The notes beneath the pieces were generated by a model. The model had not been told where the DNA came from. It worked only from the letters and a program-made list of their open reading frames with translations, and searched no databases. Shown here piece after piece: positions 1 to 64,000 of a stretch of DNA of 64,000 bases; the first letter of the stretch is position 1, and every line of letters begins with the position of its first letter. This DNA comes from Streptomyces sp. SLBN-31 (lineage in GTDB: Bacteria > Actinomycetota > Actinomycetes > Streptomycetales > Streptomycetaceae): NCBI RefSeq assembly GCF_006715395.1, contig NZ_VFNC01000003.1, positions 1,240,001 through 1,304,000 on the forward strand, in the 5' to 3' direction. A program made the translations under genes and the position numbers.

Positions 1-25
1 TACCCATCAACAGGGGAGAGTTGAG

Positions 26-916
26 ATGCGTGCAGCAGTGGTGCAGACGTTCGGCGGGCCCGAGGCCGTCGAGGTCGTCGAGACCGAACTGCCCGAGCCG
101 GGGGCGCGGCAGATACGGATCAAGGTCGCGGCGGCCACGCTGAACCCGGTGGACGCCGGCGTGCGGGAGGGGTTCTTCGGAGGCGCGGGCAAGCAGATCG
201 GGTTCGGCTGGGACGTCGCCGGGACGGTGGACACGACGGGCGTGGCCACGGCGTGGAGCGCAGGCGACCGGGTGGTGGCCCTCGATCCCGGCATGGTGCG
301 GCCGGTGGGCACGCACGCGGAGTACGTCGTCGTCGACACGGACGCGGTCGCGAAGGCGCCCGTCACGGTCGACGCCGTGCATGCCTCGACGCTGCCCCTG
401 AACGCCCTGACCGCCGCACAGGCCCTGGACCTGCTGGAGTTGAGCGAGGGACAGTCCCTGCTGGTCACCGGCGCGGCGGGCGCGGTCGGCGGCTTCGCCG
501 TCCAACTCGCCGCCCGCCGGGGGGTGTCGGTGACCGCGCAGGCCAGGGCGGGCGACGAGGAGCTCGTACGGTCCTTGGGCGCCGCGCACTTCACCTCCGG
601 TCCCGTCGGAGCGGGCACCGTCGACGCCGTGCTGGACGCCGCGGTGCTCGGGGAGGCGGCCCTGGAGTGGGTGCGGGACGGCGGCGCCTACGTCGGTGTA
701 CGGCCCGGCGGGGAGCCGGCCTCGGTGCGCGGGGTGCGGACGACGTCCGTCGCGGTCCGCCCCGACGGCGCCCGCCTGGCCGAGCTCGCGGCGCTGGTGG
801 ACCAGGGCGTGCTGACCCTCCGGGTCGCGGAGACCTACCCCCTGGACGACGTGGCCAAGGCCCACGCCCGCCTCGCGGAGGGCGGCTTCCGGGGGCGGCT
901 GGTGCTGGTCCCCTAG
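26..916 (+). CDS. NADPH-dependent quinone reductase-type oxidoreductase (MDR superfamily)
   Basis: A 296-residue zinc-independent medium-chain dehydrogenase/reductase of the quinone reductase branch. The N-terminal GroES-like half contains the family signature around AAATLNPVDAGVREG. The Rossmann half has the nucleotide-binding loop VTGAAGAVGG at about residues 147-156. No catalytic or structural zinc cysteines are visible, as expected for quinone or enone reduction with NADPH. The ATG follows a GGGGAGAG ribosome site by a few bases. Its stop codon overlaps that of the convergent MFS gene on a shared CTAG. The substrate cannot be told from sequence. Confidence 0.85.
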   Translation: MRAAVVQTFGGPEAVEVVETELPEPGARQIRIKVAAATLNPVDAGVREGFFGGAGKQIGFGWDVAGTVDTTGVATAWSAGDRVVALDPGMVRPVGTHAEYVVVDTDAVAKAPVTVDAVHASTLPLNALTAAQALDLLELSEGQSLLVTGAAGAVGGFAVQLAARRGVSVTAQARAGDEELVRSLGAAHFTSGPVGAGTVDAVLDAAVLGEAALEWVRDGGAYVGVRPGGEPASVRGVRTTSVAVRPDGARLAELAALVDQGVLTLRVAETYPLDDVAKAHARLAEGGFRGRLVLVP

Positions 917-2322
917 TGGTGCTGCTCGGCCGGGGCCTTGCGGGGCAGCAGGCGTACGAGGGGCAGGCACAGGATGAGGGACGCGGCGACGGCGGTGAGG
1001 CTCGCGTACAGGGCGTGGGTCTCGCCGCCGCCGACGGTGTGGAAGTAGACCGTGGTGACGGCCGCCGCCCCGACGGCGTTGGCGAGTTGCTGCACGGCGT
1101 TGAGCGAGCCGCTCGCGCTGCCCGCCTCCTCGGGGGCGATGTCGCCGATGGTGACGTCGTAGACGGTGCCGAAGCAGGTGCCCATGCCGAGGCCGACGAG
1201 CAGGAGCGGCGGGACGAGGGCCCACGCGGACCCCTCGGCGGCCAGGGCCAGCCAGCCGCAGCCGGCGAGGATCGACAGCAGCCCCACGACGACCAGTCGG
1301 CGGCCGTGGCGGTGGATCAGGCGGTAGCAGGCGATGGACGCGACGACGATCCCGGCTGACAGGGGGATCAGGCCGAGCGCGGTGCCCGCGGGGGAGCGGC
1401 CGAGGCCGCGCTGGAGGTAGAGGGAGACGGTGTAGAGCAGGCCCGCGACCGCGGCGAAGGCGAGGACACCGAGGACCAGGCCCGAGGTGAAGCCGCGGTT
1501 GTGCAGCAGGCTCGGCCGGATCAGTGGTTCGGGGGCCGTGCGCTGGCGCCGGCAGAAGGCGGCGAACAGGGCGAGGCCGGCGAGGAGCAGGGCGAGGGGC
1601 CGGGTTCCCCAGCCGCCGTCCGAGCCGTCGATCAGCCCGCCGAGCAGGCCCAGCATGGCGCCCGCGAGGAGGGCGGAGCCGGGACCGTCGACGGCGACGG
1701 ACGCGTCGCCGCGGTCCCGGGGGAGCAGACGGGCGGCGGCGATGAGGGCGCCGCCACCCAGGAGCAGGTTGATCAGGAACATGGGGCGCCACCCGAGACC
1801 GGCGAGGTCGGCGTCGACCAGGAACCCGGCGAGGATCGGCCCGCCGACGGCGGACAGGCCCATGACCGGCCCGAAGAGGCTGAACGCCGTTCCGATCCGG
1901 TCGCGGGGCCAGGTCGCGCCGAGGATGCCGAAACCCTGCGGGATGACGAGCGCCCCGAAGGCGCCCTGCACGAGCCGGGCGACGACCAGCGCCGCCGGGC
2001 CGGGGGCCAGCCCGCAGGCCAGGGAGGCCGCGACGAAGCCGGCGAGTCCGGTCAGGAAGAGCCGGCGGCGTCCGTACCGGTCGCCGAGCCGTCCGCCGGG
2101 CACGAGCAGCACGCCGAGGGCGAGCGCGTAGGAGGCGCCGAGCCACTGCACGAGGCCGGCGCCCCCGCCCAGGTCCCGGGTGATCGTCGGTGCGGCGATG
2201 TTGGTGATGGTCGCGTCAAGGAGGTCGAGGACGTCTGCGGCGAGGACCACCGCGAGGACGGCCCAGCGGGCGCGGGAGGTCAGCGGCGGGCCATTAACTG
2301 CGTTACGAAGAATCTGTGTCAC
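913..2322 (-). CDS. MFS transporter, DHA2 (EmrB/QacA-like) drug exporter family
   Basis: A 469-residue integral membrane protein rich in hydrophobic helices, with the MFS loop 2-3 motif GGRLGDRYGRRR near residues 80-91 and the helix 1 motif LDLLDATITNIAAP. Length and the long C-terminal half suggest the 14-helix proton-driven exporter group. The start used is GTG at 2322; it lies inside an inverted repeat, so the true start could be slightly downstream. No regulator is divergent to it. The nearest candidate is the AraC-type gene lying upstream in the same orientation. Substrate unknown. Confidence 0.85.
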   Translation of the reverse strand: MTQILRNAVNGPPLTSRARWAVLAVVLAADVLDLLDATITNIAAPTITRDLGGGAGLVQWLGASYALALGVLLVPGGRLGDRYGRRRLFLTGLAGFVAASLACGLAPGPAALVVARLVQGAFGALVIPQGFGILGATWPRDRIGTAFSLFGPVMGLSAVGGPILAGFLVDADLAGLGWRPMFLINLLLGGGALIAAARLLPRDRGDASVAVDGPGSALLAGAMLGLLGGLIDGSDGGWGTRPLALLLAGLALFAAFCRRQRTAPEPLIRPSLLHNRGFTSGLVLGVLAFAAVAGLLYTVSLYLQRGLGRSPAGTALGLIPLSAGIVVASIACYRLIHRHGRRLVVVGLLSILAGCGWLALAAEGSAWALVPPLLLVGLGMGTCFGTVYDVTIGDIAPEEAGSASGSLNAVQQLANAVGAAAVTTVYFHTVGGGETHALYASLTAVAASLILCLPLVRLLPRKAPAEQHH

Positions 2323-2326
2323 GCAG
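2298..2326. promoter_or_regulatory. Inverted repeat over the MFS start codon (candidate operator)
   Basis: Half-sites CTGCGTTA (2298-2305) and TCACGCAG (2319-2326) are inverted with 7 of 8 positions matching and a 13-base spacer. They span the predicted GTG start of the exporter gene. This geometry resembles a repressor site for an efflux gene, but no divergent TetR or MarR gene is present. Inference only. Confidence 0.3.
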
Positions 2327-2595
2327 CTAAAATAGCGAGCGACGAGCCGGGACGGTCAAGCGGTTTACGCGGGGAAGGGACGACCGGTTCGGCCGAGCGC
2401 AGTGAGCGCAGAGGAGTGCGCCGGGCCGCATGACGCGGCGGAGGGCCCTTCGGGCTGGTCCAGCGCTTGGGCGGGGCGAGGTCGGCTGCGGCGGTCAAGG
2501 GCAGTCGGTGGGTGCTGGGCCGGGCGGGGTGGGGGAGCGCTGTCGCGCGGGTGCGGGGTCGGCCGAGGCCGTCGAGCGCGTTCGGCGGCTGCGGG
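2323..2595. other. Intergenic stretch between AraC regulator and MFS exporter
   Basis: 273 bases without a convincing gene. It holds the upstream region of the exporter and the 3' flank of the regulator. A short GGGCCC-TTCG-GGC fold near 2443-2455 could be a weak terminator. Nothing else stands out. Confidence 0.4.
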
Positions 2596-3402
2596 TCAGT
2601 GCAGGCCCTGTGCTGCGTATGCCGCCGGCGGCACGCCCACCGTTGCCGTGAAGTCCCGTACCAGGTGGGCCTGGTCGGCGTAGCCGAGGTCGGCGGCGAG
2701 TGACGCCCAGTCGATGCGGTCCGCCGTCTCGGCGCGCTCCAGGGCCTCGTGGATGCGGTAGCGCAGGATGACCCACTTCGGGCCCACGCCGACGTACCCG
2801 GCGAACAGGCGCTGCAGGAGTCGTACGGACATGCCCTCGGTCCGGGCCAGCTCGGTGACCCGGCGGATGCCGCGGTCGGTGCGCGCCCGCTCGACCAGGG
2901 CCGTGGCGAGATCGGCCTGAGGGTCGGGCCGTGGGTCCAGGGCGAGGAGGAAGGCGTCGAGGGCGGCGACGCGGGCCGTCTCGTCGTCGGGAGCCAGGAC
3001 CGCCGCGAGGTCGGCGTCCGGGAAGACCGCGGGGGAGCGGACCCGGCGGCCCGTCCACTCGCTCACCGGCCTGTCCGGTGCGAAGGGACGGAAGGCGCCC
3101 GGGCGGAACTTGACGCCGCAGACCCGGCCCCGCCCCTCCAGCTTCTGGGTGAACAGGCCGTGCTGGACACCGGCGACCTCCACGAAGGGCTCCTGCCCCT
3201 CGAACCGCTGGAAGACGACGTGGACGGCCGGGTGCGGGACCACGTGCGAGACGTACGGCTCGGGCAGGTCCCAGTCGATCAGCCAGTAGTGCTCGACGTA
3301 CCTGCTCAGCGGCTCGGCGGCGTCCGGGCGGCGGAAGTCCACGCGCGCGAGGAAGTCCGCGGCGCCGACGATGCCTCGGGTGTCACGGCGTGGGGCGGCC
3401 AT
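2596..3402 (-). CDS. AraC-family transcriptional regulator with DUF6597-type N-terminus
   Basis: A 268-residue regulator. The N-terminal ligand domain contains the SRYVEHYWLIDWDLP and HVVPHPAVHVVFQ segments typical of the DUF6597 group of AraC proteins. The C-terminal third has the double helix-turn-helix, with GMSVRLLQRLFAGYVGVGPK and the second helix LGYADQAHLVRDF. The gene lies upstream of the exporter in the same orientation, separated by 273 bases, and is divergent from the flavin monooxygenase pair. Either could be its target; no motif decides this. Confidence 0.85.
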   Translation of the reverse strand: MAAPRRDTRGIVGAADFLARVDFRRPDAAEPLSRYVEHYWLIDWDLPEPYVSHVVPHPAVHVVFQRFEGQEPFVEVAGVQHGLFTQKLEGRGRVCGVKFRPGAFRPFAPDRPVSEWTGRRVRSPAVFPDADLAAVLAPDDETARVAALDAFLLALDPRPDPQADLATALVERARTDRGIRRVTELARTEGMSVRLLQRLFAGYVGVGPKWVILRYRIHEALERAETADRIDWASLAADLGYADQAHLVRDFTATVGVPPAAYAAQGLH

Positions 3403-3474
3403 GTCCGGATCGTAGGACGGGGCACTGACAACGCGCGGAATACCGGGAGCCCGGCCCTCGTTCGACGGTATAGT

Positions 3475-3485
3475 TTAACGGTCAA
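3475..3485. promoter_or_regulatory. Short dyad upstream of the flavin monooxygenase gene
   Basis: TTAACGGTCAA is an 11-base near-palindrome (arms TTaAC/GTcAA) placed 22 bases before the monooxygenase ATG, in an AT-richer patch (TATAGTTTAAC) unlike its surroundings. Position and symmetry fit an operator or core promoter. The binding protein is unknown. Confidence 0.3.
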
Positions 3486-3506
3486 CAACTTGGAGGTTGA
3501 GCGACC

Positions 3507-4595
3507 ATGCAGTTCGGGATCTTCAGCGTCGGCGATGTCACGCCGGACCCGACGACGGGCCGTACGCCGACCGAGCGCGAGCGGATCAAGGCCATGGTCG
3601 CCATCGCGCTGAAGGCCGAGGAAGCGGGCCTGGAGGTCTTCGCGACCGGCGAGCACCACAACCCGCCGTTCGTCCCCTCGTCCCCGACGACCATGCTCGG
3701 CTACATCGCGGCCCAGACGGAGAAGCTGATCCTCTCCACCTCCACCACCCTCATCACCACCAACGACCCGGTGAAGATCGCCGAGGACTTCGCGATGCTC
3801 CAGCACCTGGCCGACGGCCGGGTGGACCTGATGATGGGCCGCGGCAACACCGGCCCGGTCTACCCCTGGTTCGGGCAGGACATCCGCCAGGGCATCAACC
3901 TCGCGATAGAGAACTACGCGCTGCTGCGCCGCCTGTGGCGCGAGGACGTCGTCGACTGGGAGGGCAAGTTCCGCACCCCGCTGCAGGGCTTCACCTCCAC
4001 CCCGCGTCCGCTGGACGGCGTACCGCCCTTCGTCTGGCACGGCTCCATCCGCTCGCCGGAGATCGCCGAGCAGGCCGCCTACTACGGCGACGGCTTCTTC
4101 CACAACAACATCTTCTGGCCCGCCGACCACACCAAGCGCATGGTCGAGCTGTACCGGACCCGGTACGCGCACTACGGCCACGGCACGCCCGAACAGGCGA
4201 TCGTCGGCCTCGGCGGCCAGGTGTTCATGCGGAAGAACTCCCAGGACGCGGTGCGCGAGTTCCGCCCCTACTTCGACGTCGCCCCGGTCTACGGCCACGG
4301 GCCCTCCCTGGAGGACTTCACCGACCAGACCCCGCTGACCGTCGGCTCCCCGCAGCAGGTGATCGAGAAGACGCTGGCCTTCCGGGAGTACGCCGGTGAC
4401 TACCAGCGCCAGCTGTTCCTCGTCGACCACGCCGGGCTGCCGCTGAAGACCGTCCTGGAGCAGATCGACATGCTTGGCGAAGAGGTCGTGCCGGTACTGC
4501 GCAAGGAGTTCGCGGTCGGCCGCCCGGCCGACGCGCCCGAGGCGCCCACGCACACGTCCCTGCTCGCCGCCGCACGGAAGGAGACCACCGTATGA
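3507..4595 (+). CDS. LLM-class flavin-dependent oxidoreductase (luciferase-like monooxygenase)
   Basis: A 362-residue protein of the bacterial luciferase-like fold. Family landmarks include the N-terminal MQFGIFSVGD strand, EEAGLEVFATGEHHN, and RVDLMMGRGNTGPVYPWFG near residue 110. The ATG is preceded by TTGGAGG. Its stop overlaps the start of an FMN reductase gene (ATGA). Such two-component pairs use reduced FMN delivered by the partner to oxygenate a small organic substrate. Substrate unknown. Confidence 0.88.
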   Translation: MQFGIFSVGDVTPDPTTGRTPTERERIKAMVAIALKAEEAGLEVFATGEHHNPPFVPSSPTTMLGYIAAQTEKLILSTSTTLITTNDPVKIAEDFAMLQHLADGRVDLMMGRGNTGPVYPWFGQDIRQGINLAIENYALLRRLWREDVVDWEGKFRTPLQGFTSTPRPLDGVPPFVWHGSIRSPEIAEQAAYYGDGFFHNNIFWPADHTKRMVELYRTRYAHYGHGTPEQAIVGLGGQVFMRKNSQDAVREFRPYFDVAPVYGHGPSLEDFTDQTPLTVGSPQQVIEKTLAFREYAGDYQRQLFLVDHAGLPLKTVLEQIDMLGEEVVPVLRKEFAVGRPADAPEAPTHTSLLAAARKETTV

Positions 4596-5194
4596 AGCTC
4601 GTCGTCGTCTCGGCGGGGCTGAGCGTGCCCTCGTCCACCCGGCTGCTGGCCGACCGGCTGGCCGCGGCCGTCGACCGGCGCACCCCGGTCGAGGTCGAGG
4701 TCGTCGAGCTGCGCGACTTCGCCGTGGAGATCGCGCACAACCTCACCAACGGGTTCCCGGGCCGCGCCCTGTCCGCCGCGCAGGACGCCGTGACGAGCGC
4801 CGACGGACTGATCGTCGTCACCCCGGTGTTCTCCGCCTCCTACAGCGGGCTGTTCAAGTCCTTCTTCGACGTCCTCGACAAGGACGCGCTGGAGGGCATG
4901 CCGGTACTGATCGCGGCGACCGGCGGTACGGCCCGGCACTCGCTGGTGCTGGAACACGCGCTGCGCCCGCTGTTCGCCTACCTGCGGGCCGTGGTCGTGC
5001 CCACCGGGGTCTACGCCGCGTCCGAGGACTGGGGCGCGGAAGGGCTGGAGGGACGCGTCGAGCGGGCGGCGGGCGAACTGGCCGCGCTGATGACGGGGCT
5101 GTCGGCGGCACGGCCCGCCAAGGACGACCTCGAGGTGGTGCCGTTCGCGCAGCAACTGGCGGCGCTGCAGCCGGCCGGCCCGTCCGCCGTGTGA
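4592..5194 (+). CDS. NADPH-dependent FMN reductase (CE1759-like)
   Basis: A 200-residue flavodoxin-fold reductase. The N-terminal strand plus SAGLSVPSSTR loop would bind the FMN phosphate, and TPVFSASYSGLFKSFFD matches the second flavin-contact segment. Translational overlap with the luciferase-like gene (ATGA) indicates a coupled two-gene operon supplying reduced flavin to the monooxygenase. Length is normal for the family. Confidence 0.87.
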   Translation: MKLVVVSAGLSVPSSTRLLADRLAAAVDRRTPVEVEVVELRDFAVEIAHNLTNGFPGRALSAAQDAVTSADGLIVVTPVFSASYSGLFKSFFDVLDKDALEGMPVLIAATGGTARHSLVLEHALRPLFAYLRAVVVPTGVYAASEDWGAEGLEGRVERAAGELAALMTGLSAARPAKDDLEVVPFAQQLAALQPAGPSAV

Positions 5195-5339
5195 GGCCGG
5201 GGCGGCCCGCGACCTACGGTGAGAAGACGGTAGGCGTAGGGTCGCGGTTGCCTCTGTGACGGTGAGAGCGCGGTAAAAAAGGCCGATGGTAGCGCAGCTC
5301 ACCCGGCTGAACAGCGGCCGTGCTTGGCAAACTGGTCCC

Positions 5340-6062
5340 GTGCCCCAAACTGTGCTGCTCGCCGAAGACGACCGCGCCATCCGTCACGCCCTGGAACGCG
5401 CCCTGACCCTGGAGGGCTACCAGGTCACCGCGGTCGCCGACGGCGTCGAGGCGCTGGCGCAGGCCCACCGCACCCCACCCGACGTGCTCCTCCTCGACGT
5501 GATGATGCCCGGCATCGACGGCCTCCAGGTCTGCCGGGTGCTGCGCGCCGAGGGGGACCGCACCCCCATCCTGATGCTCACCGCGCTCGTCGAGACCGCG
5601 GACCGCATCGCCGGCCTGGACGCGGGCGCCGACGACTACGTCGTCAAGCCCTTCGACGTCGAGGAGGTCTTCGCCCGGCTGCGCGCCCTGCTGCGCCGGA
5701 CGGCCCCCGACAACGGCGCCGTCGCCGACGTACCGAAGGAGGTCCCGCCCGCCTCCGTCGACCGGCAGATCGAGGCGGCCGGACTGCGCATGGACGTGCA
5801 GGCGCGGCGCGCCTGGCGCGGGGAACGCGAGCTGGAGCTCACCCGCACCGAGTTCGAGCTGCTGGAACTGCTCGTACGCAACGCGGGCATAGTCCTCGAC
5901 CACTCGACGATCTACGACCGTATCTGGGGCTACGACTTCGGCCCCGGCTCCAAGAACCTCGCCGTCTACGTCGGCTACCTCCGCCGCAAGCTCGACGAGC
6001 CCGGCGCACCACAGCTCATCCACACGGTCCGTGGCGTGGGTTACGTGCTGCGGGAGGACTGA
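5340..6062 (+). CDS. OmpR/PhoB-family response regulator
   Basis: A 240-residue regulator. The receiver domain has the acidic pair D10-D11, phosphoacceptor D53 in LLLDVMMPG, and the switch lysine in DDYVVKPF. The C-terminal winged helix includes LTRTEFELLELL and HTVRGVGYVL. I chose GTG at 5340 because the receiver begins immediately after it; upstream in-frame sequence has no homology-like pattern. The kinase gene starts directly after the stop (TGAGTG), so the pair is co-transcribed. It resembles the MprA/TcrA group. Confidence 0.9.
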   Translation: MPQTVLLAEDDRAIRHALERALTLEGYQVTAVADGVEALAQAHRTPPDVLLLDVMMPGIDGLQVCRVLRAEGDRTPILMLTALVETADRIAGLDAGADDYVVKPFDVEEVFARLRALLRRTAPDNGAVADVPKEVPPASVDRQIEAAGLRMDVQARRAWRGERELELTRTEFELLELLVRNAGIVLDHSTIYDRIWGYDFGPGSKNLAVYVGYLRRKLDEPGAPQLIHTVRGVGYVLRED

Positions 6063-7502
6063 GTGGGCCGGCTCAGGCGGCTGCTGGCCAGACGGCGGCC
6101 CGGGCTGGTCTCCCTGCGCACCACGTTCGCCGTGTCGTTCGCGACGGTCACCGCGGCCGTCACCGTGCTGGTCGGCGTGCTGTCGTACAACGCCGCCGCG
6201 CGGCTGGTCCGGGTCGACCAGGAGTCCGTCTTCGACCAGGTGGTGCAGGACCTGCGCGACGAGGTGCGCCAGCACCGGATGACCCCGGACGACTTCTCCT
6301 CCTCGGCGCCGGGACACGACATCGTCCGTCCGGCACGGACGGACGTGCAGGTGCTGGGGCCGGACGGGAAGGTCGTCGACTCCGGGAGCCCGGGGCTGCC
6401 GGTCATCGCCAAGGACCGCCGGATCGCGGCCGCCCGGGCGGCCGGGAAGATGATCGAGCACAAGGACGTCAACGTCGACGCGGACGTCTACCGCATCGCG
6501 ACCGTCTCCCTCGGCACCGGGCGGGGCGCGGTGCAGGTCGCGCAGGAGTTCAGCGACACCGAGGACCTGCTGCGGGCCCTGCAGCAGCGCACGCTCATCC
6601 TCATGGGCGCGGTCGTCACGGCCGCCGGTCTGTTCGGCTGGTGGCTGGCCCGGCGCATCACCCGCCGCCTGATCATCCTGACCTCGGCCGCGGAGGACGT
6701 CGCCCGCACCCGGCAGCTCGGCATCGAGGTACCGGTCGCCGGCTACGACGAGGTGGGCCGCCTCGGCCGCGCCTTCGACCGCATGCTGGGGAGGCTGGCC
6801 CAGTCCGAGGAGGACCAGCGCCGGCTGGTCCAGGACGCGGGCCACGAGCTGCGCACCCCCCTGACCTCGCTGCGCACCAACATCTCCCTGCTGCGCCGCA
6901 TCGACGAGCTGCCGCCCGCCACCCGCGAGGAACTCGTCGCCGACCTCGGCCAGGAGGCCCGCGAACTGACCGACCTGGTCAACGAGTTGGTGGACCTGGC
7001 GGCCGGCCAGTCGGACACCGAGCCGCCCCAGCGGGTGGACCTCGCCGACATCGCCGAGGACGTCGCCGGGCTGGCGCGGCGCCGCACCGGCCGCGACATC
7101 ACCGTCCGCGCGAGCGGCGACACCACGACCGACGGCCGGCCCGGCATGCTGACCCGCGCGCTGTCCAACCTCGTCGAGAACGCGGCCAAGTTCGACCGGG
7201 AGGGCAAGGGCCCCATCGAGATCGCCGTCCACGGCCCCGCCCGCCCCGGCACCGTCCGCGTCGAGGTCCTCGACCGCGGCCCCGGCGTCGCCGGCCCCGA
7301 CCTCATCCGCATCTTCGACCGCTTCTACCGGGCCGCCGACGCGAGGTCCCTGCCGGGCTCCGGACTGGGCCTGTCGATCGTCCGCGAGGTCGCCATGGCC
7401 CACGGCGGCGCCCCCTTCGCCCTGCAACGCGACGGAGGCGGCGCGGTGATCGGCTTCACCGTCGGCGGCATTCCCACCGGTGGGGTGCGCGACGGAGGGT
7501 GA
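6063..7502 (+). CDS. HAMP-domain sensor histidine kinase
   Basis: A 479-residue membrane kinase. A transmembrane helix near residues 20-44 is followed by an extracytoplasmic sensor of about 130 residues and a second helix near 177-197. Next come a HAMP linker, the H-box with phospho-accepting H261 in DAGHELRTPLTSL, the N-box NLVENAAKF and the G-box GSGLGLSIV. It begins with GTG immediately after the regulator stop. The architecture is MprB-like; the signal is unknown. Confidence 0.9.
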   Translation: MGRLRRLLARRRPGLVSLRTTFAVSFATVTAAVTVLVGVLSYNAAARLVRVDQESVFDQVVQDLRDEVRQHRMTPDDFSSSAPGHDIVRPARTDVQVLGPDGKVVDSGSPGLPVIAKDRRIAAARAAGKMIEHKDVNVDADVYRIATVSLGTGRGAVQVAQEFSDTEDLLRALQQRTLILMGAVVTAAGLFGWWLARRITRRLIILTSAAEDVARTRQLGIEVPVAGYDEVGRLGRAFDRMLGRLAQSEEDQRRLVQDAGHELRTPLTSLRTNISLLRRIDELPPATREELVADLGQEARELTDLVNELVDLAAGQSDTEPPQRVDLADIAEDVAGLARRRTGRDITVRASGDTTTDGRPGMLTRALSNLVENAAKFDREGKGPIEIAVHGPARPGTVRVEVLDRGPGVAGPDLIRIFDRFYRAADARSLPGSGLGLSIVREVAMAHGGAPFALQRDGGGAVIGFTVGGIPTGGVRDGG

Positions 7503-7563
7503 GAGGGAGGGCCGGTGGCCGAAGTGGGGCGCCGGGTCGGCGGCGCTCCGGACGTTGGGGGGC

Positions 7564-7725
7564 GACGGGACCCGGTGGGCCGAGGCGAGGACTCGGGACG
7601 GCGGTTCCTCGCACGCGTGCGGAGACACGGCGGTGAGGGGCGGGGACGGGACCCGGTGGGCCGAGGCGAGGACTCGGGACGGCGGTTCCTCGCACGCGTG
7701 CGGAGACACGGCGGTGAGGGGCGGG
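7564..7725. repeat. 81-bp tandem direct repeat, two full copies
   Basis: Copy 1 is 7564-7644 and copy 2 is 7645-7725, essentially identical; a short imperfect third start (GACGG then GGTGGG) follows to about 7740. Each copy contains GGTTCCTCGCACGCGTGCGG, which holds the palindrome GCACGCGTGC. The repeat lies between the kinase and the DUF3515 gene. The 81-base period equals 27 codons, so frames stay open through it, but I see no support for translation. Confidence 0.9.
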
Positions 7726-7789
7726 GACGGTGCCGGTGGGAGACTTCCTGTTCGGCGCGGTGGGTCGGCCGTGGGGGAGGATCGGGGTT

Positions 7790-8296
7790 GTGAGGGGCTT
7801 GCGGGGTGGGCGGCGGGTGGCCGCTGTGGTGGGCGGGATCGGGGTCGTCGTCGGGGGTGTGCTCGTGGCGCGTGAGGTGAGCGCGCCGGACTTCGGCATC
7901 GAGGCCGCCTCCGCGGGCGGCACACCGCAGTGCGCGCGGATCGCGCGGGCGTACCCGGACGGCGTCGGCGGGCGGCGCCGGGACGGCACCTCGCTGCCCG
8001 GCGTCGGCGTATGGGGCGGCGGCGAGGTCACCGCACGGTGCGGCGTCGAGCCACCCGCCCCGACGACGGACGCCTGCCTGAGTGTCGACGGCGTGGACTG
8101 GGTGTGGCGCCCGGCAAGGCCCGGAAGCACCCGCAGGGTCCTCGTCACCTACGGCCGCGACCCCGCCGTCGAGGTCACGATCTCCGGCCGGTTCGCCGGC
8201 ACGGACGAGGTGCTGGTGGCGATGAGCCGGGTGGTCGACCCGGTCACGCAGCACGGGAAGTGCATCGGCGACGACGACGTCCCCCTGTCCGGCTGA
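7790..8296 (+). CDS. DUF3515-family membrane-anchored protein
   Basis: A 168-residue protein with an N-terminal hydrophobic segment (VAAVVGGIGVVVGGVLVA) followed by an extracytoplasmic domain. The domain matches the DUF3515 pattern of Streptomyces: PQCARIARAYPDGVGG, a conserved VTARCGV cysteine segment, a mid-domain WVW, and VTYGRDPAVEVTI. GTG at 7790 is preferred because GGGGGAGG lies 9 bases upstream. Function of the family is unknown. Confidence 0.75.
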   Translation: MRGLRGGRRVAAVVGGIGVVVGGVLVAREVSAPDFGIEAASAGGTPQCARIARAYPDGVGGRRRDGTSLPGVGVWGGGEVTARCGVEPPAPTTDACLSVDGVDWVWRPARPGSTRRVLVTYGRDPAVEVTISGRFAGTDEVLVAMSRVVDPVTQHGKCIGDDDVPLSG

Positions 8297-8455
8297 GACC
8301 GCCGGACCGCGCGGGAGGGCCCATCGGCCCGGGGCGCTGTCCCCACCGGCCCATCCCGGTGCCCCGGGTGGGCGGGATGGTGGGGATGAGACGTCGGGCA
8401 GCGGTCGCGGGTGTCCGGTCCGTGGCGGTCCGGCCGCGAGAGGGTGAGTGCCGTG

Positions 8456-8752
8456 ATGTTCTGGTATGACCACCAAGTCAGCGGGTGGGGCTGGTTCACG
8501 ATGTCGGTCGGCATGATCCTCTTCTGGGCCGTGCTCATCGCGCTCGGCGTCCTGCTCTTCCGCGCCCTGGCCCGGTCGGACGACTCCCCGACGTCCACCG
8601 GGACCCCGCCACGCGGCCCGGCGAGGTCCACCGCCGAGCAGCTGCTCGCCGAGCGGTTCGCGCGGGGCGAGATCGACGAGGACGAGTACCGTCACCGCCT
8701 GGCCGTGCTGCACGGCACGGACGACAGCGGGCCACGGCTCAGCAAGAGCTGA
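8456..8752 (+). CDS. Small membrane protein with SHOCT domain
   Basis: A 98-residue protein. One transmembrane helix (SVGMILFWAVLIALGVLLF) is followed by a linker and a C-terminal SHOCT motif (AEQLLAERFARGEIDEDEYRHRL). SHOCT motifs are short oligomerisation modules often found in small actinobacterial membrane proteins. A GTG three bases earlier could serve as start; the GAGAGGGTGAG ribosome site serves either. Confidence 0.8.
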   Translation: MFWYDHQVSGWGWFTMSVGMILFWAVLIALGVLLFRALARSDDSPTSTGTPPRGPARSTAEQLLAERFARGEIDEDEYRHRLAVLHGTDDSGPRLSKS

Positions 8753-8917
8753 CACCGCCCGGGCGGGCCCCGCGGGCGTCCCCGGCGGAGGCAGCCCGGC
8801 TGACGTGCGTCGACGCGGCCGCGGTCGACCTCGCGATCGGGCCTCGGCGCCGACGCCGCACCGCTGAAGCAGGCGGAGGCTTCCGCGCAGTCGCGGGTGC
8901 CATGACGCTGTTCTGGT

Positions 8918-9310
8918 CTACGACGGGATCGGACGCCCGGCCGTCTCGGGCCGGGGCGGTCGCCGCAGGAGGCGTCGGTGCCCACCGCCGGACATGGCCG
9001 CCCGCGCGGGAAGAGTCCGGCGCCGCCGGCCTCCGGCGCGGTGACGGGGGGCCCGGTCACGAGGCGGGTTGGCGACGGGGGCGTGCTGTACGTCCCCGAC
9101 GCGGGGCGCGGGCACGGGCCCCGCGGCATGCGGTGACCGCCGGTCCGACGCGGCGCCTCCCGCCGCGGCGGGCGCCGGAGGCGCGGTGCGGCCCGGCGAC
9201 CGGGGGAAGAGCCAGTCCTCGAAGGCGGACATCCCCATCAACATGCCCAGCAGGACGACCGGTGTCGCGAGCGCGAGCGCGAACACGGGCCGGTCACCGG
9301 ACGCCGGCAT
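8918..9310 (-). CDS. Small membrane protein, probably degraded at the C-terminus
   Basis: The first 45 or so residues look real: PASGDRPVFALALATP, a hydrophobic helix VVLLGMLMGM, then AFEDWLFP, a pattern I associate with small Streptomyces membrane proteins. The remaining frame is Arg/Pro/Ala-rich and looks like out-of-frame or non-coding sequence, so the end at 8918 may be an artefact of frame decay. The ATG at 9310 has a GAGG four bases upstream. Function unknown. Confidence 0.35.
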   Translation of the reverse strand: MPASGDRPVFALALATPVVLLGMLMGMSAFEDWLFPRSPGRTAPPAPAAAGGAASDRRSPHAAGPVPAPRVGDVQHAPVANPPRDRAPRHRAGGRRRRTLPARAAMSGGGHRRLLRRPPRPETAGRPIPS

Positions 9311-9395
9311 CGACCTCGCGGGGACCGGGAGGTCGCCCGGCGGAGACGTCCTCCCGGCAGCACTGCCCAAAGCCGTGGTACGCGAGCGCCTTCAT
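9294..9395 (-). pseudogene. Alcohol dehydrogenase N-terminal stub
   Basis: The frame starts MKALAYHGFGQ, which is how zinc-dependent alcohol dehydrogenases of the formaldehyde/threonine dehydrogenase-like group begin. It is preceded by a GGAGAAGG ribosome site. After about 11 residues similarity fades, and the frame ends after 33 residues, where about 340 would be expected. It ends inside the small membrane-protein frame, suggesting a deletion or frameshift scar. In S. coelicolor a DevRS-like system lies near an alcohol dehydrogenase gene, which fits the DevS-like kinase downstream here; that comparison is from memory. Confidence 0.45.
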
Positions 9396-9473
9396 GACCT
9401 TCTCCCCACCCCAGGCGGAACGGCGGCACCCCGGGGCCGGCGCCGTCCGTACGGTTCCCCCTCGGGTTGCCCC

Positions 9474-9989
9474 GGCGGGGCAAGGGAAACCCGGGTGCTT
9501 GGTGCCGACGGCGGGGAGCGGGCATCCGGGCGCTCCGCGCCGACGGCGGGGGAGCGGAGAGCCGGGCACTTCGCGCCGATGGCGGGGCACGGGAAACCCG
9601 GGCGCTCCGCGCCGATGGCGGGGGCGCGGACATCCGGGGGCTTCGTGCGACATCCGGGTGCTTGGTGTCGATGGAGGGGGCGCGGAGAGCCGGGCACTTC
9701 GCGCCGATGGCGGGGCACGGGAAACCCGGGCGCTCCGCGCCGACGGCGGGGGAGCGGAAACCCGGGCACTTCGCGCCGATGGCGGGGAGCGGGCATCCGG
9801 GCACTTTGCGCCGATGGCGGGGAGCGGGCATCCGGGCGCTTCGTGCCGACGGCGGGGGCGCGGACATCCGGGCGCTTCGTGCGACATCCGGGTGCTTGGT
9901 GCCGATGGGGGGAGCGGAGAGCCGGGCACTTCGTGCCGATGGCGGGGCACGGGAAACCGGGCGCTTCGCGCCGACGGTTGGCGAGCCGG
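9474..9989. repeat. Minisatellite-like array of about 15 units of 34-36 bp
   Basis: From 9495 to 9989 I count 15 abutting units: twelve of 34-36 bases, two short ones of 20 bases and a final one of 29. A partial unit precedes them from about 9474. The common pattern is GCRCTTCGCGCCGAYGGCGG followed by a variable stretch (GGCACGGGAAACC, GAGCGGGCAT, GCGCGGACAT, GAGCGGAGAG) and CCGG. CGCC-GAT-GGCG is a small hairpin. Units abut without unique spacers, so this is not a CRISPR array. Mixed lengths would shift any reading frame. Confidence 0.9.
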
Positions 9990-10026
9990 CATGGGTGGTA
10001 TTGGGCGAGCGTAGGGAGATACGGGC

Positions 10027-11814
10027 ATGCTGGAGGCGTATGCCGGTGTGGGTGTGAAGGGCGGCGCGGTGAACGACCGAACGGGCAGAGGCGGTGACGG
10101 CTCGGCGCCCGGGCTGAGAATGGACGTACTCCTGTCCGAGCTGCAGGAGCATGTCCAGCGGGTGCGCGACAGCCGGGACCAGATGCAGACCCTGCTGGAC
10201 GCCGTCGTGGCGATCGGCAGCGACCTGGAACTCGGGGACCTGCTGCGGCGGATCGTGCAGTCCGCCGTGGAGCTGGTGGACGCCGAGTACGGCGCGCTGG
10301 GCGTGCTGGGCGAGGAAGGGCGCATCCGGCAGTTCATCACCGTGGGGATGGACGAGGAGACGATCGCGCGGATCGGGCACTACCCGGAAGGGCACGGCAT
10401 CCTCGGCCTGCTGATCCGCGAACCGCACTCGCTGCGGCTGGAGGAGCTCGGCGCCCATCCGGACGCCGTCGGATTCCCCTCGGGACACCCGCCCATGCGG
10501 ACCTTCCTCGGCGCTCCCGTGCAGGTGCGGGACAGGGTCTTCGGCAATCTGTACCTGACCGACAAGCGGGACGGACGGCAGTTCGACGCCGAGGACGAGG
10601 CGGTGCTGCGCAGCCTGGCGGCCGCCGCGGGGGTGGCCATCGACAACGCACGCCTGTACGACGAGAGCCGGCACCGCGAGCGGCAGCTGGCCGCCGGCGC
10701 CGATCTCACCCGCGCCCTGCTGTCCGGGGAGCCTCCCACGCGGATCCTGCGGTCACTGGCCGACACGGTGCGGGAGATGACCCGGGCGGATCTGGTGACG
10801 CTGGCCCTGCCGGTCGGGGACGGTGAGGAGCTGGTGGTGGAGACGGCCGCCGGGCGCAGGGCCGAGGACGTGCTGGGCCTGGCCCTGACGGCCACCTCGC
10901 TGGCGTCCAAGGTCTACGCGACCGGGCAGACCATCAGCAGCGACGGCCTCAGCGACGATCCCCGGTCCACCGGCGGCAGCGCCTCCGTCGTGCCGCTGGG
11001 ACCGGGCTTCTTCGTGCCGGTCGGAGGCAGGGAACGGGTGCGCGGGGTGCTGCAGGTCGCCAACGAACCGGGCGGCGGGCAGTTCAACGAGGCCGTGGTG
11101 GACATGGTGAAGTCCTTCGCCGACCAGGCCGCCCTGGCCCTGGAGATCGCCGAGCACCGCCGGGACGCCGAACAGCTCGCCCTGCTGGGCGACCGGGACC
11201 GCATCGCCCGTGACCTGCACGACCTCGTCATCCAGCGGCTGTTCGCCGACGCGCTCACCCTGCAGTCCGTCCTCGTCCGCGTCAGCGGCCGGCCGGAGGC
11301 CACCGAGCGGCTGCAACGGGTCGTGGACGACCTGGACGACACCATCAAGGTCATCCGCTCGACCATCTTCGGTCTCCAGCACCGGGACCGGCCCAGCCGC
11401 GGGAGCGGGCTGCGCTCCCGGCTCACCGCGCTGGTCGACGAGGCCACCACGACGCTCGGCTTCCCGCCGGCCCTGCGCATGACGGGCCTGATCGACACCG
11501 ACGTGTCCCCGTGGCACGCGGACCACCTGCTGGCCGTGCTGCGCGAGGCGCTGTCCAACGCCGCCCGGCACGCCCACGCCACCGCGGTGGAGATCGCCGT
11601 CGCGGCGGCCGAGGGAGTCCTGCGCCTGACCGTCGCCGACAACGGAGGCGGCATCGGCCCGGACGTCACCCGCAGCAGCGGCCTGACCAACATGCGCACC
11701 CGCGCCGAGGAACTGGACGGCAGCCTCGCCATCACCCCCCGCGCCCCGACCGGAACCCACGTCGAGTGGACGGTCCCCCTGAGCCCCTACCCCGGGACCC
11801 GCCCGACGAAGTGA
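10027..11814 (+). CDS. GAF-domain sensor histidine kinase, DevS/DosT-like
   Basis: A 595-residue cytoplasmic kinase. Two GAF domains occupy roughly residues 50-205 and 215-380; the first carries GHPPMRTFLGAPV and GNLYLTDKRDG, close to the DevS/DosT haem-binding GAF, and retains a histidine (SGHPPM) in the region of the haem ligand. A HisKA_3 domain follows with H398 in RIARDLHDLVIQRLFA, then an HATPase with NAARHA and GIGPDV-type motifs. The ATG has a GGGAG site 7-8 bases upstream and begins 37 bases after the repeat array. No response regulator is adjacent. Oxygen or redox sensing is inferred. Confidence 0.85.
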   Translation: MLEAYAGVGVKGGAVNDRTGRGGDGSAPGLRMDVLLSELQEHVQRVRDSRDQMQTLLDAVVAIGSDLELGDLLRRIVQSAVELVDAEYGALGVLGEEGRIRQFITVGMDEETIARIGHYPEGHGILGLLIREPHSLRLEELGAHPDAVGFPSGHPPMRTFLGAPVQVRDRVFGNLYLTDKRDGRQFDAEDEAVLRSLAAAAGVAIDNARLYDESRHRERQLAAGADLTRALLSGEPPTRILRSLADTVREMTRADLVTLALPVGDGEELVVETAAGRRAEDVLGLALTATSLASKVYATGQTISSDGLSDDPRSTGGSASVVPLGPGFFVPVGGRERVRGVLQVANEPGGGQFNEAVVDMVKSFADQAALALEIAEHRRDAEQLALLGDRDRIARDLHDLVIQRLFADALTLQSVLVRVSGRPEATERLQRVVDDLDDTIKVIRSTIFGLQHRDRPSRGSGLRSRLTALVDEATTTLGFPPALRMTGLIDTDVSPWHADHLLAVLREALSNAARHAHATAVEIAVAAAEGVLRLTVADNGGGIGPDVTRSSGLTNMRTRAEELDGSLAITPRAPTGTHVEWTVPLSPYPGTRPTK

Positions 11815-11840
11815 TCAAGAAGGGGTCGACCAGGGAGGGC

Positions 11841-11916
11841 TCAGGGCCACACCAGGCAGTACGGCTGGTGCCCCGCCTCGTGCAAGCGGTGGCTGAAGTC
11901 CTGCCACTCGTGCAGC
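11841..11916 (-). pseudogene. Orphan 3' end of the conserved gene at 25495-26133 (att-like)
   Basis: Read on the minus strand this encodes LHEWQDFSHRLHEAGHQPYC then LVWP and a TGA stop. These are exactly the last 24 residues of the gene ending at 25495. Identity ends right after the leading Leu codon. The terminal 46 or so bases carry mostly synonymous changes between copies, while a 27-base block (11890-11916 versus 25544-25570) is perfect. That is expected when an element integrates into a coding 3' end and supplies a replacement tail. Confidence 0.8.
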
Positions 11917-11965
11917 GATTGGGGGGCGGGAGGGCGCTGACCTGGGATTTGTCCGTGGAATGCGA

Positions 11966-12008
11966 GTTGACCCGGGAAAACTCCTCTCGGTGGTTCTCGC
12001 GGGTCAAC
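11966..12008. repeat. 16-bp imperfect inverted repeat
   Basis: GTTGACCCGGGAAAAC (11966-11981) and GTTCTCGCGGGTCAAC (11993-12008) are inverted with 14 of 16 matches around an 11-base spacer. It could be a terminator-like fold or a protein-binding dyad. Its place between the orphan gene end and the direct repeats favours a link with the recombination site. Confidence 0.6.
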
Positions 12009-12024
12009 GCCGCTTCCCAGGCTC

Positions 12025-12044
12025 ATGTGCCCTGAATGTGCCCT
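12025..12044. repeat. Two ATGTGCCCT direct repeats, one helical turn apart
   Basis: ATGTGCCCT occurs at 12025-12033 and again at 12036-12044, an 11-base period. An inverted GGCACAT lies at 25439-25445, just outside the other duplicated gene end. Phased short repeats near a core site are typical of tyrosine-recombinase arm sites, but none is proven here. Confidence 0.4.
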
Positions 12045-12147
12045 CGCGGCCTCTCAGTATTTCCTGGCGCTGTCATGCGCGGTCGTAGGCGCAGTCGCCG
12101 ACGGGGGCCGGGGCGCGAGGTACCGGCCTCCGCATACGCCCCCATGC

Positions 12148-13191
12148 TCACGACCCGTCAGCTGCCGCCGCCTGTCGCCCGATGGTGCTGGCTCGTGGAA
12201 TCAGCCGGTGCGGCGCCCGGATCTCCATGCCCGGGACGGGGGTCGAGCTGCCGATCCGCTTGAGCAGTCGTTCCACCGCCGTCTCCGCGATCACCTTCTT
12301 GTCCGGGGAGACCGTGGTGACGGACGGATTGGAGTAGCGGCCGTCCTCGATGTCGTCGTAACCGACGACGGCGACGTCCTCGGGGACGCGCAGTCCACGG
12401 GAGGCCAGGGTGTGCAGAGCACCCAGGGCGACCAGGTCGCTGTAGCAGAAGACCGCGTCGGGCGGTTCCTCCAGGTCGAGCAGGTGGGCCATGGCCGTCG
12501 CGCCGTCGGCGCGGTTGAAGCGTGGGGTGGAGACGACGAGTTCCTCGCGGACGGGCAGACCGGCCCGCTCGTGGGCCAACCAGTAGCCCCGGGTGCGCAG
12601 TTGGGCCGCCTCGCCGGTGCGGTAGGGCTGGTCGCCGATCGCGGCGACATGGCGCCGGCCGAGGCCGAGCAGATGCTCGGTCGCCTCCAGCGAGGCGGCG
12701 ACGTCGTCGATGCCGATGTGGTCGAAGCTGCCGTCGCTGACCCGCTCTCCGAGCACGACGAGAGGCAGGCTCGGGTCGCGTTCGGTCAGGTCGGACTGGG
12801 CGAGGCCGAGCGGGCTGAAGATGACGCCGTCGAAGAGCAGGTGCTGGGAGCCGCGGCTGAGGAAAAGCTTCTCGTGCTCGGCGTCGCCGTCCGTCTGGTC
12901 GATCAGGACGTTGTAGCCCTGGACCCGGGCCGCACGGATGATGCCCTGCAGCAGTTCGGCGAAGTACGGGGTGTCCAGGTACGGCACCACCACCGCGATC
13001 TGACCCGAGCGGCCTGCGGCGAGGTTGCGGGCCAGAACGTTGGGCCGGTAGCCGAGCTTGTCCACGGCTTGCTGAACCCGGAGACGGGTGGCCTCGGCGA
13101 CGGGCGCGTAGCCGTTGACCACGTTGGACACGGTCCGGCTGGAGACGCCGGCGAGCTCCGCGACGTCGCGGAGTGTGACGCCCTTTGCCAT
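12148..13191 (-). CDS. LacI-family repressor, probable arabinose regulator
   Basis: A 347-residue repressor with the LacI helix-turn-helix at the N-terminus (TLRDVAELAGVSSRTVSNVV, residues 6-25) and hinge region LGYRPNVLARNLA. A periplasmic-binding-protein-like effector domain follows. It is divergent from the sugar importer and overlooks three AGCGCT-core sites in the intervening 570 bases, the classic arrangement for local control and autoregulation. Arabinose or an arabino-oligosaccharide is the inferred inducer from context. Confidence 0.9.
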   Translation of the reverse strand: MAKGVTLRDVAELAGVSSRTVSNVVNGYAPVAEATRLRVQQAVDKLGYRPNVLARNLAAGRSGQIAVVVPYLDTPYFAELLQGIIRAARVQGYNVLIDQTDGDAEHEKLFLSRGSQHLLFDGVIFSPLGLAQSDLTERDPSLPLVVLGERVSDGSFDHIGIDDVAASLEATEHLLGLGRRHVAAIGDQPYRTGEAAQLRTRGYWLAHERAGLPVREELVVSTPRFNRADGATAMAHLLDLEEPPDAVFCYSDLVALGALHTLASRGLRVPEDVAVVGYDDIEDGRYSNPSVTTVSPDKKVIAETAVERLLKRIGSSTPVPGMEIRAPHRLIPRASTIGRQAAAADGS

Positions 13192-13216
13192 ATGCCACCT
13201 TCATCCCGGATGTCGG

Positions 13217-13230
13217 TTTCAGCGCTGAAA
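13217..13230. promoter_or_regulatory. LacI-type operator O1
   Basis: TTTCAGCGCTGAAA is a perfect 14-base palindrome 26 bases upstream of the repressor start codon. The central CG and dyad symmetry match LacI-family operators. It probably mediates autoregulation. Confidence 0.75.
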
Positions 13231-13290
13231 TTTTCCTCCAAGAGGTCCCCTGTGCCTCTTGCAGCGCGGCAACTTCTCGGTTAACACTTT

Positions 13291-13302
13291 TGCAGCGCTG
13301 CA
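13291..13302. promoter_or_regulatory. LacI-type operator O2
   Basis: TGCAGCGCTGCA is a perfect 12-base palindrome sharing the CAGCGCTG core with O1, 70 bases away from it. Two such sites flanking a divergent promoter region fit cooperative repression. Confidence 0.7.
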
Positions 13303-13616
13303 GAGCGTAGCAGAAGGGCTTGGTCCGGTCGGATCAAGTACCCAGGGTCCGTGACGTCGCCGCGCCACGGACCGGATCCCCGAGAGCGATCACGGGGATG
13401 AACAGTAGGAGCCGCAGTGGGACCAGCAACCTCTCACGGGCCGGGAGCCGCACCCGTCCTGACCGGGCATCACTCTTTACTCACCGCGGTCTGAGCCGTT
13501 GCCCGGCGCGCCCGCCGCGCTGATCACCGAGCCGTCTCCCCCTCACCGACGTCACGCACCCACCCTCCCGCGTCGACCGACGTCCGCCCGCCGGCATCCG
13601 TAGGCGGGTAACTCTC

Positions 13617-13626
13617 TGAGCGCTTT
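13617..13626. promoter_or_regulatory. LacI-type operator half-conserved O3
   Basis: TGAGCGCTTT repeats the AGCGCT core (13619-13624) 139 bases upstream of the binding-protein start. It is less symmetrical than the other two sites but is best placed to control the importer transcript. Confidence 0.5.
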
Positions 13627-13762
13627 GCGCCCGAAGCGCCTGCCCTTCACCCGAGCTCACCGCCTTCACGCCGGTCCTCCGCGTGCCCGGCGCGCCTCCT
13701 TGCACCTCCCGCACCTCCCGTCCTCCGTCCTGCCCTCGGGCACCACACCCAGGAGATCGCTC

Positions 13763-15115
13763 ATGTCGTCCAGCAGAAAGCCCCAGCTCCGTTCCGTCTG
13801 TCGAACAGCGTTCGCAGCGACCTCCGCCGCCCTCGCCGGCGTGCTCCTCGCGGCCTGCGGCGGCGGTGGCGGCAGCTCCACCGGTACGCAGAGCGGCCCC
13901 GTGCACATCAAGGTGTGGGCCTGGTACCCGCAGTTCAAGCAGGTCGTGGCCCAGTTCAACAAGACCCACAAGGACGTCCAGGTCGACTGGGTGCAGGCCG
14001 GCGTCGGCCAGGACGAGTACACCAAGCTGAAGACCGCGCTGAAGGCCGGCCAGGGCGCCCCGGACGTCGTCATGCTGGAGTTCCAGGAGCTGCCGACCAT
14101 CCAGCTCACCAAGGGCCTGCTCGACATGGGCAAGTACGGCGCCAACGCCGACAAGGGCAACTACGTGTCCTGGGCCTGGAACCAGGCCTCCGACGGCGAC
14201 CACGTCTACGCCATCCCGGTCGACGGCGGCCCGATGGCGATGATGTACCGGGCCGACCTCTTCAAGAAGTACAACCTGAAGGTGCCGACCACCTGGGCGG
14301 AGTACAAGGAGGAGGCGGCCAAGCTGCACAAGGCCGACCCCAGCGCCTACATGACCGACTTCGGCAGCGACGAGACGGCCGCCGGCTGGCGCCAGGGCCT
14401 GATGTGGCAGGCCGGCTCCCGCCCCTACAAGTACTCGGCGAGCAAGCTGCCGAACATCGGGGTGAAGCTCAACGACGACAACGCCAAGAAGGTGTACGAC
14501 TACTGGGGCGACCTGGTCAAGAACAAGCTGGTCGACACCGCCTCGTACGCCACCACCGACTTCTACAACGGACTCGGCACCGGCAAGTACGCCACCTACA
14601 TCGCGGCCGGCTGGGGCCCGGGCTACCTCTCCAGCGTCGCCGCGAAGACCTCCGGCAAGTGGCGCGTCGCCCCGCTGCCGCAGTGGACGGCGGGTGCGGG
14701 CGCCCAGGGCGACTGGGGCGGTTCGAGCTTCTCGGTGACCTCGCAGACCAAGCACCCCAAGGAGGCCACGGAGGTCGCCCGGGAGCTGTTCGGCACCTCC
14801 GAGGCAGCCTGGAAGATCGGCATCGACCAGGCCTACCTCTTCCCGCTGTCCAACCCGATCCTCAACGGGGCGTACTTCAAGTCCAAGAAGTACGACTTCT
14901 TCGGCGGCCAGCAGATCAACTCGGTGTTCGTGCCCGCCGCGAACGGCATCTCGACCTTCGACTGGAGCCCGTTCCAGGACTACGCCTACAACACCGACAC
15001 CAGTGAGGTGGGCAAGGCCCTCCAGGGCCAGACCGCCTGGTCGTCCGTCAACGACAACGTCCAGCAGCAGGTGACCTCCTACGCGGGCAAGCAGGGATTC
15101 AAGGTCAGCAAGTAA
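13763..15115 (+). CDS. ABC transporter sugar-binding lipoprotein (arabinose cluster)
   Basis: A 450-residue extracellular solute-binding protein of family 1. The signal peptide ends in lipobox LAAC with lipidated C32, followed by a Gly/Ser linker. The mature domain contains VHIKVWAWYPQFKQVVAQFN and DVVMLEFQELP, typical for sugar-binding subunits. The ATG is supported by AGGAG 8 bases upstream. It is first in an operon with two permeases and two arabinan-degrading enzymes, so arabinose or arabino-oligosaccharide binding is inferred. Confidence 0.9.
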   Translation: MSSSRKPQLRSVCRTAFAATSAALAGVLLAACGGGGGSSTGTQSGPVHIKVWAWYPQFKQVVAQFNKTHKDVQVDWVQAGVGQDEYTKLKTALKAGQGAPDVVMLEFQELPTIQLTKGLLDMGKYGANADKGNYVSWAWNQASDGDHVYAIPVDGGPMAMMYRADLFKKYNLKVPTTWAEYKEEAAKLHKADPSAYMTDFGSDETAAGWRQGLMWQAGSRPYKYSASKLPNIGVKLNDDNAKKVYDYWGDLVKNKLVDTASYATTDFYNGLGTGKYATYIAAGWGPGYLSSVAAKTSGKWRVAPLPQWTAGAGAQGDWGGSSFSVTSQTKHPKEATEVARELFGTSEAAWKIGIDQAYLFPLSNPILNGAYFKSKKYDFFGGQQINSVFVPAANGISTFDWSPFQDYAYNTDTSEVGKALQGQTAWSSVNDNVQQQVTSYAGKQGFKVSK

Positions 15116-15212
15116 CCGGCCCGAGTCCCGACTCCCCACCGCCCCCGTCGGCGCGCCCGCGCCCGACAGCTCCGCCGCCGGCGGGGGCCCGCACCACGCG
15201 CAAGGAGAAGTG

Positions 15213-16196
15213 ATGAGCCTGCTCCGACAGCAGGGATCCACCGCGACGGCACCGCCAAGTGCCGTCCCCGCGAGGGGACTTCGCACTCCCGTGGCGGGCC
15301 GGCGCCCCGGCGGGCTGTCCGCCCGCACCCGGCACAAGGGCATGGGCCTGCTGCTGGTCAGCCCGTTCCTCCTGCTCTTCCTGGCCTTCCTGGTGGCCCC
15401 GCTGTGCTACGCCTTCTGGCTCAGCCTGAGGACCGCCACCCTGGTCGGCGGCGACCACTTCAGCTGGTTCGCCAACTACCAGCAGACCTTCACCGACCCG
15501 AAGTTCCTGGCCGGCGTGCGCAGAGTCGTCGTCTTCGGTGTGGTGCAGATCCCGCTGATGCTCGGCCTCGCCCTGCTGGGCGCGCTGATCATCGACGAGG
15601 TCACCAGCAAGCTCGCCAAGGTCTTCCGGATGACCCTGTTCATGCCGTACGCCGTTCCCGCGGTGATCGGCGCCCTGATGTGGGGCTTCCTCTACAGCCC
15701 GACCTTCGGCCCGGTGAACTCGATCAGTAACTCGCTCGGCCTCGGCAAGGTCGACCTGCTGTCGCACGGTCTGATGCTGACCTCGCTCGGCAACATCGTG
15801 ACCTGGCAGTGGACCGGCTACAACATGATCGTCCTGTACGCCGCCCTGCAGGGCCTGCCCCGCGAGGTCTACGAGGCGGCGAAGCTCGACGGCGCCGGCC
15901 AGGTGCAGACGGCCCTGCGCATCAAGATCCCGATGATCTCCTCGGCGATGGTGCTCGCGCTGATGTTCACCATCATCGGCACCCTGCAGTTCTTCACGGA
16001 GCCGCGGGTCCTGGAGCACAGCGCCTCCTCGGTGATCACACCGGACTACACGCCGAACCTGTACGCCTACAACCTGGCGTTCCAGTACTCGGAGTTCAAC
16101 TACTCCGCCGCCATCTCCTTCTCCCTCGGAGCGGTGGTCTTCATCGGCTCCTACTTCTTCCTGTTCGCCACGCGCAAGAGGAGCGGACTGAAGTGA
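15213..16196 (+). CDS. Sugar ABC transporter permease 1 (MalF-like)
   Basis: A 327-residue membrane protein of the carbohydrate-uptake 1 family with six or so predicted helices and the cytoplasmic EAA loop YEAAKLDGAGQVQTALRIK, which contacts the ATPase. AAGGAG precedes the ATG at 15213; a GTG directly before it is less well spaced. The stop overlaps the next permease start (GTGA), indicating coupled translation. Confidence 0.9.
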   Translation: MSLLRQQGSTATAPPSAVPARGLRTPVAGRRPGGLSARTRHKGMGLLLVSPFLLLFLAFLVAPLCYAFWLSLRTATLVGGDHFSWFANYQQTFTDPKFLAGVRRVVVFGVVQIPLMLGLALLGALIIDEVTSKLAKVFRMTLFMPYAVPAVIGALMWGFLYSPTFGPVNSISNSLGLGKVDLLSHGLMLTSLGNIVTWQWTGYNMIVLYAALQGLPREVYEAAKLDGAGQVQTALRIKIPMISSAMVLALMFTIIGTLQFFTEPRVLEHSASSVITPDYTPNLYAYNLAFQYSEFNYSAAISFSLGAVVFIGSYFFLFATRKRSGLK

Positions 16197-17095
16197 CCAC
16201 CGTCGCCGCACCCGCCGTAACCGCCGCCCCGGCCACCGGCCGTCGTCCGTCCGCCGCCCGTGGACGCGTCACCGTCAACGTGGTGATGGTGGCGATGATC
16301 CTGTACTTCCTGCTGCCGTTCTGGTGGCTGGTCGTCGCCGCCACCAAGGGCAACGACGCGCTGTTCTCCACCGCCGCCCTCTGGTTCCACTCGCCGGGCT
16401 CCTTCTTCACCAACCTCCAGCAGCTGTTCACGTACAACGACGGCGAGTACCTGCGCTGGATGGGCAACACCGCGGTCTACGCCGGTGTCAGCGGCGTCGG
16501 TGCCACCGCCGTGGCGACCCTCGCGGGCTACGCCTTCGCCAAGTACCGATTCCCCGGCCGCAACCTGCTCTTCTCCAGCCTCCTCGGCGCCATCATGGTG
16601 CCCGCCACCGCGCTGGCCATCCCCACCTATCTGCTGCTGAGCAAGGTGGCGCTGACCAACACCATGTGGGCGGTCATCCTGCCCCAGCTGCTCAACCCCT
16701 TCGGCGTCTACCTCGTACGGGTCTACGTCCAGGAGTCCCTGCCGGACGAGCTGCTGGAGGCGGCCCGCATGGACGGGGCCGGCGAGCTGCGCGTGCTGTG
16801 GTCGGTGGCGCTGCCGACCCTGAAGCCGGCGCTCGTCACCGTGCTGCTGTTCTCCATGGTCGGCACCTGGAACAACTTCTTCCTACCGCTGGTCATGCTC
16901 AACAACGACAAGCTGTTCCCGCTCACCGTCGGCCTGCAGTCCTGGTACGAGGGGGCGATGATCCAGTCCGGCGCAAACGCGCTGTTCACCCTGGTCATCG
17001 CGGGTTCCCTGGTGGCGATCCTGCCGCTGATCGTCACCTTCCTGCTCCTTCAGCGGTACTGGCGCGGCGGGTTGACCGTCGGAAGTCTCAAGTGA
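16193..17095 (+). CDS. Sugar ABC transporter permease 2 (MalG-like)
   Basis: A 300-residue partner permease starting with GTG that overlaps the previous stop. It has an N-terminal helix (VVMVAMILYFLLPFWWLVVA) and the EAA loop LLEAARMDGAGELRVLWSV. No ATP-binding gene follows. Streptomyces importers of this class commonly share the housekeeping ATPase MsiK, so one is expected to be supplied from elsewhere. Confidence 0.9.
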   Translation: MTTVAAPAVTAAPATGRRPSAARGRVTVNVVMVAMILYFLLPFWWLVVAATKGNDALFSTAALWFHSPGSFFTNLQQLFTYNDGEYLRWMGNTAVYAGVSGVGATAVATLAGYAFAKYRFPGRNLLFSSLLGAIMVPATALAIPTYLLLSKVALTNTMWAVILPQLLNPFGVYLVRVYVQESLPDELLEAARMDGAGELRVLWSVALPTLKPALVTVLLFSMVGTWNNFFLPLVMLNNDKLFPLTVGLQSWYEGAMIQSGANALFTLVIAGSLVAILPLIVTFLLLQRYWRGGLTVGSLK

Positions 17096-17171
17096 TCCGG
17101 CGCGCCCGTCTGTTGACCTGACGGGCCCGCCCGTTCCCCCCTCTTCTCGCGCACCTCCCGGAGCGACCTTC

Positions 17172-18692
17172 ATGCTGCACGCCTCCCTGACCGTCGACCC
17201 CGCCTTCCGCGTCGCCGACGTGAGTCCCCGTACCTTCGGCTCGTTCGTCGAGCACATGGGCCGCTGCGTCTACACCGGCATCTACGAGCCCGGCCATCCC
17301 CTTGCAGACGAGGACGGCCTGCGCCGTGACGTCCTGGACCTGGTGCGCGAGCTGGGCGTGACCGCCGTGCGCTACCCCGGCGGCAACTTCGTCTCCGGCT
17401 TCCGCTGGGAGGACAGCGTCGGCCCGGTCGCCGACCGCCCCACCCGTCTCGACCTCGCCTGGCACAGCACCGAGACCAACGCGTTTGGCCTGCACGAGTT
17501 CCACCGCTGGGCCGAGAAGGCCGGCGTCGAGCCGATGATGGCCCTCAACCTCGGCACCCGGGGCGTCGCCGAGGCCCTGGACCTGCTGGAGTACTGCAAC
17601 CACCCGGGCGGCACCGCCTGGTCCGACCAGCGGATCAAGAACGGCGCCCCCGACCCCTTCGGCATCCGCATGTGGTGCCTGGGCAACGAGATGGACGGCC
17701 CCTGGCAGACCGGCCACAAGACCGCCCAGGAGTACGGCCGCATCGCCGCCGAGGCCGCCCGGGCCATGCGCATGATCGATCCGAAGCTCGAACTGGTCGC
17801 GTGCGGCAGCTCCAGCTCCTCCATGCCGACCTTCGGCGCCTGGGAGGCCACGGTCCTGGAGGAGGCGTACGACCAGGTCGACTACATCTCCTGTCACGCC
17901 TACTACGAGGAACTGGACGGCGACCTCGGCAGCTTCCTGGCCTCCGGAGTCGACATGGACCACTTCGTCGACTCGGTGGTCGCCACCGCCGACCACATCC
18001 GGGCCAAGCTGCGCCGCAAGAAGCGGATCAACCTCTCCTTCGACGAGTGGAACGTCTGGTACAACACCCGTTTCGAGGCGGCGGAGAAGCCCACCGAGTG
18101 GGCCGTCGCCCCGCGCGTGATCGAGGACGAGTACAACGTCGCCGACGCCGTCGTCGTCGGCGGGCTGCTGATCAGCCTGCTGCGGCACAGCGACCGCGTC
18201 ACCGCCGCCTGCCTCGCCCAGCTGGTCAACGTCATCGCCCCGATCCGCAGTGAGGCCGGCGGTCCCAGCTGGCGGCAGACCACCTTCCACCCCTTCGCCC
18301 AGGCCGCCCGGCACGCCCGCGGGACGGTCCTGCGCGTGGAGCCGGTGGCACCGACGTATGAGACGAAACGTTTCGGCGAGGTCTCCGTCGTCGACGCCGT
18401 GGCCACGCACCTCGCGGAGGCGGACGGCGCCGACGAGCTCACCGTCTTCGCCGTCAACCGGCACCAGAGCGAGAACGTCGAACTCGCCCTCGACCTGCGC
18501 TCGTTTCCCGGCTACATGCCGGTCGAGCACTCGGTGCTGAGCGACCCCGACATCCGCGCCGCCAACACCCAGGACGACCCCGACCGGGTACGGCCGTACG
18601 CCGCCGGCACCGGTTCCGTCACCGACGGACGCCTCACCGCGAGCCTGCCGCCGGTCTCCTGGAACGTCATCCGGCTGCGCCGCGCCGGCTGA
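17172..18692 (+). CDS. Alpha-L-arabinofuranosidase, GH51
   Basis: A 506-residue intracellular glycoside hydrolase with no signal peptide. The catalytic acid/base is predicted as E173 in CLGNEMDGPWQ and the nucleophile as E292 in LSFDEWNVWY. The N-terminal GSFVEHMGRCVYTGIYEPGH is the GH51 hallmark, and the C-terminal beta domain is complete. It releases L-arabinose from imported arabino-oligosaccharides. It follows the permeases by 76 bases in the same orientation. Confidence 0.95.
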   Translation: MLHASLTVDPAFRVADVSPRTFGSFVEHMGRCVYTGIYEPGHPLADEDGLRRDVLDLVRELGVTAVRYPGGNFVSGFRWEDSVGPVADRPTRLDLAWHSTETNAFGLHEFHRWAEKAGVEPMMALNLGTRGVAEALDLLEYCNHPGGTAWSDQRIKNGAPDPFGIRMWCLGNEMDGPWQTGHKTAQEYGRIAAEAARAMRMIDPKLELVACGSSSSSMPTFGAWEATVLEEAYDQVDYISCHAYYEELDGDLGSFLASGVDMDHFVDSVVATADHIRAKLRRKKRINLSFDEWNVWYNTRFEAAEKPTEWAVAPRVIEDEYNVADAVVVGGLLISLLRHSDRVTAACLAQLVNVIAPIRSEAGGPSWRQTTFHPFAQAARHARGTVLRVEPVAPTYETKRFGEVSVVDAVATHLAEADGADELTVFAVNRHQSENVELALDLRSFPGYMPVEHSVLSDPDIRAANTQDDPDRVRPYAAGTGSVTDGRLTASLPPVSWNVIRLRRAG

Positions 18693-18786
18693 CCCACCCC
18701 TCGGACACCCGCCGCTCCTTGTTCTCCCCGGAAAGCGGCGGGCCCCGCACCACCCCCTCTTCCCGGACGTTCCTTGGGAGCCGCCC

Positions 18787-20832
18787 ATGTCCACCACCAG
18801 GGAAGGCGCCATACTCCGCGCCGTACCCCGCACCCAGGCGATCACCCTGCTGCTGGCCCTGCTCGCAGCCGCCGTCGCCCTCGTCCTGCCCGCAGCCGGC
18901 CCGGCGCACGCCATCTCGCGCGCCTCGCAGACGATGTACACCCCGCCGTCGAACGCCCCGTCCCCCGGCTCGCTCTACCCGCGCGCCGTGCGCCTGCAGT
19001 ACAGCGGATCCTCCGACGGCACCCTGCTCGCCACCTTCGAGCAGTACAGCTCGGGCACCCCGGTCTTCCCGATCTACCGCAGCACCGACAACGGCAACAA
19101 CTGGACGCAGATCTCCAGCATCACCGACACGCACAACGGCTTCGGCATGCGCTACCAGCCGTTCCTGTACGAACTCCCCACGGCCGTCGGCAACTTCCCG
19201 GCCGGCACGATCCTCGCTGCCGGCAACTCCATCCCGAGCGACCTCTCCTCGACCGAGCTGGACCTGTACGCCAGCACCGACCATGGCACCAGCTGGTCGT
19301 ACGTCAGCACCATCGCCACCGGCGGCAAGGCCGACCCCACCAACGGCCAGACGCCCGTGTGGGAGCCGTTCCTGATGGTGTCCGGCTCCAAGCTGATCGT
19401 GTACTACTCCGACCAGCGTGACCCCAACAACGGCCAGAAGATCGTGCACCAGGTCAGCACGGACGGCCTGACCTGGAGTTCCGTGGTGAACGACGTCGCC
19501 ACCTCGACGTACGGCGACCGCCCGGGCATGCCGGTGGTCGCGAAGCTCCCCAACGGCAACTACGTGATGACGTACGAGTTCTGGGGCGCCCCCGAGGGCG
19601 GTTTCGCCGTCTACTACAAGGTCTCCTCCGACCCTGAGGCGTTCCGCTCCGCCACCGGCATGGCGCTCAAGGCAACCGACGGCACCCAGCCCAAGAGCTC
19701 CCCGTACATCACCTGGCTGCCCACCGGCGGAGCCAATGGCACCCTCGTGGTCAGCGCCAACAGCAGCGACGACCTGTTCCTCAACACGCAGAACGGCGCC
19801 GCGAACACCTGGACGCGCATCGCCTCCACCGTCCCCGGCGGCTACAGCCGAGGCCTGCTCCCGCTGGCCGACGGCCACAGCCTGCTGGTCCTCAGCGGTG
19901 GCCACCTCACCAGCACCGGCCTCAACCCGGTCAGCTACGGCACGATCGACCTGGGCGGCGGCATTTCGGACGGCGCCACGTACACCATGTCCAACGCCAA
20001 CAGCCATCTGATGCTGACGATCGTTGGCGGTTCCACGACCAACGGCGTGGGCGCCACCCAGCAGAACGCCGACAACGCCACCGACCAGCAGTGGAAGTTC
20101 GTCCAGCAGACCTCCGGCTACTTCAAGATCTTCAACGTGGCCAGCGGCAAGGTCCTGGGCGTGCAGAACCAGTCCACCGCCAACGGCGCCAAGGTCCTGC
20201 AGTGGGACGACAACGGTACCCTCGACCACGAGTGGGCCATCGCCCCGAACCCGGCGGGCGGCTTCACCGCCACCAACCGGATCAGCAGCAAGTTCCTGGA
20301 GATCCCCAGCGCCTCCACCACCGTCGGCACGGCCGCCGGGCAGTGGTCCGACACCGGCTGCGCCTGCCAGCGCTGGAACCTCACCCAGACCGCACTGCCC
20401 ACCCTGTCCACCGGCCAGTACCGGCTGGTCAACAAGAACAGCGGCAAGTTCCTGGAGATCCCCGGCGCCTCCACCACGGCGGGCAAGCAGGCGGGCCAGT
20501 GGGTGAACACCGCCAACAACTGTCAGCTGTGGTCGTTCCAGTCGCAGAGCGGCGGGGCGTGGACCGTGAAGAACGTCAACAGCGGTCTGTTCCTGGACAA
20601 CAACGGCTCGACCTCGTCGGGGGCGGCCGTCGTCCAGAACTCGTCCTCCAGCGCGAGTTCCCAGAAGTGGACGCTCACGGACGCGGGAGGCGGCTACTTC
20701 AAGCTCGTCAACTCCGCGAGCGGCCTGGTCGCGGACGTCGCCTCCGCCTCCACCGCGAACGGCGCGCTGATCGTCCAGTCGGCGGACAACGGCGCCGATG
20801 ACGAACTGTGGCAGGTCGTGCGGGTCAACTGA
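18787..20832 (+). CDS. Secreted BNR/propeller hydrolase (likely GH93 exo-arabinanase) with ricin-type lectin repeats
   Basis: A 681-residue secreted protein. A Sec signal peptide ends near AGPAHA (about residue 41). Residues 45-390 form a sialidase-like propeller with Asp-box-like repeats (STDNGNNWTQI, STDHGTSWSYV, STDGLTWSSV). Residues 395-681 hold two ricin B-like modules with repeated QW-type ends and duplicated SSKFLEIPSAST / SGKFLEIPGAST segments. The fold plus the arabinose context suggest GH93 exo-1,5-arabinanase; catalytic residues were not verified. It probably feeds the importer. Confidence 0.75.
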   Translation: MSTTREGAILRAVPRTQAITLLLALLAAAVALVLPAAGPAHAISRASQTMYTPPSNAPSPGSLYPRAVRLQYSGSSDGTLLATFEQYSSGTPVFPIYRSTDNGNNWTQISSITDTHNGFGMRYQPFLYELPTAVGNFPAGTILAAGNSIPSDLSSTELDLYASTDHGTSWSYVSTIATGGKADPTNGQTPVWEPFLMVSGSKLIVYYSDQRDPNNGQKIVHQVSTDGLTWSSVVNDVATSTYGDRPGMPVVAKLPNGNYVMTYEFWGAPEGGFAVYYKVSSDPEAFRSATGMALKATDGTQPKSSPYITWLPTGGANGTLVVSANSSDDLFLNTQNGAANTWTRIASTVPGGYSRGLLPLADGHSLLVLSGGHLTSTGLNPVSYGTIDLGGGISDGATYTMSNANSHLMLTIVGGSTTNGVGATQQNADNATDQQWKFVQQTSGYFKIFNVASGKVLGVQNQSTANGAKVLQWDDNGTLDHEWAIAPNPAGGFTATNRISSKFLEIPSASTTVGTAAGQWSDTGCACQRWNLTQTALPTLSTGQYRLVNKNSGKFLEIPGASTTAGKQAGQWVNTANNCQLWSFQSQSGGAWTVKNVNSGLFLDNNGSTSSGAAVVQNSSSSASSQKWTLTDAGGGYFKLVNSASGLVADVASASTANGALIVQSADNGADDELWQVVRVN

Positions 20833-20839
20833 TCCGCCA

Positions 20840-20865
20840 GGGGGCCCGGTCGCGGCCGGGCCCCC
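20840..20865 (+). terminator. Strong hairpin terminator before araB
   Basis: GGGGGCCCGG (20840-20849) and CCGGGCCCCC (20856-20865) form a perfect 10-bp stem with a 6-base loop, 8 bases after the secreted hydrolase stop. It should end the importer/hydrolase transcript, so araBAD probably has its own promoter or depends on read-through. Confidence 0.8.
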
Positions 20866-20926
20866 GTCCTTCTGTCCAGCATTCCGACCGATGACTGAAA
20901 TACCGAACGAGAAAGGTGGGCCGCCT

Positions 20927-22582
20927 GTGTCTGAAGAACCCTGTGTCGTGGGCGTCGACTTCGGCACCCTGTCCGGCCGTGCCGTGGTGGTACGGGTCAG
21001 CGACGGCACGGAACTGGCGTCGGCGGAGCACGTCTACGCCCACGCCGTCCTCGACCGGACCCTGCCCGACGGCACTCGGCTGCCCCCCGACTGGGCCCTC
21101 CAGGTGCCCTCGGACTACATCGACGTACTCCGCAACGCCGTACCCGAGGCCCTCGCCCGCGCCGGAGTCCGGCCGGAGCAAGTCATCGGCATCGGCACCG
21201 ACTTCACTGCCTGCACGGTCCTGCCGGTCCTCGCCGACGGCACACCGCTGTGCGAACTCCCCGGCCTGGAGAACCGCCCGCACGCTTACGTCAAGCTCTG
21301 GCGCCACCACTCCGCCCAGGATCAGGCCGACAGGATCAACGCGCTGGCCGCCGAGACGAAGGAGCCGTGGCTCGAGCGGTACGGCGGGAAGATCTCCTCG
21401 GAGTGGGAGTTCGCCAAGGCCCTCCAGGTGCTGGAGGAGGACCCCGAGGTCTACCGGCGCACCGAGCGGTGGCTGGAGGCGGCCGACTGGATCGTGTGGC
21501 GGCTGTGCGGGACATACGTCCGCAACGCCTGCACGGCGGGCTACAAGGGCCAGTATCAGGACGGCCGTTACCCGTCGCCCGGGTATCTGGCGGCGCTGCA
21601 CCCGGACTTCGCCGGCTTCGTGACCGACAAGCTGGACCACCCGATTGGTCAACTGGGCGACGCAGCAGGGGCGTTGACGGCCGAGGCGGCCGCCTGGACC
21701 GGGCTGCCGGAGGGCATCACCGTCTGCGTCGGCAACGTGGACGCCCATGTCAGCGCCCCGGCGGCGGTCGCCGTGGAACCCGGCCAGATGGTCGCCATCA
21801 TGGGCACCTCCACCTGCCACGTCATGAGCTCCGACCAGCAGGGTGTCGTGCCCGGCATGTGCGGGGTCGTGGACGGCGGCATCCTCCCCGGGCTCTGGGG
21901 CTACGAGGCCGGGCAGAGCGGCGTCGGCGACATCTTCGGCTGGTTCGTCCGCACGGGCCTGCCCGCCGAGTACGCGGAGCGCGCAGCCGCGGCCGGCCAG
22001 ACCCCGCACGAGTACCTGACCGACCTCGCGGCCGGGCAGAAGGTGGGCGAACACGGCCTGATCGCCCTCGACTGGCACAGCGGCAACCGGTCCGTCCTGG
22101 TCGACCACGACCTCAGCGGCCTGCTGATCGGCCAGGCGCTCTCCACCCGCCCGGAGGACATCTACCGCGCTCTGCTGGAGGCCACCGCCTTCGGCACCCG
22201 CACCATCATCGACGCCTTCGAGTCCGCCGCCGTACCGGTGACGGAACTGATCATCGCGGGTGGCCTGACGAAGAACGCCCTGCTCATGCAGATCTACGCC
22301 GACGTCACCCGCCGCCCCCTGAGCATCATCGGCTCCACCCAGGGTCCGGCCCTCGGCGCCGCGATGCACGCCGCCGTCGCCGCCGGGGCGTACCCCGACA
22401 TCCGCGCCGCGGCCCACGCCATGGGCAAGGTGCACCGCCGGGTCTACCTGCCGGACCCGCAGCGGGCGGCGGCCTACGAGCGCCTCTACTCCGAGTACCA
22501 CGTGCTGCACGACTACTTCGGCCGCGGCACCAACGACGTCATGCACCGCCTGCGCCGCATCCGCGCCGAAGCCTCCGCCTGA
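20927..22582 (+). CDS. araB: Ribulokinase
   Basis: A 551-residue FGGY-family kinase that phosphorylates L-ribulose to L-ribulose-5-phosphate. The N-terminal phosphate-binding strand VGVDFGTLSGRAVVV and the C-terminal ATP-site glycine cluster (IIAGGLTKNALLMQIYADV) are intact. I prefer GTG at 20927, preceded by GAAAGGTGGG; an upstream ATG at 20891 lacks a ribosome site. It precedes araA and araD, completing the bacterial arabinose pathway. Confidence 0.93.
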   Translation: MSEEPCVVGVDFGTLSGRAVVVRVSDGTELASAEHVYAHAVLDRTLPDGTRLPPDWALQVPSDYIDVLRNAVPEALARAGVRPEQVIGIGTDFTACTVLPVLADGTPLCELPGLENRPHAYVKLWRHHSAQDQADRINALAAETKEPWLERYGGKISSEWEFAKALQVLEEDPEVYRRTERWLEAADWIVWRLCGTYVRNACTAGYKGQYQDGRYPSPGYLAALHPDFAGFVTDKLDHPIGQLGDAAGALTAEAAAWTGLPEGITVCVGNVDAHVSAPAAVAVEPGQMVAIMGTSTCHVMSSDQQGVVPGMCGVVDGGILPGLWGYEAGQSGVGDIFGWFVRTGLPAEYAERAAAAGQTPHEYLTDLAAGQKVGEHGLIALDWHSGNRSVLVDHDLSGLLIGQALSTRPEDIYRALLEATAFGTRTIIDAFESAAVPVTELIIAGGLTKNALLMQIYADVTRRPLSIIGSTQGPALGAAMHAAVAAGAYPDIRAAAHAMGKVHRRVYLPDPQRAAAYERLYSEYHVLHDYFGRGTNDVMHRLRRIRAEASA

Positions 22583-22603
22583 CCCACTGTGAAGGGAACC
22601 CTC

Positions 22604-24121
22604 ATGACCACTTCCGAAAGGCCCTACGACAGCCAGGAGATCTGGTTCCTCACAGGAAGCCAGGGCCTGTACGGCGACGATGTGCTGCGCCAGGTCGCCG
22701 ACCAGTCCCGCAGCATCTCCGAGATCCTCGGCCGCCCCGGGAAGGTCCCGGTCAGGATCGTGTGGAAGCCGGTCCTGACCGATGCCGAGTCGATCCGCCG
22801 GATGTGCCAGGAGGCGAGCGCCTCCGACGCCTGCGTGGGCGTGATCGTCTGGATGCACACCTTCTCCCCGGCGAAGATGTGGATCGCCGGACTCAGTGCC
22901 CTGGACCGGCCGTTGCTGCATCTGCACACCCAGTACAACCTGTCGCTGCCCTGGCCGAGCATCGACATGGACTTCATGAACCTCAACCAGGCCGCTCACG
23001 GCGACCGGGAGTTCGGGCACATCGAGTCCCGCGTCGGCGTCGACCGCAAGATCGTCGCCGGTCACGCGACCGACCCGAGGGTGATCGGGCGCGTCGCCGC
23101 CTGGGCCCGGGCCGCCGTCGGCCGCCACGCCTCGCGGACGCTCCGGCTCGCCCGCTTCGGCGACAACATGCGCGACGTCGCGGTCACCGAGGGCGACAAG
23201 GTGGAGGCCCAGCTGCGGTTCGGCTTCTCCGTCAACACCTATGCCGTCAACGACCTGGTCGCCGTGGTCGACGACGTCGAGGACAAGGCGGCCGCCGAAC
23301 TCGCCGACGAGTACGTGGAGTCGTACGACGTCGTCCCGGCCCTGCGCCCCGGCGGCATCCGCCACGACTCGCTGCTGTACGCGGCCCGCCTCGAACTCGG
23401 CCTGCGCGCCTTCCTCACCGACGGCGGCTTCACTGCCTTCACCACCAACTTCGAGGACCTCGGCGGGTTGCGCCAGCTGCCCGGCATCGCCGTCCAGCGG
23501 CTGATGGCCGACGGCTACGGTTTCGGCGGCGAGGGCGACTGGAAGACCTCCGCGCTGCTGCGCACGATGAAGGTCATGGGCGCCGGACGCCCCGGCGGCA
23601 CCACCTTCATGGAGGACTACACCTACCACCTCGGCCCCGGCACCCCGCGCGTCCTGGGCGCCCACATGCTGGAGGTCTGCCCCTCCGTGGCCGCCGACCG
23701 CCCGCGCTGCGAGATCCACCCCCTGTCCATCGGCGGCCGCGAGGACCCGGTCCGCCTGGTCTTCAACGCCTCCGAAGGGCCTGCCGTGGTCGTCGGCCTC
23801 TCCGACCTCGGCGACCGCTTCCGCCTCACCGCCAACGCCGTCGACGTCGTCGCCCCCAGCGAACCCCTGCGCCGCCTGCCGGTCGCCCGGGCCGTATGGA
23901 AGCCACGTCCGTCCCTGGCGGAATCGGCGGAGAGCTGGCTGCTGGCCGGCGCCCCGCACCACACAGTGCTCAGCTCCGCCGTCGATCTGGAGACGCTCAC
24001 CGACTACGCGTCCATGACCGGCGTCGAACTGCTCACCATCGACGAGAACACCACCACGGCGCGGTTCGCCCAGGAGATCCGCTGGAACGCCGCCTACCAC
24101 CGCCTCGCCCAGGCCCTGTGA
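22604..24121 (+). CDS. araA: L-arabinose isomerase
   Basis: A 505-residue isomerase converting L-arabinose to L-ribulose, close to the usual 500-residue length. Typical segments include [16 protein letters not shown] at the N-terminus, [29 protein letters not shown] and FMEDYTYHL, which carry the metal and substrate ligands of the family. The ATG at 22604 has GAAGGGA upstream. The gene lies 21 bases after araB and ends 14 bases before araD. Confidence 0.95.
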
Positions 24122-24135
24122 CGAAGGAGACCACG

Positions 24136-24861
24136 ATGACCACAGTTGTCCGGGAGGGCCTGCGCCAGGAGGTCCTGGAGGCGAACCTCGCCATCCCCCA
24201 GGTCGGCCTGGCGACTCTCACCTGGGGAAACGTCAGCGGGATCGACCGCGAGGCGGGCGTGTTCGTCATCAAGCCCTCCGGGGTTCCCTACGAGGCACTC
24301 ACCATCGACGACCTGGTGACGGTCCGCCTGTCCGACGGCGCGGTGGTCGGGGGCCACCTGCGCCCGTCCACCGACACCGAGACCCACCGCTGCCTGTACC
24401 TGGCATTTGGGTCGGTCGGCGGCGTGACCCACACCCACTCCACCCACGCGGTCGCCTTCGCCCAGGCCCACCGGGACATCCCCGTCCTCGGCACCACCCA
24501 CGCGGACACCTTCAACGGCCCCGTGCCGGTCACCCGCGACCTCACCGAGGAGGAGTGCGCGAAGGACTACGAGTACAACACCGGCCACGTCATCGTGGAC
24601 CTCCTCGACGGCGACGACCAGCGGGCCGTCGAGGTCCCCGCCGCCCTCGTCGCGGGCCACGGCCCCTTCACCTGGGGCGCCACCGCCCGCAAGTCCCTGG
24701 AACACGCGATCATCTGCGAGGCCGTCGCCGACATAGCCCTCCACACCATGTCCCTCTCACCGACGACACCACCACCTCCTCACCTCCTGAACCGCCACTA
24801 CACCCGCAAGCACGGCCCCGACGCCTACTACGGCAATCCGGCCGACCCGGTGATGCGGTGA
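24136..24861 (+). CDS. araD: L-ribulose-5-phosphate 4-epimerase
   Basis: A 241-residue class II aldolase-type zinc enzyme that converts L-ribulose-5-phosphate to D-xylulose-5-phosphate, joining arabinose to the pentose phosphate pathway. The zinc histidines are in THTHSTHAVAFAQ (about residues 97-104) and in the later VAGHGPFTWG segment; the N-terminal TWGNVSG loop binds phosphate. AAGGAG lies 6 bases before the ATG. Confidence 0.95.
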   Translation: MTTVVREGLRQEVLEANLAIPQVGLATLTWGNVSGIDREAGVFVIKPSGVPYEALTIDDLVTVRLSDGAVVGGHLRPSTDTETHRCLYLAFGSVGGVTHTHSTHAVAFAQAHRDIPVLGTTHADTFNGPVPVTRDLTEEECAKDYEYNTGHVIVDLLDGDDQRAVEVPAALVAGHGPFTWGATARKSLEHAIICEAVADIALHTMSLSPTTPPPPHLLNRHYTRKHGPDAYYGNPADPVMR

Positions 24862-24866
24862 CGGCG

Positions 24867-25247
24867 ATGCACAGAAGCCGCGTATACGCCGTACTGATCG
24901 ACGCACCCCAGGCCGAGGCTGCCCGGGCAGCGGACTTCTGGTCGGCCGCTCTCGGTGTGACCGCCCAACCGTTTCCACCGGCACCGCAGTTCACCACGCT
25001 CCACCAGGCCCTGCCAGGGGTGATCACCGCAGTCCAGGCGGTCGACGACGCACCTCGTATCCACCTCGACATCGAGACCGACGACGTCGAATCGGAGACC
25101 GCGCGCTTGATCGCCCTGGGCGCCGAGCAGGTTTCGCGGTGGCAGGAGTGCCGCGTGCTACGAATTCCTGGCGGTCATCTGCTGTGCGTACTACCTGTGG
25201 AGAGCGATCCCGACACTTTCCGGGCAAAGGCCAACGTTTGGCCGTGA
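24867..25247 (+). CDS. VOC-family (glyoxalase/bleomycin resistance-like) protein
   Basis: A 126-residue single-module vicinal oxygen chelate protein with the DAPQAEAARAADFWSAALG opening and the IHLDIETDDVESETARLIALGA mid-section usual for this fold. A GTG at 24858 overlaps the araD stop (GTGA) and would add three residues, so translational coupling is possible. It is the last gene before the right boundary of the island. Substrate unknown. Confidence 0.8.
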   Translation: MHRSRVYAVLIDAPQAEAARAADFWSAALGVTAQPFPPAPQFTTLHQALPGVITAVQAVDDAPRIHLDIETDDVESETARLIALGAEQVSRWQECRVLRIPGGHLLCVLPVESDPDTFRAKANVWP

Positions 25248-25451
25248 CGAGTACGTGCGGTCTCGGGTGACCTGCCCCTCACCCCCAGGTCGGCCGAGAC
25301 CGGCGAGTGGCTCGTGGTTCAGAGGGCGGGGACGAAGGGTGGCTCTCCCCGGTCGGTCGCAAGGGGCTGGCTCGAGCGCGTCGACGGCCGGCCCGCCGAT
25401 CCCCTCGGCGAGGACGGAAGACGAGGGGTGACCGGCCTGGCACATGACAAA

Positions 25452-25473
25452 GGCGGGACCCGAAAGCCCCGCC
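25452..25473 (-). terminator. Probable terminator of the conserved gene ending at 25495
   Basis: GGCGGG (25452-25457) and CCCGCC (25468-25473) pair around a 10-base loop, about 20 bases beyond the stop codon at 25495 on the minus strand. Being downstream of the replaced gene end, it may have arrived with the integrated element. Confidence 0.5.
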
Positions 25474-25494
25474 CGCACCAAAAGAAGCCCCAGG

Positions 25495-26133
25495 TCACGG
25501 CCAGACAAGGCAATAAGGCTGATGCCCCGCCTCATGCAGCCGATGGCTGAAGTCCTGCCACTCGTGCAGCAGCTGGTAGACGTTGAAGGCGTCCCGCGGG
25601 CCGCCCCGGTCCGGGACCGTCGACCAGATGAACGCCGCCGCGCCCACCGCCTCCTCGCCTATGCCGCGCAGGGGGTCGACCACCGTCATCGGGAGCTTGA
25701 CGACCGCGTAGTCGGGGTGCAGGACGACCAGCTCCAGCGGCGGAACCTTGTGCAGGGGCACGCCTTCGATGCCCGTCAGCACCATCGCCGCCATCGTCTC
25801 CGGCTTGATCTTGGTGAACATGCCGTTCATGCCGAGCTCGTCGCCGCCGAGTTCCTCGGGGCGCATCGAGATCGGGACGCGGGCCGCGGTCGCACCGTCC
25901 GGCGCGCCGAAGTACTTGTACGTCACCCCCACCCGACCACCATTCCTGCTCCCGTCCCGCAGGCTGTCGAGCCGGCGGTCGCCGCGCCGCTCGAACTGCT
26001 CGGGCTCACTCGGTACACCCTGACCCTGACGTGTCTCGGTAGCTTCCTCCGCCTCGCGTCGGTGCCTTCCCCGCCGGGCACGTCGAGGACCCAGGTCGTC
26101 AGTCCCCTCGCCCAGTCCGCCACCGCGATGCAT
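25495..26133 (-). CDS. Conserved Streptomyces protein of unknown function; integration target
   Basis: The coherent domain runs from TYKYFGAPDGATAARVPISM through LGMNGMFTKIKPETMAAMVL to the C-terminal LHEWQDFSHRLHEAGHQPYC tail; no known motif or signal is seen. The start is unresolved. ATG at 26133 gives 212 residues, but third-position G/C bias becomes strong only from about 26016. A GTG at 25926 gives 143 residues and overlaps the stop of an upstream 72-codon frame (GTGA). Its 3' end from 25570 down is duplicated at 11841-11916. Confidence 0.75.
   Translation of the reverse strand: MHRGGGLGEGTDDLGPRRARRGRHRREAEEATETRQGQGVPSEPEQFERRGDRRLDSLRDGSRNGGRVGVTYKYFGAPDGATAARVPISMRPEELGGDELGMNGMFTKIKPETMAAMVLTGIEGVPLHKVPPLELVVLHPDYAVVKLPMTVVDPLRGIGEEAVGAAAFIWSTVPDRGGPRDAFNVYQLLHEWQDFSHRLHEAGHQPYCLVWP
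25544..25570. repeat. 27-bp core repeat, right copy (att-like)
   Basis: Identical to 11890-11916 over all 27 bases, in the same orientation, starting TGGCTGAAGTCC and ending CGTGCAGC. It lies inside the last codons of the conserved gene. Beyond the core the copies diverge: totally on the upstream-codon side, and only synonymously on the stop-codon side. Confidence 0.85.
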
Positions 26134-26141
26134 ATCTCCAC

Positions 26142-26485
26142 CCGACTGCTTTTCTAGGACGCGTGGCCCCCGCCGCGCAACCCGATCATCGTGTCAGTGA
26201 CCTCCCCCACGGCCGCCCGCCGAAACGTGCGCTGAAACACCTGTCCGCAGGATCTTCGCAGCCCCTGAACACGCCTTCGTCCATGCATACGTACGAGAAG
26301 GCCGTTTGAGCTGTGTGTATCAGGACCCAGTTTCGCAGATCGACTCGGGGCGCCGCTGTCCGTCCGGTCAGCAGCGCCCTCCCGGCCGTCCGTACCCGCT
26401 GGCCTACCCTGAGGAGGTCACAGGCAACCGGAGCCGAAGTGAGTGGTCCCGAGCAGTCCCGAGAAGGTCGGAGAAGTCGCTGGTC
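26142..26485. other. Intergenic region upstream of hemL
   Basis: About 340 bases between the divergent conserved gene and hemL. It must hold the promoters of both. No unmistakable -10/-35 pair, riboswitch or operator was found. GAGGAGGTCACAGG near 26410 resembles a ribosome site but leads to no supported start. Confidence 0.4.
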
Positions 26486-27805
26486 ATGAGCGAACTGCCA
26501 TATTCCTACGAAGCCCCCGTGTCGCAGGCGCTGTTCGACCGCGCGTCCGCCGTCACGCCCGGCGGCGTGAACTCCCCGGTGCGCGCCTTCCGCGCCGTGG
26601 GCGGTACGCCCCGGTTCATGGTGTCCGGTTCGGGCCCGTACCTGACGGACGCGGACGGGCGGGAGTACGTCGATCTCGTCTGCTCCTGGGGCCCGATGAT
26701 CCTCGGGCACTCCCACCCCGAGGTGATCGCCGCCGTCCAGGGCGCCGTCTCGCGCGGTACCTCCTTCGGCACTCCGGGTGAGGGCGAGGTCGCGCTCGCG
26801 GAGGAGATCGTCGCCCGGGTGGAGCCCGTCGAGCAGGTCCGGCTCGTCAGCAGCGGCACCGAGGCCACCATGAGCGCCATCCGGCTCGCCCGCGGTTTCA
26901 CCCGGCGCAGCAAGGTGATCAAGTTCGCCGGCTGCTACCACGGTCACGTCGACTCGCTCCTCGCCGCGGCGGGCAGCGGGGTGGCGACCTTCGCGCTTCC
27001 CGACACGCCGGGTGTGACCGGCGCCCAGGCCGGCGACACGATCGTCCTGCCCTACAACGACGTGGAGGCCGTCAACGAGGCCTTCCACCGGCACCCCGGT
27101 GAGATCGCCTGCGTGATCACCGAGGCGTCGCCGGGCAACATGGGCGTCGTTCCGCCGCGCCCCGGCTTCAACCAGGGCCTGAAGGACGCCTGTGCCGAGA
27201 ACGGCGCCCTCTTCATCTCCGACGAGGTCATGACCGGGTTCCGCACCAGCCGGGCAGGGTGGTTCGGCATCGACGGGGTGCGGCCCGACCTGATGACCTT
27301 CGGCAAGGTCATGGGCGGCGGTTTCCCGGCCGCGGCCTTCGGCGGCCGCGCCGACGTCATGGAGCACCTCGCGCCCGCCGGGCCCGTCTACCAGGCCGGC
27401 ACCCTCTCCGGGAACCCGGTCGCCACCGCCGCCGGTCTCGCCCAGCTCCGGCTCCTGGACGACGCCGCCTACGCCAAGGTCGACGCGGTGTCGGAGACGA
27501 TCCAGGGGCTGGTGACGGAGGCGCTGAGCAAGGAGGGCGTCGCGCACCGGCTGCAGAACGCCTCCAACATGTTCTCCGTGTTCTTCGCGGACCGGGACGT
27601 CCGTGACTACGAGGACGCCAAGCGGCAGGAGTCCTTCCGCTTCACCGCGTTCTTCCACTCGATGCTGGCGCAGGGCGTCTACCTCCCGCCCTCGTCCTTC
27701 GAGTCCTGGTTCGTGTCCACGGCCCACGACGAGCAGGCCGTGCAGCGCATCGCCGACGCCCTCCCGGCGGCGGCCCGAGCGGCGGCGGAGGCCACGGCGG
27801 TATGA
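26486..27805 (+). CDS. hemL: Glutamate-1-semialdehyde 2,1-aminomutase
   Basis: A 439-residue PLP enzyme that makes 5-aminolevulinate from glutamate-1-semialdehyde in the C5 haem pathway. The PLP lysine is K274 in [17 protein letters not shown], and the [12 protein letters not shown] and [16 protein letters not shown] segments are intact. GGAGAAG lies 9 bases before the ATG. The stop overlaps the next gene (ATGA). Proximity to cytochrome c maturation genes links haem synthesis and use. Confidence 0.97.
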
Positions 27806-28494
27806 GCGAGCAGACGAACAACAAGGACATCACCGTCGTGCACGTCGTGCGGCACGGCGAGGTCGAGAACCCGGACGGCATCCTCTACGGCCGTCTCGCC
27901 GGGTACCACCTGTCCGCGCTGGGGCGGCAGATGGCCGACCGGGTCGCCGAGCACCTGGCCTCCCGCGACATCGCGTACGTGTGCTCCTCCCCGCTGGAGC
28001 GGGCGCAGGAGACCGCGACGCCGGTCGCCAAGGCGCACGGACTCGACCTCGCGACCGACGAGCGGCTCATCGAGGCCGACAACGTCTTCCAGGGCAAGAC
28101 CTTCGGCGTCGGGGACGGCGCGCTCAGGAAGCCGGCCAACTGGAAGTTCCTGACCAACCCCTTCCGGCCGTCGTGGGGCGAGCCGTACGTCGACATCGTC
28201 GTACGGATGATGCAGGCGCTGGAGTCCGCCAAGGAGCAGGCGCGGGGGCACGAGGCCGTGCTCGTCAGCCACCAACTGCCGATCTGGACCGTGCGGTCGT
28301 ACGTCGAGCGGCGGCGGTTGTGGCACGACCCGCGCAAGCGGCAGTGCACGCTGGCCTCGCTGACGAGCTTCACGTACCAGGGTGACAAGATCGTGTCCGT
28401 GGGCTACAGCGAGCCCGCCATCGATCTCGTCCCGGCCCACCTCCGGGCGGGCGCGAAGCCGGCGCCGGGGAAGACCAAGGCCTTCGGCGCGTGA
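27802..28494 (+). CDS. Histidine phosphatase family protein (phosphoglycerate-mutase-like)
   Basis: A 230-residue phosphatase with the catalytic RHG motif (R17-H18-G19 in [10 protein letters not shown]), substrate arginine in [12 protein letters not shown], and the second histidine in [11 protein letters not shown]. It overlaps hemL by four bases, so the two are translated together. The substrate is unknown; annotation as phosphoglycerate mutase would be too specific. Confidence 0.88.
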
Positions 28495-28614
28495 CGGGTC
28501 CTCATACACACTCGTGACATTTGTTGCGAGATCGCTGTGATCGAGCGGAACCTCCCTGTTCGTCATGTCCTCTGAATGGGTGACCACCGGAGTACATGAC
28601 GAATCGGGGATGGA

Positions 28615-29898
28615 ATGCGCGCTCTTTCTCGCAGGGGGATGCTCGGTCTCGGCGCGGGCGCCGCGGCCGCCGCCGGACTCACGGCCTGCGGCTCCCTCAC
28701 ACCGTCAGAGGGGCCGAAGCACGCCGGGGGTTCCAAGGGCGGCGGCAAACCCGGCGGTACGTCCCATCCGGCCCGGCCCATCGGCGACGGCTCGACCTCC
28801 TTCACCGGCAAGCAGCCCCACCAGCCGAGGAAGCCCGAGCCGCTGGAGCCCGGCCAGACCCCGCCCCAGTTCGTCATCTTCTCCTGGGACGGCGCCGGCG
28901 AGGTCGGCAACGGCCTCTTCCCGCGCTTCCTGGACCTGGCGAAGCAGCACGGCGCGTCCATGACCTTCTTCCTGTCCGGGCTGTACCTGCTGCCCGAGTC
29001 GAAGAAGCGGCTCTACAACCCGCCGAACAACCCGCGCGGCGCCTCCGACATCGGCTACCTCACCGACGAGCACGTCAAGGCGACGCTGACCAACGTCCGC
29101 CGCGCCTGGCTCGAAGGGCACGAGATCGGCACCCACTTCAACGGCCACTTCTGCTCCGGCTACGGCACGGTCGGCAACTGGACGCCCGCCCAGTGGCGCA
29201 GCGAGATCCAGCAGGCCAAGTCCTTCGTGAAGGAGTGGCGGACCAACACCGGCTGGAGCGACCTGCCCTCCCTGCCCTTCGACTACGAGAAGGAACTCGT
29301 CGGCGGCCGCACCCCCTGTCTGCTCGGCCAGAACAACCTGCTGCCCACGGCCAAGGAGCTCGGCTGGCGCTACGACGCCTCCTCGCCCGGCGGCCGTCAG
29401 GTCTGGCCCGACAAGAAGATGGGCATCTGGGACCTGCCGCTGCAGCAGATCCCGTTCCCGGGCCGCTCCTTCGAGGTCCTGTCGATGGACTACAACATGC
29501 TGGCCAACCAGTCGATCAACTCGACCCAGGCGCCCGCCCACAACTACCCGGCCTGGCGCACCCAGTCCGCGAACGCCTACATCTCCGGCTTCAAGCGGGC
29601 ATACGAGTCCAACCGGGCACCCTTCTTCGTCGGCAACCACTTCGAGCACTGGAACGGCGGCATCTACATGGACGCCGTCGAGGAGGCGTTCAAGCACATC
29701 GCCCGGGAGAAGGAGAAGGGCGCGGACGTACGGCTGGTCTCCTTCCGGCAGTTCGTCGACTGGATGGACGTACAGAAGCCGGAGGTGCTCGCCAAGCTGC
29801 GCACGCTCGACGTCGGACAGCAGCCGGCCGGCGGCTGGAAGACGTTTTTGCAGGAGACCTCCACCGCGTCCTCCACACCCACCGGAAAGGCCGCCTGA
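28615..29898 (+). CDS. Lipoprotein polysaccharide-deacetylase-like protein
   Basis: A 427-residue protein with a twin-arginine-like signal (SRRGMLGLGAG) ending in lipobox LTAC (C25), then a Gly/Pro-rich linker. The NodB-like fold shows FSWDGAGE for the metal aspartate and HEIGTHFNGHFC for the metal histidines. This predicts a cell-surface metal-dependent deacetylase on the outer face of the membrane. Its substrate, perhaps peptidoglycan or another wall polymer, is not defined. Confidence 0.8.
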   Translation: MRALSRRGMLGLGAGAAAAAGLTACGSLTPSEGPKHAGGSKGGGKPGGTSHPARPIGDGSTSFTGKQPHQPRKPEPLEPGQTPPQFVIFSWDGAGEVGNGLFPRFLDLAKQHGASMTFFLSGLYLLPESKKRLYNPPNNPRGASDIGYLTDEHVKATLTNVRRAWLEGHEIGTHFNGHFCSGYGTVGNWTPAQWRSEIQQAKSFVKEWRTNTGWSDLPSLPFDYEKELVGGRTPCLLGQNNLLPTAKELGWRYDASSPGGRQVWPDKKMGIWDLPLQQIPFPGRSFEVLSMDYNMLANQSINSTQAPAHNYPAWRTQSANAYISGFKRAYESNRAPFFVGNHFEHWNGGIYMDAVEEAFKHIAREKEKGADVRLVSFRQFVDWMDVQKPEVLAKLRTLDVGQQPAGGWKTFLQETSTASSTPTGKAA

Positions 29899-29975
29899 CG
29901 TGCGGATTCCGGGGGGCGGCGAAGCCGCTGGGGGGGTGCGCAAGATCCCCGGAACGGGCATGCGAAACTTTTCAC

Positions 29976-30593
29976 ATGAGTGCCACCAGCCGCACCCCCC
30001 TGCGCTCGAACCGAAGCCGTGCCACCCTGCTCGCCGCGACGGCCGCGGCCGCCGCCCTCACGCTGTCCGCGTGCAGTTCGGGCGGCACGTCGGGTGGCGG
30101 CGGTGACACCAACTTCGTCATGGGCAAGGACGGCATCTCCACCGTCAAGAAGGGGGAGCGGTCCGCCGCACCCGACCTGTCCGGCAAGACCATCGACGGC
30201 AGCTCGCTCGACGTCGCCTCCTACAAGGGCAAGGTCGTCGTTCTGAACCTCTGGGGCTCGTGGTGCGCCCCGTGCCGCGCCGAGGCGCCCAACCTGGAGA
30301 AGGTCTCCCGGGACCTCAAGGCCAAGGACGTCCAGTTCGTCGGCATCAACACCCGCGACGCCCAGATCGCCAACGCCCGCGCCTTCGAGAAGCAGTACGG
30401 TGTCAGCTTCCCCAGCCTCTACGACCCCACGGGCAAGCTGATGCTCCGCTTCAAGAAGGGCACGCTCAACCCGCAGGCGATCCCCTCCACCCTCGTCCTC
30501 GACCGCCAGGGCAAGATCGCCGCGCGCTCGCTGGCCGCGCTCAGCGAGGACAAACTGCGCGCGATGATCGACCCGGTCCTCGCGGAGAAGTGA
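29976..30593 (+). CDS. TlpA/ResA-like thiol-disulfide oxidoreductase lipoprotein
   Basis: A 205-residue lipoprotein with lipobox LSAC (C33) and a thioredoxin fold carrying the active site WCAPC (C97 and C100). The FVGINTRDAQIANARAF insert is typical of ResA/TlpA. It would reduce apocytochrome c cysteines outside the membrane, using electrons from CcdA encoded immediately downstream. First gene of the cytochrome c maturation operon. Confidence 0.92.
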   Translation: MSATSRTPLRSNRSRATLLAATAAAAALTLSACSSGGTSGGGGDTNFVMGKDGISTVKKGERSAAPDLSGKTIDGSSLDVASYKGKVVVLNLWGSWCAPCRAEAPNLEKVSRDLKAKDVQFVGINTRDAQIANARAFEKQYGVSFPSLYDPTGKLMLRFKKGTLNPQAIPSTLVLDRQGKIAARSLAALSEDKLRAMIDPVLAEK

Positions 30594-30594
30594 C

Positions 30595-31365
30595 GTGACC
30601 TCAGTCACCACGCTCGCCGCGACGGGCTACAACGACACGGTGCTCAACGGCGCACTGCTGCTCGCCCTGCCCATCGCGCTCCTCGGCGGCCTCGTCTCCT
30701 TCTTCTCCCCGTGCGTCCTGCCGCTCGTACCCGGCTACCTGTCGTACGTCACCGGGGTCGCAGGCACCGACCTGGCCGACGCCCGGCGCGGGCGGATGGT
30801 CGCGGGGGCCTCCCTGTTCGTGCTCGGCTTCACCGCCGTGTTCGTCTCCAGCGGCGCCCTCTTCGGCTACTTCGGCGACACCCTCCAGGAGAACAAGGGC
30901 ATCCTGTCCAAGGTGCTCGGCGTGCTCATGATCCTCATGGGCGTCTTCTTCATGGGCCTGATGCCCTGGATGACCCAGCGCGAGTTCCGCTTCCACCGGA
31001 AGCCCGCCACCGGACTGGTCGGCGCCCCGCTGCTCGGCGCGCTGTTCGGCATCGGCTGGACCCCCTGCATCGGCCCCACCCTCGGCTCCGTGCTGACTCT
31101 CTCCTCCCAGCAGGGCAGCGCCGGCCGCGGCGCCATCCTGACCGTCGCCTACTGCCTCGGCCTCGGCGTGCCCTTCGTGCTCGCCGCCGTCGCCTTCCGC
31201 AAGGCGCTCGGCGCCTTCGGCTGGGTCAAACGCCACTATGTCTGGGTGATGCGGATCGGCGGCACGATGATGATCGTGACCGGTCTGCTGCTCGTCACCG
31301 GCGTCTGGGACACCCTCGTACAGGACATGCAGTCCTGGTCCGCCGGCTTCACCGTGGGGATCTGA
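30595..31365 (+). CDS. ccdA: Cytochrome c biogenesis protein CcdA
   Basis: A 256-residue membrane thiol transporter with six predicted helices. The redox cysteines are C40 in FFSPCVLPLVPGYLSY and C158 in GWTPCIGPTLG. It passes electrons from cytoplasmic thioredoxin to the TlpA-like partner. The GTG at 30595 follows the TlpA stop by one base, so translation is coupled. Confidence 0.93.
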   Translation: MTSVTTLAATGYNDTVLNGALLLALPIALLGGLVSFFSPCVLPLVPGYLSYVTGVAGTDLADARRGRMVAGASLFVLGFTAVFVSSGALFGYFGDTLQENKGILSKVLGVLMILMGVFFMGLMPWMTQREFRFHRKPATGLVGAPLLGALFGIGWTPCIGPTLGSVLTLSSQQGSAGRGAILTVAYCLGLGVPFVLAAVAFRKALGAFGWVKRHYVWVMRIGGTMMIVTGLLLVTGVWDTLVQDMQSWSAGFTVGI

Positions 31366-31368
31366 TCG

Positions 31369-33096
31369 ATGAGCAAGACCGAAACCGGTACGCCCCCCGA
31401 GCGGGCCGACGACGACCTCGGCGCGGCCGGCTCCCAGCTGTCCACCGCTCCCGTGGAGGAGCCGCCCAACCTGCCCTCCCTGGGCGTCGTCGGCTGGGTC
31501 CGCTGGTTCTGGCGGCAGCTGACCTCCATGCGGGTCGCCCTGCTGCTGCTCCTGCTGCTCTCCCTCGGCGCGATCCCCGGCTCGCTCATCCCGCAGTCCG
31601 GGATCGACGTCACCAAGGTCGACACCTTCCGCAAGACGCACACGACGCTCGCACCGATCTACGACAGGCTCGGCCTCTTCCACGTCTACAGCTCGGTGTG
31701 GTTCTCCGCGATCTACATCCTGCTGTTCGTCTCCCTCATCGGCTGCATCGTGCCCCGCACCTGGCAGTTCGTCGGCCAGCTGCGCGGCCGCCCGCCGGGC
31801 GCCCCCAAGCGGCTGACCCGACTGCCCGCCTACACCACCTGGCGGACCGAGGCCGAGCCGGAGCAGGTCCGCGAGGCCGCGCTCGCCCTGCTGAAGAAGC
31901 GCCGCTTCCGCGCGCACGTCGCCGGGGACGCCGTCGCCGCCGAGAAGGGCTACCTGCGCGAGACCGGCAACCTCGCCTTCCACATCGCGCTCATCGTGAT
32001 GCTGATCGCCTTCGCCTGGGGCCAGCTGTTCAAGTCCGAGGGCAACAAGCTGGTCGTCGAGGGCGACGGCTTCTCCAACACGATGACGCAGTACGACGAC
32101 TTCAAGTCCGGCAGCCTCTTCACCGCCGACGACCTGGTGCCGTTCAGCTTCAACCTGGACAAGTTCACCGGCACCTACGAGACCAGCGGCCCCAACCGGG
32201 GCACCGCACGCACCTACCAGGCGGCCCTCACCTACAGCAAGGGCGCCTACGGCAAGGACGAGAAGGACCTCGTCAAGGTCAACGAGCCGCTGGAGATCGG
32301 CGACGCCAAGGTCTACCTGACCGCCCACGGCTACGCCCCCGTCATCACCGTCCGCGACGGCAAGGGCAACGTCGTCTACCGCGACGCCGTGCCCCTGCTC
32401 CCCCTCGACTCCAACGTCACCTCCACCGGCGTGGTCAAGGTCCTCGACGGCTACAAGAACGCCAAGGGCGTCAGCGAGCAGATCGGCATCTCCGCCTTCC
32501 TGCTGCCGACGTACACCAAGGGCAGCGAGACGGCCTCCACCTTCCCGGGGCTCCTCAACCCCGTGCTCAACCTGGCCCCGTACCACGGCGACCTCGGTGT
32601 CGACTCCGGCATCCCGCAGAGCGTGTACCAGCTCGACAAGTCGCATGTGAAGGCCTACAAGGACGCCAAGGGCCAACAGCTCAGGGACAACCTCAAGCCC
32701 GGCCAGACCATGCGGCTGCCCGGCGGCGCCGGGTCCATCACCTACGAGGGCACCAAGGAGTGGGCGAACTTCCAGATCGTCCAGCAGCCCGGCACCGGCT
32801 GGGCCCTCGCCGGCTCCCTCGTCGCCATCTTCGGCCTCGCCGGCTCCCTGTTCATCCAGCGCCGTCGCGTCTGGGTGCGCGCGGTGAGCGGCCCCGACGG
32901 CGTGACGGTCGTCGAGATGGCCGGCCTCGGCCGCAGCGAGTCCGCCAAGGTCCCCGAGGAACTCGCCGACCTCGCCGAAACCCTCTACGACCGGGCGCCG
33001 GGCGCCCCCGGGCCCGACGAGGACTCCACCGACCCAGACGCCACCACCACCCCCGACCCCAGCGTCGTACCTGCCGAAGGGGCTGAGAAGAAGTGA
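31369..33096 (+). CDS. resB: Cytochrome c biogenesis protein ResB
   Basis: A 575-residue system II cytochrome c synthase subunit. Early helices (MRVALLLLLLLSLGAIPGSL and a second near residue 115), a third near residue 200 (HIALIVMLIAFAWGQ), a large extracytoplasmic domain and a final helix match ResB/Ccs1. It works with CcsA to deliver haem and form the thioether bonds. The tail is acidic and proline-rich. It overlaps ccsA by four bases (GTGA). Confidence 0.93.
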   Translation: MSKTETGTPPERADDDLGAAGSQLSTAPVEEPPNLPSLGVVGWVRWFWRQLTSMRVALLLLLLLSLGAIPGSLIPQSGIDVTKVDTFRKTHTTLAPIYDRLGLFHVYSSVWFSAIYILLFVSLIGCIVPRTWQFVGQLRGRPPGAPKRLTRLPAYTTWRTEAEPEQVREAALALLKKRRFRAHVAGDAVAAEKGYLRETGNLAFHIALIVMLIAFAWGQLFKSEGNKLVVEGDGFSNTMTQYDDFKSGSLFTADDLVPFSFNLDKFTGTYETSGPNRGTARTYQAALTYSKGAYGKDEKDLVKVNEPLEIGDAKVYLTAHGYAPVITVRDGKGNVVYRDAVPLLPLDSNVTSTGVVKVLDGYKNAKGVSEQIGISAFLLPTYTKGSETASTFPGLLNPVLNLAPYHGDLGVDSGIPQSVYQLDKSHVKAYKDAKGQQLRDNLKPGQTMRLPGGAGSITYEGTKEWANFQIVQQPGTGWALAGSLVAIFGLAGSLFIQRRRVWVRAVSGPDGVTVVEMAGLGRSESAKVPEELADLAETLYDRAPGAPGPDEDSTDPDATTTPDPSVVPAEGAEKK

Positions 33097-34193
33097 TTCT
33101 CTCCGCCGGAACCGAGTTGGCCACCGCGACCAACGAACACCTCGCGAACATCAGCAACACGCTGATCTACTCCGCGATGGCCGTCTACACCCTGGCCTTC
33201 TTCGCCTACATCGCCGAATGGCTCTTCGGCAGCCGCAGCAAGGTCGCCCGCACGGCCAGCGCGCTCACGAACGGCACGCAGAAGGCCAAGGGCGCCCCGG
33301 CCGTCACCGTCAACAAGGCCGGCGGGACCGCCGTACTGGAGCGGCCCAAGGTCGTCGTGCGGTCCTCCGCCGGGGCGCGGGACGTGCCCGACGGGCCCGG
33401 GGCGCACGGCGGGGACGCGCAGGGCGACCTCTACGGGCGCATCGCCATCTCGCTCACCGTGCTCGCCTTCCTGATCCACCTCGCCGGCGTGGTCGCCCGC
33501 GCGGCCTCGGTGGAGCGGGCGCCGTGGGGCAACATGTACGAGTTCAACATCACCTTCTCCGCCGTCGCGGTCGCGGTATACCTCACGCTGCTGGCGCTGC
33601 GGAAGAACGTGCGCTGGCTCGGCCTGTTCCTGGTCACCACGGTCCTCCTCGACCTCGGCATCGCCGTGACGGTTCTGTACACCGCCAGCGACCAGCTCGT
33701 CCCCGCCCTGCACTCGTACTGGCTGTACATCCACGTCTCCACGGCCATCCTGTGCGGCGCGGTCTTCTACGTCGGCGCGGCCGGCACACTGCTGTACCTC
33801 TTCAAGGACTCCTACGAGACCAAGCTGGAGAACGGCGGCACGCCCGGCCGCTTCGCCACCTCGTTCCTGGAGCGCCTGCCCGCGTCCTCGTCCCTCGACA
33901 AGTTCTCCTACCGCCTGAACGCGGCCGTCTTCCCGCTGTGGACGTTCACGATCATCGCGGGCGCCATCTGGGCCGAGTCGGCCTGGGGCCGCTACTGGGG
34001 CTGGGACCCCAAGGAGACCTGGGCGTTCATCACCTGGGTCGCCTACGCCTGCTACCTGCACGCCCGCGCCACGGCCGGCTGGAAGGGCCGCAAGGCCGCC
34101 TACCTGGCCCTGATCGCCTTCGGCTGCTGGCTCTTCAACTACTACGGCGTCAACATCTTCGTCTCGGGCAAGCACTCCTACGCGGGCGTGTAG
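33093..34193 (+). CDS. ccsA: Cytochrome c biogenesis protein CcsA/CcsB
   Basis: A 366-residue multi-helix haem handling protein. The tryptophan-rich WWD-type motif is present as YWGWDPKETWAFITW near residue 305, flanked by histidines in the helices (SYWLYIHVST, YACYLHARA). It completes the system II haem lyase with ResB. GTG start overlapping resB. The transcript is probably ended by the inverted repeat at 34205-34252. Confidence 0.93.
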   Translation: MILSAGTELATATNEHLANISNTLIYSAMAVYTLAFFAYIAEWLFGSRSKVARTASALTNGTQKAKGAPAVTVNKAGGTAVLERPKVVVRSSAGARDVPDGPGAHGGDAQGDLYGRIAISLTVLAFLIHLAGVVARAASVERAPWGNMYEFNITFSAVAVAVYLTLLALRKNVRWLGLFLVTTVLLDLGIAVTVLYTASDQLVPALHSYWLYIHVSTAILCGAVFYVGAAGTLLYLFKDSYETKLENGGTPGRFATSFLERLPASSSLDKFSYRLNAAVFPLWTFTIIAGAIWAESAWGRYWGWDPKETWAFITWVAYACYLHARATAGWKGRKAAYLALIAFGCWLFNYYGVNIFVSGKHSYAGV

Positions 34194-34204
34194 CGGCAGG
34201 GGTC

Positions 34205-34252
34205 GCGGGAGAAGCTGGTCAGCCGACCGTGATGGAGTCCAGCTTCTCCCGC
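34205..34252. terminator. Perfect 14-bp inverted repeat between ccsA and the oxygenase gene
   Basis: GCGGGAGAAGCTGG (34205-34218) and CCAGCTTCTCCCGC (34239-34252) pair perfectly around a 20-base loop. The right arm lies inside the last codons of the convergent oxygenase and the loop contains its stop codon. It would serve as a terminator for ccsA, and partly for the oxygenase. Confidence 0.7.
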
Positions 34253-35193
34253 AGGTACACGTGCGAGTCGACCGGCTCGTACGCCACCCGCCCCACCGGC
34301 GCCGGCACGGACTCCACGAGCGTGCCCGGTGTGCACTCGCCGAAGTAGACGAGGGACATCAGTTCCTCGGACGGCGCGTCCGCGGGCGGCGGCAGCACCC
34401 GGTGCCGTCCCGAGCGCCACCGGTCGCCGGTCCAGCGGGCCATCAGGTCACCGATGTTGATGGTGAAGGCGTCCGGGTCGTAGGGCGCGTCCTCCCAGCC
34501 GCCGTCGTCCGTCCAGACCTGCAGGCCGCCCTTGCCGGCCTGCCGGTCCAGGATCGTCACCGTCCCGAAGTCGGTGTGCGGGCCGATACGGAACTGGCCC
34601 GGCTGCGGGTCCCCCACGACGTCCGTCCCCGGGTACCAGTTGATGTTGAACCCGTACGTCGGGTGGTCCATGTGCCGGGAGAAGAAGTCCGGTTCCAGGC
34701 CCAGCGCCTCGCCGAGCAGCGACAGCAGCCGCTTCTCCAGCTCCGCCATCCGCTCCAGGTACTCCGCGCACAGCGTCCGCAGCTCCGGCACCTCCGCGGG
34801 CCACACGTTGGGCGCGTACCACTCCGCGTTGACCACCGGGTCCTCGAAGGGCTCGTGGGTCGCGAAGGTCAGCGACTCCTTCAGGTCCGGAGGGGTCTCG
34901 GTGCCCTCCGAGTAGCCGTTGGCCTCGGCGCCCGGCCCGAGCCAGCCGCGGCCGCCGACCTTCGCCTCGTAGGGCTGCTTCACGGCGACGGGCAGGGTGA
35001 AGAAGGACCGTGCCGCCTCCCGGATCCGCGAGCGCAGGACCGGATCCACACCGTGCCCGGTGACCAGCAGGAACCCGGCGGTCTGCAGGGCCTCGTCGAC
35101 GGTCCGGGCGATGGCCGCGCGGGCGTCCGAGCCACCCTCCAGCCAGGGCCGCAGATCGATGGTCGGGATGCGCGGGGCGGGGGCGTCACTCAC
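34219..35193 (-). CDS. 2-oxoglutarate/Fe(II)-dependent oxygenase, isopenicillin-N-synthase-like
   Basis: A 324-residue oxygenase with the N-terminal DIOX_N region (IPTIDLRPWLEGG, GFLLVTGHGVD) and the C-terminal jelly roll. Iron ligands are predicted in GPHTDFGTVTI (His and Asp) and SGRHRVLPP (His). The GTG at 35193 overlaps the end of the upstream deaminase gene; an ATG at 35205 is the alternative. Neighbours suggest nucleobase or purine metabolism, but the substrate is unknown. Confidence 0.85.
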   Translation of the reverse strand: MSDAPAPRIPTIDLRPWLEGGSDARAAIARTVDEALQTAGFLLVTGHGVDPVLRSRIREAARSFFTLPVAVKQPYEAKVGGRGWLGPGAEANGYSEGTETPPDLKESLTFATHEPFEDPVVNAEWYAPNVWPAEVPELRTLCAEYLERMAELEKRLLSLLGEALGLEPDFFSRHMDHPTYGFNINWYPGTDVVGDPQPGQFRIGPHTDFGTVTILDRQAGKGGLQVWTDDGGWEDAPYDPDAFTINIGDLMARWTGDRWRSGRHRVLPPPADAPSEELMSLVYFGECTPGTLVESVPAPVGRVAYEPVDSHVYLREKLDSITVG

Positions 35194-35635
35194 CGATGTC
35201 CTCATTCCACAGAGCCGGGTTGTCCTTGATGAAGTCGCGCATCATGCCGACGCACTCGGGGTCGTCCAGCAGCACGATCTCCACGCCGTGCTCGGCGAGC
35301 CAGTCGTGCCCGCCGTGGAAGGTCCTCGCCTCACCGACGAGAACCCGCGAGATGCCGAACTGGCGGACCAGGCCGGAGCAGTACCAGCAGGGGGAGAGGG
35401 TGGTCACCATCGTCGTGCCGCGGTACGACCGCTGCCGTCCCGCCGCCCGGAACGCCGCCGTCTCCGCGTGCGTCGAGGGGTCGCCGTCCTGGACGCGCCG
35501 GTTGTGGCCGCGGCCGAGGAGCGTGCCGTCGGCGCCGTAGAGCGCGGCGCCGATCGGGATGCCGCCCTCGGCGAGCCCTGCGCGGGCCTCCTCGACGGCG
35601 GTGGCGAGCCAGGTGCGTGCCTGTGCCTGATCCAT
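35186..35635 (-). CDS. Nucleoside/nucleobase deaminase (cytosine deaminase-like)
   Basis: A 149-residue zinc deaminase. The zinc and proton-shuttle motif is H56-A-E58 in THAETAAF, and the second motif is PCWYC (C83, C86). The long C-terminal tail ending in DNPALWNEDIGE resembles yeast-type cytosine deaminases. AGGAGAG precedes the ATG at 35635. It overlaps the oxygenase gene and is divergent from the remains of a PucR regulator and cytosine-type permease, supporting a nucleobase role. Confidence 0.82.
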   Translation of the reverse strand: MDQAQARTWLATAVEEARAGLAEGGIPIGAALYGADGTLLGRGHNRRVQDGDPSTHAETAAFRAAGRQRSYRGTTMVTTLSPCWYCSGLVRQFGISRVLVGEARTFHGGHDWLAEHGVEIVLLDDPECVGMMRDFIKDNPALWNEDIGE

Positions 35636-35735
35636 ACGTCCCACTCTCCTGTGGCCGAAACACGAGGGCAACGTGCGGAAAGTACTCTCCCGGCAACCCG
35701 CCGCCGGACGAACTGTCCACGCCCAGGAGGTGCCC

Positions 35736-36449
35736 GTGGCCGCCCTCACCCTCCGCGAAGTGCTGGACCTCGACCCCGTACGGGCCGCCGAACCCGAACT
35801 CCTGGCCGGACATCGTGGGTTGGACCGCCCGGTTCGCTGGGTCCACTCCAGCGAGGTCTACGAGGGCGCCAACTTCCTCGACGGCGGCGAACTGCTGCTG
35901 ACCAACGGCTTCGGGCTGACCGGCGCAGACGAGGAGGTCCGCCGCCGCTACGTCCGGGAACTGGCCGCACGCGGTGCGGCCGGGCTGGCGGTGGAGATCG
36001 GCCGCTCCCTGCCGCACATGCCGGCCGAGGTCGTCGACGAGGCCCGCCGCCTGGGGCTGCCGCTGCTGGCCCTGCACCGGGTCATGCCCTTCGTACGGAT
36101 CACCGAGGCGGCCAACCGCGCGATCGTGGCCCGCGGCCTGTCGGGCCGTGCCGTCGTACGGCCCTGGGGCGACGACCACACGGCGGCCCTGCTGGCCGAC
36201 CTCGCCGACCGGGCGGCCCTCAACCAGCCCGAGGTGGAGGCCCGCTCGGCCCTCGCCGGGTTCCGCCCGGGGCCCGGGGCGCGGCTGGTGGGCGTCTCCG
36301 TGCACGGCACGCGCGAGGTGACGGCCGTGGACCGGGCGGCACGCCTGCTGGGCTGTTCGGGGAGGCCCAGGTCCACAGCAACTGCAGCGGGGAGCCATGG
36401 CGTTCGGCGTCGGGGATGGGCTCGGAGCCCGCCGTCTCGACGGCGATGA
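35736..36449 (+). pseudogene. PucR-family regulator, 3' end deleted
   Basis: Starts with GTG after an AGGAGG site and reads a clear PucR N-terminal domain (LTLREVLDLDPVRAAEPELL, RWVHSSEVYEGANFLDGGEL). Similarity stops near 36354, about residue 206, after AARLLG. The last 31 codons read through antisense permease sequence. The central domain is incomplete and the C-terminal helix-turn-helix that such regulators need is missing (usual length about 500 residues). It is therefore almost certainly inactive. Confidence 0.8.
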
Positions 36450-36507
36450 CCTTGTCACCGTACGCGGGGGCGAGGGTGCCGGCGGAGTCGGCGGGAGCTG
36501 TCGTCAT
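36220..36507 (-). pseudogene. Cytosine/purine permease (NCS1-like), N-terminal stub
   Basis: From ATG at 36507 the frame reads VETAGSEPIPDAERHGSPLQ then LLWTWASPN, the opening of NCS1 cytosine/purine permeases. Similarity ends at about 36355, the same point where the convergent PucR gene breaks; the rest of the frame is antisense regulator sequence. Only about 50 of some 450-480 residues survive. One deletion removed both 3' ends. Confidence 0.75.
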
Positions 36508-36598
36508 GCGAGCCAAGTGTCCGGTCCGGGCCGGTCCCGGCACAGGGGCGCGATGTCCGTACCGTGAAGCCCGCCGACGTACATCCTGTATGCCGGGG

Positions 36599-36994
36599 TC
36601 AGTCCCCCTTGGGCTCCTCGCCCCGCTCGCGCCGCCGCAGCTCCTCCTCGCGGCGGCGCAGGTCCGCCTCCCAGTCCTTCAGCAACGCCTCGTCCTTCTT
36701 GTTCTCCTCCTTGAGGGACTTCAGGAACTCGGGGTTGTCGTCGGGTGCCACCCACTGCGCCGCCGTGCCGCGGTGCCACTCGGAGGGCGTGGAGCCGCCG
36801 GCCGGGGCGACCCGCTGCTTGCCGGCGACCAGCCAGGCGATCGGTCCCACCAGCACCTCGCCGAACAGCAGGATGATGATGACCCAGACCACCTTGGGCA
36901 GCCCCCGCACCTGCTCCTCGGGAGTGTTCAGACAGTCGATGAAGGCGTAGATCCACAGCGCCAGGACCAGCAGGAACGGCAGATACCTGAACAT
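36599..36994 (-). CDS. Small membrane protein with PLDc_N-type domain
   Basis: A 131-residue protein with two helices (YLPFLLVLALWIYAFIDC and VVWVIIILLFGEVLVGPIAW) that match the phospholipase D N-terminal-like domain. A charged C-terminal tail, probably helical or coiled (DWEADLRRREEELRRRE), faces the cytoplasm. It is divergent from the UbiD gene. Function unknown; the same neighbour relationship is common in Streptomyces. Confidence 0.82.
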   Translation of the reverse strand: MFRYLPFLLVLALWIYAFIDCLNTPEEQVRGLPKVVWVIIILLFGEVLVGPIAWLVAGKQRVAPAGGSTPSEWHRGTAAQWVAPDDNPEFLKSLKEENKKDEALLKDWEADLRRREEELRRRERGEEPKGD

Positions 36995-37081
36995 CGTGGC
37001 GGGATCCCCCAGAAGACGGTGACGGGCGCTGTGCGGCCCCGGTGACGGGGTCAGGGTAGCGGGTGGCCGATACTGGGACGC

Positions 37082-38539
37082 ATGGCTTACGACGATCTTC
37101 GCTCCCTGCTCCGGGCACTGGAACGCGAGGGCGACCTCAAGCGCGTCAAGGCCGAGGTCGACCCGTACCTGGAGGTCGGGGAGATCGTCGACCGGGTGCA
37201 GAAGTCGGGCGGACCGGCGCTGCTCTTCGAGAACGTGAAGGGCTCCGACATGCCCCTCGCGATGAACGTCTTCGGCACCGACCGGCGGCTGCTGAAGGCG
37301 CTCGGCCTGAAGTCGTACGCGGAGATCTCCGACAAGATCGGCGGACTGCTGCGGCCCGAGCTGCCGCACGGTTTCGTCGGCGTCCGCGAGGCCTTCGGCA
37401 AGCTCGGCGCGATGACCCACGTACCGCCGAAGAAGGTCAAGTCCGACAGTGCGCCGGTGCAGGAGGTCGTGCTGACCGGGGACGACGTCGACCTCGACCG
37501 GCTGCCGGCGCTGTTCACCTGGCCCCAGGACGGCGGCTCCTTCTTCAACCTCGGTCTGACGCACACCAAGGACCCCGAGTCCGGCATCCGCAACCTCGGG
37601 CTGTACCGCCTCCAGCGCCACGACCGGCGCACCATCGGCATGCACTGGCAGATCCACAAGGACAGCCGCAATCACTACCAGGTGGCCGCGCGGCGGGGAG
37701 AGCGGCTGCCGGTCGCGATCGCCTTCGGCTGCCCGCCGGCCGTGACGTACGCCTCCACGGCGCCGCTCCCCGGCGACATCGACGAGTACATGTTCGCCGG
37801 GTTCGTCGCCGGCAAGCGGATCGAGATGGTCGACTGCAAGACCGTGCCGCTTCAGGTGCCCGCGCAGGCGGAGGTCGTCCTGGAGGGCTGGCTGGAGCCC
37901 GGCGAGATGCTCCCCGAAGGACCCTTCGGCGACCACACCGGCTTCTACACGCCGCAGGAACCCTTCCCCGCCCTGAAGATCGACTGCGTGACGATGCGGA
38001 AGCGCCCGCTGCTCCAGTCGATCGTCGTGGGCCGCCCCCCGACGGAGGACGGGCCGCTGGGGCGCGCCACGGAGCGGTTCTTCCTCCCGCTGCTGAAGAT
38101 CATCGTGCCGGACATCGTGGACTACCACCTGCCCGAGGCCGGCGGCTTCCACAACTGCGCGATCGTCTCGATCGACAAGAAGTACCCCAAGCACGCCCAG
38201 AAGGTCATGCACGCCGTCTGGGGGGCCCACATGATGTCGCTGACCAAGCTGATCGTGGTCGTGGACTCCGACTGCGACGTCCACGACCTGCACGAGGTCG
38301 CCTGGCGGGCCCTGGGCAACACCGACTACTCCCGCGACCTCACCGTCGTCGAGGGACCTGTCGATCACCTCGATCACGCCTCCTACCAGCAGTTCTGGGG
38401 CGGCAAGGCGGGCATCGACGCGACCCGGAAGTGGCCCGAGGAGGGCTACACCCGGGACGGCGGCTGGCCCGAGATGGTCCTGTCCGACCCCGAGACGGCG
38501 GCCAAGGTCGACCGCCGCTGGAAGGAGTACGGCCTGTGA
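37082..38539 (+). CDS. ubiD: UbiD-family menaquinone biosynthesis decarboxylase
   Basis: A 485-residue UbiD decarboxylase that uses prenylated FMN. In the futalosine route it would remove the carboxyl group of the naphthoate intermediate. Characteristic segments are LRALEREGDLKRVKAEVDPY, MHWQIHKDSRNHY and GPFGDHTGFYTP. The flavin prenyltransferase it needs is encoded at 40166. The stop overlaps the prenyltransferase start (GTGA). Confidence 0.93.
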   Translation: MAYDDLRSLLRALEREGDLKRVKAEVDPYLEVGEIVDRVQKSGGPALLFENVKGSDMPLAMNVFGTDRRLLKALGLKSYAEISDKIGGLLRPELPHGFVGVREAFGKLGAMTHVPPKKVKSDSAPVQEVVLTGDDVDLDRLPALFTWPQDGGSFFNLGLTHTKDPESGIRNLGLYRLQRHDRRTIGMHWQIHKDSRNHYQVAARRGERLPVAIAFGCPPAVTYASTAPLPGDIDEYMFAGFVAGKRIEMVDCKTVPLQVPAQAEVVLEGWLEPGEMLPEGPFGDHTGFYTPQEPFPALKIDCVTMRKRPLLQSIVVGRPPTEDGPLGRATERFFLPLLKIIVPDIVDYHLPEAGGFHNCAIVSIDKKYPKHAQKVMHAVWGAHMMSLTKLIVVVDSDCDVHDLHEVAWRALGNTDYSRDLTVVEGPVDHLDHASYQQFWGGKAGIDATRKWPEEGYTRDGGWPEMVLSDPETAAKVDRRWKEYGL

Positions 38540-39438
38540 GCAGCGCCTCCGCCGCGATCCCGCAGCCAGGACGCACCAAGGCGTTCCTGCGGCTGGTGAT
38601 GATCGAGCACTCGGTCTTCGCCCTGCCCTTCGCGTACATCGCCGCGCTGACCGCGATGTACGAGTGGGACCGGAACATCCACTGGGGCCGGCTGCTCCTG
38701 GTCACCGTCTGCATGGTGGGGCTGCGCACCTTCGCGATGGCCGTGAACCGGATCATCGACCGCGAGATCGACGCCCGCAATCCGCGCACGGCCCAGCGCG
38801 AGCTGGTCACCGGCGCGATGTCGGTGAAGCACGCCTGGACCGGCGCGCTGATCGCGGTCGTGGTCTTCCTGGGCTCGGCGGCCCTCCTCAACCCGCTCTG
38901 CCTCGCCCTGGCGCCGGTGGCGGTCGTCCCCATGGTCGTCTACCCCTACGGCAAGCGGTTCACGAACTTCCCGCAGGCCATCCTGGGCGTCGCCCAGGCC
39001 ATGGGCCCGATCGGCGGCTGGCTCGCCATCAGCGGCGAGTGGAACTGGCACGCGGTGATCCTCGGCCTGGCCGTCGGCATCTGGATCGGCGGCTTCGACC
39101 TGATCTACGCCTGCCAGGACGTGGAGACCGACCGGGAGATCGGCGTGATGTCGGTCCCGGCCCGCTTCGGCATCCCGGCGGCCATCCGGGGCGCGCGAGT
39201 GTGCCACGCGCTGACCACGGCCCTGCTTCTGTGGTACGGCGTGGTGACGGACGCGGGCGGCTTCTACTGGGTCGGACTGATGATCGTCGCGAGCGCCTTC
39301 GTCTACGAGCACTCCATCGTGCGCCCGCACGACCTGTCCCGCCTGAACAGGGCGTTCTTCAGCGTCAACGGCTTCATCGGCATCGCCCTCTTCGTGTGCG
39401 CGCTGCTCGACCTGCTGGTGCGGGGGCTGACCGTCTGA
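38536..39438 (+). CDS. mqnP: Menaquinone prenyltransferase MqnP (UbiA family)
   Basis: A 300-residue membrane prenyltransferase. The aspartate motifs that bind prenyl diphosphate with magnesium are NRIIDREIDARNPRT and YACQDVETDREIG. Hydrophobic helices span the remainder. It attaches the polyprenyl tail to the 1,4-dihydroxy-6-naphthoate nucleus of the futalosine pathway. GTG start overlaps ubiD, so the two are translated together. Confidence 0.92.
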   Translation: MSSASAAIPQPGRTKAFLRLVMIEHSVFALPFAYIAALTAMYEWDRNIHWGRLLLVTVCMVGLRTFAMAVNRIIDREIDARNPRTAQRELVTGAMSVKHAWTGALIAVVVFLGSAALLNPLCLALAPVAVVPMVVYPYGKRFTNFPQAILGVAQAMGPIGGWLAISGEWNWHAVILGLAVGIWIGGFDLIYACQDVETDREIGVMSVPARFGIPAAIRGARVCHALTTALLLWYGVVTDAGGFYWVGLMIVASAFVYEHSIVRPHDLSRLNRAFFSVNGFIGIALFVCALLDLLVRGLTV

Positions 39439-39441
39439 GCG

Positions 39442-39454
39442 GGCTCCGCGAGCC
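39442..39454. terminator. Small hairpin between mqnP and the rhomboid gene
   Basis: GGCTC-CGC-GAGCC forms a 5-bp stem with a 3-base loop, 4 bases after the mqnP stop and just beyond the convergent rhomboid gene end. It is short and could serve both strands as a weak terminator. Confidence 0.3.
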
Positions 39455-39462
39455 GCCCGGCC

Positions 39463-40074
39463 TCAGGCCCGTATCGCGGGAGCGGGAGGTCGGGACGGCC
39501 GGCGGCGGAACCAGAACGCCGTCGCCACTCCGGTCGCCAGACCGATCAGGTGGGCCTGCCAGCTGACGCCCGTATGCAGCGGCGACAGGCCCAGCAGGAT
39601 CGAGGTGCCCCAGACGGCGCCCACCAGCAGACCGACCACGACACCCAGCGGGCGGCGCTCCACGAAGCCGCTGACCAGCAGGAAGCCGAACAGGCCGAAG
39701 ATCAGGCCGGAGGCGCCCGCGGTGTTGGTGTGCGCCGGGGCGACGAGCCACACCCCCAGACCGTCGGCCACGATGATGACCAGGCACAGGGCCGCGAACC
39801 TGCGCAGCCCGCCCAGCGCCGCGAGGAAGCCCATCACCAGCAGCGGCACGCTGTTGGCGGCCACATGGGCGAACCCGAAGTGGATGAACGCGGCCGGTAC
39901 GACGTCGACCAGCTCGGAGGCCCGGCGGGGCATGATGCCGAGTCCGTCGAGCGCGTGGCCGCTGACGACGTCGACCACTTCCAGCAGCCACAACAGCGCG
40001 ACCCAGCTCGCCATCAGCGTGGCCGCGGCCTTCACCCGGTCCCGGCGCGACCACTGAAGCTCCGAACCCGACAT
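39463..40074 (-). CDS. Rhomboid-family intramembrane serine protease
   Basis: A 203-residue membrane protein with six or so helices. The catalytic serine is in NTAGASGLIFG and the catalytic histidine in SWQAHLIGLATG; HFGFAHVAANSVPLLVMG is the conserved helix 2 region. GTGGGGGA precedes the chosen ATG at 40074. It is convergent with mqnP and divergent from ubiX. Its substrate is unknown. Confidence 0.88.
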   Translation of the reverse strand: MSGSELQWSRRDRVKAAATLMASWVALLWLLEVVDVVSGHALDGLGIMPRRASELVDVVPAAFIHFGFAHVAANSVPLLVMGFLAALGGLRRFAALCLVIIVADGLGVWLVAPAHTNTAGASGLIFGLFGFLLVSGFVERRPLGVVVGLLVGAVWGTSILLGLSPLHTGVSWQAHLIGLATGVATAFWFRRRPSRPPAPAIRA

Positions 40075-40165
40075 GGCATCCCCCACTCGTCCGCCCGTCA
40101 CCGTGATGAACGGTCAGGCCCCCTCGGCCGGTTCCCACCCCGCGACGCCAGCTAGGCTCGGAGTC

Positions 40166-40849
40166 GTGAACCCAGCCAAGCCAGGAGAGACGCCGCGTAC
40201 ACCTTGGATCGTAGGGGTGTCCGGCGCTTCGGGCACGCCTTATGCCGCGTCGGTGCTGCGCGCACTTCTCGACGCCGGCGAGAGCGTGGACCTGGTCGTC
40301 AGCCGGGCCTCGCGGCTCACCCTGCTGGACGAGACGGGCATCTCCTTCAGGGACGCGCACTGGCGCGAGGACCTGCGGGAATGGCTCGGACGGGGCGCCG
40401 ACGGAAAGCCGGGCGCCTTCGCGCCGGACATGGACGGGGTGCGGTACTGGGCCGCCGGGGACCTGGGCGCGGGCCCGTCCTCGGGGTCGTACCCGAACAA
40501 GGGCATGCTGATCGTGCCCGCCTCGACGGCCTGCGTGGCCGGTGTCGCGCTCGGCCTGTCCAAGGACCTGCTGCAGCGGGCGGCGAGCGTCACCCTCAAG
40601 GAGCGCCGTCCGCTGGTCGTGGCCGTACGGGAGACCCCCTTGAACGGCCAGACGCTGCGGCACCTGGTCGCGCTGGACGACGCGGGCGCCAGCGTGGTGC
40701 CGGCCTCGCCCGGCTTCTACGCGGGCGCCACCCACATCCAGGACCTGGTGGACTTCGTCGCCGGGCGGGTGCTGGACGCGGCGGGCGTCGCACACCGGCT
40801 GTACCGGCGCTGGGACGGCGAACTGGGCGGCGCGAGCGCCGACCGGTAG
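40166..40849 (+). CDS. ubiX: Flavin prenyltransferase UbiX
   Basis: A 227-residue flavoprotein that makes prenyl-FMN, the cofactor of UbiD. The FMN loop GVSGASGTPYAASVLRALL is at the N-terminus, and VPASTACVAGVALGLSKDL plus RRPLVVAVRETPL are the usual later motifs. GTG at 40166 is favoured because the domain begins 17 residues after it. It functions with the UbiD encoded at 37082. Confidence 0.93.
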   Translation: MNPAKPGETPRTPWIVGVSGASGTPYAASVLRALLDAGESVDLVVSRASRLTLLDETGISFRDAHWREDLREWLGRGADGKPGAFAPDMDGVRYWAAGDLGAGPSSGSYPNKGMLIVPASTACVAGVALGLSKDLLQRAASVTLKERRPLVVAVRETPLNGQTLRHLVALDDAGASVVPASPGFYAGATHIQDLVDFVAGRVLDAAGVAHRLYRRWDGELGGASADR

Positions 40850-40918
40850 GGAACGGGCCGCGGCGGCCCGGCACCTCTCATCACTTCGGGAACTCTTCAG
40901 CGGAAGGCATCGAATCGC

Positions 40919-41374
40919 ATGGACGCGGTGGACAGGCAGCTCATCCAGGCCCTGAGGGAGAACGGCCGGGCCTCCTACGCGGAGCTGGGGCGCCTCGTCG
41001 GTCTGTCGGGGCCCAGCGTCACCGACCGCATCAACCGGCTGGAGGCGGCCGGGGTCATCACGGGCTACCGCGCCACCGTCGACGCCGCCTCGCTCGGCCT
41101 CGGCGTCATCGCGCTGATCGGCATCTCGCTGTCCGACGCGGCCGACCACGAGGACGTGGCACGGCGGCTGAAGGACCTCTCCGAGATCGAGGACTGCTGG
41201 TTCATCGCGGGCGACGACTCCTACATGCTCAAGGTGCGGGCGACCGACGTCGACGGCCTGGAGAAGATCATCCGGCGGCTGTCCGGGACGAAGGGCGTCT
41301 CCCGGACCCGGACCACGATCGTGCTCTCCACCAAGTGGGAGAACCGGGTCGGAGAGCTGCCCGAAGAGGTCTAG
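40919..41374 (+). CDS. Lrp/AsnC-family transcriptional regulator
   Basis: A 151-residue regulator with the N-terminal helix-turn-helix (VDRQLIQALRENGRASYAEL, GLSGPSVTDRINRLEAAG) and the C-terminal RAM domain. The gene lies 69 bases after ubiX and 38 bases before mqnE in the same orientation. It could sense an amino acid and tune menaquinone genes; that is inference from position only. Confidence 0.9.
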   Translation: MDAVDRQLIQALRENGRASYAELGRLVGLSGPSVTDRINRLEAAGVITGYRATVDAASLGLGVIALIGISLSDAADHEDVARRLKDLSEIEDCWFIAGDDSYMLKVRATDVDGLEKIIRRLSGTKGVSRTRTTIVLSTKWENRVGELPEEV

Positions 41375-41412
41375 GGATACCGTTGGTCGGGCTGTCGGAG
41401 AAAGGTGTTGCC

Positions 41413-42576
41413 ATGGACGTCGGGCTCAAGCGCGAGCTGGAGCAGAAGGTCAGGGCCGGTGAGCGGCTGACCCGCGAGGACGGCATCGCGCTGTACGAGT
41501 CGGACGACCTGGCGTGGCTGGGCGGCCTCGCCCACGAGGTGCGCACGCGCAAGAACGGCGACGTCGTCCATTTCAACGTCAACCGTCACCTCAACATGAC
41601 GAACGTGTGCACCGCCTCGTGCGCCTACTGCTCGTTCCAGCGCAAGCCGGGCGAGAAGGACGCGTACACGATGCGCATCGAGGAGGCCGTCAAGCTCGCC
41701 AAGGCGATGGAGAGCGAGAACCTCACCGAGCTGCACATCGTCAACGGTCTGCACCCGAACCTGCCGTGGCGCTACTACCCGCGCTCGCTGCGGGAGCTGA
41801 AGGCCGCCCTGCCGAACGTGTCGCTGAAGGCCTTCACGGCCACGGAGATCCACCATTTCGAGACGATCTCCGGGCTGAGCGCGAGCGAGATCCTGGACGA
41901 GCTGATCGACGCCGGTCTGGAGTCCCTCACCGGCGGCGGCGCCGAGATCTTCGACTGGGAGGTCCGGCAGCACATCGTGGACCACCGCACCCACTGGGAG
42001 GACTGGTCCCGCATCCACCGGCTGGCGCACGAGAAGGGTCTGAAGACCCCGTGCACCATGCTCTACGGCCACATCGAGGAGCCGCGCCACCGCGTGGACC
42101 ACGTGCTGCGCCTGCGTGAGCTGCAGGACGAGACCGGCGGTTTCCAGGTCTTCATCCCGCTGCGCTACCAGCACGACTTCGTGGACATGCAGGACGGCAA
42201 GATCCGCAACCGGCTGCAGGCGCGGACGCAGATGGCCACGGGCGCGGAGGCCCTGAAGACCTTCGCGGTGTCGCGGCTGCTGTTCGACAACGTCCCGCAC
42301 GTGAAGGTCTTCTGGGTCATGCACGGCGTGCAGACCGCGCAGCTGGCGTTGCAGCACGGTGCGGACGACATGGACGGCTCGGTCGTCGAGTACAAGATCA
42401 CGCATGACGCGGACAACTACGGCACGCCGAACAAGCTGACCCGTGAGGATCTGCTGGATCTGATCCGGGACGCGGGCTTCCGGCCGGTGGAGCGGAACAC
42501 TCGGTACGAGATCATCCGGGAGTACGACGGTCCCGACTCGGCGCGGAGGGAAGCGCCGCAGCCGATGCGGGTCTGA
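41413..42576 (+). CDS. mqnE: Aminofutalosine synthase (radical SAM)
   Basis: A 387-residue radical SAM enzyme that joins the adenosyl group of SAM to 3-[(1-carboxyvinyl)oxy]benzoate, giving 6-amino-6-deoxyfutalosine. The iron-sulfur cysteines are C66, C70 and C73 in NVCTASCAYCSF. HFNVNRHLNMTN and FIPLRYQHDF are family landmarks. The similar but distinct MqnC is encoded at 61170. The substrate comes from MqnA (56943). Confidence 0.95.
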   Translation: MDVGLKRELEQKVRAGERLTREDGIALYESDDLAWLGGLAHEVRTRKNGDVVHFNVNRHLNMTNVCTASCAYCSFQRKPGEKDAYTMRIEEAVKLAKAMESENLTELHIVNGLHPNLPWRYYPRSLRELKAALPNVSLKAFTATEIHHFETISGLSASEILDELIDAGLESLTGGGAEIFDWEVRQHIVDHRTHWEDWSRIHRLAHEKGLKTPCTMLYGHIEEPRHRVDHVLRLRELQDETGGFQVFIPLRYQHDFVDMQDGKIRNRLQARTQMATGAEALKTFAVSRLLFDNVPHVKVFWVMHGVQTAQLALQHGADDMDGSVVEYKITHDADNYGTPNKLTREDLLDLIRDAGFRPVERNTRYEIIREYDGPDSARREAPQPMRV

Positions 42577-42586
42577 ACCGGTTGTG

Positions 42587-42645
42587 CGGCGGGTGCGGGT
42601 GGGTGGGGGCTTGTCGCGCAGTTCCCCGCGCCCCTGAGGGGGGTA
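42587..42645. repeat. Streptomyces-type dispersed intergenic repeat
   Basis: The stretch containing GTGGGGGCTTGTCGCGCAGT followed by TCCCCGCGCCCCTGAGGGG matches a short sequence that I recall recurring between genes throughout Streptomyces genomes. It fills the gap between mqnE and the uracil-DNA glycosylase gene. The GGGGC and GCCCC segments can pair. Only one copy is in this window. Confidence 0.5.
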
Positions 42646-42655
42646 CCCGCACCGT

Positions 42656-43303
42656 ATGGCTGACAAGGCCCCCGAGGATGCGTACACCGCAGAGCCCTTC
42701 GTTCCTGAGCGGGGTGGGCTGCCGGCCCTCCGGCGGGCCGCCGCTGAATGCCGGGGCTGCCCCCTGTACCGCGACGCCACCCAGACCGTCTTCGGGGAGG
42801 GTGACGCCCACGCGCGGGTGATGCTCGTGGGGGAGCAGCCCGGGGACCAGGAGGACCGGCAGGGGAGGCCCTTCGTGGGGCCCGCCGGGAAGCTTCTGGA
42901 CCGGGCGCTCGCCGAGGCCGGGATCGATCCGGGCGAGGCGTATGTCACCAACGCCGTGAAGCACTTCAAGTTCACGCAGGCCGAGCCGCGCAAACGGCGC
43001 ATTCACAAGGCGCCGTCCCTGCGGGAGATGACGGCGTGCGGGCCGTGGCTCGCCGCCGAGCTGGCCGTCGTCGAGCCGGAGCTGATCGTGGTCCTCGGCG
43101 CCACCGCCGGCAAGGCGCTGCTCGGTTCCTCGTTCCGGGTCACGCAGGTGCGCGGGACCGTGCTGGAGGAGGAGATTCACGGGCGCAGGGAGCGGCTGGT
43201 GCCCACCGTTCACCCGTCGTCCGTGCTGCGCGCGGACGATCGGGAGTCGGCCTACCACGGGCTTCTGTCCGATCTGAAAGTGGCGGCGCGCGTCCTGGCG
43301 TAA
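42656..43303 (+). CDS. udgX: UdgX-type uracil-DNA glycosylase/uracil-DNA binding protein
   Basis: A 215-residue member of the uracil-DNA glycosylase superfamily. The first motif is GEQPGDQEDRQGRPFVGPAG, and the distal motif is VPTVHPSSVLR. Between them is the loop RKRRIHK with H117, the KRRIH signature of UdgX, whose histidine forms a covalent bond with the abasic sugar after uracil removal in the mycobacterial protein. Presence of both makes UdgX the best call, not a conventional family 4 enzyme. Confidence 0.88.
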   Translation: MADKAPEDAYTAEPFVPERGGLPALRRAAAECRGCPLYRDATQTVFGEGDAHARVMLVGEQPGDQEDRQGRPFVGPAGKLLDRALAEAGIDPGEAYVTNAVKHFKFTQAEPRKRRIHKAPSLREMTACGPWLAAELAVVEPELIVVLGATAGKALLGSSFRVTQVRGTVLEEEIHGRRERLVPTVHPSSVLRADDRESAYHGLLSDLKVAARVLA

Positions 43304-43319
43304 GGGCTACGATGCTGGG

Positions 43320-43844
43320 GTGTCCCTTACTTTCACTCTCGACCCCGCTGTCACTCCCGACCTGCGCGACGGCATCCTCGGCCTGTGGACGGACGTGTCC
43401 AACGCCGGCGGCTCCGTCGGGTTCGTGCCGCCCGTGACGGCGGAGGTGATCCGGCCGGACCTGGTCAAGCACCTGGTCGCGATGGCGGAGGGCCGCACCC
43501 GGCTGCTCGTCGGGCACGACGCGGACGGGCGGGTCGCCGCGACGGCCTTCCTCACCCACAACACGCACCGGCTGATGGCGCACTGGCTGTGGCTCTACAC
43601 GGTGATGGTGCACCCCCGCCACCAGGGCAGGGGCTACGGCCGCGACCTGCTCGCCGCCGCCGAGGGCGCGGCCCGCGGGCTCGACGGCATCGAGGCGATC
43701 CGGCTCACCTGCCGGGGCGGCCTCGGCCTGGAGCGGTTCTACGGCTCCTGCGGCTACAAGGAGGTCGGTCGCGTCCCCGGCGCGATCCGTGTGGCGCCCG
43801 GCGACGACCGCGACGACATCATCATGCTGCTGCCGCTCGGCTGA
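43320..43844 (+). CDS. GNAT-family N-acetyltransferase
   Basis: A 174-residue acetyltransferase. The acetyl-CoA binding motif A is VMVHPRHQGRGYGRDLLAAAE (R/Q-x-x-G-x-G/A type), and the C-terminal GLGLERFYGSCGYKEVGR motif is typical. GTG start 17 bases after the glycosylase gene. Substrate unknown. Confidence 0.88.
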   Translation: MSLTFTLDPAVTPDLRDGILGLWTDVSNAGGSVGFVPPVTAEVIRPDLVKHLVAMAEGRTRLLVGHDADGRVAATAFLTHNTHRLMAHWLWLYTVMVHPRHQGRGYGRDLLAAAEGAARGLDGIEAIRLTCRGGLGLERFYGSCGYKEVGRVPGAIRVAPGDDRDDIIMLLPLG

Positions 43845-43934
43845 GGCCCCGCCCGCAAGATCGGGACCCGGACGTGCTTCACTGGACGGTGCCCTTTGGG
43901 AATGTTCGTACCGTTGACGGAAGAGTGGATTGAG

Positions 43935-44243
43935 ATGCTCCGCTACACGCTGATGCGCCTCGGGGTCTTCGCGGGCTGCTTCGTGGTCGTCTGGGGCCTC
44001 GTCTACACCGGCATCGTCCCGCGCGGCTTCGGCGCCTCCAACGGCATCTGGATGGTCCTGCTCGCCCTGGTGCTCTCGGCCCCGATCAGCTTCGTCGTGC
44101 TGCGCAAGGAGCGGGACCGGGCCTCGGCGAAGGTCGTCGCGCGGGTCGACCGGATGAAGGCCAACCTCGAGGCGAACGCGTCCCAGGAGGACGAGGCCGA
44201 CGACGCCGCCCGCGCGCAGGGCCAGGCTCCCCAGGCTTCCTAG
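43935..44243 (+). CDS. DUF4229 small membrane protein
   Basis: A 102-residue protein with two helices (LGVFAGCFVVVWGLVYTGIV and GIWMVLLALVLSAPISFVVL) and a charged tail (LRKERDRASAKVVARVDRMK), the DUF4229 pattern of actinobacteria. An upstream start at 43896 exists in frame, but the ATG at 43935 begins right at the conserved domain. It is found near menaquinone genes in streptomycetes. Function unknown. Confidence 0.8.
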   Translation: MLRYTLMRLGVFAGCFVVVWGLVYTGIVPRGFGASNGIWMVLLALVLSAPISFVVLRKERDRASAKVVARVDRMKANLEANASQEDEADDAARAQGQAPQAS

Positions 44244-44306
44244 CTTCACGCCCTGGCGGCCACGCGAGGGGTCACGGCCGCCCGTTCGCAACTTAGTCTG
44301 TGCCTC

Positions 44307-44978
44307 ATGGGTGCGGTGAAGACCAAGCGGATGCCACGGGCGGTTCGGGAACAGCAGATGCTGGACGCCGCCGTGCGGATCTTCGGGCAGCGCGGATACA
44401 TGGCCGCGTCGATGGACGAGATCGCCGAACTGGCGGGCGTGTCCAAGCCGTTGGTCTACCTCTACCTGAATTCGAAGGAAGACCTCTTCACCGCCTGCAT
44501 CCGGCGGGAGGCCAAGGCGCTCGTCGAGGCGGTGCGCGGCGGCGTGCGGCCGGGGCTTCCCGCCGACCGCCAACTCTGGGAAGGGCTGCGGGCGTTCTTC
44601 ACGCACACCGGCCACAACCCGGACGGCTGGGCGGTGCTGCACCTCCAGGCGCGCACGCGCGAGCCGTTCGCGGCCGAGGTGACGGCGATGCGCGAGGAGA
44701 TCGTCGCGTTCGTCACCGAGCTGATCGTGGTCGCGGCCAGGGACGCCCACCGCAATCCCGACCTGCCCGAGCGCGAGGTCGCCGGTCTCGCCGAGGCCCT
44801 GGTCGGGGCCGCCGAGTCCCTCGCCGCCTGGGCCAACGCGACCCCCGGCGTCAGCGCGCGACAGGCGGCGGCGACGCTGATGAACTTCGCCTGGGCCGGC
44901 CTCGGCAACCTCATGGACGGCCGGTCCTGGTCGCCCCCGCAGGAGGTGCCGGAGGCCGCCGGGCCCCGCCCGGCATGA
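44307..44978 (+). CDS. TetR-family transcriptional regulator
   Basis: A 223-residue regulator. The N-terminal helix-turn-helix is RIFGQRGYMAASMDEIAELA then GVSKPLVYLYLNSKEDLF. The ligand domain is alanine-rich with no recognisable pocket. The closeness of fatty-acid genes (45383-51875), with two dyads in their shared promoter region at 47557-47586, makes it a candidate regulator of lipid metabolism; that is inference. Confidence 0.9.
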   Translation: MGAVKTKRMPRAVREQQMLDAAVRIFGQRGYMAASMDEIAELAGVSKPLVYLYLNSKEDLFTACIRREAKALVEAVRGGVRPGLPADRQLWEGLRAFFTHTGHNPDGWAVLHLQARTREPFAAEVTAMREEIVAFVTELIVVAARDAHRNPDLPEREVAGLAEALVGAAESLAAWANATPGVSARQAAATLMNFAWAGLGNLMDGRSWSPPQEVPEAAGPRPA

Positions 44979-45048
44979 CAACTGTCATCCCCAAGGGCGG
45001 ACGGCGGACACTGGGGGAGCGCGAACCCCCGCCCGTACCTTCGTGGGC

Positions 45049-45402
45049 ATGACGAAGACCAGTGGCGAGGACCCGCGGAAGACCGACGTCAAGGTGAGCC
45101 TCATCGGCGGTCACCGCCTCGGCGGCGAGACCCTGCACGAGCGCACCCTGACCGCCTCCCTCATCGGCGGCGCCGACATCGACCTGACCGACGTCGACAT
45201 CCCGGACGGCGCCGAACTGCGCATCACCAAGCTCAGCCTGATCGGCGGCGTCAGCCTCAGGGTCCGCCCCGACGTCCGCGTCGAGGTGCACGGCATCCGC
45301 CTCGGCGGGGTGAAGGACGACGGCCCGAGCGAACCGGGCGGTCCGACCGTCCGCATCGACGCCTGGGGTCTGCTGGGCGGGGTCAGCGTCCGTCGGTCGT
45401 GA
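45049..45402 (+). CDS. LiaF-C/DUF1707-type cell-wall-response domain protein
   Basis: A 117-residue protein made of a right-handed beta repeat: KVSLIGGHRLGGE, ASLIGGADIDLTD, KLSLIGGVSLRV and WGLLGGVSV recur at regular spacing. This is the C-terminal LiaF-like fold found in cell-wall-active antibiotic response proteins, here without membrane helices. ATG at 45049 is used; a GTG two codons earlier is possible. It ends in a tail-to-tail overlap with the MaoC gene. Function unknown. Confidence 0.72.
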   Translation: MTKTSGEDPRKTDVKVSLIGGHRLGGETLHERTLTASLIGGADIDLTDVDIPDGAELRITKLSLIGGVSLRVRPDVRVEVHGIRLGGVKDDGPSEPGGPTVRIDAWGLLGGVSVRRS

Positions 45403-46231
45403 GGTCCTCCACGGCGCCGCTCACATGCAGCCGGCCGCCGTCGCCGATCAGTTCGAAACGCCCGTCCCGCGCCGCGTACGTCACCGTGCCCGGCAGCAGC
45501 ACCGGCGCCCTGAACTCGGCCCGCACCCGGACGCGTTGGGGCGCGCCGTGCGCGGCGAGGCAGCGGGCCACCGTCCACATGCCGTGGGCGATGGCACGCG
45601 GGAAGCCGAACAGGCGGGCGGTGAGCGGGTGCAGGTGGATCGGGTTGCGGTCGCCGGACGCGGCGCCGTAGCGCCGTCCGATGTCGGCGGCCAGCCGCCA
45701 CTCGGCGACCTCCGGCAGGGCCTCCCGCTCGCCCCTGGGCGTCTCACCGGCCGATTGGGTGCGGTGCCGGGCCAGATAGGTGCTCCGCGACTCCCAGACC
45801 GGCTCCCCGCCGGCCCGCACCTCGGTGATCACCGTGGCCTCGGTGCCGCGCCGGTGCGGCTCCAGTCCGCCGACGTACACGGCGAGTTCGTACTCCCCGG
45901 TCGCGGGCAGCGCGCGGTGCCGGGTGATCTCGATGGAGGTGTGGACGAGGCCGAGCAGCGGCAGCGGGAAGCCCCGGTCGCTCATCAGGCGCATGGCCAG
46001 CGGGAAGCCCAGTATGTGCGGATAGGTCGGCGGCAGCGCGTCCTCGCCGGTGGCGAAGCCGCAGACCCGCTCGTAGGCCGCCAGGTGTGCCAGGTCGATG
46101 CGCAGGGTGGGCAGCACGAGCCGGTCGTGGGGGAAGTCGGCGTCCGGGCGGGGGCGTTTGAAGGGGGAGAGCAGGGCGCCGCGGGCCAGCAGCGGGGCGA
46201 GGGCGGGGGGCTGGGCGAGGACGACGGACAT
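45383..46231 (-). CDS. MaoC-like (R)-hydroxyacyl dehydratase (HtdX-like)
   Basis: A 282-residue double-hotdog protein. The hydratase 2 motif is RYGAASGDRNPIHLHPLTAR with downstream HGMWTVARC, giving the Asp/His pair. The ATG at 46231 overlaps the stop of the upstream reductase (TGATG). The arrangement parallels the FabG4-HtdX pair of mycobacteria, which work in reductase and dehydratase steps of fatty acyl chain metabolism. Confidence 0.85.
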   Translation of the reverse strand: MSVVLAQPPALAPLLARGALLSPFKRPRPDADFPHDRLVLPTLRIDLAHLAAYERVCGFATGEDALPPTYPHILGFPLAMRLMSDRGFPLPLLGLVHTSIEITRHRALPATGEYELAVYVGGLEPHRRGTEATVITEVRAGGEPVWESRSTYLARHRTQSAGETPRGEREALPEVAEWRLAADIGRRYGAASGDRNPIHLHPLTARLFGFPRAIAHGMWTVARCLAAHGAPQRVRVRAEFRAPVLLPGTVTYAARDGRFELIGDGGRLHVSGAVEDLTTDGR

Positions 46232-47532
46232 CACGCCCCCAGCAGGCTCTGGCCGCAGACCCGTACGACCTGGCCGTTGACCGCGCCCGAGCCCGGGTGC
46301 GCGAGCCACGCCGTGGTCTCGGCGACATCGGCCGGCAGACCGCCCTGCGCGAGGGAGTTCATCCGGCGGCCGGCCTCGCGGATGAACAGCGGGACCGCGG
46401 CCGTCATCTTCGTCTCGATGAACCCGGGCGCCACCGCGTTGACCGTCACCCCGTGCTCGGCGAGGGCGCGCGGCGCCAGCGAGCGGACCAGCCCGACGAT
46501 CCCGGCCTTGCTCGCGCCGTAGTTGGTCTGCCCGGCGTTCCCGGCCAGGCCGGCGATGGACGCGGTGGCGACGATCCGCCCGCCGGCCCTGAGCGTCCCC
46601 TCCTTCAGCAGGGCGTCCGTCGTGCGCAGCACGCTCGCCAGATTGACGTCGAGGACCGAACTCCAGCTCTCGGCCGCCATGTTGACCAGCCGGCGGTCCC
46701 GGGTGATCCCCGCGTTGTGGACGAGGACGTCCAGCCCGTCCGGGAGTGCGGCGGCGATCCGCTCACCCGCGTCGGCGGCCGTGATGTCGAGCGCGAGCGC
46801 GCTGCCGCCGAGGCGGGCCGCGACGCGCGCCGCGTCCTCCTCGGCCTGCGGCACGTCCAGTACGACCACCCGGGCGCCGTCCCTGGCCAGCGTCTCGGCG
46901 ACCGCCTCGCCGATGCCGCGGGCGCCGCCGGTGACCAGGGCGGTGCGGCCGGCGAGGGGACGGTCCAGGCCGGCGTCCGGCTGCTCGCCGGCCCCGACGG
47001 CGATGACCTGTCCGCTGACGTAGGCGGACTTGGGGGAGAGCAGGAAACGCAGCGTCGACTCGGCGGCCGCGGCGTCCGTCAGGCGCACCAGGTTCACCGT
47101 CCGCCCGCGGCCGATCTCCTTGCCGAGCGAGCGCACGAACCCCTCCAACGCCTGTTGCGCGGCGGCCTGGTGGTGGTCGGCGGGGTCGAGGGGCGCGCCC
47201 AGGACGACGATCCGGCCGCTCGCCGCGACGGACCGCACCACGGGGTGCAGGGCCGCGTGCACCTCGGCGAGCGTGTCGACGTCCCGGACACCGGAGGCGT
47301 CGAGGACGACGGCGGCCGGGGCGTCGGCCAACCTGGCTGTGGGTCCCGTACGGGCGAGGACGGGTTCGAGGCCGAGGCCGGACCGGCCCGCGGTGAGGTG
47401 GAGCAGGCCGCCTTCGAGCGCGGGGCGCTCGGGGGACCAGCGCAGCAGCGGCGCCGGTTGCGGCAGTCCGAGTCTGCGGGTCAGGAAGCGGCCGGCGGCG
47501 GTGTCGGCGAAGCGCAGATAGCGGTCGGCCAT
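46231..47532 (-). CDS. High-molecular-weight 3-oxoacyl-ACP/CoA reductase (FabG4-like)
   Basis: A 433-residue two-domain reductase. Residues 1-195 are a flavodoxin-like N-terminal domain found only in the FabG4-type proteins. The C-terminal short-chain dehydrogenase has the nucleotide loop VTGGARGIGEAVAE and the catalytic Ser-Tyr-Lys set in TASIAGLAGNAGQ and TNYGASKAG. GGGAG is well spaced for the ATG at 47532. It is divergent from the acyl-CoA ligases and pairs with the MaoC gene. Confidence 0.9.
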   Translation of the reverse strand: MADRYLRFADTAAGRFLTRRLGLPQPAPLLRWSPERPALEGGLLHLTAGRSGLGLEPVLARTGPTARLADAPAAVVLDASGVRDVDTLAEVHAALHPVVRSVAASGRIVVLGAPLDPADHHQAAAQQALEGFVRSLGKEIGRGRTVNLVRLTDAAAAESTLRFLLSPKSAYVSGQVIAVGAGEQPDAGLDRPLAGRTALVTGGARGIGEAVAETLARDGARVVVLDVPQAEEDAARVAARLGGSALALDITAADAGERIAAALPDGLDVLVHNAGITRDRRLVNMAAESWSSVLDVNLASVLRTTDALLKEGTLRAGGRIVATASIAGLAGNAGQTNYGASKAGIVGLVRSLAPRALAEHGVTVNAVAPGFIETKMTAAVPLFIREAGRRMNSLAQGGLPADVAETTAWLAHPGSGAVNGQVVRVCGQSLLGA

Positions 47533-47556
47533 GTCCATCTCCCATGCGAAAGCCTT

Positions 47557-47586
47557 CTTACTCCAGAGTCAGGTTACCCGAGGTAA
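47557..47586. promoter_or_regulatory. Two adjacent dyads between fabG4-like gene and acyl-CoA ligase
   Basis: CTTACTCCAGAGTCAG (47557-47572) is a near-palindrome with arms TTACTC and GAGTcA. TTACC-CGA-GGTAA (47574-47586) is a perfect 5-bp-arm dyad immediately after it. They lie 25-54 bases before the reductase start. The first resembles fatty-acid-regulator sites of the TTACTC-GAGTAA type in actinobacteria. The binding factor is not identified. Confidence 0.5.
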
Positions 47587-47797
47587 GGCGAGGTCAGGAG
47601 GTGAAAATTGTTCAACATACCCCCTGGTAACGTCTGATCGGCGAGAAAAGCGACGACACTGCACATCCCCGACGCACCCCCGCCGCCGGACCATCGCCGA
47701 ACCCTCACCGCGCCCTCACGCGAGAGCCGTACGATCGCCTCTCCCCACCTGCGGCAACTCCCCCGCAGGGCAACTCCGTTGACCACTGGAGTCGCCC

Positions 47798-49729
47798 GTG
47801 TCCAGCACGCGCCCCGCCGCCGGTCCGGCGGTCCACGCCACCGCCTACGACGGCACGCCGGTCCTCGTGGAGCCCGTCGTCCGGCGGCTGGAGGGCGAGG
47901 TTCGCGAGGTGTCCGTACCGCCCTTCGTCCCGCCGACGACCTACGGCTCCCTGGCCGACCTGCCCTTCGAGAACGCGCGCGTCGCCCCCGAGGACAAGGT
48001 CCTCAGCCGCCGCACCGGGTCCGGCGGGTGGACCCATGTGACGGCCGCCCGGTTCGCCGAGGAGGTGCTCGCCACGGCGAAGGGCCTCATCACCGAGGGG
48101 CTGACGCCGGGGGACCGGATCGCCGTCATGGCCCGGACGATCTACGAGTGGACGCTGCTGGACTTCGCCGCCTGGGCCTGCGGCCTGGTCACCGTCCCGA
48201 TCTACCCCACCTCCTCCGTCTTCCAGACCCGCTGGATCCTGCAGGACTCCGGTGCCGTCGCACTCGTCACCGAGACCACGGCCCAGGCCGCCGCGCTGGG
48301 CCCGGAGCTCAGTCGGCTGCTGGACCTGCGGCATCTGTGGGTCATCGAGAAGGGGCACGTGGAGCGGCTGGCGGAACGCGGGGCGCAGGTACGGGACCAC
48401 GAGGTCGACGTACGGCGCGGGATGCTGGCCCCCGACACCCTCGCCACCGTCGTCTACACCTCCGGCACCACGGGCCGCCCCAAGGGCTGCGCGATCAGCC
48501 ACGGCAACTTCTTCGCCGAGGTCGACAACGCCGTCGAACTCCTCTACCCGGTGTTCCGGTCACGGACCAGCGAAGAGGCGTCGATCCTGCACTTCCTGCC
48601 GATGTCGCACATCTTCGGGCGCATGGTGGCGGTCGCCTGCATCCGCGCGCGGGTACGCCTGGGCCACGCCCCGAGCCTGAAGTCGGAGGAACTGCTGCCC
48701 GACCTGGCGAGCTTCCGGCCGACCTGTCTGATCACCATCCCGTACATGCTGGAGAAGGTCTTCAACGTGGCCCGCGCCAAGGCCGAGGCGGGCGGCCGGG
48801 TCACCGCCTTCGACCGCGCGGCCGCCGTGGCCCGCCGGTACGGGGAGGCGCGCGAGGCCCGCCAGTCGGGCCCGGGCCCGGGCCCGAGCGCCGCGCTGAG
48901 AGCGGCCCGCGCCTTCTACGACCCGCTGGTCTACCGCCGTATCCGCACCGCCATGGGCGGCCGGGTGCGCTACATGATCTGCGGCGGTTCCCCGCTGGGC
49001 CGCCGGCTCGCCTCCTTCTACGCCGGCGCGGGCATCGAGATCTACGAGGGCTACGGCCTGACCGAGACGACCGGCGCGGCCACGGTCACACCCCCCTTGA
49101 AGCCCCGCCTGGGCACGGTGGGCTGGCCCCTGCCCGGCACCAAGGTCCGCATCGCCGCCGACGGCGAGATCCTGCTGTCCGGGGGTCATGTGCTGCGCGG
49201 GTACTGGGACCCGAACGCGGGCGGGGTCGTCCCCGCGACCACCGACGGCTGGCTCGCGACCGGCGACATCGGCCGCCTGGACGACGAGGGCTACCTCCAC
49301 ATCACCGGCCGCAAGAAGGAGATGCTGATCACGGCGGGCGGCAAGAGCGTGGCCCCGGCCCCGCTGGAGAACTGGCTGCGGGCGCACCCGCTGATCTCGC
49401 AGGTCATGGTGGTCGGTGACGCCCGCCCCTACATCGCGGCGCTCGTCACCCTGGACATGGAGGGCGTCGGCCACTGGCGCCGGATGAACGGCAGGCACCC
49501 GGCCGTCACCGCCGAACTCGTCCAGGACGACCCCGAGTTGCTGGCGGTCCTGCAACGGGCGGTGGACGAGGCGAACAAGCTGGTGTCGAGGCCCGAGTCG
49601 ATCCGCCGCTTCGCGGTCCTCCCCGTCGACTTCACGGAGGAGGACGGCCATCTGACGCCGTCGATGAAGCTGCGGCGGGACGCGATCGCGGAGGAGTTCG
49701 CGGAAGGGATCGAGCGGCTCTACGGCTAG
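47798..49729 (+). CDS. Long-chain fatty-acyl-CoA ligase (FadD15-like), copy 1
   Basis: A 643-residue adenylate-forming enzyme that activates fatty acids with ATP and CoA. The P-loop is VYTSGTTGRPKGC, the later motifs are YEGYGLTETTGAA, TGDIGRLDDEGY and KKEMLITAGGKSVAPAPLEN, with all catalytic residues in place. GTG start. A paralogue follows directly in tandem (49959-51875) with very high similarity. Context with FabG4 and MaoC suggests fatty acid activation or chain remodelling. Confidence 0.93.
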   Translation: MSSTRPAAGPAVHATAYDGTPVLVEPVVRRLEGEVREVSVPPFVPPTTYGSLADLPFENARVAPEDKVLSRRTGSGGWTHVTAARFAEEVLATAKGLITEGLTPGDRIAVMARTIYEWTLLDFAAWACGLVTVPIYPTSSVFQTRWILQDSGAVALVTETTAQAAALGPELSRLLDLRHLWVIEKGHVERLAERGAQVRDHEVDVRRGMLAPDTLATVVYTSGTTGRPKGCAISHGNFFAEVDNAVELLYPVFRSRTSEEASILHFLPMSHIFGRMVAVACIRARVRLGHAPSLKSEELLPDLASFRPTCLITIPYMLEKVFNVARAKAEAGGRVTAFDRAAAVARRYGEAREARQSGPGPGPSAALRAARAFYDPLVYRRIRTAMGGRVRYMICGGSPLGRRLASFYAGAGIEIYEGYGLTETTGAATVTPPLKPRLGTVGWPLPGTKVRIAADGEILLSGGHVLRGYWDPNAGGVVPATTDGWLATGDIGRLDDEGYLHITGRKKEMLITAGGKSVAPAPLENWLRAHPLISQVMVVGDARPYIAALVTLDMEGVGHWRRMNGRHPAVTAELVQDDPELLAVLQRAVDEANKLVSRPESIRRFAVLPVDFTEEDGHLTPSMKLRRDAIAEEFAEGIERLYG

Positions 49730-49958
49730 GGACGCCAGAGCGTTCCGTAGAGGAGAGAGGCGCACGTCGCCGTAAAGGTTGCACAGGCCCGGCTCGGGAG
49801 CATTCCCGAATCATCACGAAGTCGCCATGCGTGCGCCGTATCCTTTCTGCTGTAACCCGCGGTAACATCCCAGCCGCCCGCCGCCGGTGAACAACTCGGT
49901 ACGCACCGCACGTACCACTGCAGAGCGGTACCGAGCTGCCCGCCCCAGGAGAGCTGCC
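49730..49958. other. Intergenic region between the tandem acyl-CoA ligase genes
   Basis: 229 bases. It holds the promoter of the second ligase, probably within the AT-richer part (CGAATCATCACGAAGT, CGTATCCTTTCTGCTG). GTAAC occurs twice, ten bases apart, at about 49853-49867. No terminator was recognised. Confidence 0.35.
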
Positions 49959-51875
49959 ATGTCCGTGCCCGTGCCCTACCCGTCCGCGTCCGACTACGAC
50001 GGCGTCCCCCAGCTGGTGGAGCCCGAGATCCGACGACTGGACGGCGAGGTGCGCGAGACGTCGGTACCGCCGCTCGTACCGCCGCGCATCCATGGCTCGC
50101 TCGCCGACCTGCCCTTCGACAACGCCGAGGCGGCGCCGGACGCCCGGGTCCTCAGCCGCCGCCGGGAGGACGGCGGCTGGACGGACGTCTCGGCGGCGGA
50201 GTTCGCGCAGCAGATCCTGTCGCTGGCCAAGGGCCTCATCCAGGAGGGTCTGGTCCCCGGCGACCGGATCGCCGTCATGGCCCGGACGATCTACGAGTGG
50301 ACGCTCCTGGACTTCGCCGCGTGGGCCGCCGGCCTGGTCACCGTCCCCATCTACCCCACGTCCTCCGTCTACCAGACCCGCTGGATCCTGCAGGACTCCG
50401 GCGCGGTGGCCCTGGTGACGGAGACGGCCGGACAGGCCGCCGCGCTGGGCCCGGAGCTCAGCCGGCTCCCGGACCTGCGCCACCTGTGGATCGTGGAGAA
50501 GGGGCACCTGGAGCGGGTGGCGGAACTCGGACAGCCCGTCCCCGACCAGGAGGTCGCCGTACGCCGGGGCATGCTGGTGCCCGACACGCTCGCCACCGTC
50601 ATCTACACGTCCGGCACCACCGGCCGGCCCAAGGGCTGCGTCCTGACCCACGGCAACTTCCTGTCCGAGGTCGACAACGCGATCGAACTCCTCTACCCGA
50701 TCTTCAAGTCCAAGTCGGACGACCCCTGCACCCTGCTCTTCCTGCCCATGTCGCACGTCTTCGGCCGCATGGTGGCGATCGCCTGCATACGGGCCCGCGT
50801 CCGCCTGGGACACGCGCCCAGCCTCCAGGCCGAGGACCTCCTGACCGACCTGGGCACCTTCCGTCCGACCTTCCTCCTGTGCATCCCGTACATGCTGGAG
50901 AAGGTCTACAACAACGCCCGGGCCAAGGCGGAGGCCGGCGGCCGGGCCGGCGTCTTCGACCGCGCGGCGAAGGTCGCCGTCCGCTACGGCGAGGCGCTGG
51001 AGGCCCGCGCGGCGGCCACCGGCCCGGGCCCGAGCGCCTCCCTCAAAGCGGCCCGCGCCTTCTACGACCCGCTGGTCTACCGCCGTATCCGCAACGCCAT
51101 GGGCGGCCGGGTCCGGCACCTCATCTCCGGCGGATCCCCGCTCGGGCAGCGGCTGGCGGCCTTCTACGCCGGGGCCGGCATGGAGATCTACGAGGGCTAC
51201 GGGCTGACCGAGTCGACGGGCGCGGCCACCGTCACGCCGCCTCTCAAGCCCCGCCTGGGCACGGTCGGCTGGCCCATGCCCGGTACCAAGGTCCGCATCG
51301 CCGCCGACGGGGAGATCCTGCTGCAGGGCGGCCAGGTGTTCCGCGGCTACTGGGACCCGCACGGCGGCGGAGTGATCCCGGCCTCGACGGACGGCTGGTT
51401 CGCGACCGGTGACATCGGCCGCCTGGACGACGAGGGCTACCTCACCATCACCGGCCGCAAGAAGGAGATCCTCATCACCGCGGGCGGCAAGAACATGGCG
51501 CCCGCCCCGCTGGAGAACTGGCTGCGCGCCCACCCGCTGATCTCGCAGGTCATGGTGGTCGGGGACGGCCGCCCCTACATCGCGGCCCTCGTCACCCTGG
51601 ACATGGACGGCGTCAGCCACTGGCGCCGGATGAACGGCAAGCACCCGGTGCCCGCGGAACTCCTGGTGGACGACCCCGAGTTGCTGGCGATCCTGCAGCG
51701 GGCGGTGGACGAGGCGAACAAGCTGGTGTCGAGGCCCGAGTCGATCCGCCGCTTCGCCGTCCTGCCCCGGGACTTCACCGAGGAGGACGGCCATCTGACC
51801 CCCTCGATGAAGCTGCGCCGGGAGGCCGTGATGAAGGAGTTCACGGCTGAGATCGAAGGGCTGTACCAGCGCTGA
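49959..51875 (+). CDS. Long-chain fatty-acyl-CoA ligase (FadD15-like), copy 2
   Basis: A 638-residue paralogue of the previous gene with the same motifs (IYTSGTTGRPKGC, YEGYGLTESTGAA, KKEILITAGGKNMAPAPLEN). CAGGAGAG precedes the ATG at 49959. Long tracts are identical at the DNA level, including a 59-base block near the 3' ends. Differences are concentrated near the N-terminus and in the region after the P-loop. A recent tandem duplication or gene conversion is likely. Confidence 0.93.
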   Translation: MSVPVPYPSASDYDGVPQLVEPEIRRLDGEVRETSVPPLVPPRIHGSLADLPFDNAEAAPDARVLSRRREDGGWTDVSAAEFAQQILSLAKGLIQEGLVPGDRIAVMARTIYEWTLLDFAAWAAGLVTVPIYPTSSVYQTRWILQDSGAVALVTETAGQAAALGPELSRLPDLRHLWIVEKGHLERVAELGQPVPDQEVAVRRGMLVPDTLATVIYTSGTTGRPKGCVLTHGNFLSEVDNAIELLYPIFKSKSDDPCTLLFLPMSHVFGRMVAIACIRARVRLGHAPSLQAEDLLTDLGTFRPTFLLCIPYMLEKVYNNARAKAEAGGRAGVFDRAAKVAVRYGEALEARAAATGPGPSASLKAARAFYDPLVYRRIRNAMGGRVRHLISGGSPLGQRLAAFYAGAGMEIYEGYGLTESTGAATVTPPLKPRLGTVGWPMPGTKVRIAADGEILLQGGQVFRGYWDPHGGGVIPASTDGWFATGDIGRLDDEGYLTITGRKKEILITAGGKNMAPAPLENWLRAHPLISQVMVVGDGRPYIAALVTLDMDGVSHWRRMNGKHPVPAELLVDDPELLAILQRAVDEANKLVSRPESIRRFAVLPRDFTEEDGHLTPSMKLRREAVMKEFTAEIEGLYQR

Positions 51876-52185
51876 GCCGAGGCGACGGCCTGCCGCGAGC
51901 CGTTGCCCCGTCCGACCCCCATGCGGCAGCGTCCGCCCCCGGCTCCCCGGGCGGCGGACGCTGTCGTTCCGCGCAGCCGCTCAGCCCGGACGACCCGGCT
52001 GCCGAGCAAGCGCCGGGGCGGGAAGGCGACCGGCCCCGGCAGGACTGCCTCGCTCGCCACGCCGGCCTCGGGCCGGCACGGCTCTTGACTTACCAAGACC
52101 CCCGCGCCACATTCCCCACCCCGTACCCGCACCTCTCCGCACCGCGCAACCCACCCCGTCCATCGCCCGGTTGGAGCGACCTGCC
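51876..52185. other. Intergenic region upstream of the KstD-like gene
   Basis: 310 bases with no supported gene. CTCTTGACTTACC at about 52081 might include a -35 element, but no clear partner -10 was found. The remainder is unremarkable GC-rich sequence. Confidence 0.35.
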
Positions 52186-53976
52186 ATGGCCACGAGCGCG
52201 GAACCCGCAAGACGTACCACCCCCATCGATGCGCGCCCCACGCGGAGACAGGTGCTCGGTGCCACCGCCGCGACCGGACTGACCCTCGCGGCCGGGGCCC
52301 GCACCGCGGTCGCCGCCGACGTGCCCCTCCTCGGCACGTACGACGTCGTCGTCATCGGCTCCGGTGCCGCCGGGATGACCGCCGCCCTCACCGCCGCCGA
52401 ACACGGCCTGACGACGGTCGTGCTGGAGAAGGCGGCCACCTTCGGTGGTTCCGCCGCCCGCTCCGGGGCCGGTGTCTGGATCCCCAACAACCCCGTGATC
52501 CTCGCCGCCGGCGTACCGGACACCCCCGCCAAGGCCGCCGCCTACCTCGCGGCCGTCGTGGGGTCCGACGTGCCCGCCGCCCGGCAGAGCGCCTTCCTCG
52601 CCCACGGCCCGGACATGATCTCCTTCGTCATGGCCAACAGCCCGCTGCGGTTCCGTTGGATGGAGGGGTACAGCGACTACTACCCCGAGCTCCCGGGCGG
52701 CCTGCCGAACGGCCGCTCCATCGAACCCGACCAGCTCGACGGCAACCTCCTCGGCGCCGAACTCGCCCGGCTCAACCCGCCGTACATGCAGGTCCCCACC
52801 GGCATGGTCGTCTTCAGCGCCGACTACAAGTGGCTCGCCCTCGCCGCGGTCAGCGCCAGGGGCGCCGCCGTAGCCGCCGAGTGCCTGGCGCGCGGCACCA
52901 AGGCGGCCGCGCTCGGGCAGAAGCCGCTGACCATGGGGCAGTCACTCGCGGCCGGGCTGCGCAAGGGGCTGATGAACGCGGGCGTCCCGGTCTGGCTCGG
53001 CACCCCGCTCACCGACCTGTACGTCGAGGGCGGCGCCGTCACGGGAGCCGTGGTCACGCGCGACGGCGGACCCGTCCTGGTACGCGCCCGCCGCGCCGTC
53101 GTCGTCGGGTCCGGCGGCTTCGAGCACAACGCCGCCATGCGCTCCCAGTACCAGCAGCAGCCCATCGGCACGGACTGGACCGTGGGCGCGAAGGAGAACA
53201 CCGGGGACGGCATCCGGGCCGGGCAGCGGGCCGGCGCCGCGCTCGGACTGATGGACGACGCCTGGTGGGGGCCGGCCATACCGCTGCCCGACCAGCCCTA
53301 CTTCTGCCTGGCCGAACGCACCCTTCCCGGCGGTCTCCTCGTCAACGCGGCCGGCGCGCGCTTCGTCAACGAGGCCGGCCCGTACAGCGACGTCGTGCAC
53401 ACCATGTACCGGCTCGACCCCACCGCCCCCGACATCCCGGCCTGGCTGATCGTCGACCAGAACTACCGCAACCGCTACCTCTTCAAGGACGTCGCCCCCA
53501 CGTTCACCTTCCCCGACAGCTGGTACGGCTCGGGGGCCGTCCGCAAGGCCTGGACCCTGGACGCCCTCGCCACGGCCGTGGGCATCCCGGCCGCCGCCCT
53601 GCGCGCCACCGTCGACCGCTTCAACTCCCAGGCGCTGAAGGGGAAGGACCCCGACTTCCACCGCGGCGACAGCGCCTACGACCACTACTACACCGACCCG
53701 TCCGTCCTGCCGAACTCCTGCCTCGCGCCGCTGTGGCTGCCCCCGTACTACGCCTTCCGCATCGTCCCCGGCGACCTGGGCACCAAGGGCGGCATGGTCA
53801 CCGACGCCCGGGCGCGTGTGCTGCGCGCCGACGGCTCGGTGATCCCCGGCCTGTACGCCGCCGGGAACGCCAGCGCCGCGGTGATGGGGCACAGTTACGC
53901 GGGCGCCGGATCGACCATCGGCCCGGCGATGACGTTCGGCTACATCGCGGCACTGGACATCGCCGGGGCGCTCTAG
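52186..53976 (+). CDS. Tat-exported FAD-dependent oxidoreductase (3-ketosteroid dehydrogenase-like)
   Basis: A 596-residue flavoprotein. A twin-arginine signal (PTRRQVLGATAATGLTLAAG) precedes the FAD-binding start YDVVVIGSGAAGMTAALTAA. The C-terminal segment YAAGNASAAVMGHSYAGAG is the signature of 3-ketosteroid-delta-1-dehydrogenase and fumarate-reductase-like flavoproteins. KstD enzymes are usually cytoplasmic, so the export signal is notable. ATG 52186 has GGAG upstream. Its stop shares CTAG with the convergent methyltransferase stop. Substrate not proven. Confidence 0.82.
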   Translation: MATSAEPARRTTPIDARPTRRQVLGATAATGLTLAAGARTAVAADVPLLGTYDVVVIGSGAAGMTAALTAAEHGLTTVVLEKAATFGGSAARSGAGVWIPNNPVILAAGVPDTPAKAAAYLAAVVGSDVPAARQSAFLAHGPDMISFVMANSPLRFRWMEGYSDYYPELPGGLPNGRSIEPDQLDGNLLGAELARLNPPYMQVPTGMVVFSADYKWLALAAVSARGAAVAAECLARGTKAAALGQKPLTMGQSLAAGLRKGLMNAGVPVWLGTPLTDLYVEGGAVTGAVVTRDGGPVLVRARRAVVVGSGGFEHNAAMRSQYQQQPIGTDWTVGAKENTGDGIRAGQRAGAALGLMDDAWWGPAIPLPDQPYFCLAERTLPGGLLVNAAGARFVNEAGPYSDVVHTMYRLDPTAPDIPAWLIVDQNYRNRYLFKDVAPTFTFPDSWYGSGAVRKAWTLDALATAVGIPAAALRATVDRFNSQALKGKDPDFHRGDSAYDHYYTDPSVLPNSCLAPLWLPPYYAFRIVPGDLGTKGGMVTDARARVLRADGSVIPGLYAAGNASAAVMGHSYAGAGSTIGPAMTFGYIAALDIAGAL

Positions 53977-54665
53977 GAGGCCTCCAGGGCGGCGGGGTCG
54001 GGCTTGCGGGCCAGCAGGAAGGCCTGGGGGGTCGGCTCGCCGAGGGCCTCGTCCGCCTCCCGCACCGTCCGTGAGTGGAGCGCGAATCCGGCACGCCGCA
54101 ACAGCTCGGCCATGTCGTCCGGCCGGCGCCGCAGGAAGTCCAGCGACACGTCGTGTCCGAAGGGCCGGTCGTGGTGCCGGGGCCGGTCACCCACCTGGAA
54201 GCCGACCAGCAGGTGCCCGCCGGGCGCGAGCACCCGGTGGAACTCGGCGAAGACGTCGGGCAGCCGGTCCGCGGGCGTGTGGATGGTGGAGTACCAGGAG
54301 ACGACACCCGCGAGGGACCCGTCGGGGATGTCCAGGTCCAGCATCGAGCCCTGCTCGAACCGCAGAGCCGGATTCTCCCGGCGGGCGATCGCCAGCATCG
54401 ACTCCGACAGGTCGAGGCCGAAGACCCGCAGGCCGAGCGAGGCGAGGTGCGCGGTGACGCGCCCCGGCCCGCACCCCAGATCCGCCACCGTGCCCTCGCC
54501 GCCGACGAGTTCGGCGTACGCGCCGAGTATCGCCCGGTCCAGGGGCGTGGACACGAGGTAGCCCTCGAACATGGCCGCGTAGTCCTCGGCGATGGCGTCG
54601 TAGAACAGCCGTGTGCCGGTCACGAACCCGTTGTCGATCTCGGTCCCGGTCTCGATGTCGCTCAT
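53973..54665 (-). CDS. Class I SAM-dependent methyltransferase
   Basis: A 230-residue methyltransferase. SAM-binding motif I is VADLGCGPGRVTAHLASLG, followed by the acidic GLDLSESML and later HRVLAPGGHLLVGF. No membrane segment. The substrate is unknown. Its stop overlaps that of the KstD-like gene. Confidence 0.88.
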   Translation of the reverse strand: MSDIETGTEIDNGFVTGTRLFYDAIAEDYAAMFEGYLVSTPLDRAILGAYAELVGGEGTVADLGCGPGRVTAHLASLGLRVFGLDLSESMLAIARRENPALRFEQGSMLDLDIPDGSLAGVVSWYSTIHTPADRLPDVFAEFHRVLAPGGHLLVGFQVGDRPRHHDRPFGHDVSLDFLRRRPDDMAELLRRAGFALHSRTVREADEALGEPTPQAFLLARKPDPAALEAS

Positions 54666-54714
54666 GCTCGAGACCGTAGCGGCGGCCACTGACAACGACC
54701 CGGGACCCGCTTCC

Positions 54715-55029
54715 TCAGGCCGCCCCGGCCAGCCGCAGCACCGCCGCCGTCCCCGCCGCCCCCAGCACGACCACCGCGAACGGCGCCCGGCGCCACGCCA
54801 GCACACCCCCCACCAGCACCCCGGCCGGCCGCGCCCAGCCCGCGAAGCCGCCGCCCTCCGTCAGCGCCCCCGTCGCCAGCAGGGCCGTCAGCAGCACGAC
54901 CGCGCCCGCCGACAGCAGCTCCTGCACGCGCGCCGGGAGCTCGATACGCCCGTGCAGCGCGGGCCCGACCAGCCGGAAGGCGTACGTCCCGACCGCGAGG
55001 GCCAGGATCATAGCGACCGTCGCGTTCAC
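54715..55029 (-). CDS. azlD: AzlD-family branched-chain amino acid transporter subunit
   Basis: A 104-residue membrane protein with three or four helices (MILALAVGTYAFRLVGPAL, LLSAGAVVLLTALLATGAL). GTG start overlaps the end of azlC by four bases. The small AzlD subunit works with AzlC in export of branched-chain amino acids or analogues. Confidence 0.85.
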   Translation of the reverse strand: MNATVAMILALAVGTYAFRLVGPALHGRIELPARVQELLSAGAVVLLTALLATGALTEGGGFAGWARPAGVLVGGVLAWRRAPFAVVVLGAAGTAAVLRLAGAA

Positions 55030-55727
55030 GCCCGTACCTCCTTGCGGCCGTACGGGGCCAGTCCCGCCAGCGCCACCAGCACCGGCACCCCCGCCGGGAC
55101 GGCCGGGGTGAGGGCGAGGGCGAGCGCCGCGCCGGGCACCGCGCACCGCCGTACCCGGGCGTCGGCGCGCAGCGTCGGCAGAACCAGCGCGACCAGTACG
55201 GCCGGGAAGGCGGCGTCCAGGCCGAACCGCGCCGTGTCGCCGAGCGCGTCCCCGGCCAGCGCGCCGGCCAGGACTCCGAGGTTCCACACGGCGAACAGGC
55301 CGATCCCCGACACCCAGAACGCGGCCCGGCGCCGTGCCGGGTCGGCCTGGGCGAGGGCGAAGGCGACCGTCTCGTCGGTCACCAGGTGCGCCCCCGCCAG
55401 GCGTGTCAGGCGCCCCGGGCCGAGGACGTCGGCGACGGCCAGGCCGAAGGCGGCCGTCCGGGTGTTCAGGAGCAGGCCGGTGGCCGCCGCCGCCAGCGGG
55501 CCGCCCCCGGCGAGCAGGACACCGACCGCGCTGAACTGGGCCGAGCCCGCGTAGACCAGCAGGGACATCACGACCGGGACCCAGACCGGCAGACCGCCGG
55601 TCACGGCGATCGCGCCGAAGGACACCCCGACGACACCGCTGGCCACCCAGACGAGTGACGCGTCCCGGACCAGGTCCCGATGGCGCGTCCTGTCCGCCCC
55701 GCTCCGTGTTCGCTCTGCCGTACGCAT
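55026..55727 (-). CDS. azlC: AzlC-family branched-chain amino acid permease
   Basis: A 233-residue membrane protein with the AzlC signatures VGVSFGAIAVTGGLP, YAGSAQFSAVGVL and LVTDETVAFAL. Forms a pair with AzlD downstream. It is divergent from an XRE-cupin regulator, 69 bases apart, the usual arrangement for local control of such exporters. Confidence 0.88.
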   Translation of the reverse strand: MRTAERTRSGADRTRHRDLVRDASLVWVASGVVGVSFGAIAVTGGLPVWVPVVMSLLVYAGSAQFSAVGVLLAGGGPLAAAATGLLLNTRTAAFGLAVADVLGPGRLTRLAGAHLVTDETVAFALAQADPARRRAAFWVSGIGLFAVWNLGVLAGALAGDALGDTARFGLDAAFPAVLVALVLPTLRADARVRRCAVPGAALALALTPAVPAGVPVLVALAGLAPYGRKEVRA

Positions 55728-55755
55728 GTTCTCTACAATGGACAGCAGTCGACGT

Positions 55756-55777
55756 GTTCGTCAAGGCGAACGATCGT
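55756..55777. promoter_or_regulatory. Dyads in the azlC/XRE divergent promoter
   Basis: GTTCG (55756-55760) and CGAAC (55767-55771) form an inverted repeat with a 6-base spacer. It is followed by the perfect palindrome ACGATCGT (55770-55777). CGAAC occurs again right before the regulator start. These are good candidates for the XRE regulator's own operator. Confidence 0.4.
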
Positions 55778-55796
55778 ACCGATGGAGCGAACAAGT

Positions 55797-56369
55797 ATGT
55801 CCGACGCACCGCCCCCGCCCGCCCGGCTCCCCCTGGACTGGATCGCGGCCTCCCTGCGCCGTGAGCGCACGCGCGCCGGGCTCTCCCTGTCCGAACTGGC
55901 CAAACGCGCCGGCATCGCGAAGTCCACGCTGTCGCAGCTGGAGGGGGCGAGCGGGAACCCCAGCGTGGAGACGCTGTGGGCGCTGGGCGTGGCGCTCGGG
56001 GTGCCGTTCAGTGTGCTGGTGGAACCGCCGGCGCCCGCCGTTCAGGTGATCCGTGCCGGTCAGGGACCCACCGTGGCCTCCGAGAAGGCCGACTACGTGG
56101 CCACGCTGCTGTCCGCCAGCCCGCCCGGCGCCCGGCGGGACATCTACCACCTGCGGGCGGAGCCCGGGGCGGCACGGGAGTCGGAGCCGCACATCCCGGG
56201 CACGGTCGAACACCTGATCGTCGGCGCGGGGCGGGTGAAGGCCGGGCCCGCGGGGGAGGAGGTCGAGCTGGCGCCCGGGGACTACATGACCTACCGCGGC
56301 GACGTGCCGCACTCCTACGAGGCGCTGGCCCCCGGGACGACGTTCGTCCTGGTCATGCAGCACGTGTAG
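55797..56369 (+). CDS. XRE-family regulator with C-terminal cupin
   Basis: A 190-residue regulator. The helix-turn-helix is LRRERTRAGLSLSELAKRAG followed by IAKSTLSQLEGASGNPSVETL. The C-terminal cupin contains PGTVEHLIVGAGRV and ELAPGDYMTYRGDVPHSYEA. Such regulators often bind an amino acid or metabolite through the cupin. It is divergent from azlCD, its probable target. Confidence 0.9.
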   Translation: MSDAPPPPARLPLDWIAASLRRERTRAGLSLSELAKRAGIAKSTLSQLEGASGNPSVETLWALGVALGVPFSVLVEPPAPAVQVIRAGQGPTVASEKADYVATLLSASPPGARRDIYHLRAEPGAARESEPHIPGTVEHLIVGAGRVKAGPAGEEVELAPGDYMTYRGDVPHSYEALAPGTTFVLVMQHV

Positions 56370-56386
56370 GAACGCCGGCAAAAGGC

Positions 56387-56419
56387 AGGAGCCCCGCCGC
56401 CTTGCGGCGCGGGGCTCCT
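56387..56419. terminator. Bidirectional terminator between XRE gene and csp
   Basis: AGGAGCCCCG pairs with CGGGGCTCCT, and inner CGCC/GGCG extends the stem around a TTGC loop with a single-base bulge. It lies between the convergent regulator and cold-shock genes and should end both transcripts. Confidence 0.8.
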
Positions 56420-56459
56420 TGGGTACTGCATCAGGTCCGGATCAGAGACGAGGCTCGCC

Positions 56460-56663
56460 TCAGACGGGGGTGACGTTCTCCGCCTGCGGGCCCTTCGGAC
56501 CCTGGGTCACGTCGAAGGAGACCTGCTGGTTCTCCTCCAGCGAACGGAAGCCGCTCGCGTTGATCGCGGAGTAGTGGACGAAGACGTCGGGGCCGCCGCC
56601 CTCCTGGGCGATGAAGCCAAAGCCCTTTTCGGCGTTGAACCACTTAACGGTTCCGGTAGCCAT
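56460..56663 (-). CDS. Cold-shock protein (CspA family)
   Basis: A 67-residue nucleic-acid chaperone with a single OB-fold. RNA-binding motifs are KGFGFI (RNP1) and VFVHYSAI (RNP2), and the opening [14 protein letters not shown] is classical. A strong AAGGAGG site is 6 bases from the ATG. The 279-base upstream region could hold a long leader, as is common in csp genes. Confidence 0.96.
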
Positions 56664-57791
<1,128 letters not shown>

Positions 57792-57896
57792 GCGTCCGCT
57801 CCGGGACCGAGCGTCTGCTACGACCCCGAGCGGCGCGGGAACGGCGCACTACCCTTTTCTCGTCGTTACGGGGGATGCGGGGGAGGGGTGGACGTC

Positions 57897-59663
57897 ATGC
57901 AACCGCTCGGAGCCGACGAGCCCACCGCCGTGGGTCCCTACCGGCTGCTCGGCCGGCTGGGCTCCGGCGGCATGGGCCGCGTCTACCTGGGCCGCAGCGC
58001 GGGCGGACGCACGGTCGCCGTGAAGATCGTGCACCCGCACTTCGCTCTCGACGACGAGTTCCGCGCCCGGTTCCGGCGCGAGGTCGAGGCCGCCCGGAAA
58101 GTGGGCGGCGCCTGGACGGCCCCGGTGCTCGACGCCGACCCGGAAGCGGCGGTTCCATGGGTGGCGACGGGGTACGCGGCCGGTCCGTCGCTGGCGGCGG
58201 CGGTCGCGGACCAGGGGCCGCTGCCCGCCCATTCGGTACGGGCGCTGGGCGCGGGGCTGGCGGAGGCGCTGGCCGCCGTGCACGAACTCGGCCTGGTGCA
58301 CCGGGATGTGAAGCCCTCCAACGTCCTGCTGACCCTCGACGGCCCGCTGCTGATCGACTTCGGCATCGCACGCGCCACGGACGGCACGGCGTCCCTGACC
58401 TCCACGGGCGTCTCCATCGGCTCGCCCGGTTACATGTCTCCCGAGCAGATCGTCGGCAAGAGCGCGACGGGCGCGGCCGACGTCTTCTCGCTGGGCGCGG
58501 TGCTGGTGTTCGCGGCGACCGGGCAGGCGCCGTTCCCGGGCGACTCCTCCGCCGCCCTGCTCTACAAGGTCGTGCACGAGGAACCCGAACTCGACTCCCT
58601 CGACGGTGAGTTGCGCCAGGTGGCGCAGGCGTGCCTGGCGAAGGACCCCGCGGCCCGGCCCGCCCCCGGCGAGGTCGCCCGGCAGCTCGCTCCGGAGGGG
58701 GCGGCGCGGCTGGTGACGGGCGGATGGCTGCCGGGGGCGCTGGTGGAGCAGGTGAGCCGGAGCGCCGTACAACTGCTGAACCTCGATGTGCAGGAGGTGG
58801 CCTCCGGGCCGGTGGGGTTCAGCAGTCCCTCGGTCGGTGACGCGGTGACGGCCGGCGGGGAAGGGGCCGGACAGCCGACGGTGGGGGAGTTCGGGCCGGC
58901 GCCGGTGATGGTGCCGCCCTCCGCTCCCGGCCGGCTGCCGGTCGACGACGCGCGGCCGGAGCCGCGGGACGCGCCACCGGACGCCGTAGGGAAACCGCCC
59001 GGCAAGCTGTCCGTCTCCGTGGCGGCGACCTCCGCCCCCGGGGACGGCGGGCGCGGGCGGCGGCTGAGCTGCACCGTGGCCCTGGCGGTCGCGGGGGCGC
59101 TGGCGGCGGTGACGGTGGGGTCGGTCTTCGTGTTCGACCTGCTGCCGGGCAACGGCAAGGACGACTCCGCCTCCAGCGGCAGTGACCGCGGCGCGTACTC
59201 ACCGGCGCCGAGCGTGGGCGGCAGCGCTTCGAGCGCTCCCACCGCTTCCGGCTCTCCCACCGCTTCCGGTGCGCCCAGTGCGTCGAGTACGACGCCGGGT
59301 GGCACCGCCGGTGACGTGCCCGCGGCCTACCTCGGCACCTGGGAGGGGCAGGCCACAGCCCTGGGCGGCACCCTCCCTGACGGCACCTTCCGGCTGACCG
59401 TCCACCAGGCCGCGGTGGGCGCGGAACTGGGCAGACTCCGCCAGACCGACCCGCTGGGGGGCGTCTGCTACGACGTCCTGACCCTGAGGTCCGTGAAGAA
59501 GAAGGAACTCCTCGTCACCTCGGCGGGCGCCGACTCCAACCACGCGGGCTGCGACCCGACGCCCCACACGGTCCGGCTCTCCCGGGCCGGGGACGACTTG
59601 AGGTACGTGGCGGAGAGCGAGGCCGAGGGGAATCCGACGGCTCGGTTGTCGCGGGTCGGATAA
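57897..59663 (+). CDS. Membrane Ser/Thr protein kinase (PknB-like)
   Basis: A 588-residue Hanks-type kinase. The glycine loop is GRLGSGGMGRVYLG, the catalytic lysine K43, the catalytic loop HRDVKPSN (D137) and DFG aspartate D154. A transmembrane helix lies near residues 389-411. The outside part is a Ser/Ala/Pro-rich linker and a small domain of about 110 residues with no PASTA repeats. GGGAGGGG is well spaced for ATG 57897. Its position between mqnA and an SsgA-like gene is unexplained. Confidence 0.9.
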   Translation: MQPLGADEPTAVGPYRLLGRLGSGGMGRVYLGRSAGGRTVAVKIVHPHFALDDEFRARFRREVEAARKVGGAWTAPVLDADPEAAVPWVATGYAAGPSLAAAVADQGPLPAHSVRALGAGLAEALAAVHELGLVHRDVKPSNVLLTLDGPLLIDFGIARATDGTASLTSTGVSIGSPGYMSPEQIVGKSATGAADVFSLGAVLVFAATGQAPFPGDSSAALLYKVVHEEPELDSLDGELRQVAQACLAKDPAARPAPGEVARQLAPEGAARLVTGGWLPGALVEQVSRSAVQLLNLDVQEVASGPVGFSSPSVGDAVTAGGEGAGQPTVGEFGPAPVMVPPSAPGRLPVDDARPEPRDAPPDAVGKPPGKLSVSVAATSAPGDGGRGRRLSCTVALAVAGALAAVTVGSVFVFDLLPGNGKDDSASSGSDRGAYSPAPSVGGSASSAPTASGSPTASGAPSASSTTPGGTAGDVPAAYLGTWEGQATALGGTLPDGTFRLTVHQAAVGAELGRLRQTDPLGGVCYDVLTLRSVKKKELLVTSAGADSNHAGCDPTPHTVRLSRAGDDLRYVAESEAEGNPTARLSRVG

Positions 59664-59849
59664 GGAGGCGGACCCCTCGCCGAGCGCCGCCGCCACACCC
59701 GGAGGTGGGCCTCGGCGACAAGGTCTTCGGCGGCCCAGGCGTTCCGGGAGAACGAGCGGGCATACGGACGAGACGCGGCTGCCGCTCCTCGTACATCCGG
59801 GCGTACGAGGACGTGGCGGAATCAGCCCCGCCCGACATCGGAGACCCTC

Positions 59850-60263
59850 GTGTCCATCACCCTGGAACAGCCCACCGGCGCCCACCTGCTCACCCCCGAC
59901 GACGACGACCTCGCCGTCCCCGTCACCCTGCGCTACACCTGCGCCGACCCGCTGGCCGTCCACCTCGTCTTCCCCGCCTGGATCTCGCTCGACGACGAGG
60001 AGGTGACCTGGACCTTCGCCCGCGCCCTCCTGGAGGAGGGGCTGGGCGCCCCCGCCGGTGTCGGTTCGGTGCACATCCGCCCAGGTGGTCCCGCCCGCAC
60101 CTACGTCGAGTTCCGCACCCCCGCCGGTGTCGCCGTGGTCCTCTTCGACACGCCCGCCCTGCGCCGCTTCCTGCTCCGCTCGTACGAGATCGCCGCGCCG
60201 GGCGGCGAACCCCTGGGCCCCGCCCTCGACCGCGGCCTGGCGTCCATGCTCGGCGGTGTCTGA
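59850..60263 (+). CDS. SsgA-like sporulation/cell-division regulator (SALP)
   Basis: A 137-residue protein with the SsgA-family pattern: VTLRYTCADPLAVHLVFPAW, VTWTFARALLEEGLGAPAG and VHIRPGGPARTYVEFRTPAG. These proteins guide septation and wall synthesis in sporulating actinomycetes. GTG start. It cannot be assigned to one of SsgA-G from sequence alone. Confidence 0.83.
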   Translation: MSITLEQPTGAHLLTPDDDDLAVPVTLRYTCADPLAVHLVFPAWISLDDEEVTWTFARALLEEGLGAPAGVGSVHIRPGGPARTYVEFRTPAGVAVVLFDTPALRRFLLRSYEIAAPGGEPLGPALDRGLASMLGGV

Positions 60264-60308
60264 CACTGGGCGCGGCACGGGAGGCGGCGCGGGGAAGAGG
60301 GGGAGCCG

Positions 60309-61091
60309 ATGGGGGACCTGCTGGGCTGGCTGCTCGTGGGCGTCGCCGCGCTGTGGGGTGCGGTGGCGGGCGCGCTGCTGCCGCGTGCGGCCTACCGGTT
60401 CTCCGTAACGGCCGAACAGGACTGGCGTACCGCGTGCCCGGACGGGCACCCGCTCGGCGGCTGGCTCGGGCCGGGGCGCTGCGGGGGGTGCGCCGAAGCG
60501 GCGGGCGACGCGGGCGGGACCGCCGTACGGACGCGGCGGCCGGAGCCGTACGGTCCCGGTGCCCTCGCCCTCTCCCTCGCCACCGCCCTCGTCTGCGCCG
60601 CCCTCGCCGCCGCCACCGGCACCCGGCCCGAACTCGCCGTGTGGCTGCTGCTCGCACCCCTCGGCGTCCTGCTCGCCGCGGTCGACTTCCGGGTGCAACG
60701 GCTGCCGGACGTCCTGACGTTGCCGCTCGCGGGCCTCGCGGTGGCGCTGCTGGGCGTCGTGGCGTTCGTACCGGAGCACGCCGGCGACTGGCCGCACGCG
60801 CTGTACGGCGCTCTCGCGCTCGGGGCCGGGTTCTTCGCGCTGTTCCTCATCAACCCCGGCGGCATGGGCTTCGGGGACGTGAAGCTGGCCCTCGGTCTCG
60901 GGGCCGTGCTCGGGTGGTACGGGTGGGCGACGGTGATGCTCGGGGCACTCGCCGCTTTCCTGCTCGGGGCCCTGTACGGCGGCGTACTCGTGGTGGCGCG
61001 GCGGGCCGGGCGGAAGACGGCCATCGCCTTCGGGCCGTTCCTGATCGGCGGAGCCTTCCTGGGGCTGCTCGCGGGTGCCTACGCGGCCTGA
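60309..61091 (+). CDS. A24-family prepilin peptidase
   Basis: A 260-residue membrane aspartic protease with about seven helices. The two catalytic aspartates are D126 in VDFRVQRLPD and D190 in GFGDVKL. An N-terminal cytoplasmic loop carries CPDGHPLGGWLGPGRCGGC, resembling the cysteine pairs of full-length prepilin peptidases. No pilin or secretion ATPase is nearby. Confidence 0.87.
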   Translation: MGDLLGWLLVGVAALWGAVAGALLPRAAYRFSVTAEQDWRTACPDGHPLGGWLGPGRCGGCAEAAGDAGGTAVRTRRPEPYGPGALALSLATALVCAALAAATGTRPELAVWLLLAPLGVLLAAVDFRVQRLPDVLTLPLAGLAVALLGVVAFVPEHAGDWPHALYGALALGAGFFALFLINPGGMGFGDVKLALGLGAVLGWYGWATVMLGALAAFLLGALYGGVLVVARRAGRKTAIAFGPFLIGGAFLGLLAGAYAA

Positions 61092-61169
61092 CGTCGGGCT
61101 TGTCGGAGGGCTGGCGTAGGCTGGCCGAGTCCGTCCACACCCTCGAAGAAGCCTGCGAAGGGGACCCCG

Positions 61170-62384
61170 GTGACCGAGAAGGCCGACCTCACCTCGATTG
61201 ATGTCACAGCCGTCCTCGACCGTGCCGCCGCCGGTGGGCGGATCACCCCACAGGAGGCGCTCGTCCTCTACCGCGACGCCCCGCTGCACGCGCTCGGCGC
61301 CGCCGCCGACGCCGTGCGCCGCCGCAAGTACGCGGGTACCGAGCACATCGCGACGTACATCATCGAGCGCAACATCAACTACACGAACGTGTGCGTCACG
61401 GCGTGCAAGTTCTGCGCCTTCTACGCCGCCCCGAAGGACAAGGACAAGGGCTGGACGCGCGACCTGGACGACATCCTGCGCCGGTGCGCCGAGACGGTCG
61501 AACTCGGCGGCACGCAGATCATGTTCCAGGGCGGCCACCACCCGGACTACGGCGTCGAGTACTACGAGAAGCACTTCGCCGCCATCAAGAAGGAGTTCCC
61601 GCAGCTCGTCATCCACAGCCTGGGGGCGAGCGAGGTCGAGCACATGGCCCGGATCAGCGGGGTGACGGTCGACGAGGCCATCACCCGCATCCACGCGGCC
61701 GGCCTCGACTCCTTCGCGGGCGCGGGTGCCGAACTGCTGCCGGAGCGGCCCCGCAAGGCCATCGCGCCCCTGAAGGAGAGCGGCGAGCGCTGGCTGGAGA
61801 TCATGGAGATCGCGCACCGGCTGGGCGTGGAGTCCACCTCGACCATGCTGATGGGCACGGGTGAGACCAATGCCGAGCGCATCGAGCACCTGCGGATGAT
61901 CCGTGACGTCCAGGACCGCACGGGCGGCTTCCGGGCGTTCATCCCGTACACCTACCAGCCCGAGAACAACCATCTGAAGGGCCGTACGCAGGCCACGCTC
62001 TTCGAGTACCTGCGGATGATCGCCATCGCCCGGCTGTTCCTGGACAACGTCCAGCACATCCAGGGCTCCTGGCTGACGACGGGCAAGGAGGTCGGCCAGC
62101 TCTCCCTGCACTACGGCGCGGACGACCTCGGCTCGATCATGCTGGAGGAGAACGTCGTCTCCTCGGCCGGCGCCAAGCACCGCTCCAACCGCATGGAGAT
62201 CATCGACCTGATCCGCAAGGCGGGGCGGGTTCCGGCCCAGCGCTCGACGACGTACGAGCACCTCGTCGTCCACGACGACCCGGCGAACGACCCGGTCGAC
62301 GAGCGGGTGATGTCCCACATCTCGTCCACGGCGATCGAGGGCGGGACGGCACACCCGGAGCTGAAGCTGCTGGCTTCCAACTGA
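61170..62384 (+). CDS. mqnC: Cyclic dehypoxanthine futalosine synthase (radical SAM)
   Basis: A 404-residue radical SAM enzyme that cyclises dehypoxanthine futalosine. The cluster cysteines are C75, C79 and C82 in NVCVTACKFCAF. ATYIIERNINYTN and QGGHHPDYGVEYYE are characteristic. GTG start. Partner enzymes MqnB and MqnD, acting before and after it, are not in the window. Confidence 0.95.
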   Translation: MTEKADLTSIDVTAVLDRAAAGGRITPQEALVLYRDAPLHALGAAADAVRRRKYAGTEHIATYIIERNINYTNVCVTACKFCAFYAAPKDKDKGWTRDLDDILRRCAETVELGGTQIMFQGGHHPDYGVEYYEKHFAAIKKEFPQLVIHSLGASEVEHMARISGVTVDEAITRIHAAGLDSFAGAGAELLPERPRKAIAPLKESGERWLEIMEIAHRLGVESTSTMLMGTGETNAERIEHLRMIRDVQDRTGGFRAFIPYTYQPENNHLKGRTQATLFEYLRMIAIARLFLDNVQHIQGSWLTTGKEVGQLSLHYGADDLGSIMLEENVVSSAGAKHRSNRMEIIDLIRKAGRVPAQRSTTYEHLVVHDDPANDPVDERVMSHISSTAIEGGTAHPELKLLASN

Positions 62385-62391
62385 CGTAGCC

Positions 62392-62838
62392 GTGCTGACG
62401 ATTCACGCGGCGCAGGAGGTCCGGACCAGCTGGGACGCCGCGCCACTCGGGGACGGTGCCGTGGTGGTCGAGGGCGACCGGATCGCGGCGGTGGGTCCGC
62501 TGGCGGAGATCGAGGCGCGGTTCCCCGGGGCACGGATGCGCAGTTGGCCGGGGGTGCTCGGGCCCGGACGGGTCCACGAGGGCCCCCTTCCGGACGCCCC
62601 GTCACCACGCGAACGCGTCCACGCCGTGCTGAAGCTGGGCGCGGTCGCGGTCGTCGAGGAGTACGTGGACTCGCCCGAACTGCGTGCGGCGGCCGAGCGG
62701 AACGACGTCCTCGTGTTGTCCGGTGCCCAGCCGCGCGCACTCGTCGAGTCCGGCCGGGCCGACGTCTCCGTGTTCGACGAGACGGGCACCTGCATCGCGA
62801 CGGTGTGCGCCGGACGCCTCGTGCACAGGCGGCGCTAG
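62392..62838 (+). CDS. Amidohydrolase-like fragment or small beta-domain protein
   Basis: A 148-residue protein starting GTG, 7 bases after mqnC. It joins an amidohydrolase-type N-terminal beta-sandwich (DGAVVVEGDRIAAVG) to a C-terminal strand set (SGRADVSVFDETGTCIATVC). The metal-binding TIM barrel with its HxH motif is absent. It is probably non-catalytic, or the remnant of an imidazolonepropionase-like hydrolase. Position after mqnC is suggestive because some futalosine pathways use an amidohydrolase-type aminofutalosine deaminase. Confidence 0.6.
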   Translation: MLTIHAAQEVRTSWDAAPLGDGAVVVEGDRIAAVGPLAEIEARFPGARMRSWPGVLGPGRVHEGPLPDAPSPRERVHAVLKLGAVAVVEEYVDSPELRAAAERNDVLVLSGAQPRALVESGRADVSVFDETGTCIATVCAGRLVHRRR

Positions 62839-62918
62839 CCGTCCCGGCGAGGCCCCGGAGCTCCACTCACCCCGCCAGCGCCTCGCCGAACGCCCCCGAA
62901 CCCTGCCGTACGCACAGA

Positions 62919-63148
62919 AGGAACGCGACGCTCCCCGCGGCCCCCGAGCACGCGCTCCCCGAGCCCGCCGCGGAACCCCGGCGCCCGGTACGGGACCGCT
63001 ACTTCGACACCCTCCGGGCCGTCGCCCTCATCCGCGTCGTCACCTATCACACCTTCGGGCGGGCCTGGTGCTGATCGCGGTGTTCGTCCTGTTGTGCGGC
63101 TGGGTGGAGGACGTGGCGGCCAAGAAGCGCCCGAAGCTCCTCCCCTGA
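62919..63148 (+). pseudogene. Acyltransferase-3 family gene with large internal deletion
   Basis: The first part reads VRDRYFDTLRAVALIRVVTY then HTFG, the opening helix of membrane O-acyltransferases. It ends at a stop at 63074. In another frame from about 63057, LVLIAVFVLLCGWVEDVAA then KKRPKLLP reads like the last helix and tail. About 350 central residues are missing. A single deletion with frameshift explains this. No start codon was confirmed. Confidence 0.65.
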
Positions 63149-63175
63149 GCGGTTCCCGGAGGCCGTACTGCAAGA

Positions 63176-63880
63176 ATGGCGGGCGTGACCCGCGCTTCCC
63201 TGAACAAGCAGCCGCACGAAGTCGCCTCGATGTTCGACGACGTGGCGGAACGGTACGACCTGACCAACGACGTGCTGTCGCTCGGCCAGGACCGGGTGTG
63301 GCGCAAGGAGGTGGCCAGGGCGGTCGACGCCCGGCCCGCGCAGAAGATCCTGGACCTGGCCGCCGGCACGGCCACCTCGTCACTGCCGTTCGCGCGCACG
63401 GGCGCGTACGTCGTCCCGTGCGACTTCTCGCTCGGGATGCTCCAGGTCGGCAAGAAGAAGCACCCCTGGCTGCCGCTGACCGCGGGCGACGCGACGAGGC
63501 TGCCGTTCAAGGACGACACCTTCGACGCCGTGACCATCTCCTTCGGGCTGCGCAACGTCCAGGACTTCGACGGGGCCCTGCGGGAGATGTACCGGGTGAC
63601 CAGGCCCGGCGGCCGGGTGGTGATCTGCGAGTTCTCGCACCCGACCTGGGCGCCCTTCCGCACGGTCTACACCGAGTACCTGATGCGTGCCCTGCCGCCG
63701 GTCGCCCGCGCGGTCTCCTCCAACCCCGACGCCTACGTCTACCTCGCCGAGTCCATCCGTGCCTGGCCCGACCAGCCGGCCCTCGCCGAGCACCTGAGGA
63801 AGGCGGGCTGGTCGAAGGTGGCCTGGCGCAACCTCACGGGCGGGGTGGTCGCCCTGCACCGCGGCTTCAAGCAGAGCTGA
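63176..63880 (+). CDS. menG: Demethylmenaquinone methyltransferase
   Basis: A 234-residue UbiE/COQ5-type methyltransferase catalysing the last step of menaquinone synthesis. Signatures are [32 protein letters not shown] for SAM binding, and [19 protein letters not shown] 63176 is used; GTG at 63185 would remove three residues and matches the start I recall for homologues. No good ribosome site favours either. Confidence 0.94.
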
Positions 63881-64000
63881 CCACGGCGTACGGGTCGTTC
63901 GGCCGGTCCAGCTCACGCTGCAGTCCGCCCGTCGGGGGCCGGGGGATGCGGGGCTCACGCACGCCCCCGCCGCCCTCTCCCTCGCCGAAGTCGAACCACA
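63867..64000 (-). CDS. C-terminal end of an unidentified gene (cut by window edge)
   Basis: On the minus strand a frame entering from the window edge reads [10 protein letters not shown], then [20 protein letters not shown] and PYAVVSSA, ending at 63867 and overlapping the menG 3' end by 14 bases. Third-position G/C bias is consistent with coding. The family cannot be told from 44 residues. Confidence 0.4.

Follow-up and report, generated by a model that had tools for sequence, protein, structure and literature searches.

In the genome of Streptomyces sp. SLBN-31, a set of arabinose genes lies between two same-strand copies of the 3' end of a conserved gene, which raises the question of how the gene end came to be present twice and how the sugar genes came to lie in between. 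The window—i.e., the whole stretch of DNA that was analysed—is 64,000 nucleotides long, and coordinates given without a contig name refer to it. The initial annotation had read the arrangement as a probable integrative island, and this reading is borne out by an empty site in a relative, by a foreign gene tail, and by ends that are shared with other elements. As a whole, the locus is very probably an integrated element at the 3' end of the gene, which is now an arabinose-bearing remnant of a family of mobilizable elements. Besides the three findings just named, the direct supports are the bracketing repeats, an integrase family at the site, and the absence of the genes of that family here.

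The duplicated 3' end of the target gene

The features of the two gene ends are the following, with L006 denoting the target-gene locus of a relative:
25495..26133, minus strand: target gene, encoding a conserved Streptomyces hypothetical protein
25544..25570, minus strand: 27-bp core of the att site on the gene side, with the same sequence as 11890-11916
25495..25543, minus strand: putatively element-derived end that replaces the original one of the target gene; synonymous and foreign (9/49 differences from L006)
11841..11916, minus strand: distal tail copy, judged to be the native gene end; past the core, 2/49 positions differ from L006
11890..11916, minus strand: core of the distal att site, 27 bp

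The target gene adjoins a class-III aminotransferase gene (hemL in the initial annotation) and has no Pfam or NCBIfam match; the source name of one of its matches starts with "Suppressor of fused-lik". On the basis of a sigma-E regulon table, it is presumably SCO4468.

The 3' end of the gene encodes ...LHEWQDFSHRLHEAGHQPYCLVWP*, and the same 24 residues followed by a stop codon are encoded, as had been claimed, by the minus strand of 11841-11916. The two 76-bp tails (25495-25570 and 11841-11916) are both located on the minus strand and share 87% identity (E = 1e-19 against the complete genome of 9.47 Mb). The 27-base block that had been described as common to both copies (25544-25570 and 11890-11916) is identical at 27 of 27 positions, while each of the 10 differences between the tails falls within the 49 bases past the core, with the translations being alike. 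In the whole 9.47-Mb genome, no third tail copy was found at E ≤ 0.001, and additional tails or arms within the window were not significant. A query with the whole gene yielded an extra 41-bp match on contig C1, which begins within the core, runs on upstream of it, and includes only a few tail bases. The BLAST matches of the tail end at the core and, thus, no remnant of an upstream paralogue accompanies the distal copy; a degraded paralogue at 11841-11916 was ruled out on these grounds.

The unoccupied site and the origin of the two tails

For comparison of the site, target-gene loci from the best 80 of 534 Streptomyces relatives were used. The best target-gene match among them is L006 from Streptomyces panaciradicis, in which the gene side (10639-7644) is 96% identical to positions 25495-28490 of the window and the far side (12578-10564) is 89% identical to positions 9941-11916. 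These two flank matches have exactly the 76-bp tail in common, so that one single tail joins both flanks of the window. L006 is a natural unoccupied site, as the initial annotation had expected to exist in relatives in the form of an empty single-copy site. With a distal flank that is only 89% identical, L006 is close to the present strain, but it is no very recent sister.

L006 also tells the two tails apart. Past the core, the distal tail of the window differs from L006 at 2 of 49 positions, whereas the gene's own tail differs at 9 of 49; in the rest of the gene there are 13 differences in 563 positions (Fisher p = 1.5e-5). Within the set of tails that were compared, the nearest counterparts of the gene's own tail are the distal one of genome G091 and the gene tail of locus L017 (1 difference in 76). 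Judged by these differences, it is the distal tail that is native, and the tail now carried by the gene is of foreign origin; most likely, then, the element supplied a synonymous replacement 3' end to the gene.

Use of the site across the genus

A match to the end region of the gene was obtained in all of 150 genomes drawn from the genus, with weak best matches in G017 (E 6.5e-4) and G099 (E 3.5e-23). Two or more end-region matches were present in 59 of the 150, each of which was then queried with the tail; in G105 and G050, this second search gave no match. At least 15 of 150 genomes, including that of the window, have two tails on the same strand of a contig, 5.7–34 kb apart and with one of them at the gene; this count is a lower bound because no more than four candidates per genome were scored and many assemblies are fragmented. 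Within at most 10 kb downstream of the gene in the best 80 loci, a second tail match of at least 55 bp was seen in seven and in none of the other 73, and an integrase match was seen in 18 and in none of the other 62; this downstream stretch is much shorter in some loci and hides elements as long as that of the window. L015 and G026, each 753,681 bases long, apparently represent one contig and are, hence, not independent. On the evidence of these genome comparisons, the 3' end of the target gene is a hotspot used in many Streptomyces species.

Integrase-bearing occupants of the site

Besides the element of the window, 13 bracketed elements were compared, with G147, the fifteenth, being left out. 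Cargo other than the arabinose genes lies between the same repeats in these other genomes, and a tyrosine recombinase stands beside the site in relatives, both of which had been anticipated. A full-length tyrosine integrase is encoded in six of the 13 (G003, G007, G079, G104, G117, and G142), in a frame on the opposite strand that has its 3' end 66–67 bp past the stop codon of the target gene. The integrase is partial or broken in another three (G025, G047, and G080), and an integrase match is absent from the remaining four (G016, G026, G091, and G131).

All six elements with a full-length integrase (6/6) also match four further backbone proteins, namely the excisionase-like one, DUF3631, MobC, and the relaxase; among the best 80 loci, matches to the integrase and to these four occur together at L016, L041, L060, L065, L067, and L075. 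In scans of the G117 and G007 proteins, the backbone domains were Phage_integrase, HTH_17 / "excise", DUF3631, MobC, and a MobA/VirD2-type relaxase, with the G007 relative of the relaxase having no Pfam match of its own. DUF2637 is confined to G117 and G079 among the 13. FtsK/SpoIIIE (PF01580) gave hits in all six genomes and none within the coordinates of the six elements. With relaxase and MobC present and the FtsK domain absent, the intact relatives look like integrative mobilizable elements.

A tyrosine integrase at the 3' end of a gene is also typical of phages, and the window keeps no mobility genes by which to tell, so that its element could likewise be taken for the remnant of a prophage. 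We regard such an origin as highly unlikely, given that MobC and relaxase genes are found in those occupants that have the full backbone and that no phage structural genes were present among the proteins scanned, which covered part of each element and were scanned without a phage-family library.

Conserved element ends

Next to the two tails, the element has the following ends:
25436..25494, minus strand: proximal end of the element, GC-rich hairpin, probably a terminator
11917..12047, minus strand: conserved distal end of the element, with two direct repeats and an inverted repeat

The direct repeats of the distal end, which are of the AGGGCACAT type, are located at 12025-12033 and 12037-12045, and the arms of the inverted repeat at 11967-11975 and 12000-12008. 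Leaving out the tails, the distal 131 bp of the window element are 79–83% identical to the six integrase-bearing elements, and the proximal 56 bp are 70–82% identical to the same six; the stretch past the stop codon in L006 reaches 48% in the same alignment, which is the random level. The proximal AGGGCACAT repeats are absent from the window element; given this loss, the gene-side site may fail even if an integrase is supplied.

The hairpin past the stop codon of the gene (-28.3 kcal/mol, z -2.05) shows a modest excess of stability, with 7 of 200 shuffled sequences folding equally well, and the corresponding stretch of L006 has a folding z of +2.12. The hairpin at 25436..25494 is probably a terminator. 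Hairpin-like sequence past the stop also occurs in L042 and L055, in both of which no second tail was seen, so that the hairpin alone is no marker of an element. No known RNA family was detected in 11700-25800 at the gathering threshold. For the distal inverted repeat, RNAalifold gave an energy of -16.92 that includes an unfavourable covariation term of +0.42, and two-sided changes occur in 2 of 27 pairs, so that no RNA function is claimed.

A 76-bp duplication alone has other possible origins, and one could think of a chance or partial duplication of the gene in which no mobile element took part. Against it stand the empty site, the replacement of the tail, the shared element ends, and the other cargo at the site, which together leave this explanation barely conceivable.

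The arabinose cargo

The genes between the repeats are the following:
12148..13191, minus strand: LacI-family repressor
13625..15115, plus strand: solute-binding protein of an ABC transporter
15210..16196, plus strand: ABC sugar permease 1
15809..17095, plus strand: ORF with ABC sugar permease 2 (PF00528 at residues 237-414), start provisional
17172..18692, plus strand: alpha-L-arabinofuranosidase (Alpha-L-AF_C)
18787..20832, plus strand: exo-arabinanase / exo-1,5-alpha-L-arabinofuranobiosidase with a ricin-type lectin domain
20798..22582, plus strand: araB, FGGY kinase, start uncertain
22589..24121, plus strand: araA, L-arabinose isomerase
24136..24861, plus strand: araD-like putative gene, from its reading frame and homologous DNA in other genomes
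24867..25247, plus strand: glyoxalase-like small protein, within ORF 24555-25247

The arabinose/arabinan cluster that the initial annotation had placed between the repeats is, thus, confirmed in its LacI regulator, transporter, arabinofuranosidase, exo-arabinanase, araB, and araA, with a putative araD-like gene besides; the product of the latter (24136..24861) is presumably an araD-like L-ribulose-5-phosphate 4-epimerase. Together, the module would serve the use of arabinose and arabinan.

Eight cargo proteins gave no match at E ≤ 1e-5 in 16 other bracketed elements, in a search for which one query (the second permease) was in the wrong frame and which covered neither araD nor the glyoxalase. 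With the same gene order and about 88% identity, the whole module is present at other loci in G141 and G144, and in G144 it is flanked on one side by genes that are presumably transposase-like. Among the best places listed for 392 genus genomes, the stretch 16900-24841 was found in one piece in G243, G141, G144, G234, and G295, in several pieces in G292, and in parts in G182 and G177. In all eight of these genomes, the target gene is far from the module or on another contig, and no other copy of the module at the target-gene site is among these places; five module loci besides that of the window have neither tail nor arm. Of these eight genomes and that of the window, only the latter has the module in the target-gene slot. 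The module sits at other loci in other species and, hence, the cargo varies in place and is untied to the element.

As a check on a move from a place syntenic with that in G141, the flanks of the G141 module were searched for in the present genome: the left flank is present at C1:495112-500593 with 78–82% identity, and the right flank is missing from the 14 kb examined here. A second araBA of this genome lies at C2:2972997, the AraA of which is 83% identical, and AraA (E ≤ 1e-50) is encoded in 25 of 150 genus genomes.

Probable loss of the mobility genes

Between the repeats, no full-length integrase of the family was detected by tblastn at E ≤ 0.001, in agreement with the earlier statement that no integrase gene is present there, and none of seven backbone proteins matched the window element at the same threshold. 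Loose matches in 11800-25500 comprise 16 residues of the integrase C-terminus (E 0.003), which overlap the repeats, and one to MobC (E 0.025). The absence of transfer genes is based on the backbone tblastn together with Pfam scans of the ORFs. In the genome as a whole, there is no intact close relative of the family integrase; the best matches are a broken copy with 51% identity on C3 and an 86-residue match with 75% identity on C1, followed by matches of 34% and 26% in other frames.

Other occupants of the site show signs of decay. In G080, a truncated integrase runs directly into a truncated relaxase, G016 has a 3' piece of the relaxase only, and L063 a weak integrase fragment only. Cargo of G091, G131, and L063 is shared with the integrase-bearing G079. 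No genome was found in which the arabinose module lies inside an integrase-bearing version of the element, which makes the ancestor of the window element a reconstructed one.

With little left besides two ends and the module, the element might alternatively never have decayed, but have arrived as a unit—a minimal, non-autonomous element that relied on a resident integrase and a resident relaxase for its movement in trans. The distal end has been kept at 79–83% identity despite the missing mobility genes, and the four of the 13 other elements that lack an integrase match have kept this end as well. However, the proximal integrase repeats are lost, the genome is devoid of an intact close integrase relative, and spread in trans predicts that the cargo recurs at the site, which it does nowhere among the places listed for the 392 genomes. 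We, therefore, consider an undecayed element of this kind unlikely.

According to the preferred explanation of a decayed mobilizable element, the element (approximately 11917-25543) would have entered by site-specific recombination at the 27-bp core in the 3' end of the gene, presumably catalysed by the tyrosine integrase family of the site. Upon entry, the last 49 bases of the gene would have been swapped for the synonymous version of the element together with a probable terminator, and the native 3' end would have been displaced by 13.65 kb. The mobility genes would have been lost later, leaving a potential mobility, in that the element might move on only if another one with a matching integrase enters the cell.

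A more far-reaching view can be put forward tentatively, and we think it rather doubtful: the gene 3' end might be a genus-wide docking slot for one mobilizable family, the integrase-less descendants of which keep the 130-bp end with its paired repeats and conserved inverted repeat and stay movable in trans. Metabolic modules, the arabinose cluster among them, would then be plug-in cassettes exchanged between Streptomyces species, each bringing along a replacement gene end and a terminator.

Beyond what the initial annotation contained, the analysis has added the empty site, the direction of the tail replacement, the hotspot, the integrase with its mobilizable backbone, and the evidence for a remnant. 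The locus exemplifies a catabolic module carried in a gene-end slot, and the occupants of the site can be arranged in a series from relaxase-bearing elements via partly deleted ones to islands without an integrase. With the integrase family and the conserved ends, the borders of islands can be placed to the base in many genomes, and the integrase together with the core could serve for an integration tool.

Comparison with known systems

The kind of event described here is already known; the target as an integration site, the element family, and the combination of cargo did not turn up in the literature found, i.e., in open-licence papers, and are new relative to it. In the available excerpts of the respective papers, Streptomyces islands are described in the 3' ends of bacA and aviX1 (PMC10711302, PMC4057263), with tandem islands at bacA that, in two strains, carry sugar transport and catabolism genes (PMC10711302). 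As far as these excerpts go, the window element resembles the bacA and aviX1 islands in its position at the 3' end of a protein gene and in that some of those islands, too, are devoid of integration genes; it differs in the target gene and the border sequence, and adds another gene-end docking site of Streptomyces to bacA and aviX1.

AICEs such as pSAM2 move with an FtsK-like protein, and most of those with tyrosine recombinases sit in tRNA genes, according to the accessible part of PMC3218068, in which DUF3631 is listed as RepAM among the AICE replication proteins. The intact relatives share with them the tyrosine integrase and the DUF3631/RepAM-type protein. They are unlike AICEs in having a relaxase instead of the FtsK-like protein, with no FtsK/SpoIIIE transfer protein found in the six intact relatives, and a protein gene instead of a tRNA gene as the target. 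By their integrase, excisionase-like gene, MobC, and relaxase, together with the absence of an FtsK/SpoIIIE domain, they resemble the canonical-relaxase integrative and mobilizable elements of the excerpted PMC5704250, beyond which they possess DUF3631; all of these genes are missing from the window copy.

The concept of the cis-mobilizable element (CIME) is set out in the same excerpts of PMC5704250. In accordance with that concept, no integration or transfer genes were found in the window element (backbone tblastn, E ≤ 0.001), att cores flank it on both sides (two tails with the identical 27-bp core, and the empty site in L006), and its site is used by related, integrase-bearing elements. 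It deviates from the CIMEs portrayed there in carrying a sugar-use module, in being a single copy with no tandem array seen, and in having lost the gene-side repeats. From the features of its DNA, the window element is best read as a CIME-like, decayed remnant that has kept both of its att cores.

Distal end and neighbouring sequence

The distal end of the window element carries an inverted repeat that is found, by alignment, at the equivalent place in 14 other elements, its letters differing in some, and the 128-base single strand of this end is predicted to fold strongly (z -5.75).

Window 11967-12008: inverted repeat, GTTGACCCG/CGGGTCAAC
Window 7468-11841: 4.4-kb stretch with a GAF-domain kinase

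The repeat may constitute a candidate binding site of the excisionase-like protein; alternatively, it may serve in bending of the att site or be a candidate origin of transfer. The 4.4-kb stretch may represent an older layer of insertion, because in two loci in which no second tail was seen (L042 and L055) the region corresponding to window position 7468 comes within about 0.7 kb after the target gene. A search of this stretch for an additional tail found none.

Related sequences elsewhere

The window's own genome contains, at other places, two fragments of integrases that belong either to the family found at this site or to a related one.

G000 C1:1104975-1105217: integrase fragment
G000 C3:936277-937404: integrase fragment

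In genome G068, parts of the tail (about 53 bp each, at 92%) occur at C1:209112 and 11915646, on opposite strands and one close to each chromosome end, as if they belonged to terminal inverted repeats.

Cargo at the same site

At two Streptomyces loci, the second tail is present in part. One of them (L072:10802-13234) holds what we take to be a GH10 xylanase, perhaps a second plant-polysaccharide cargo; the other (L031:11872-13931) encodes an SBF-family transporter (PF01758), whose neighbour presumably is an arsenate reductase. A further locus, L015, encodes a protein to which one of the G104 element is 85% identical; both are perhaps defence genes.

L015:13452-18026: large AAA helicase, contains a REase_MTES_1575 domain

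The G142 element (L122-L123), inserted at the same integration site, carries genes that we assume to be dnaK, grpE, dnaJ, an HspR-like gene, clpB and thioredoxin.
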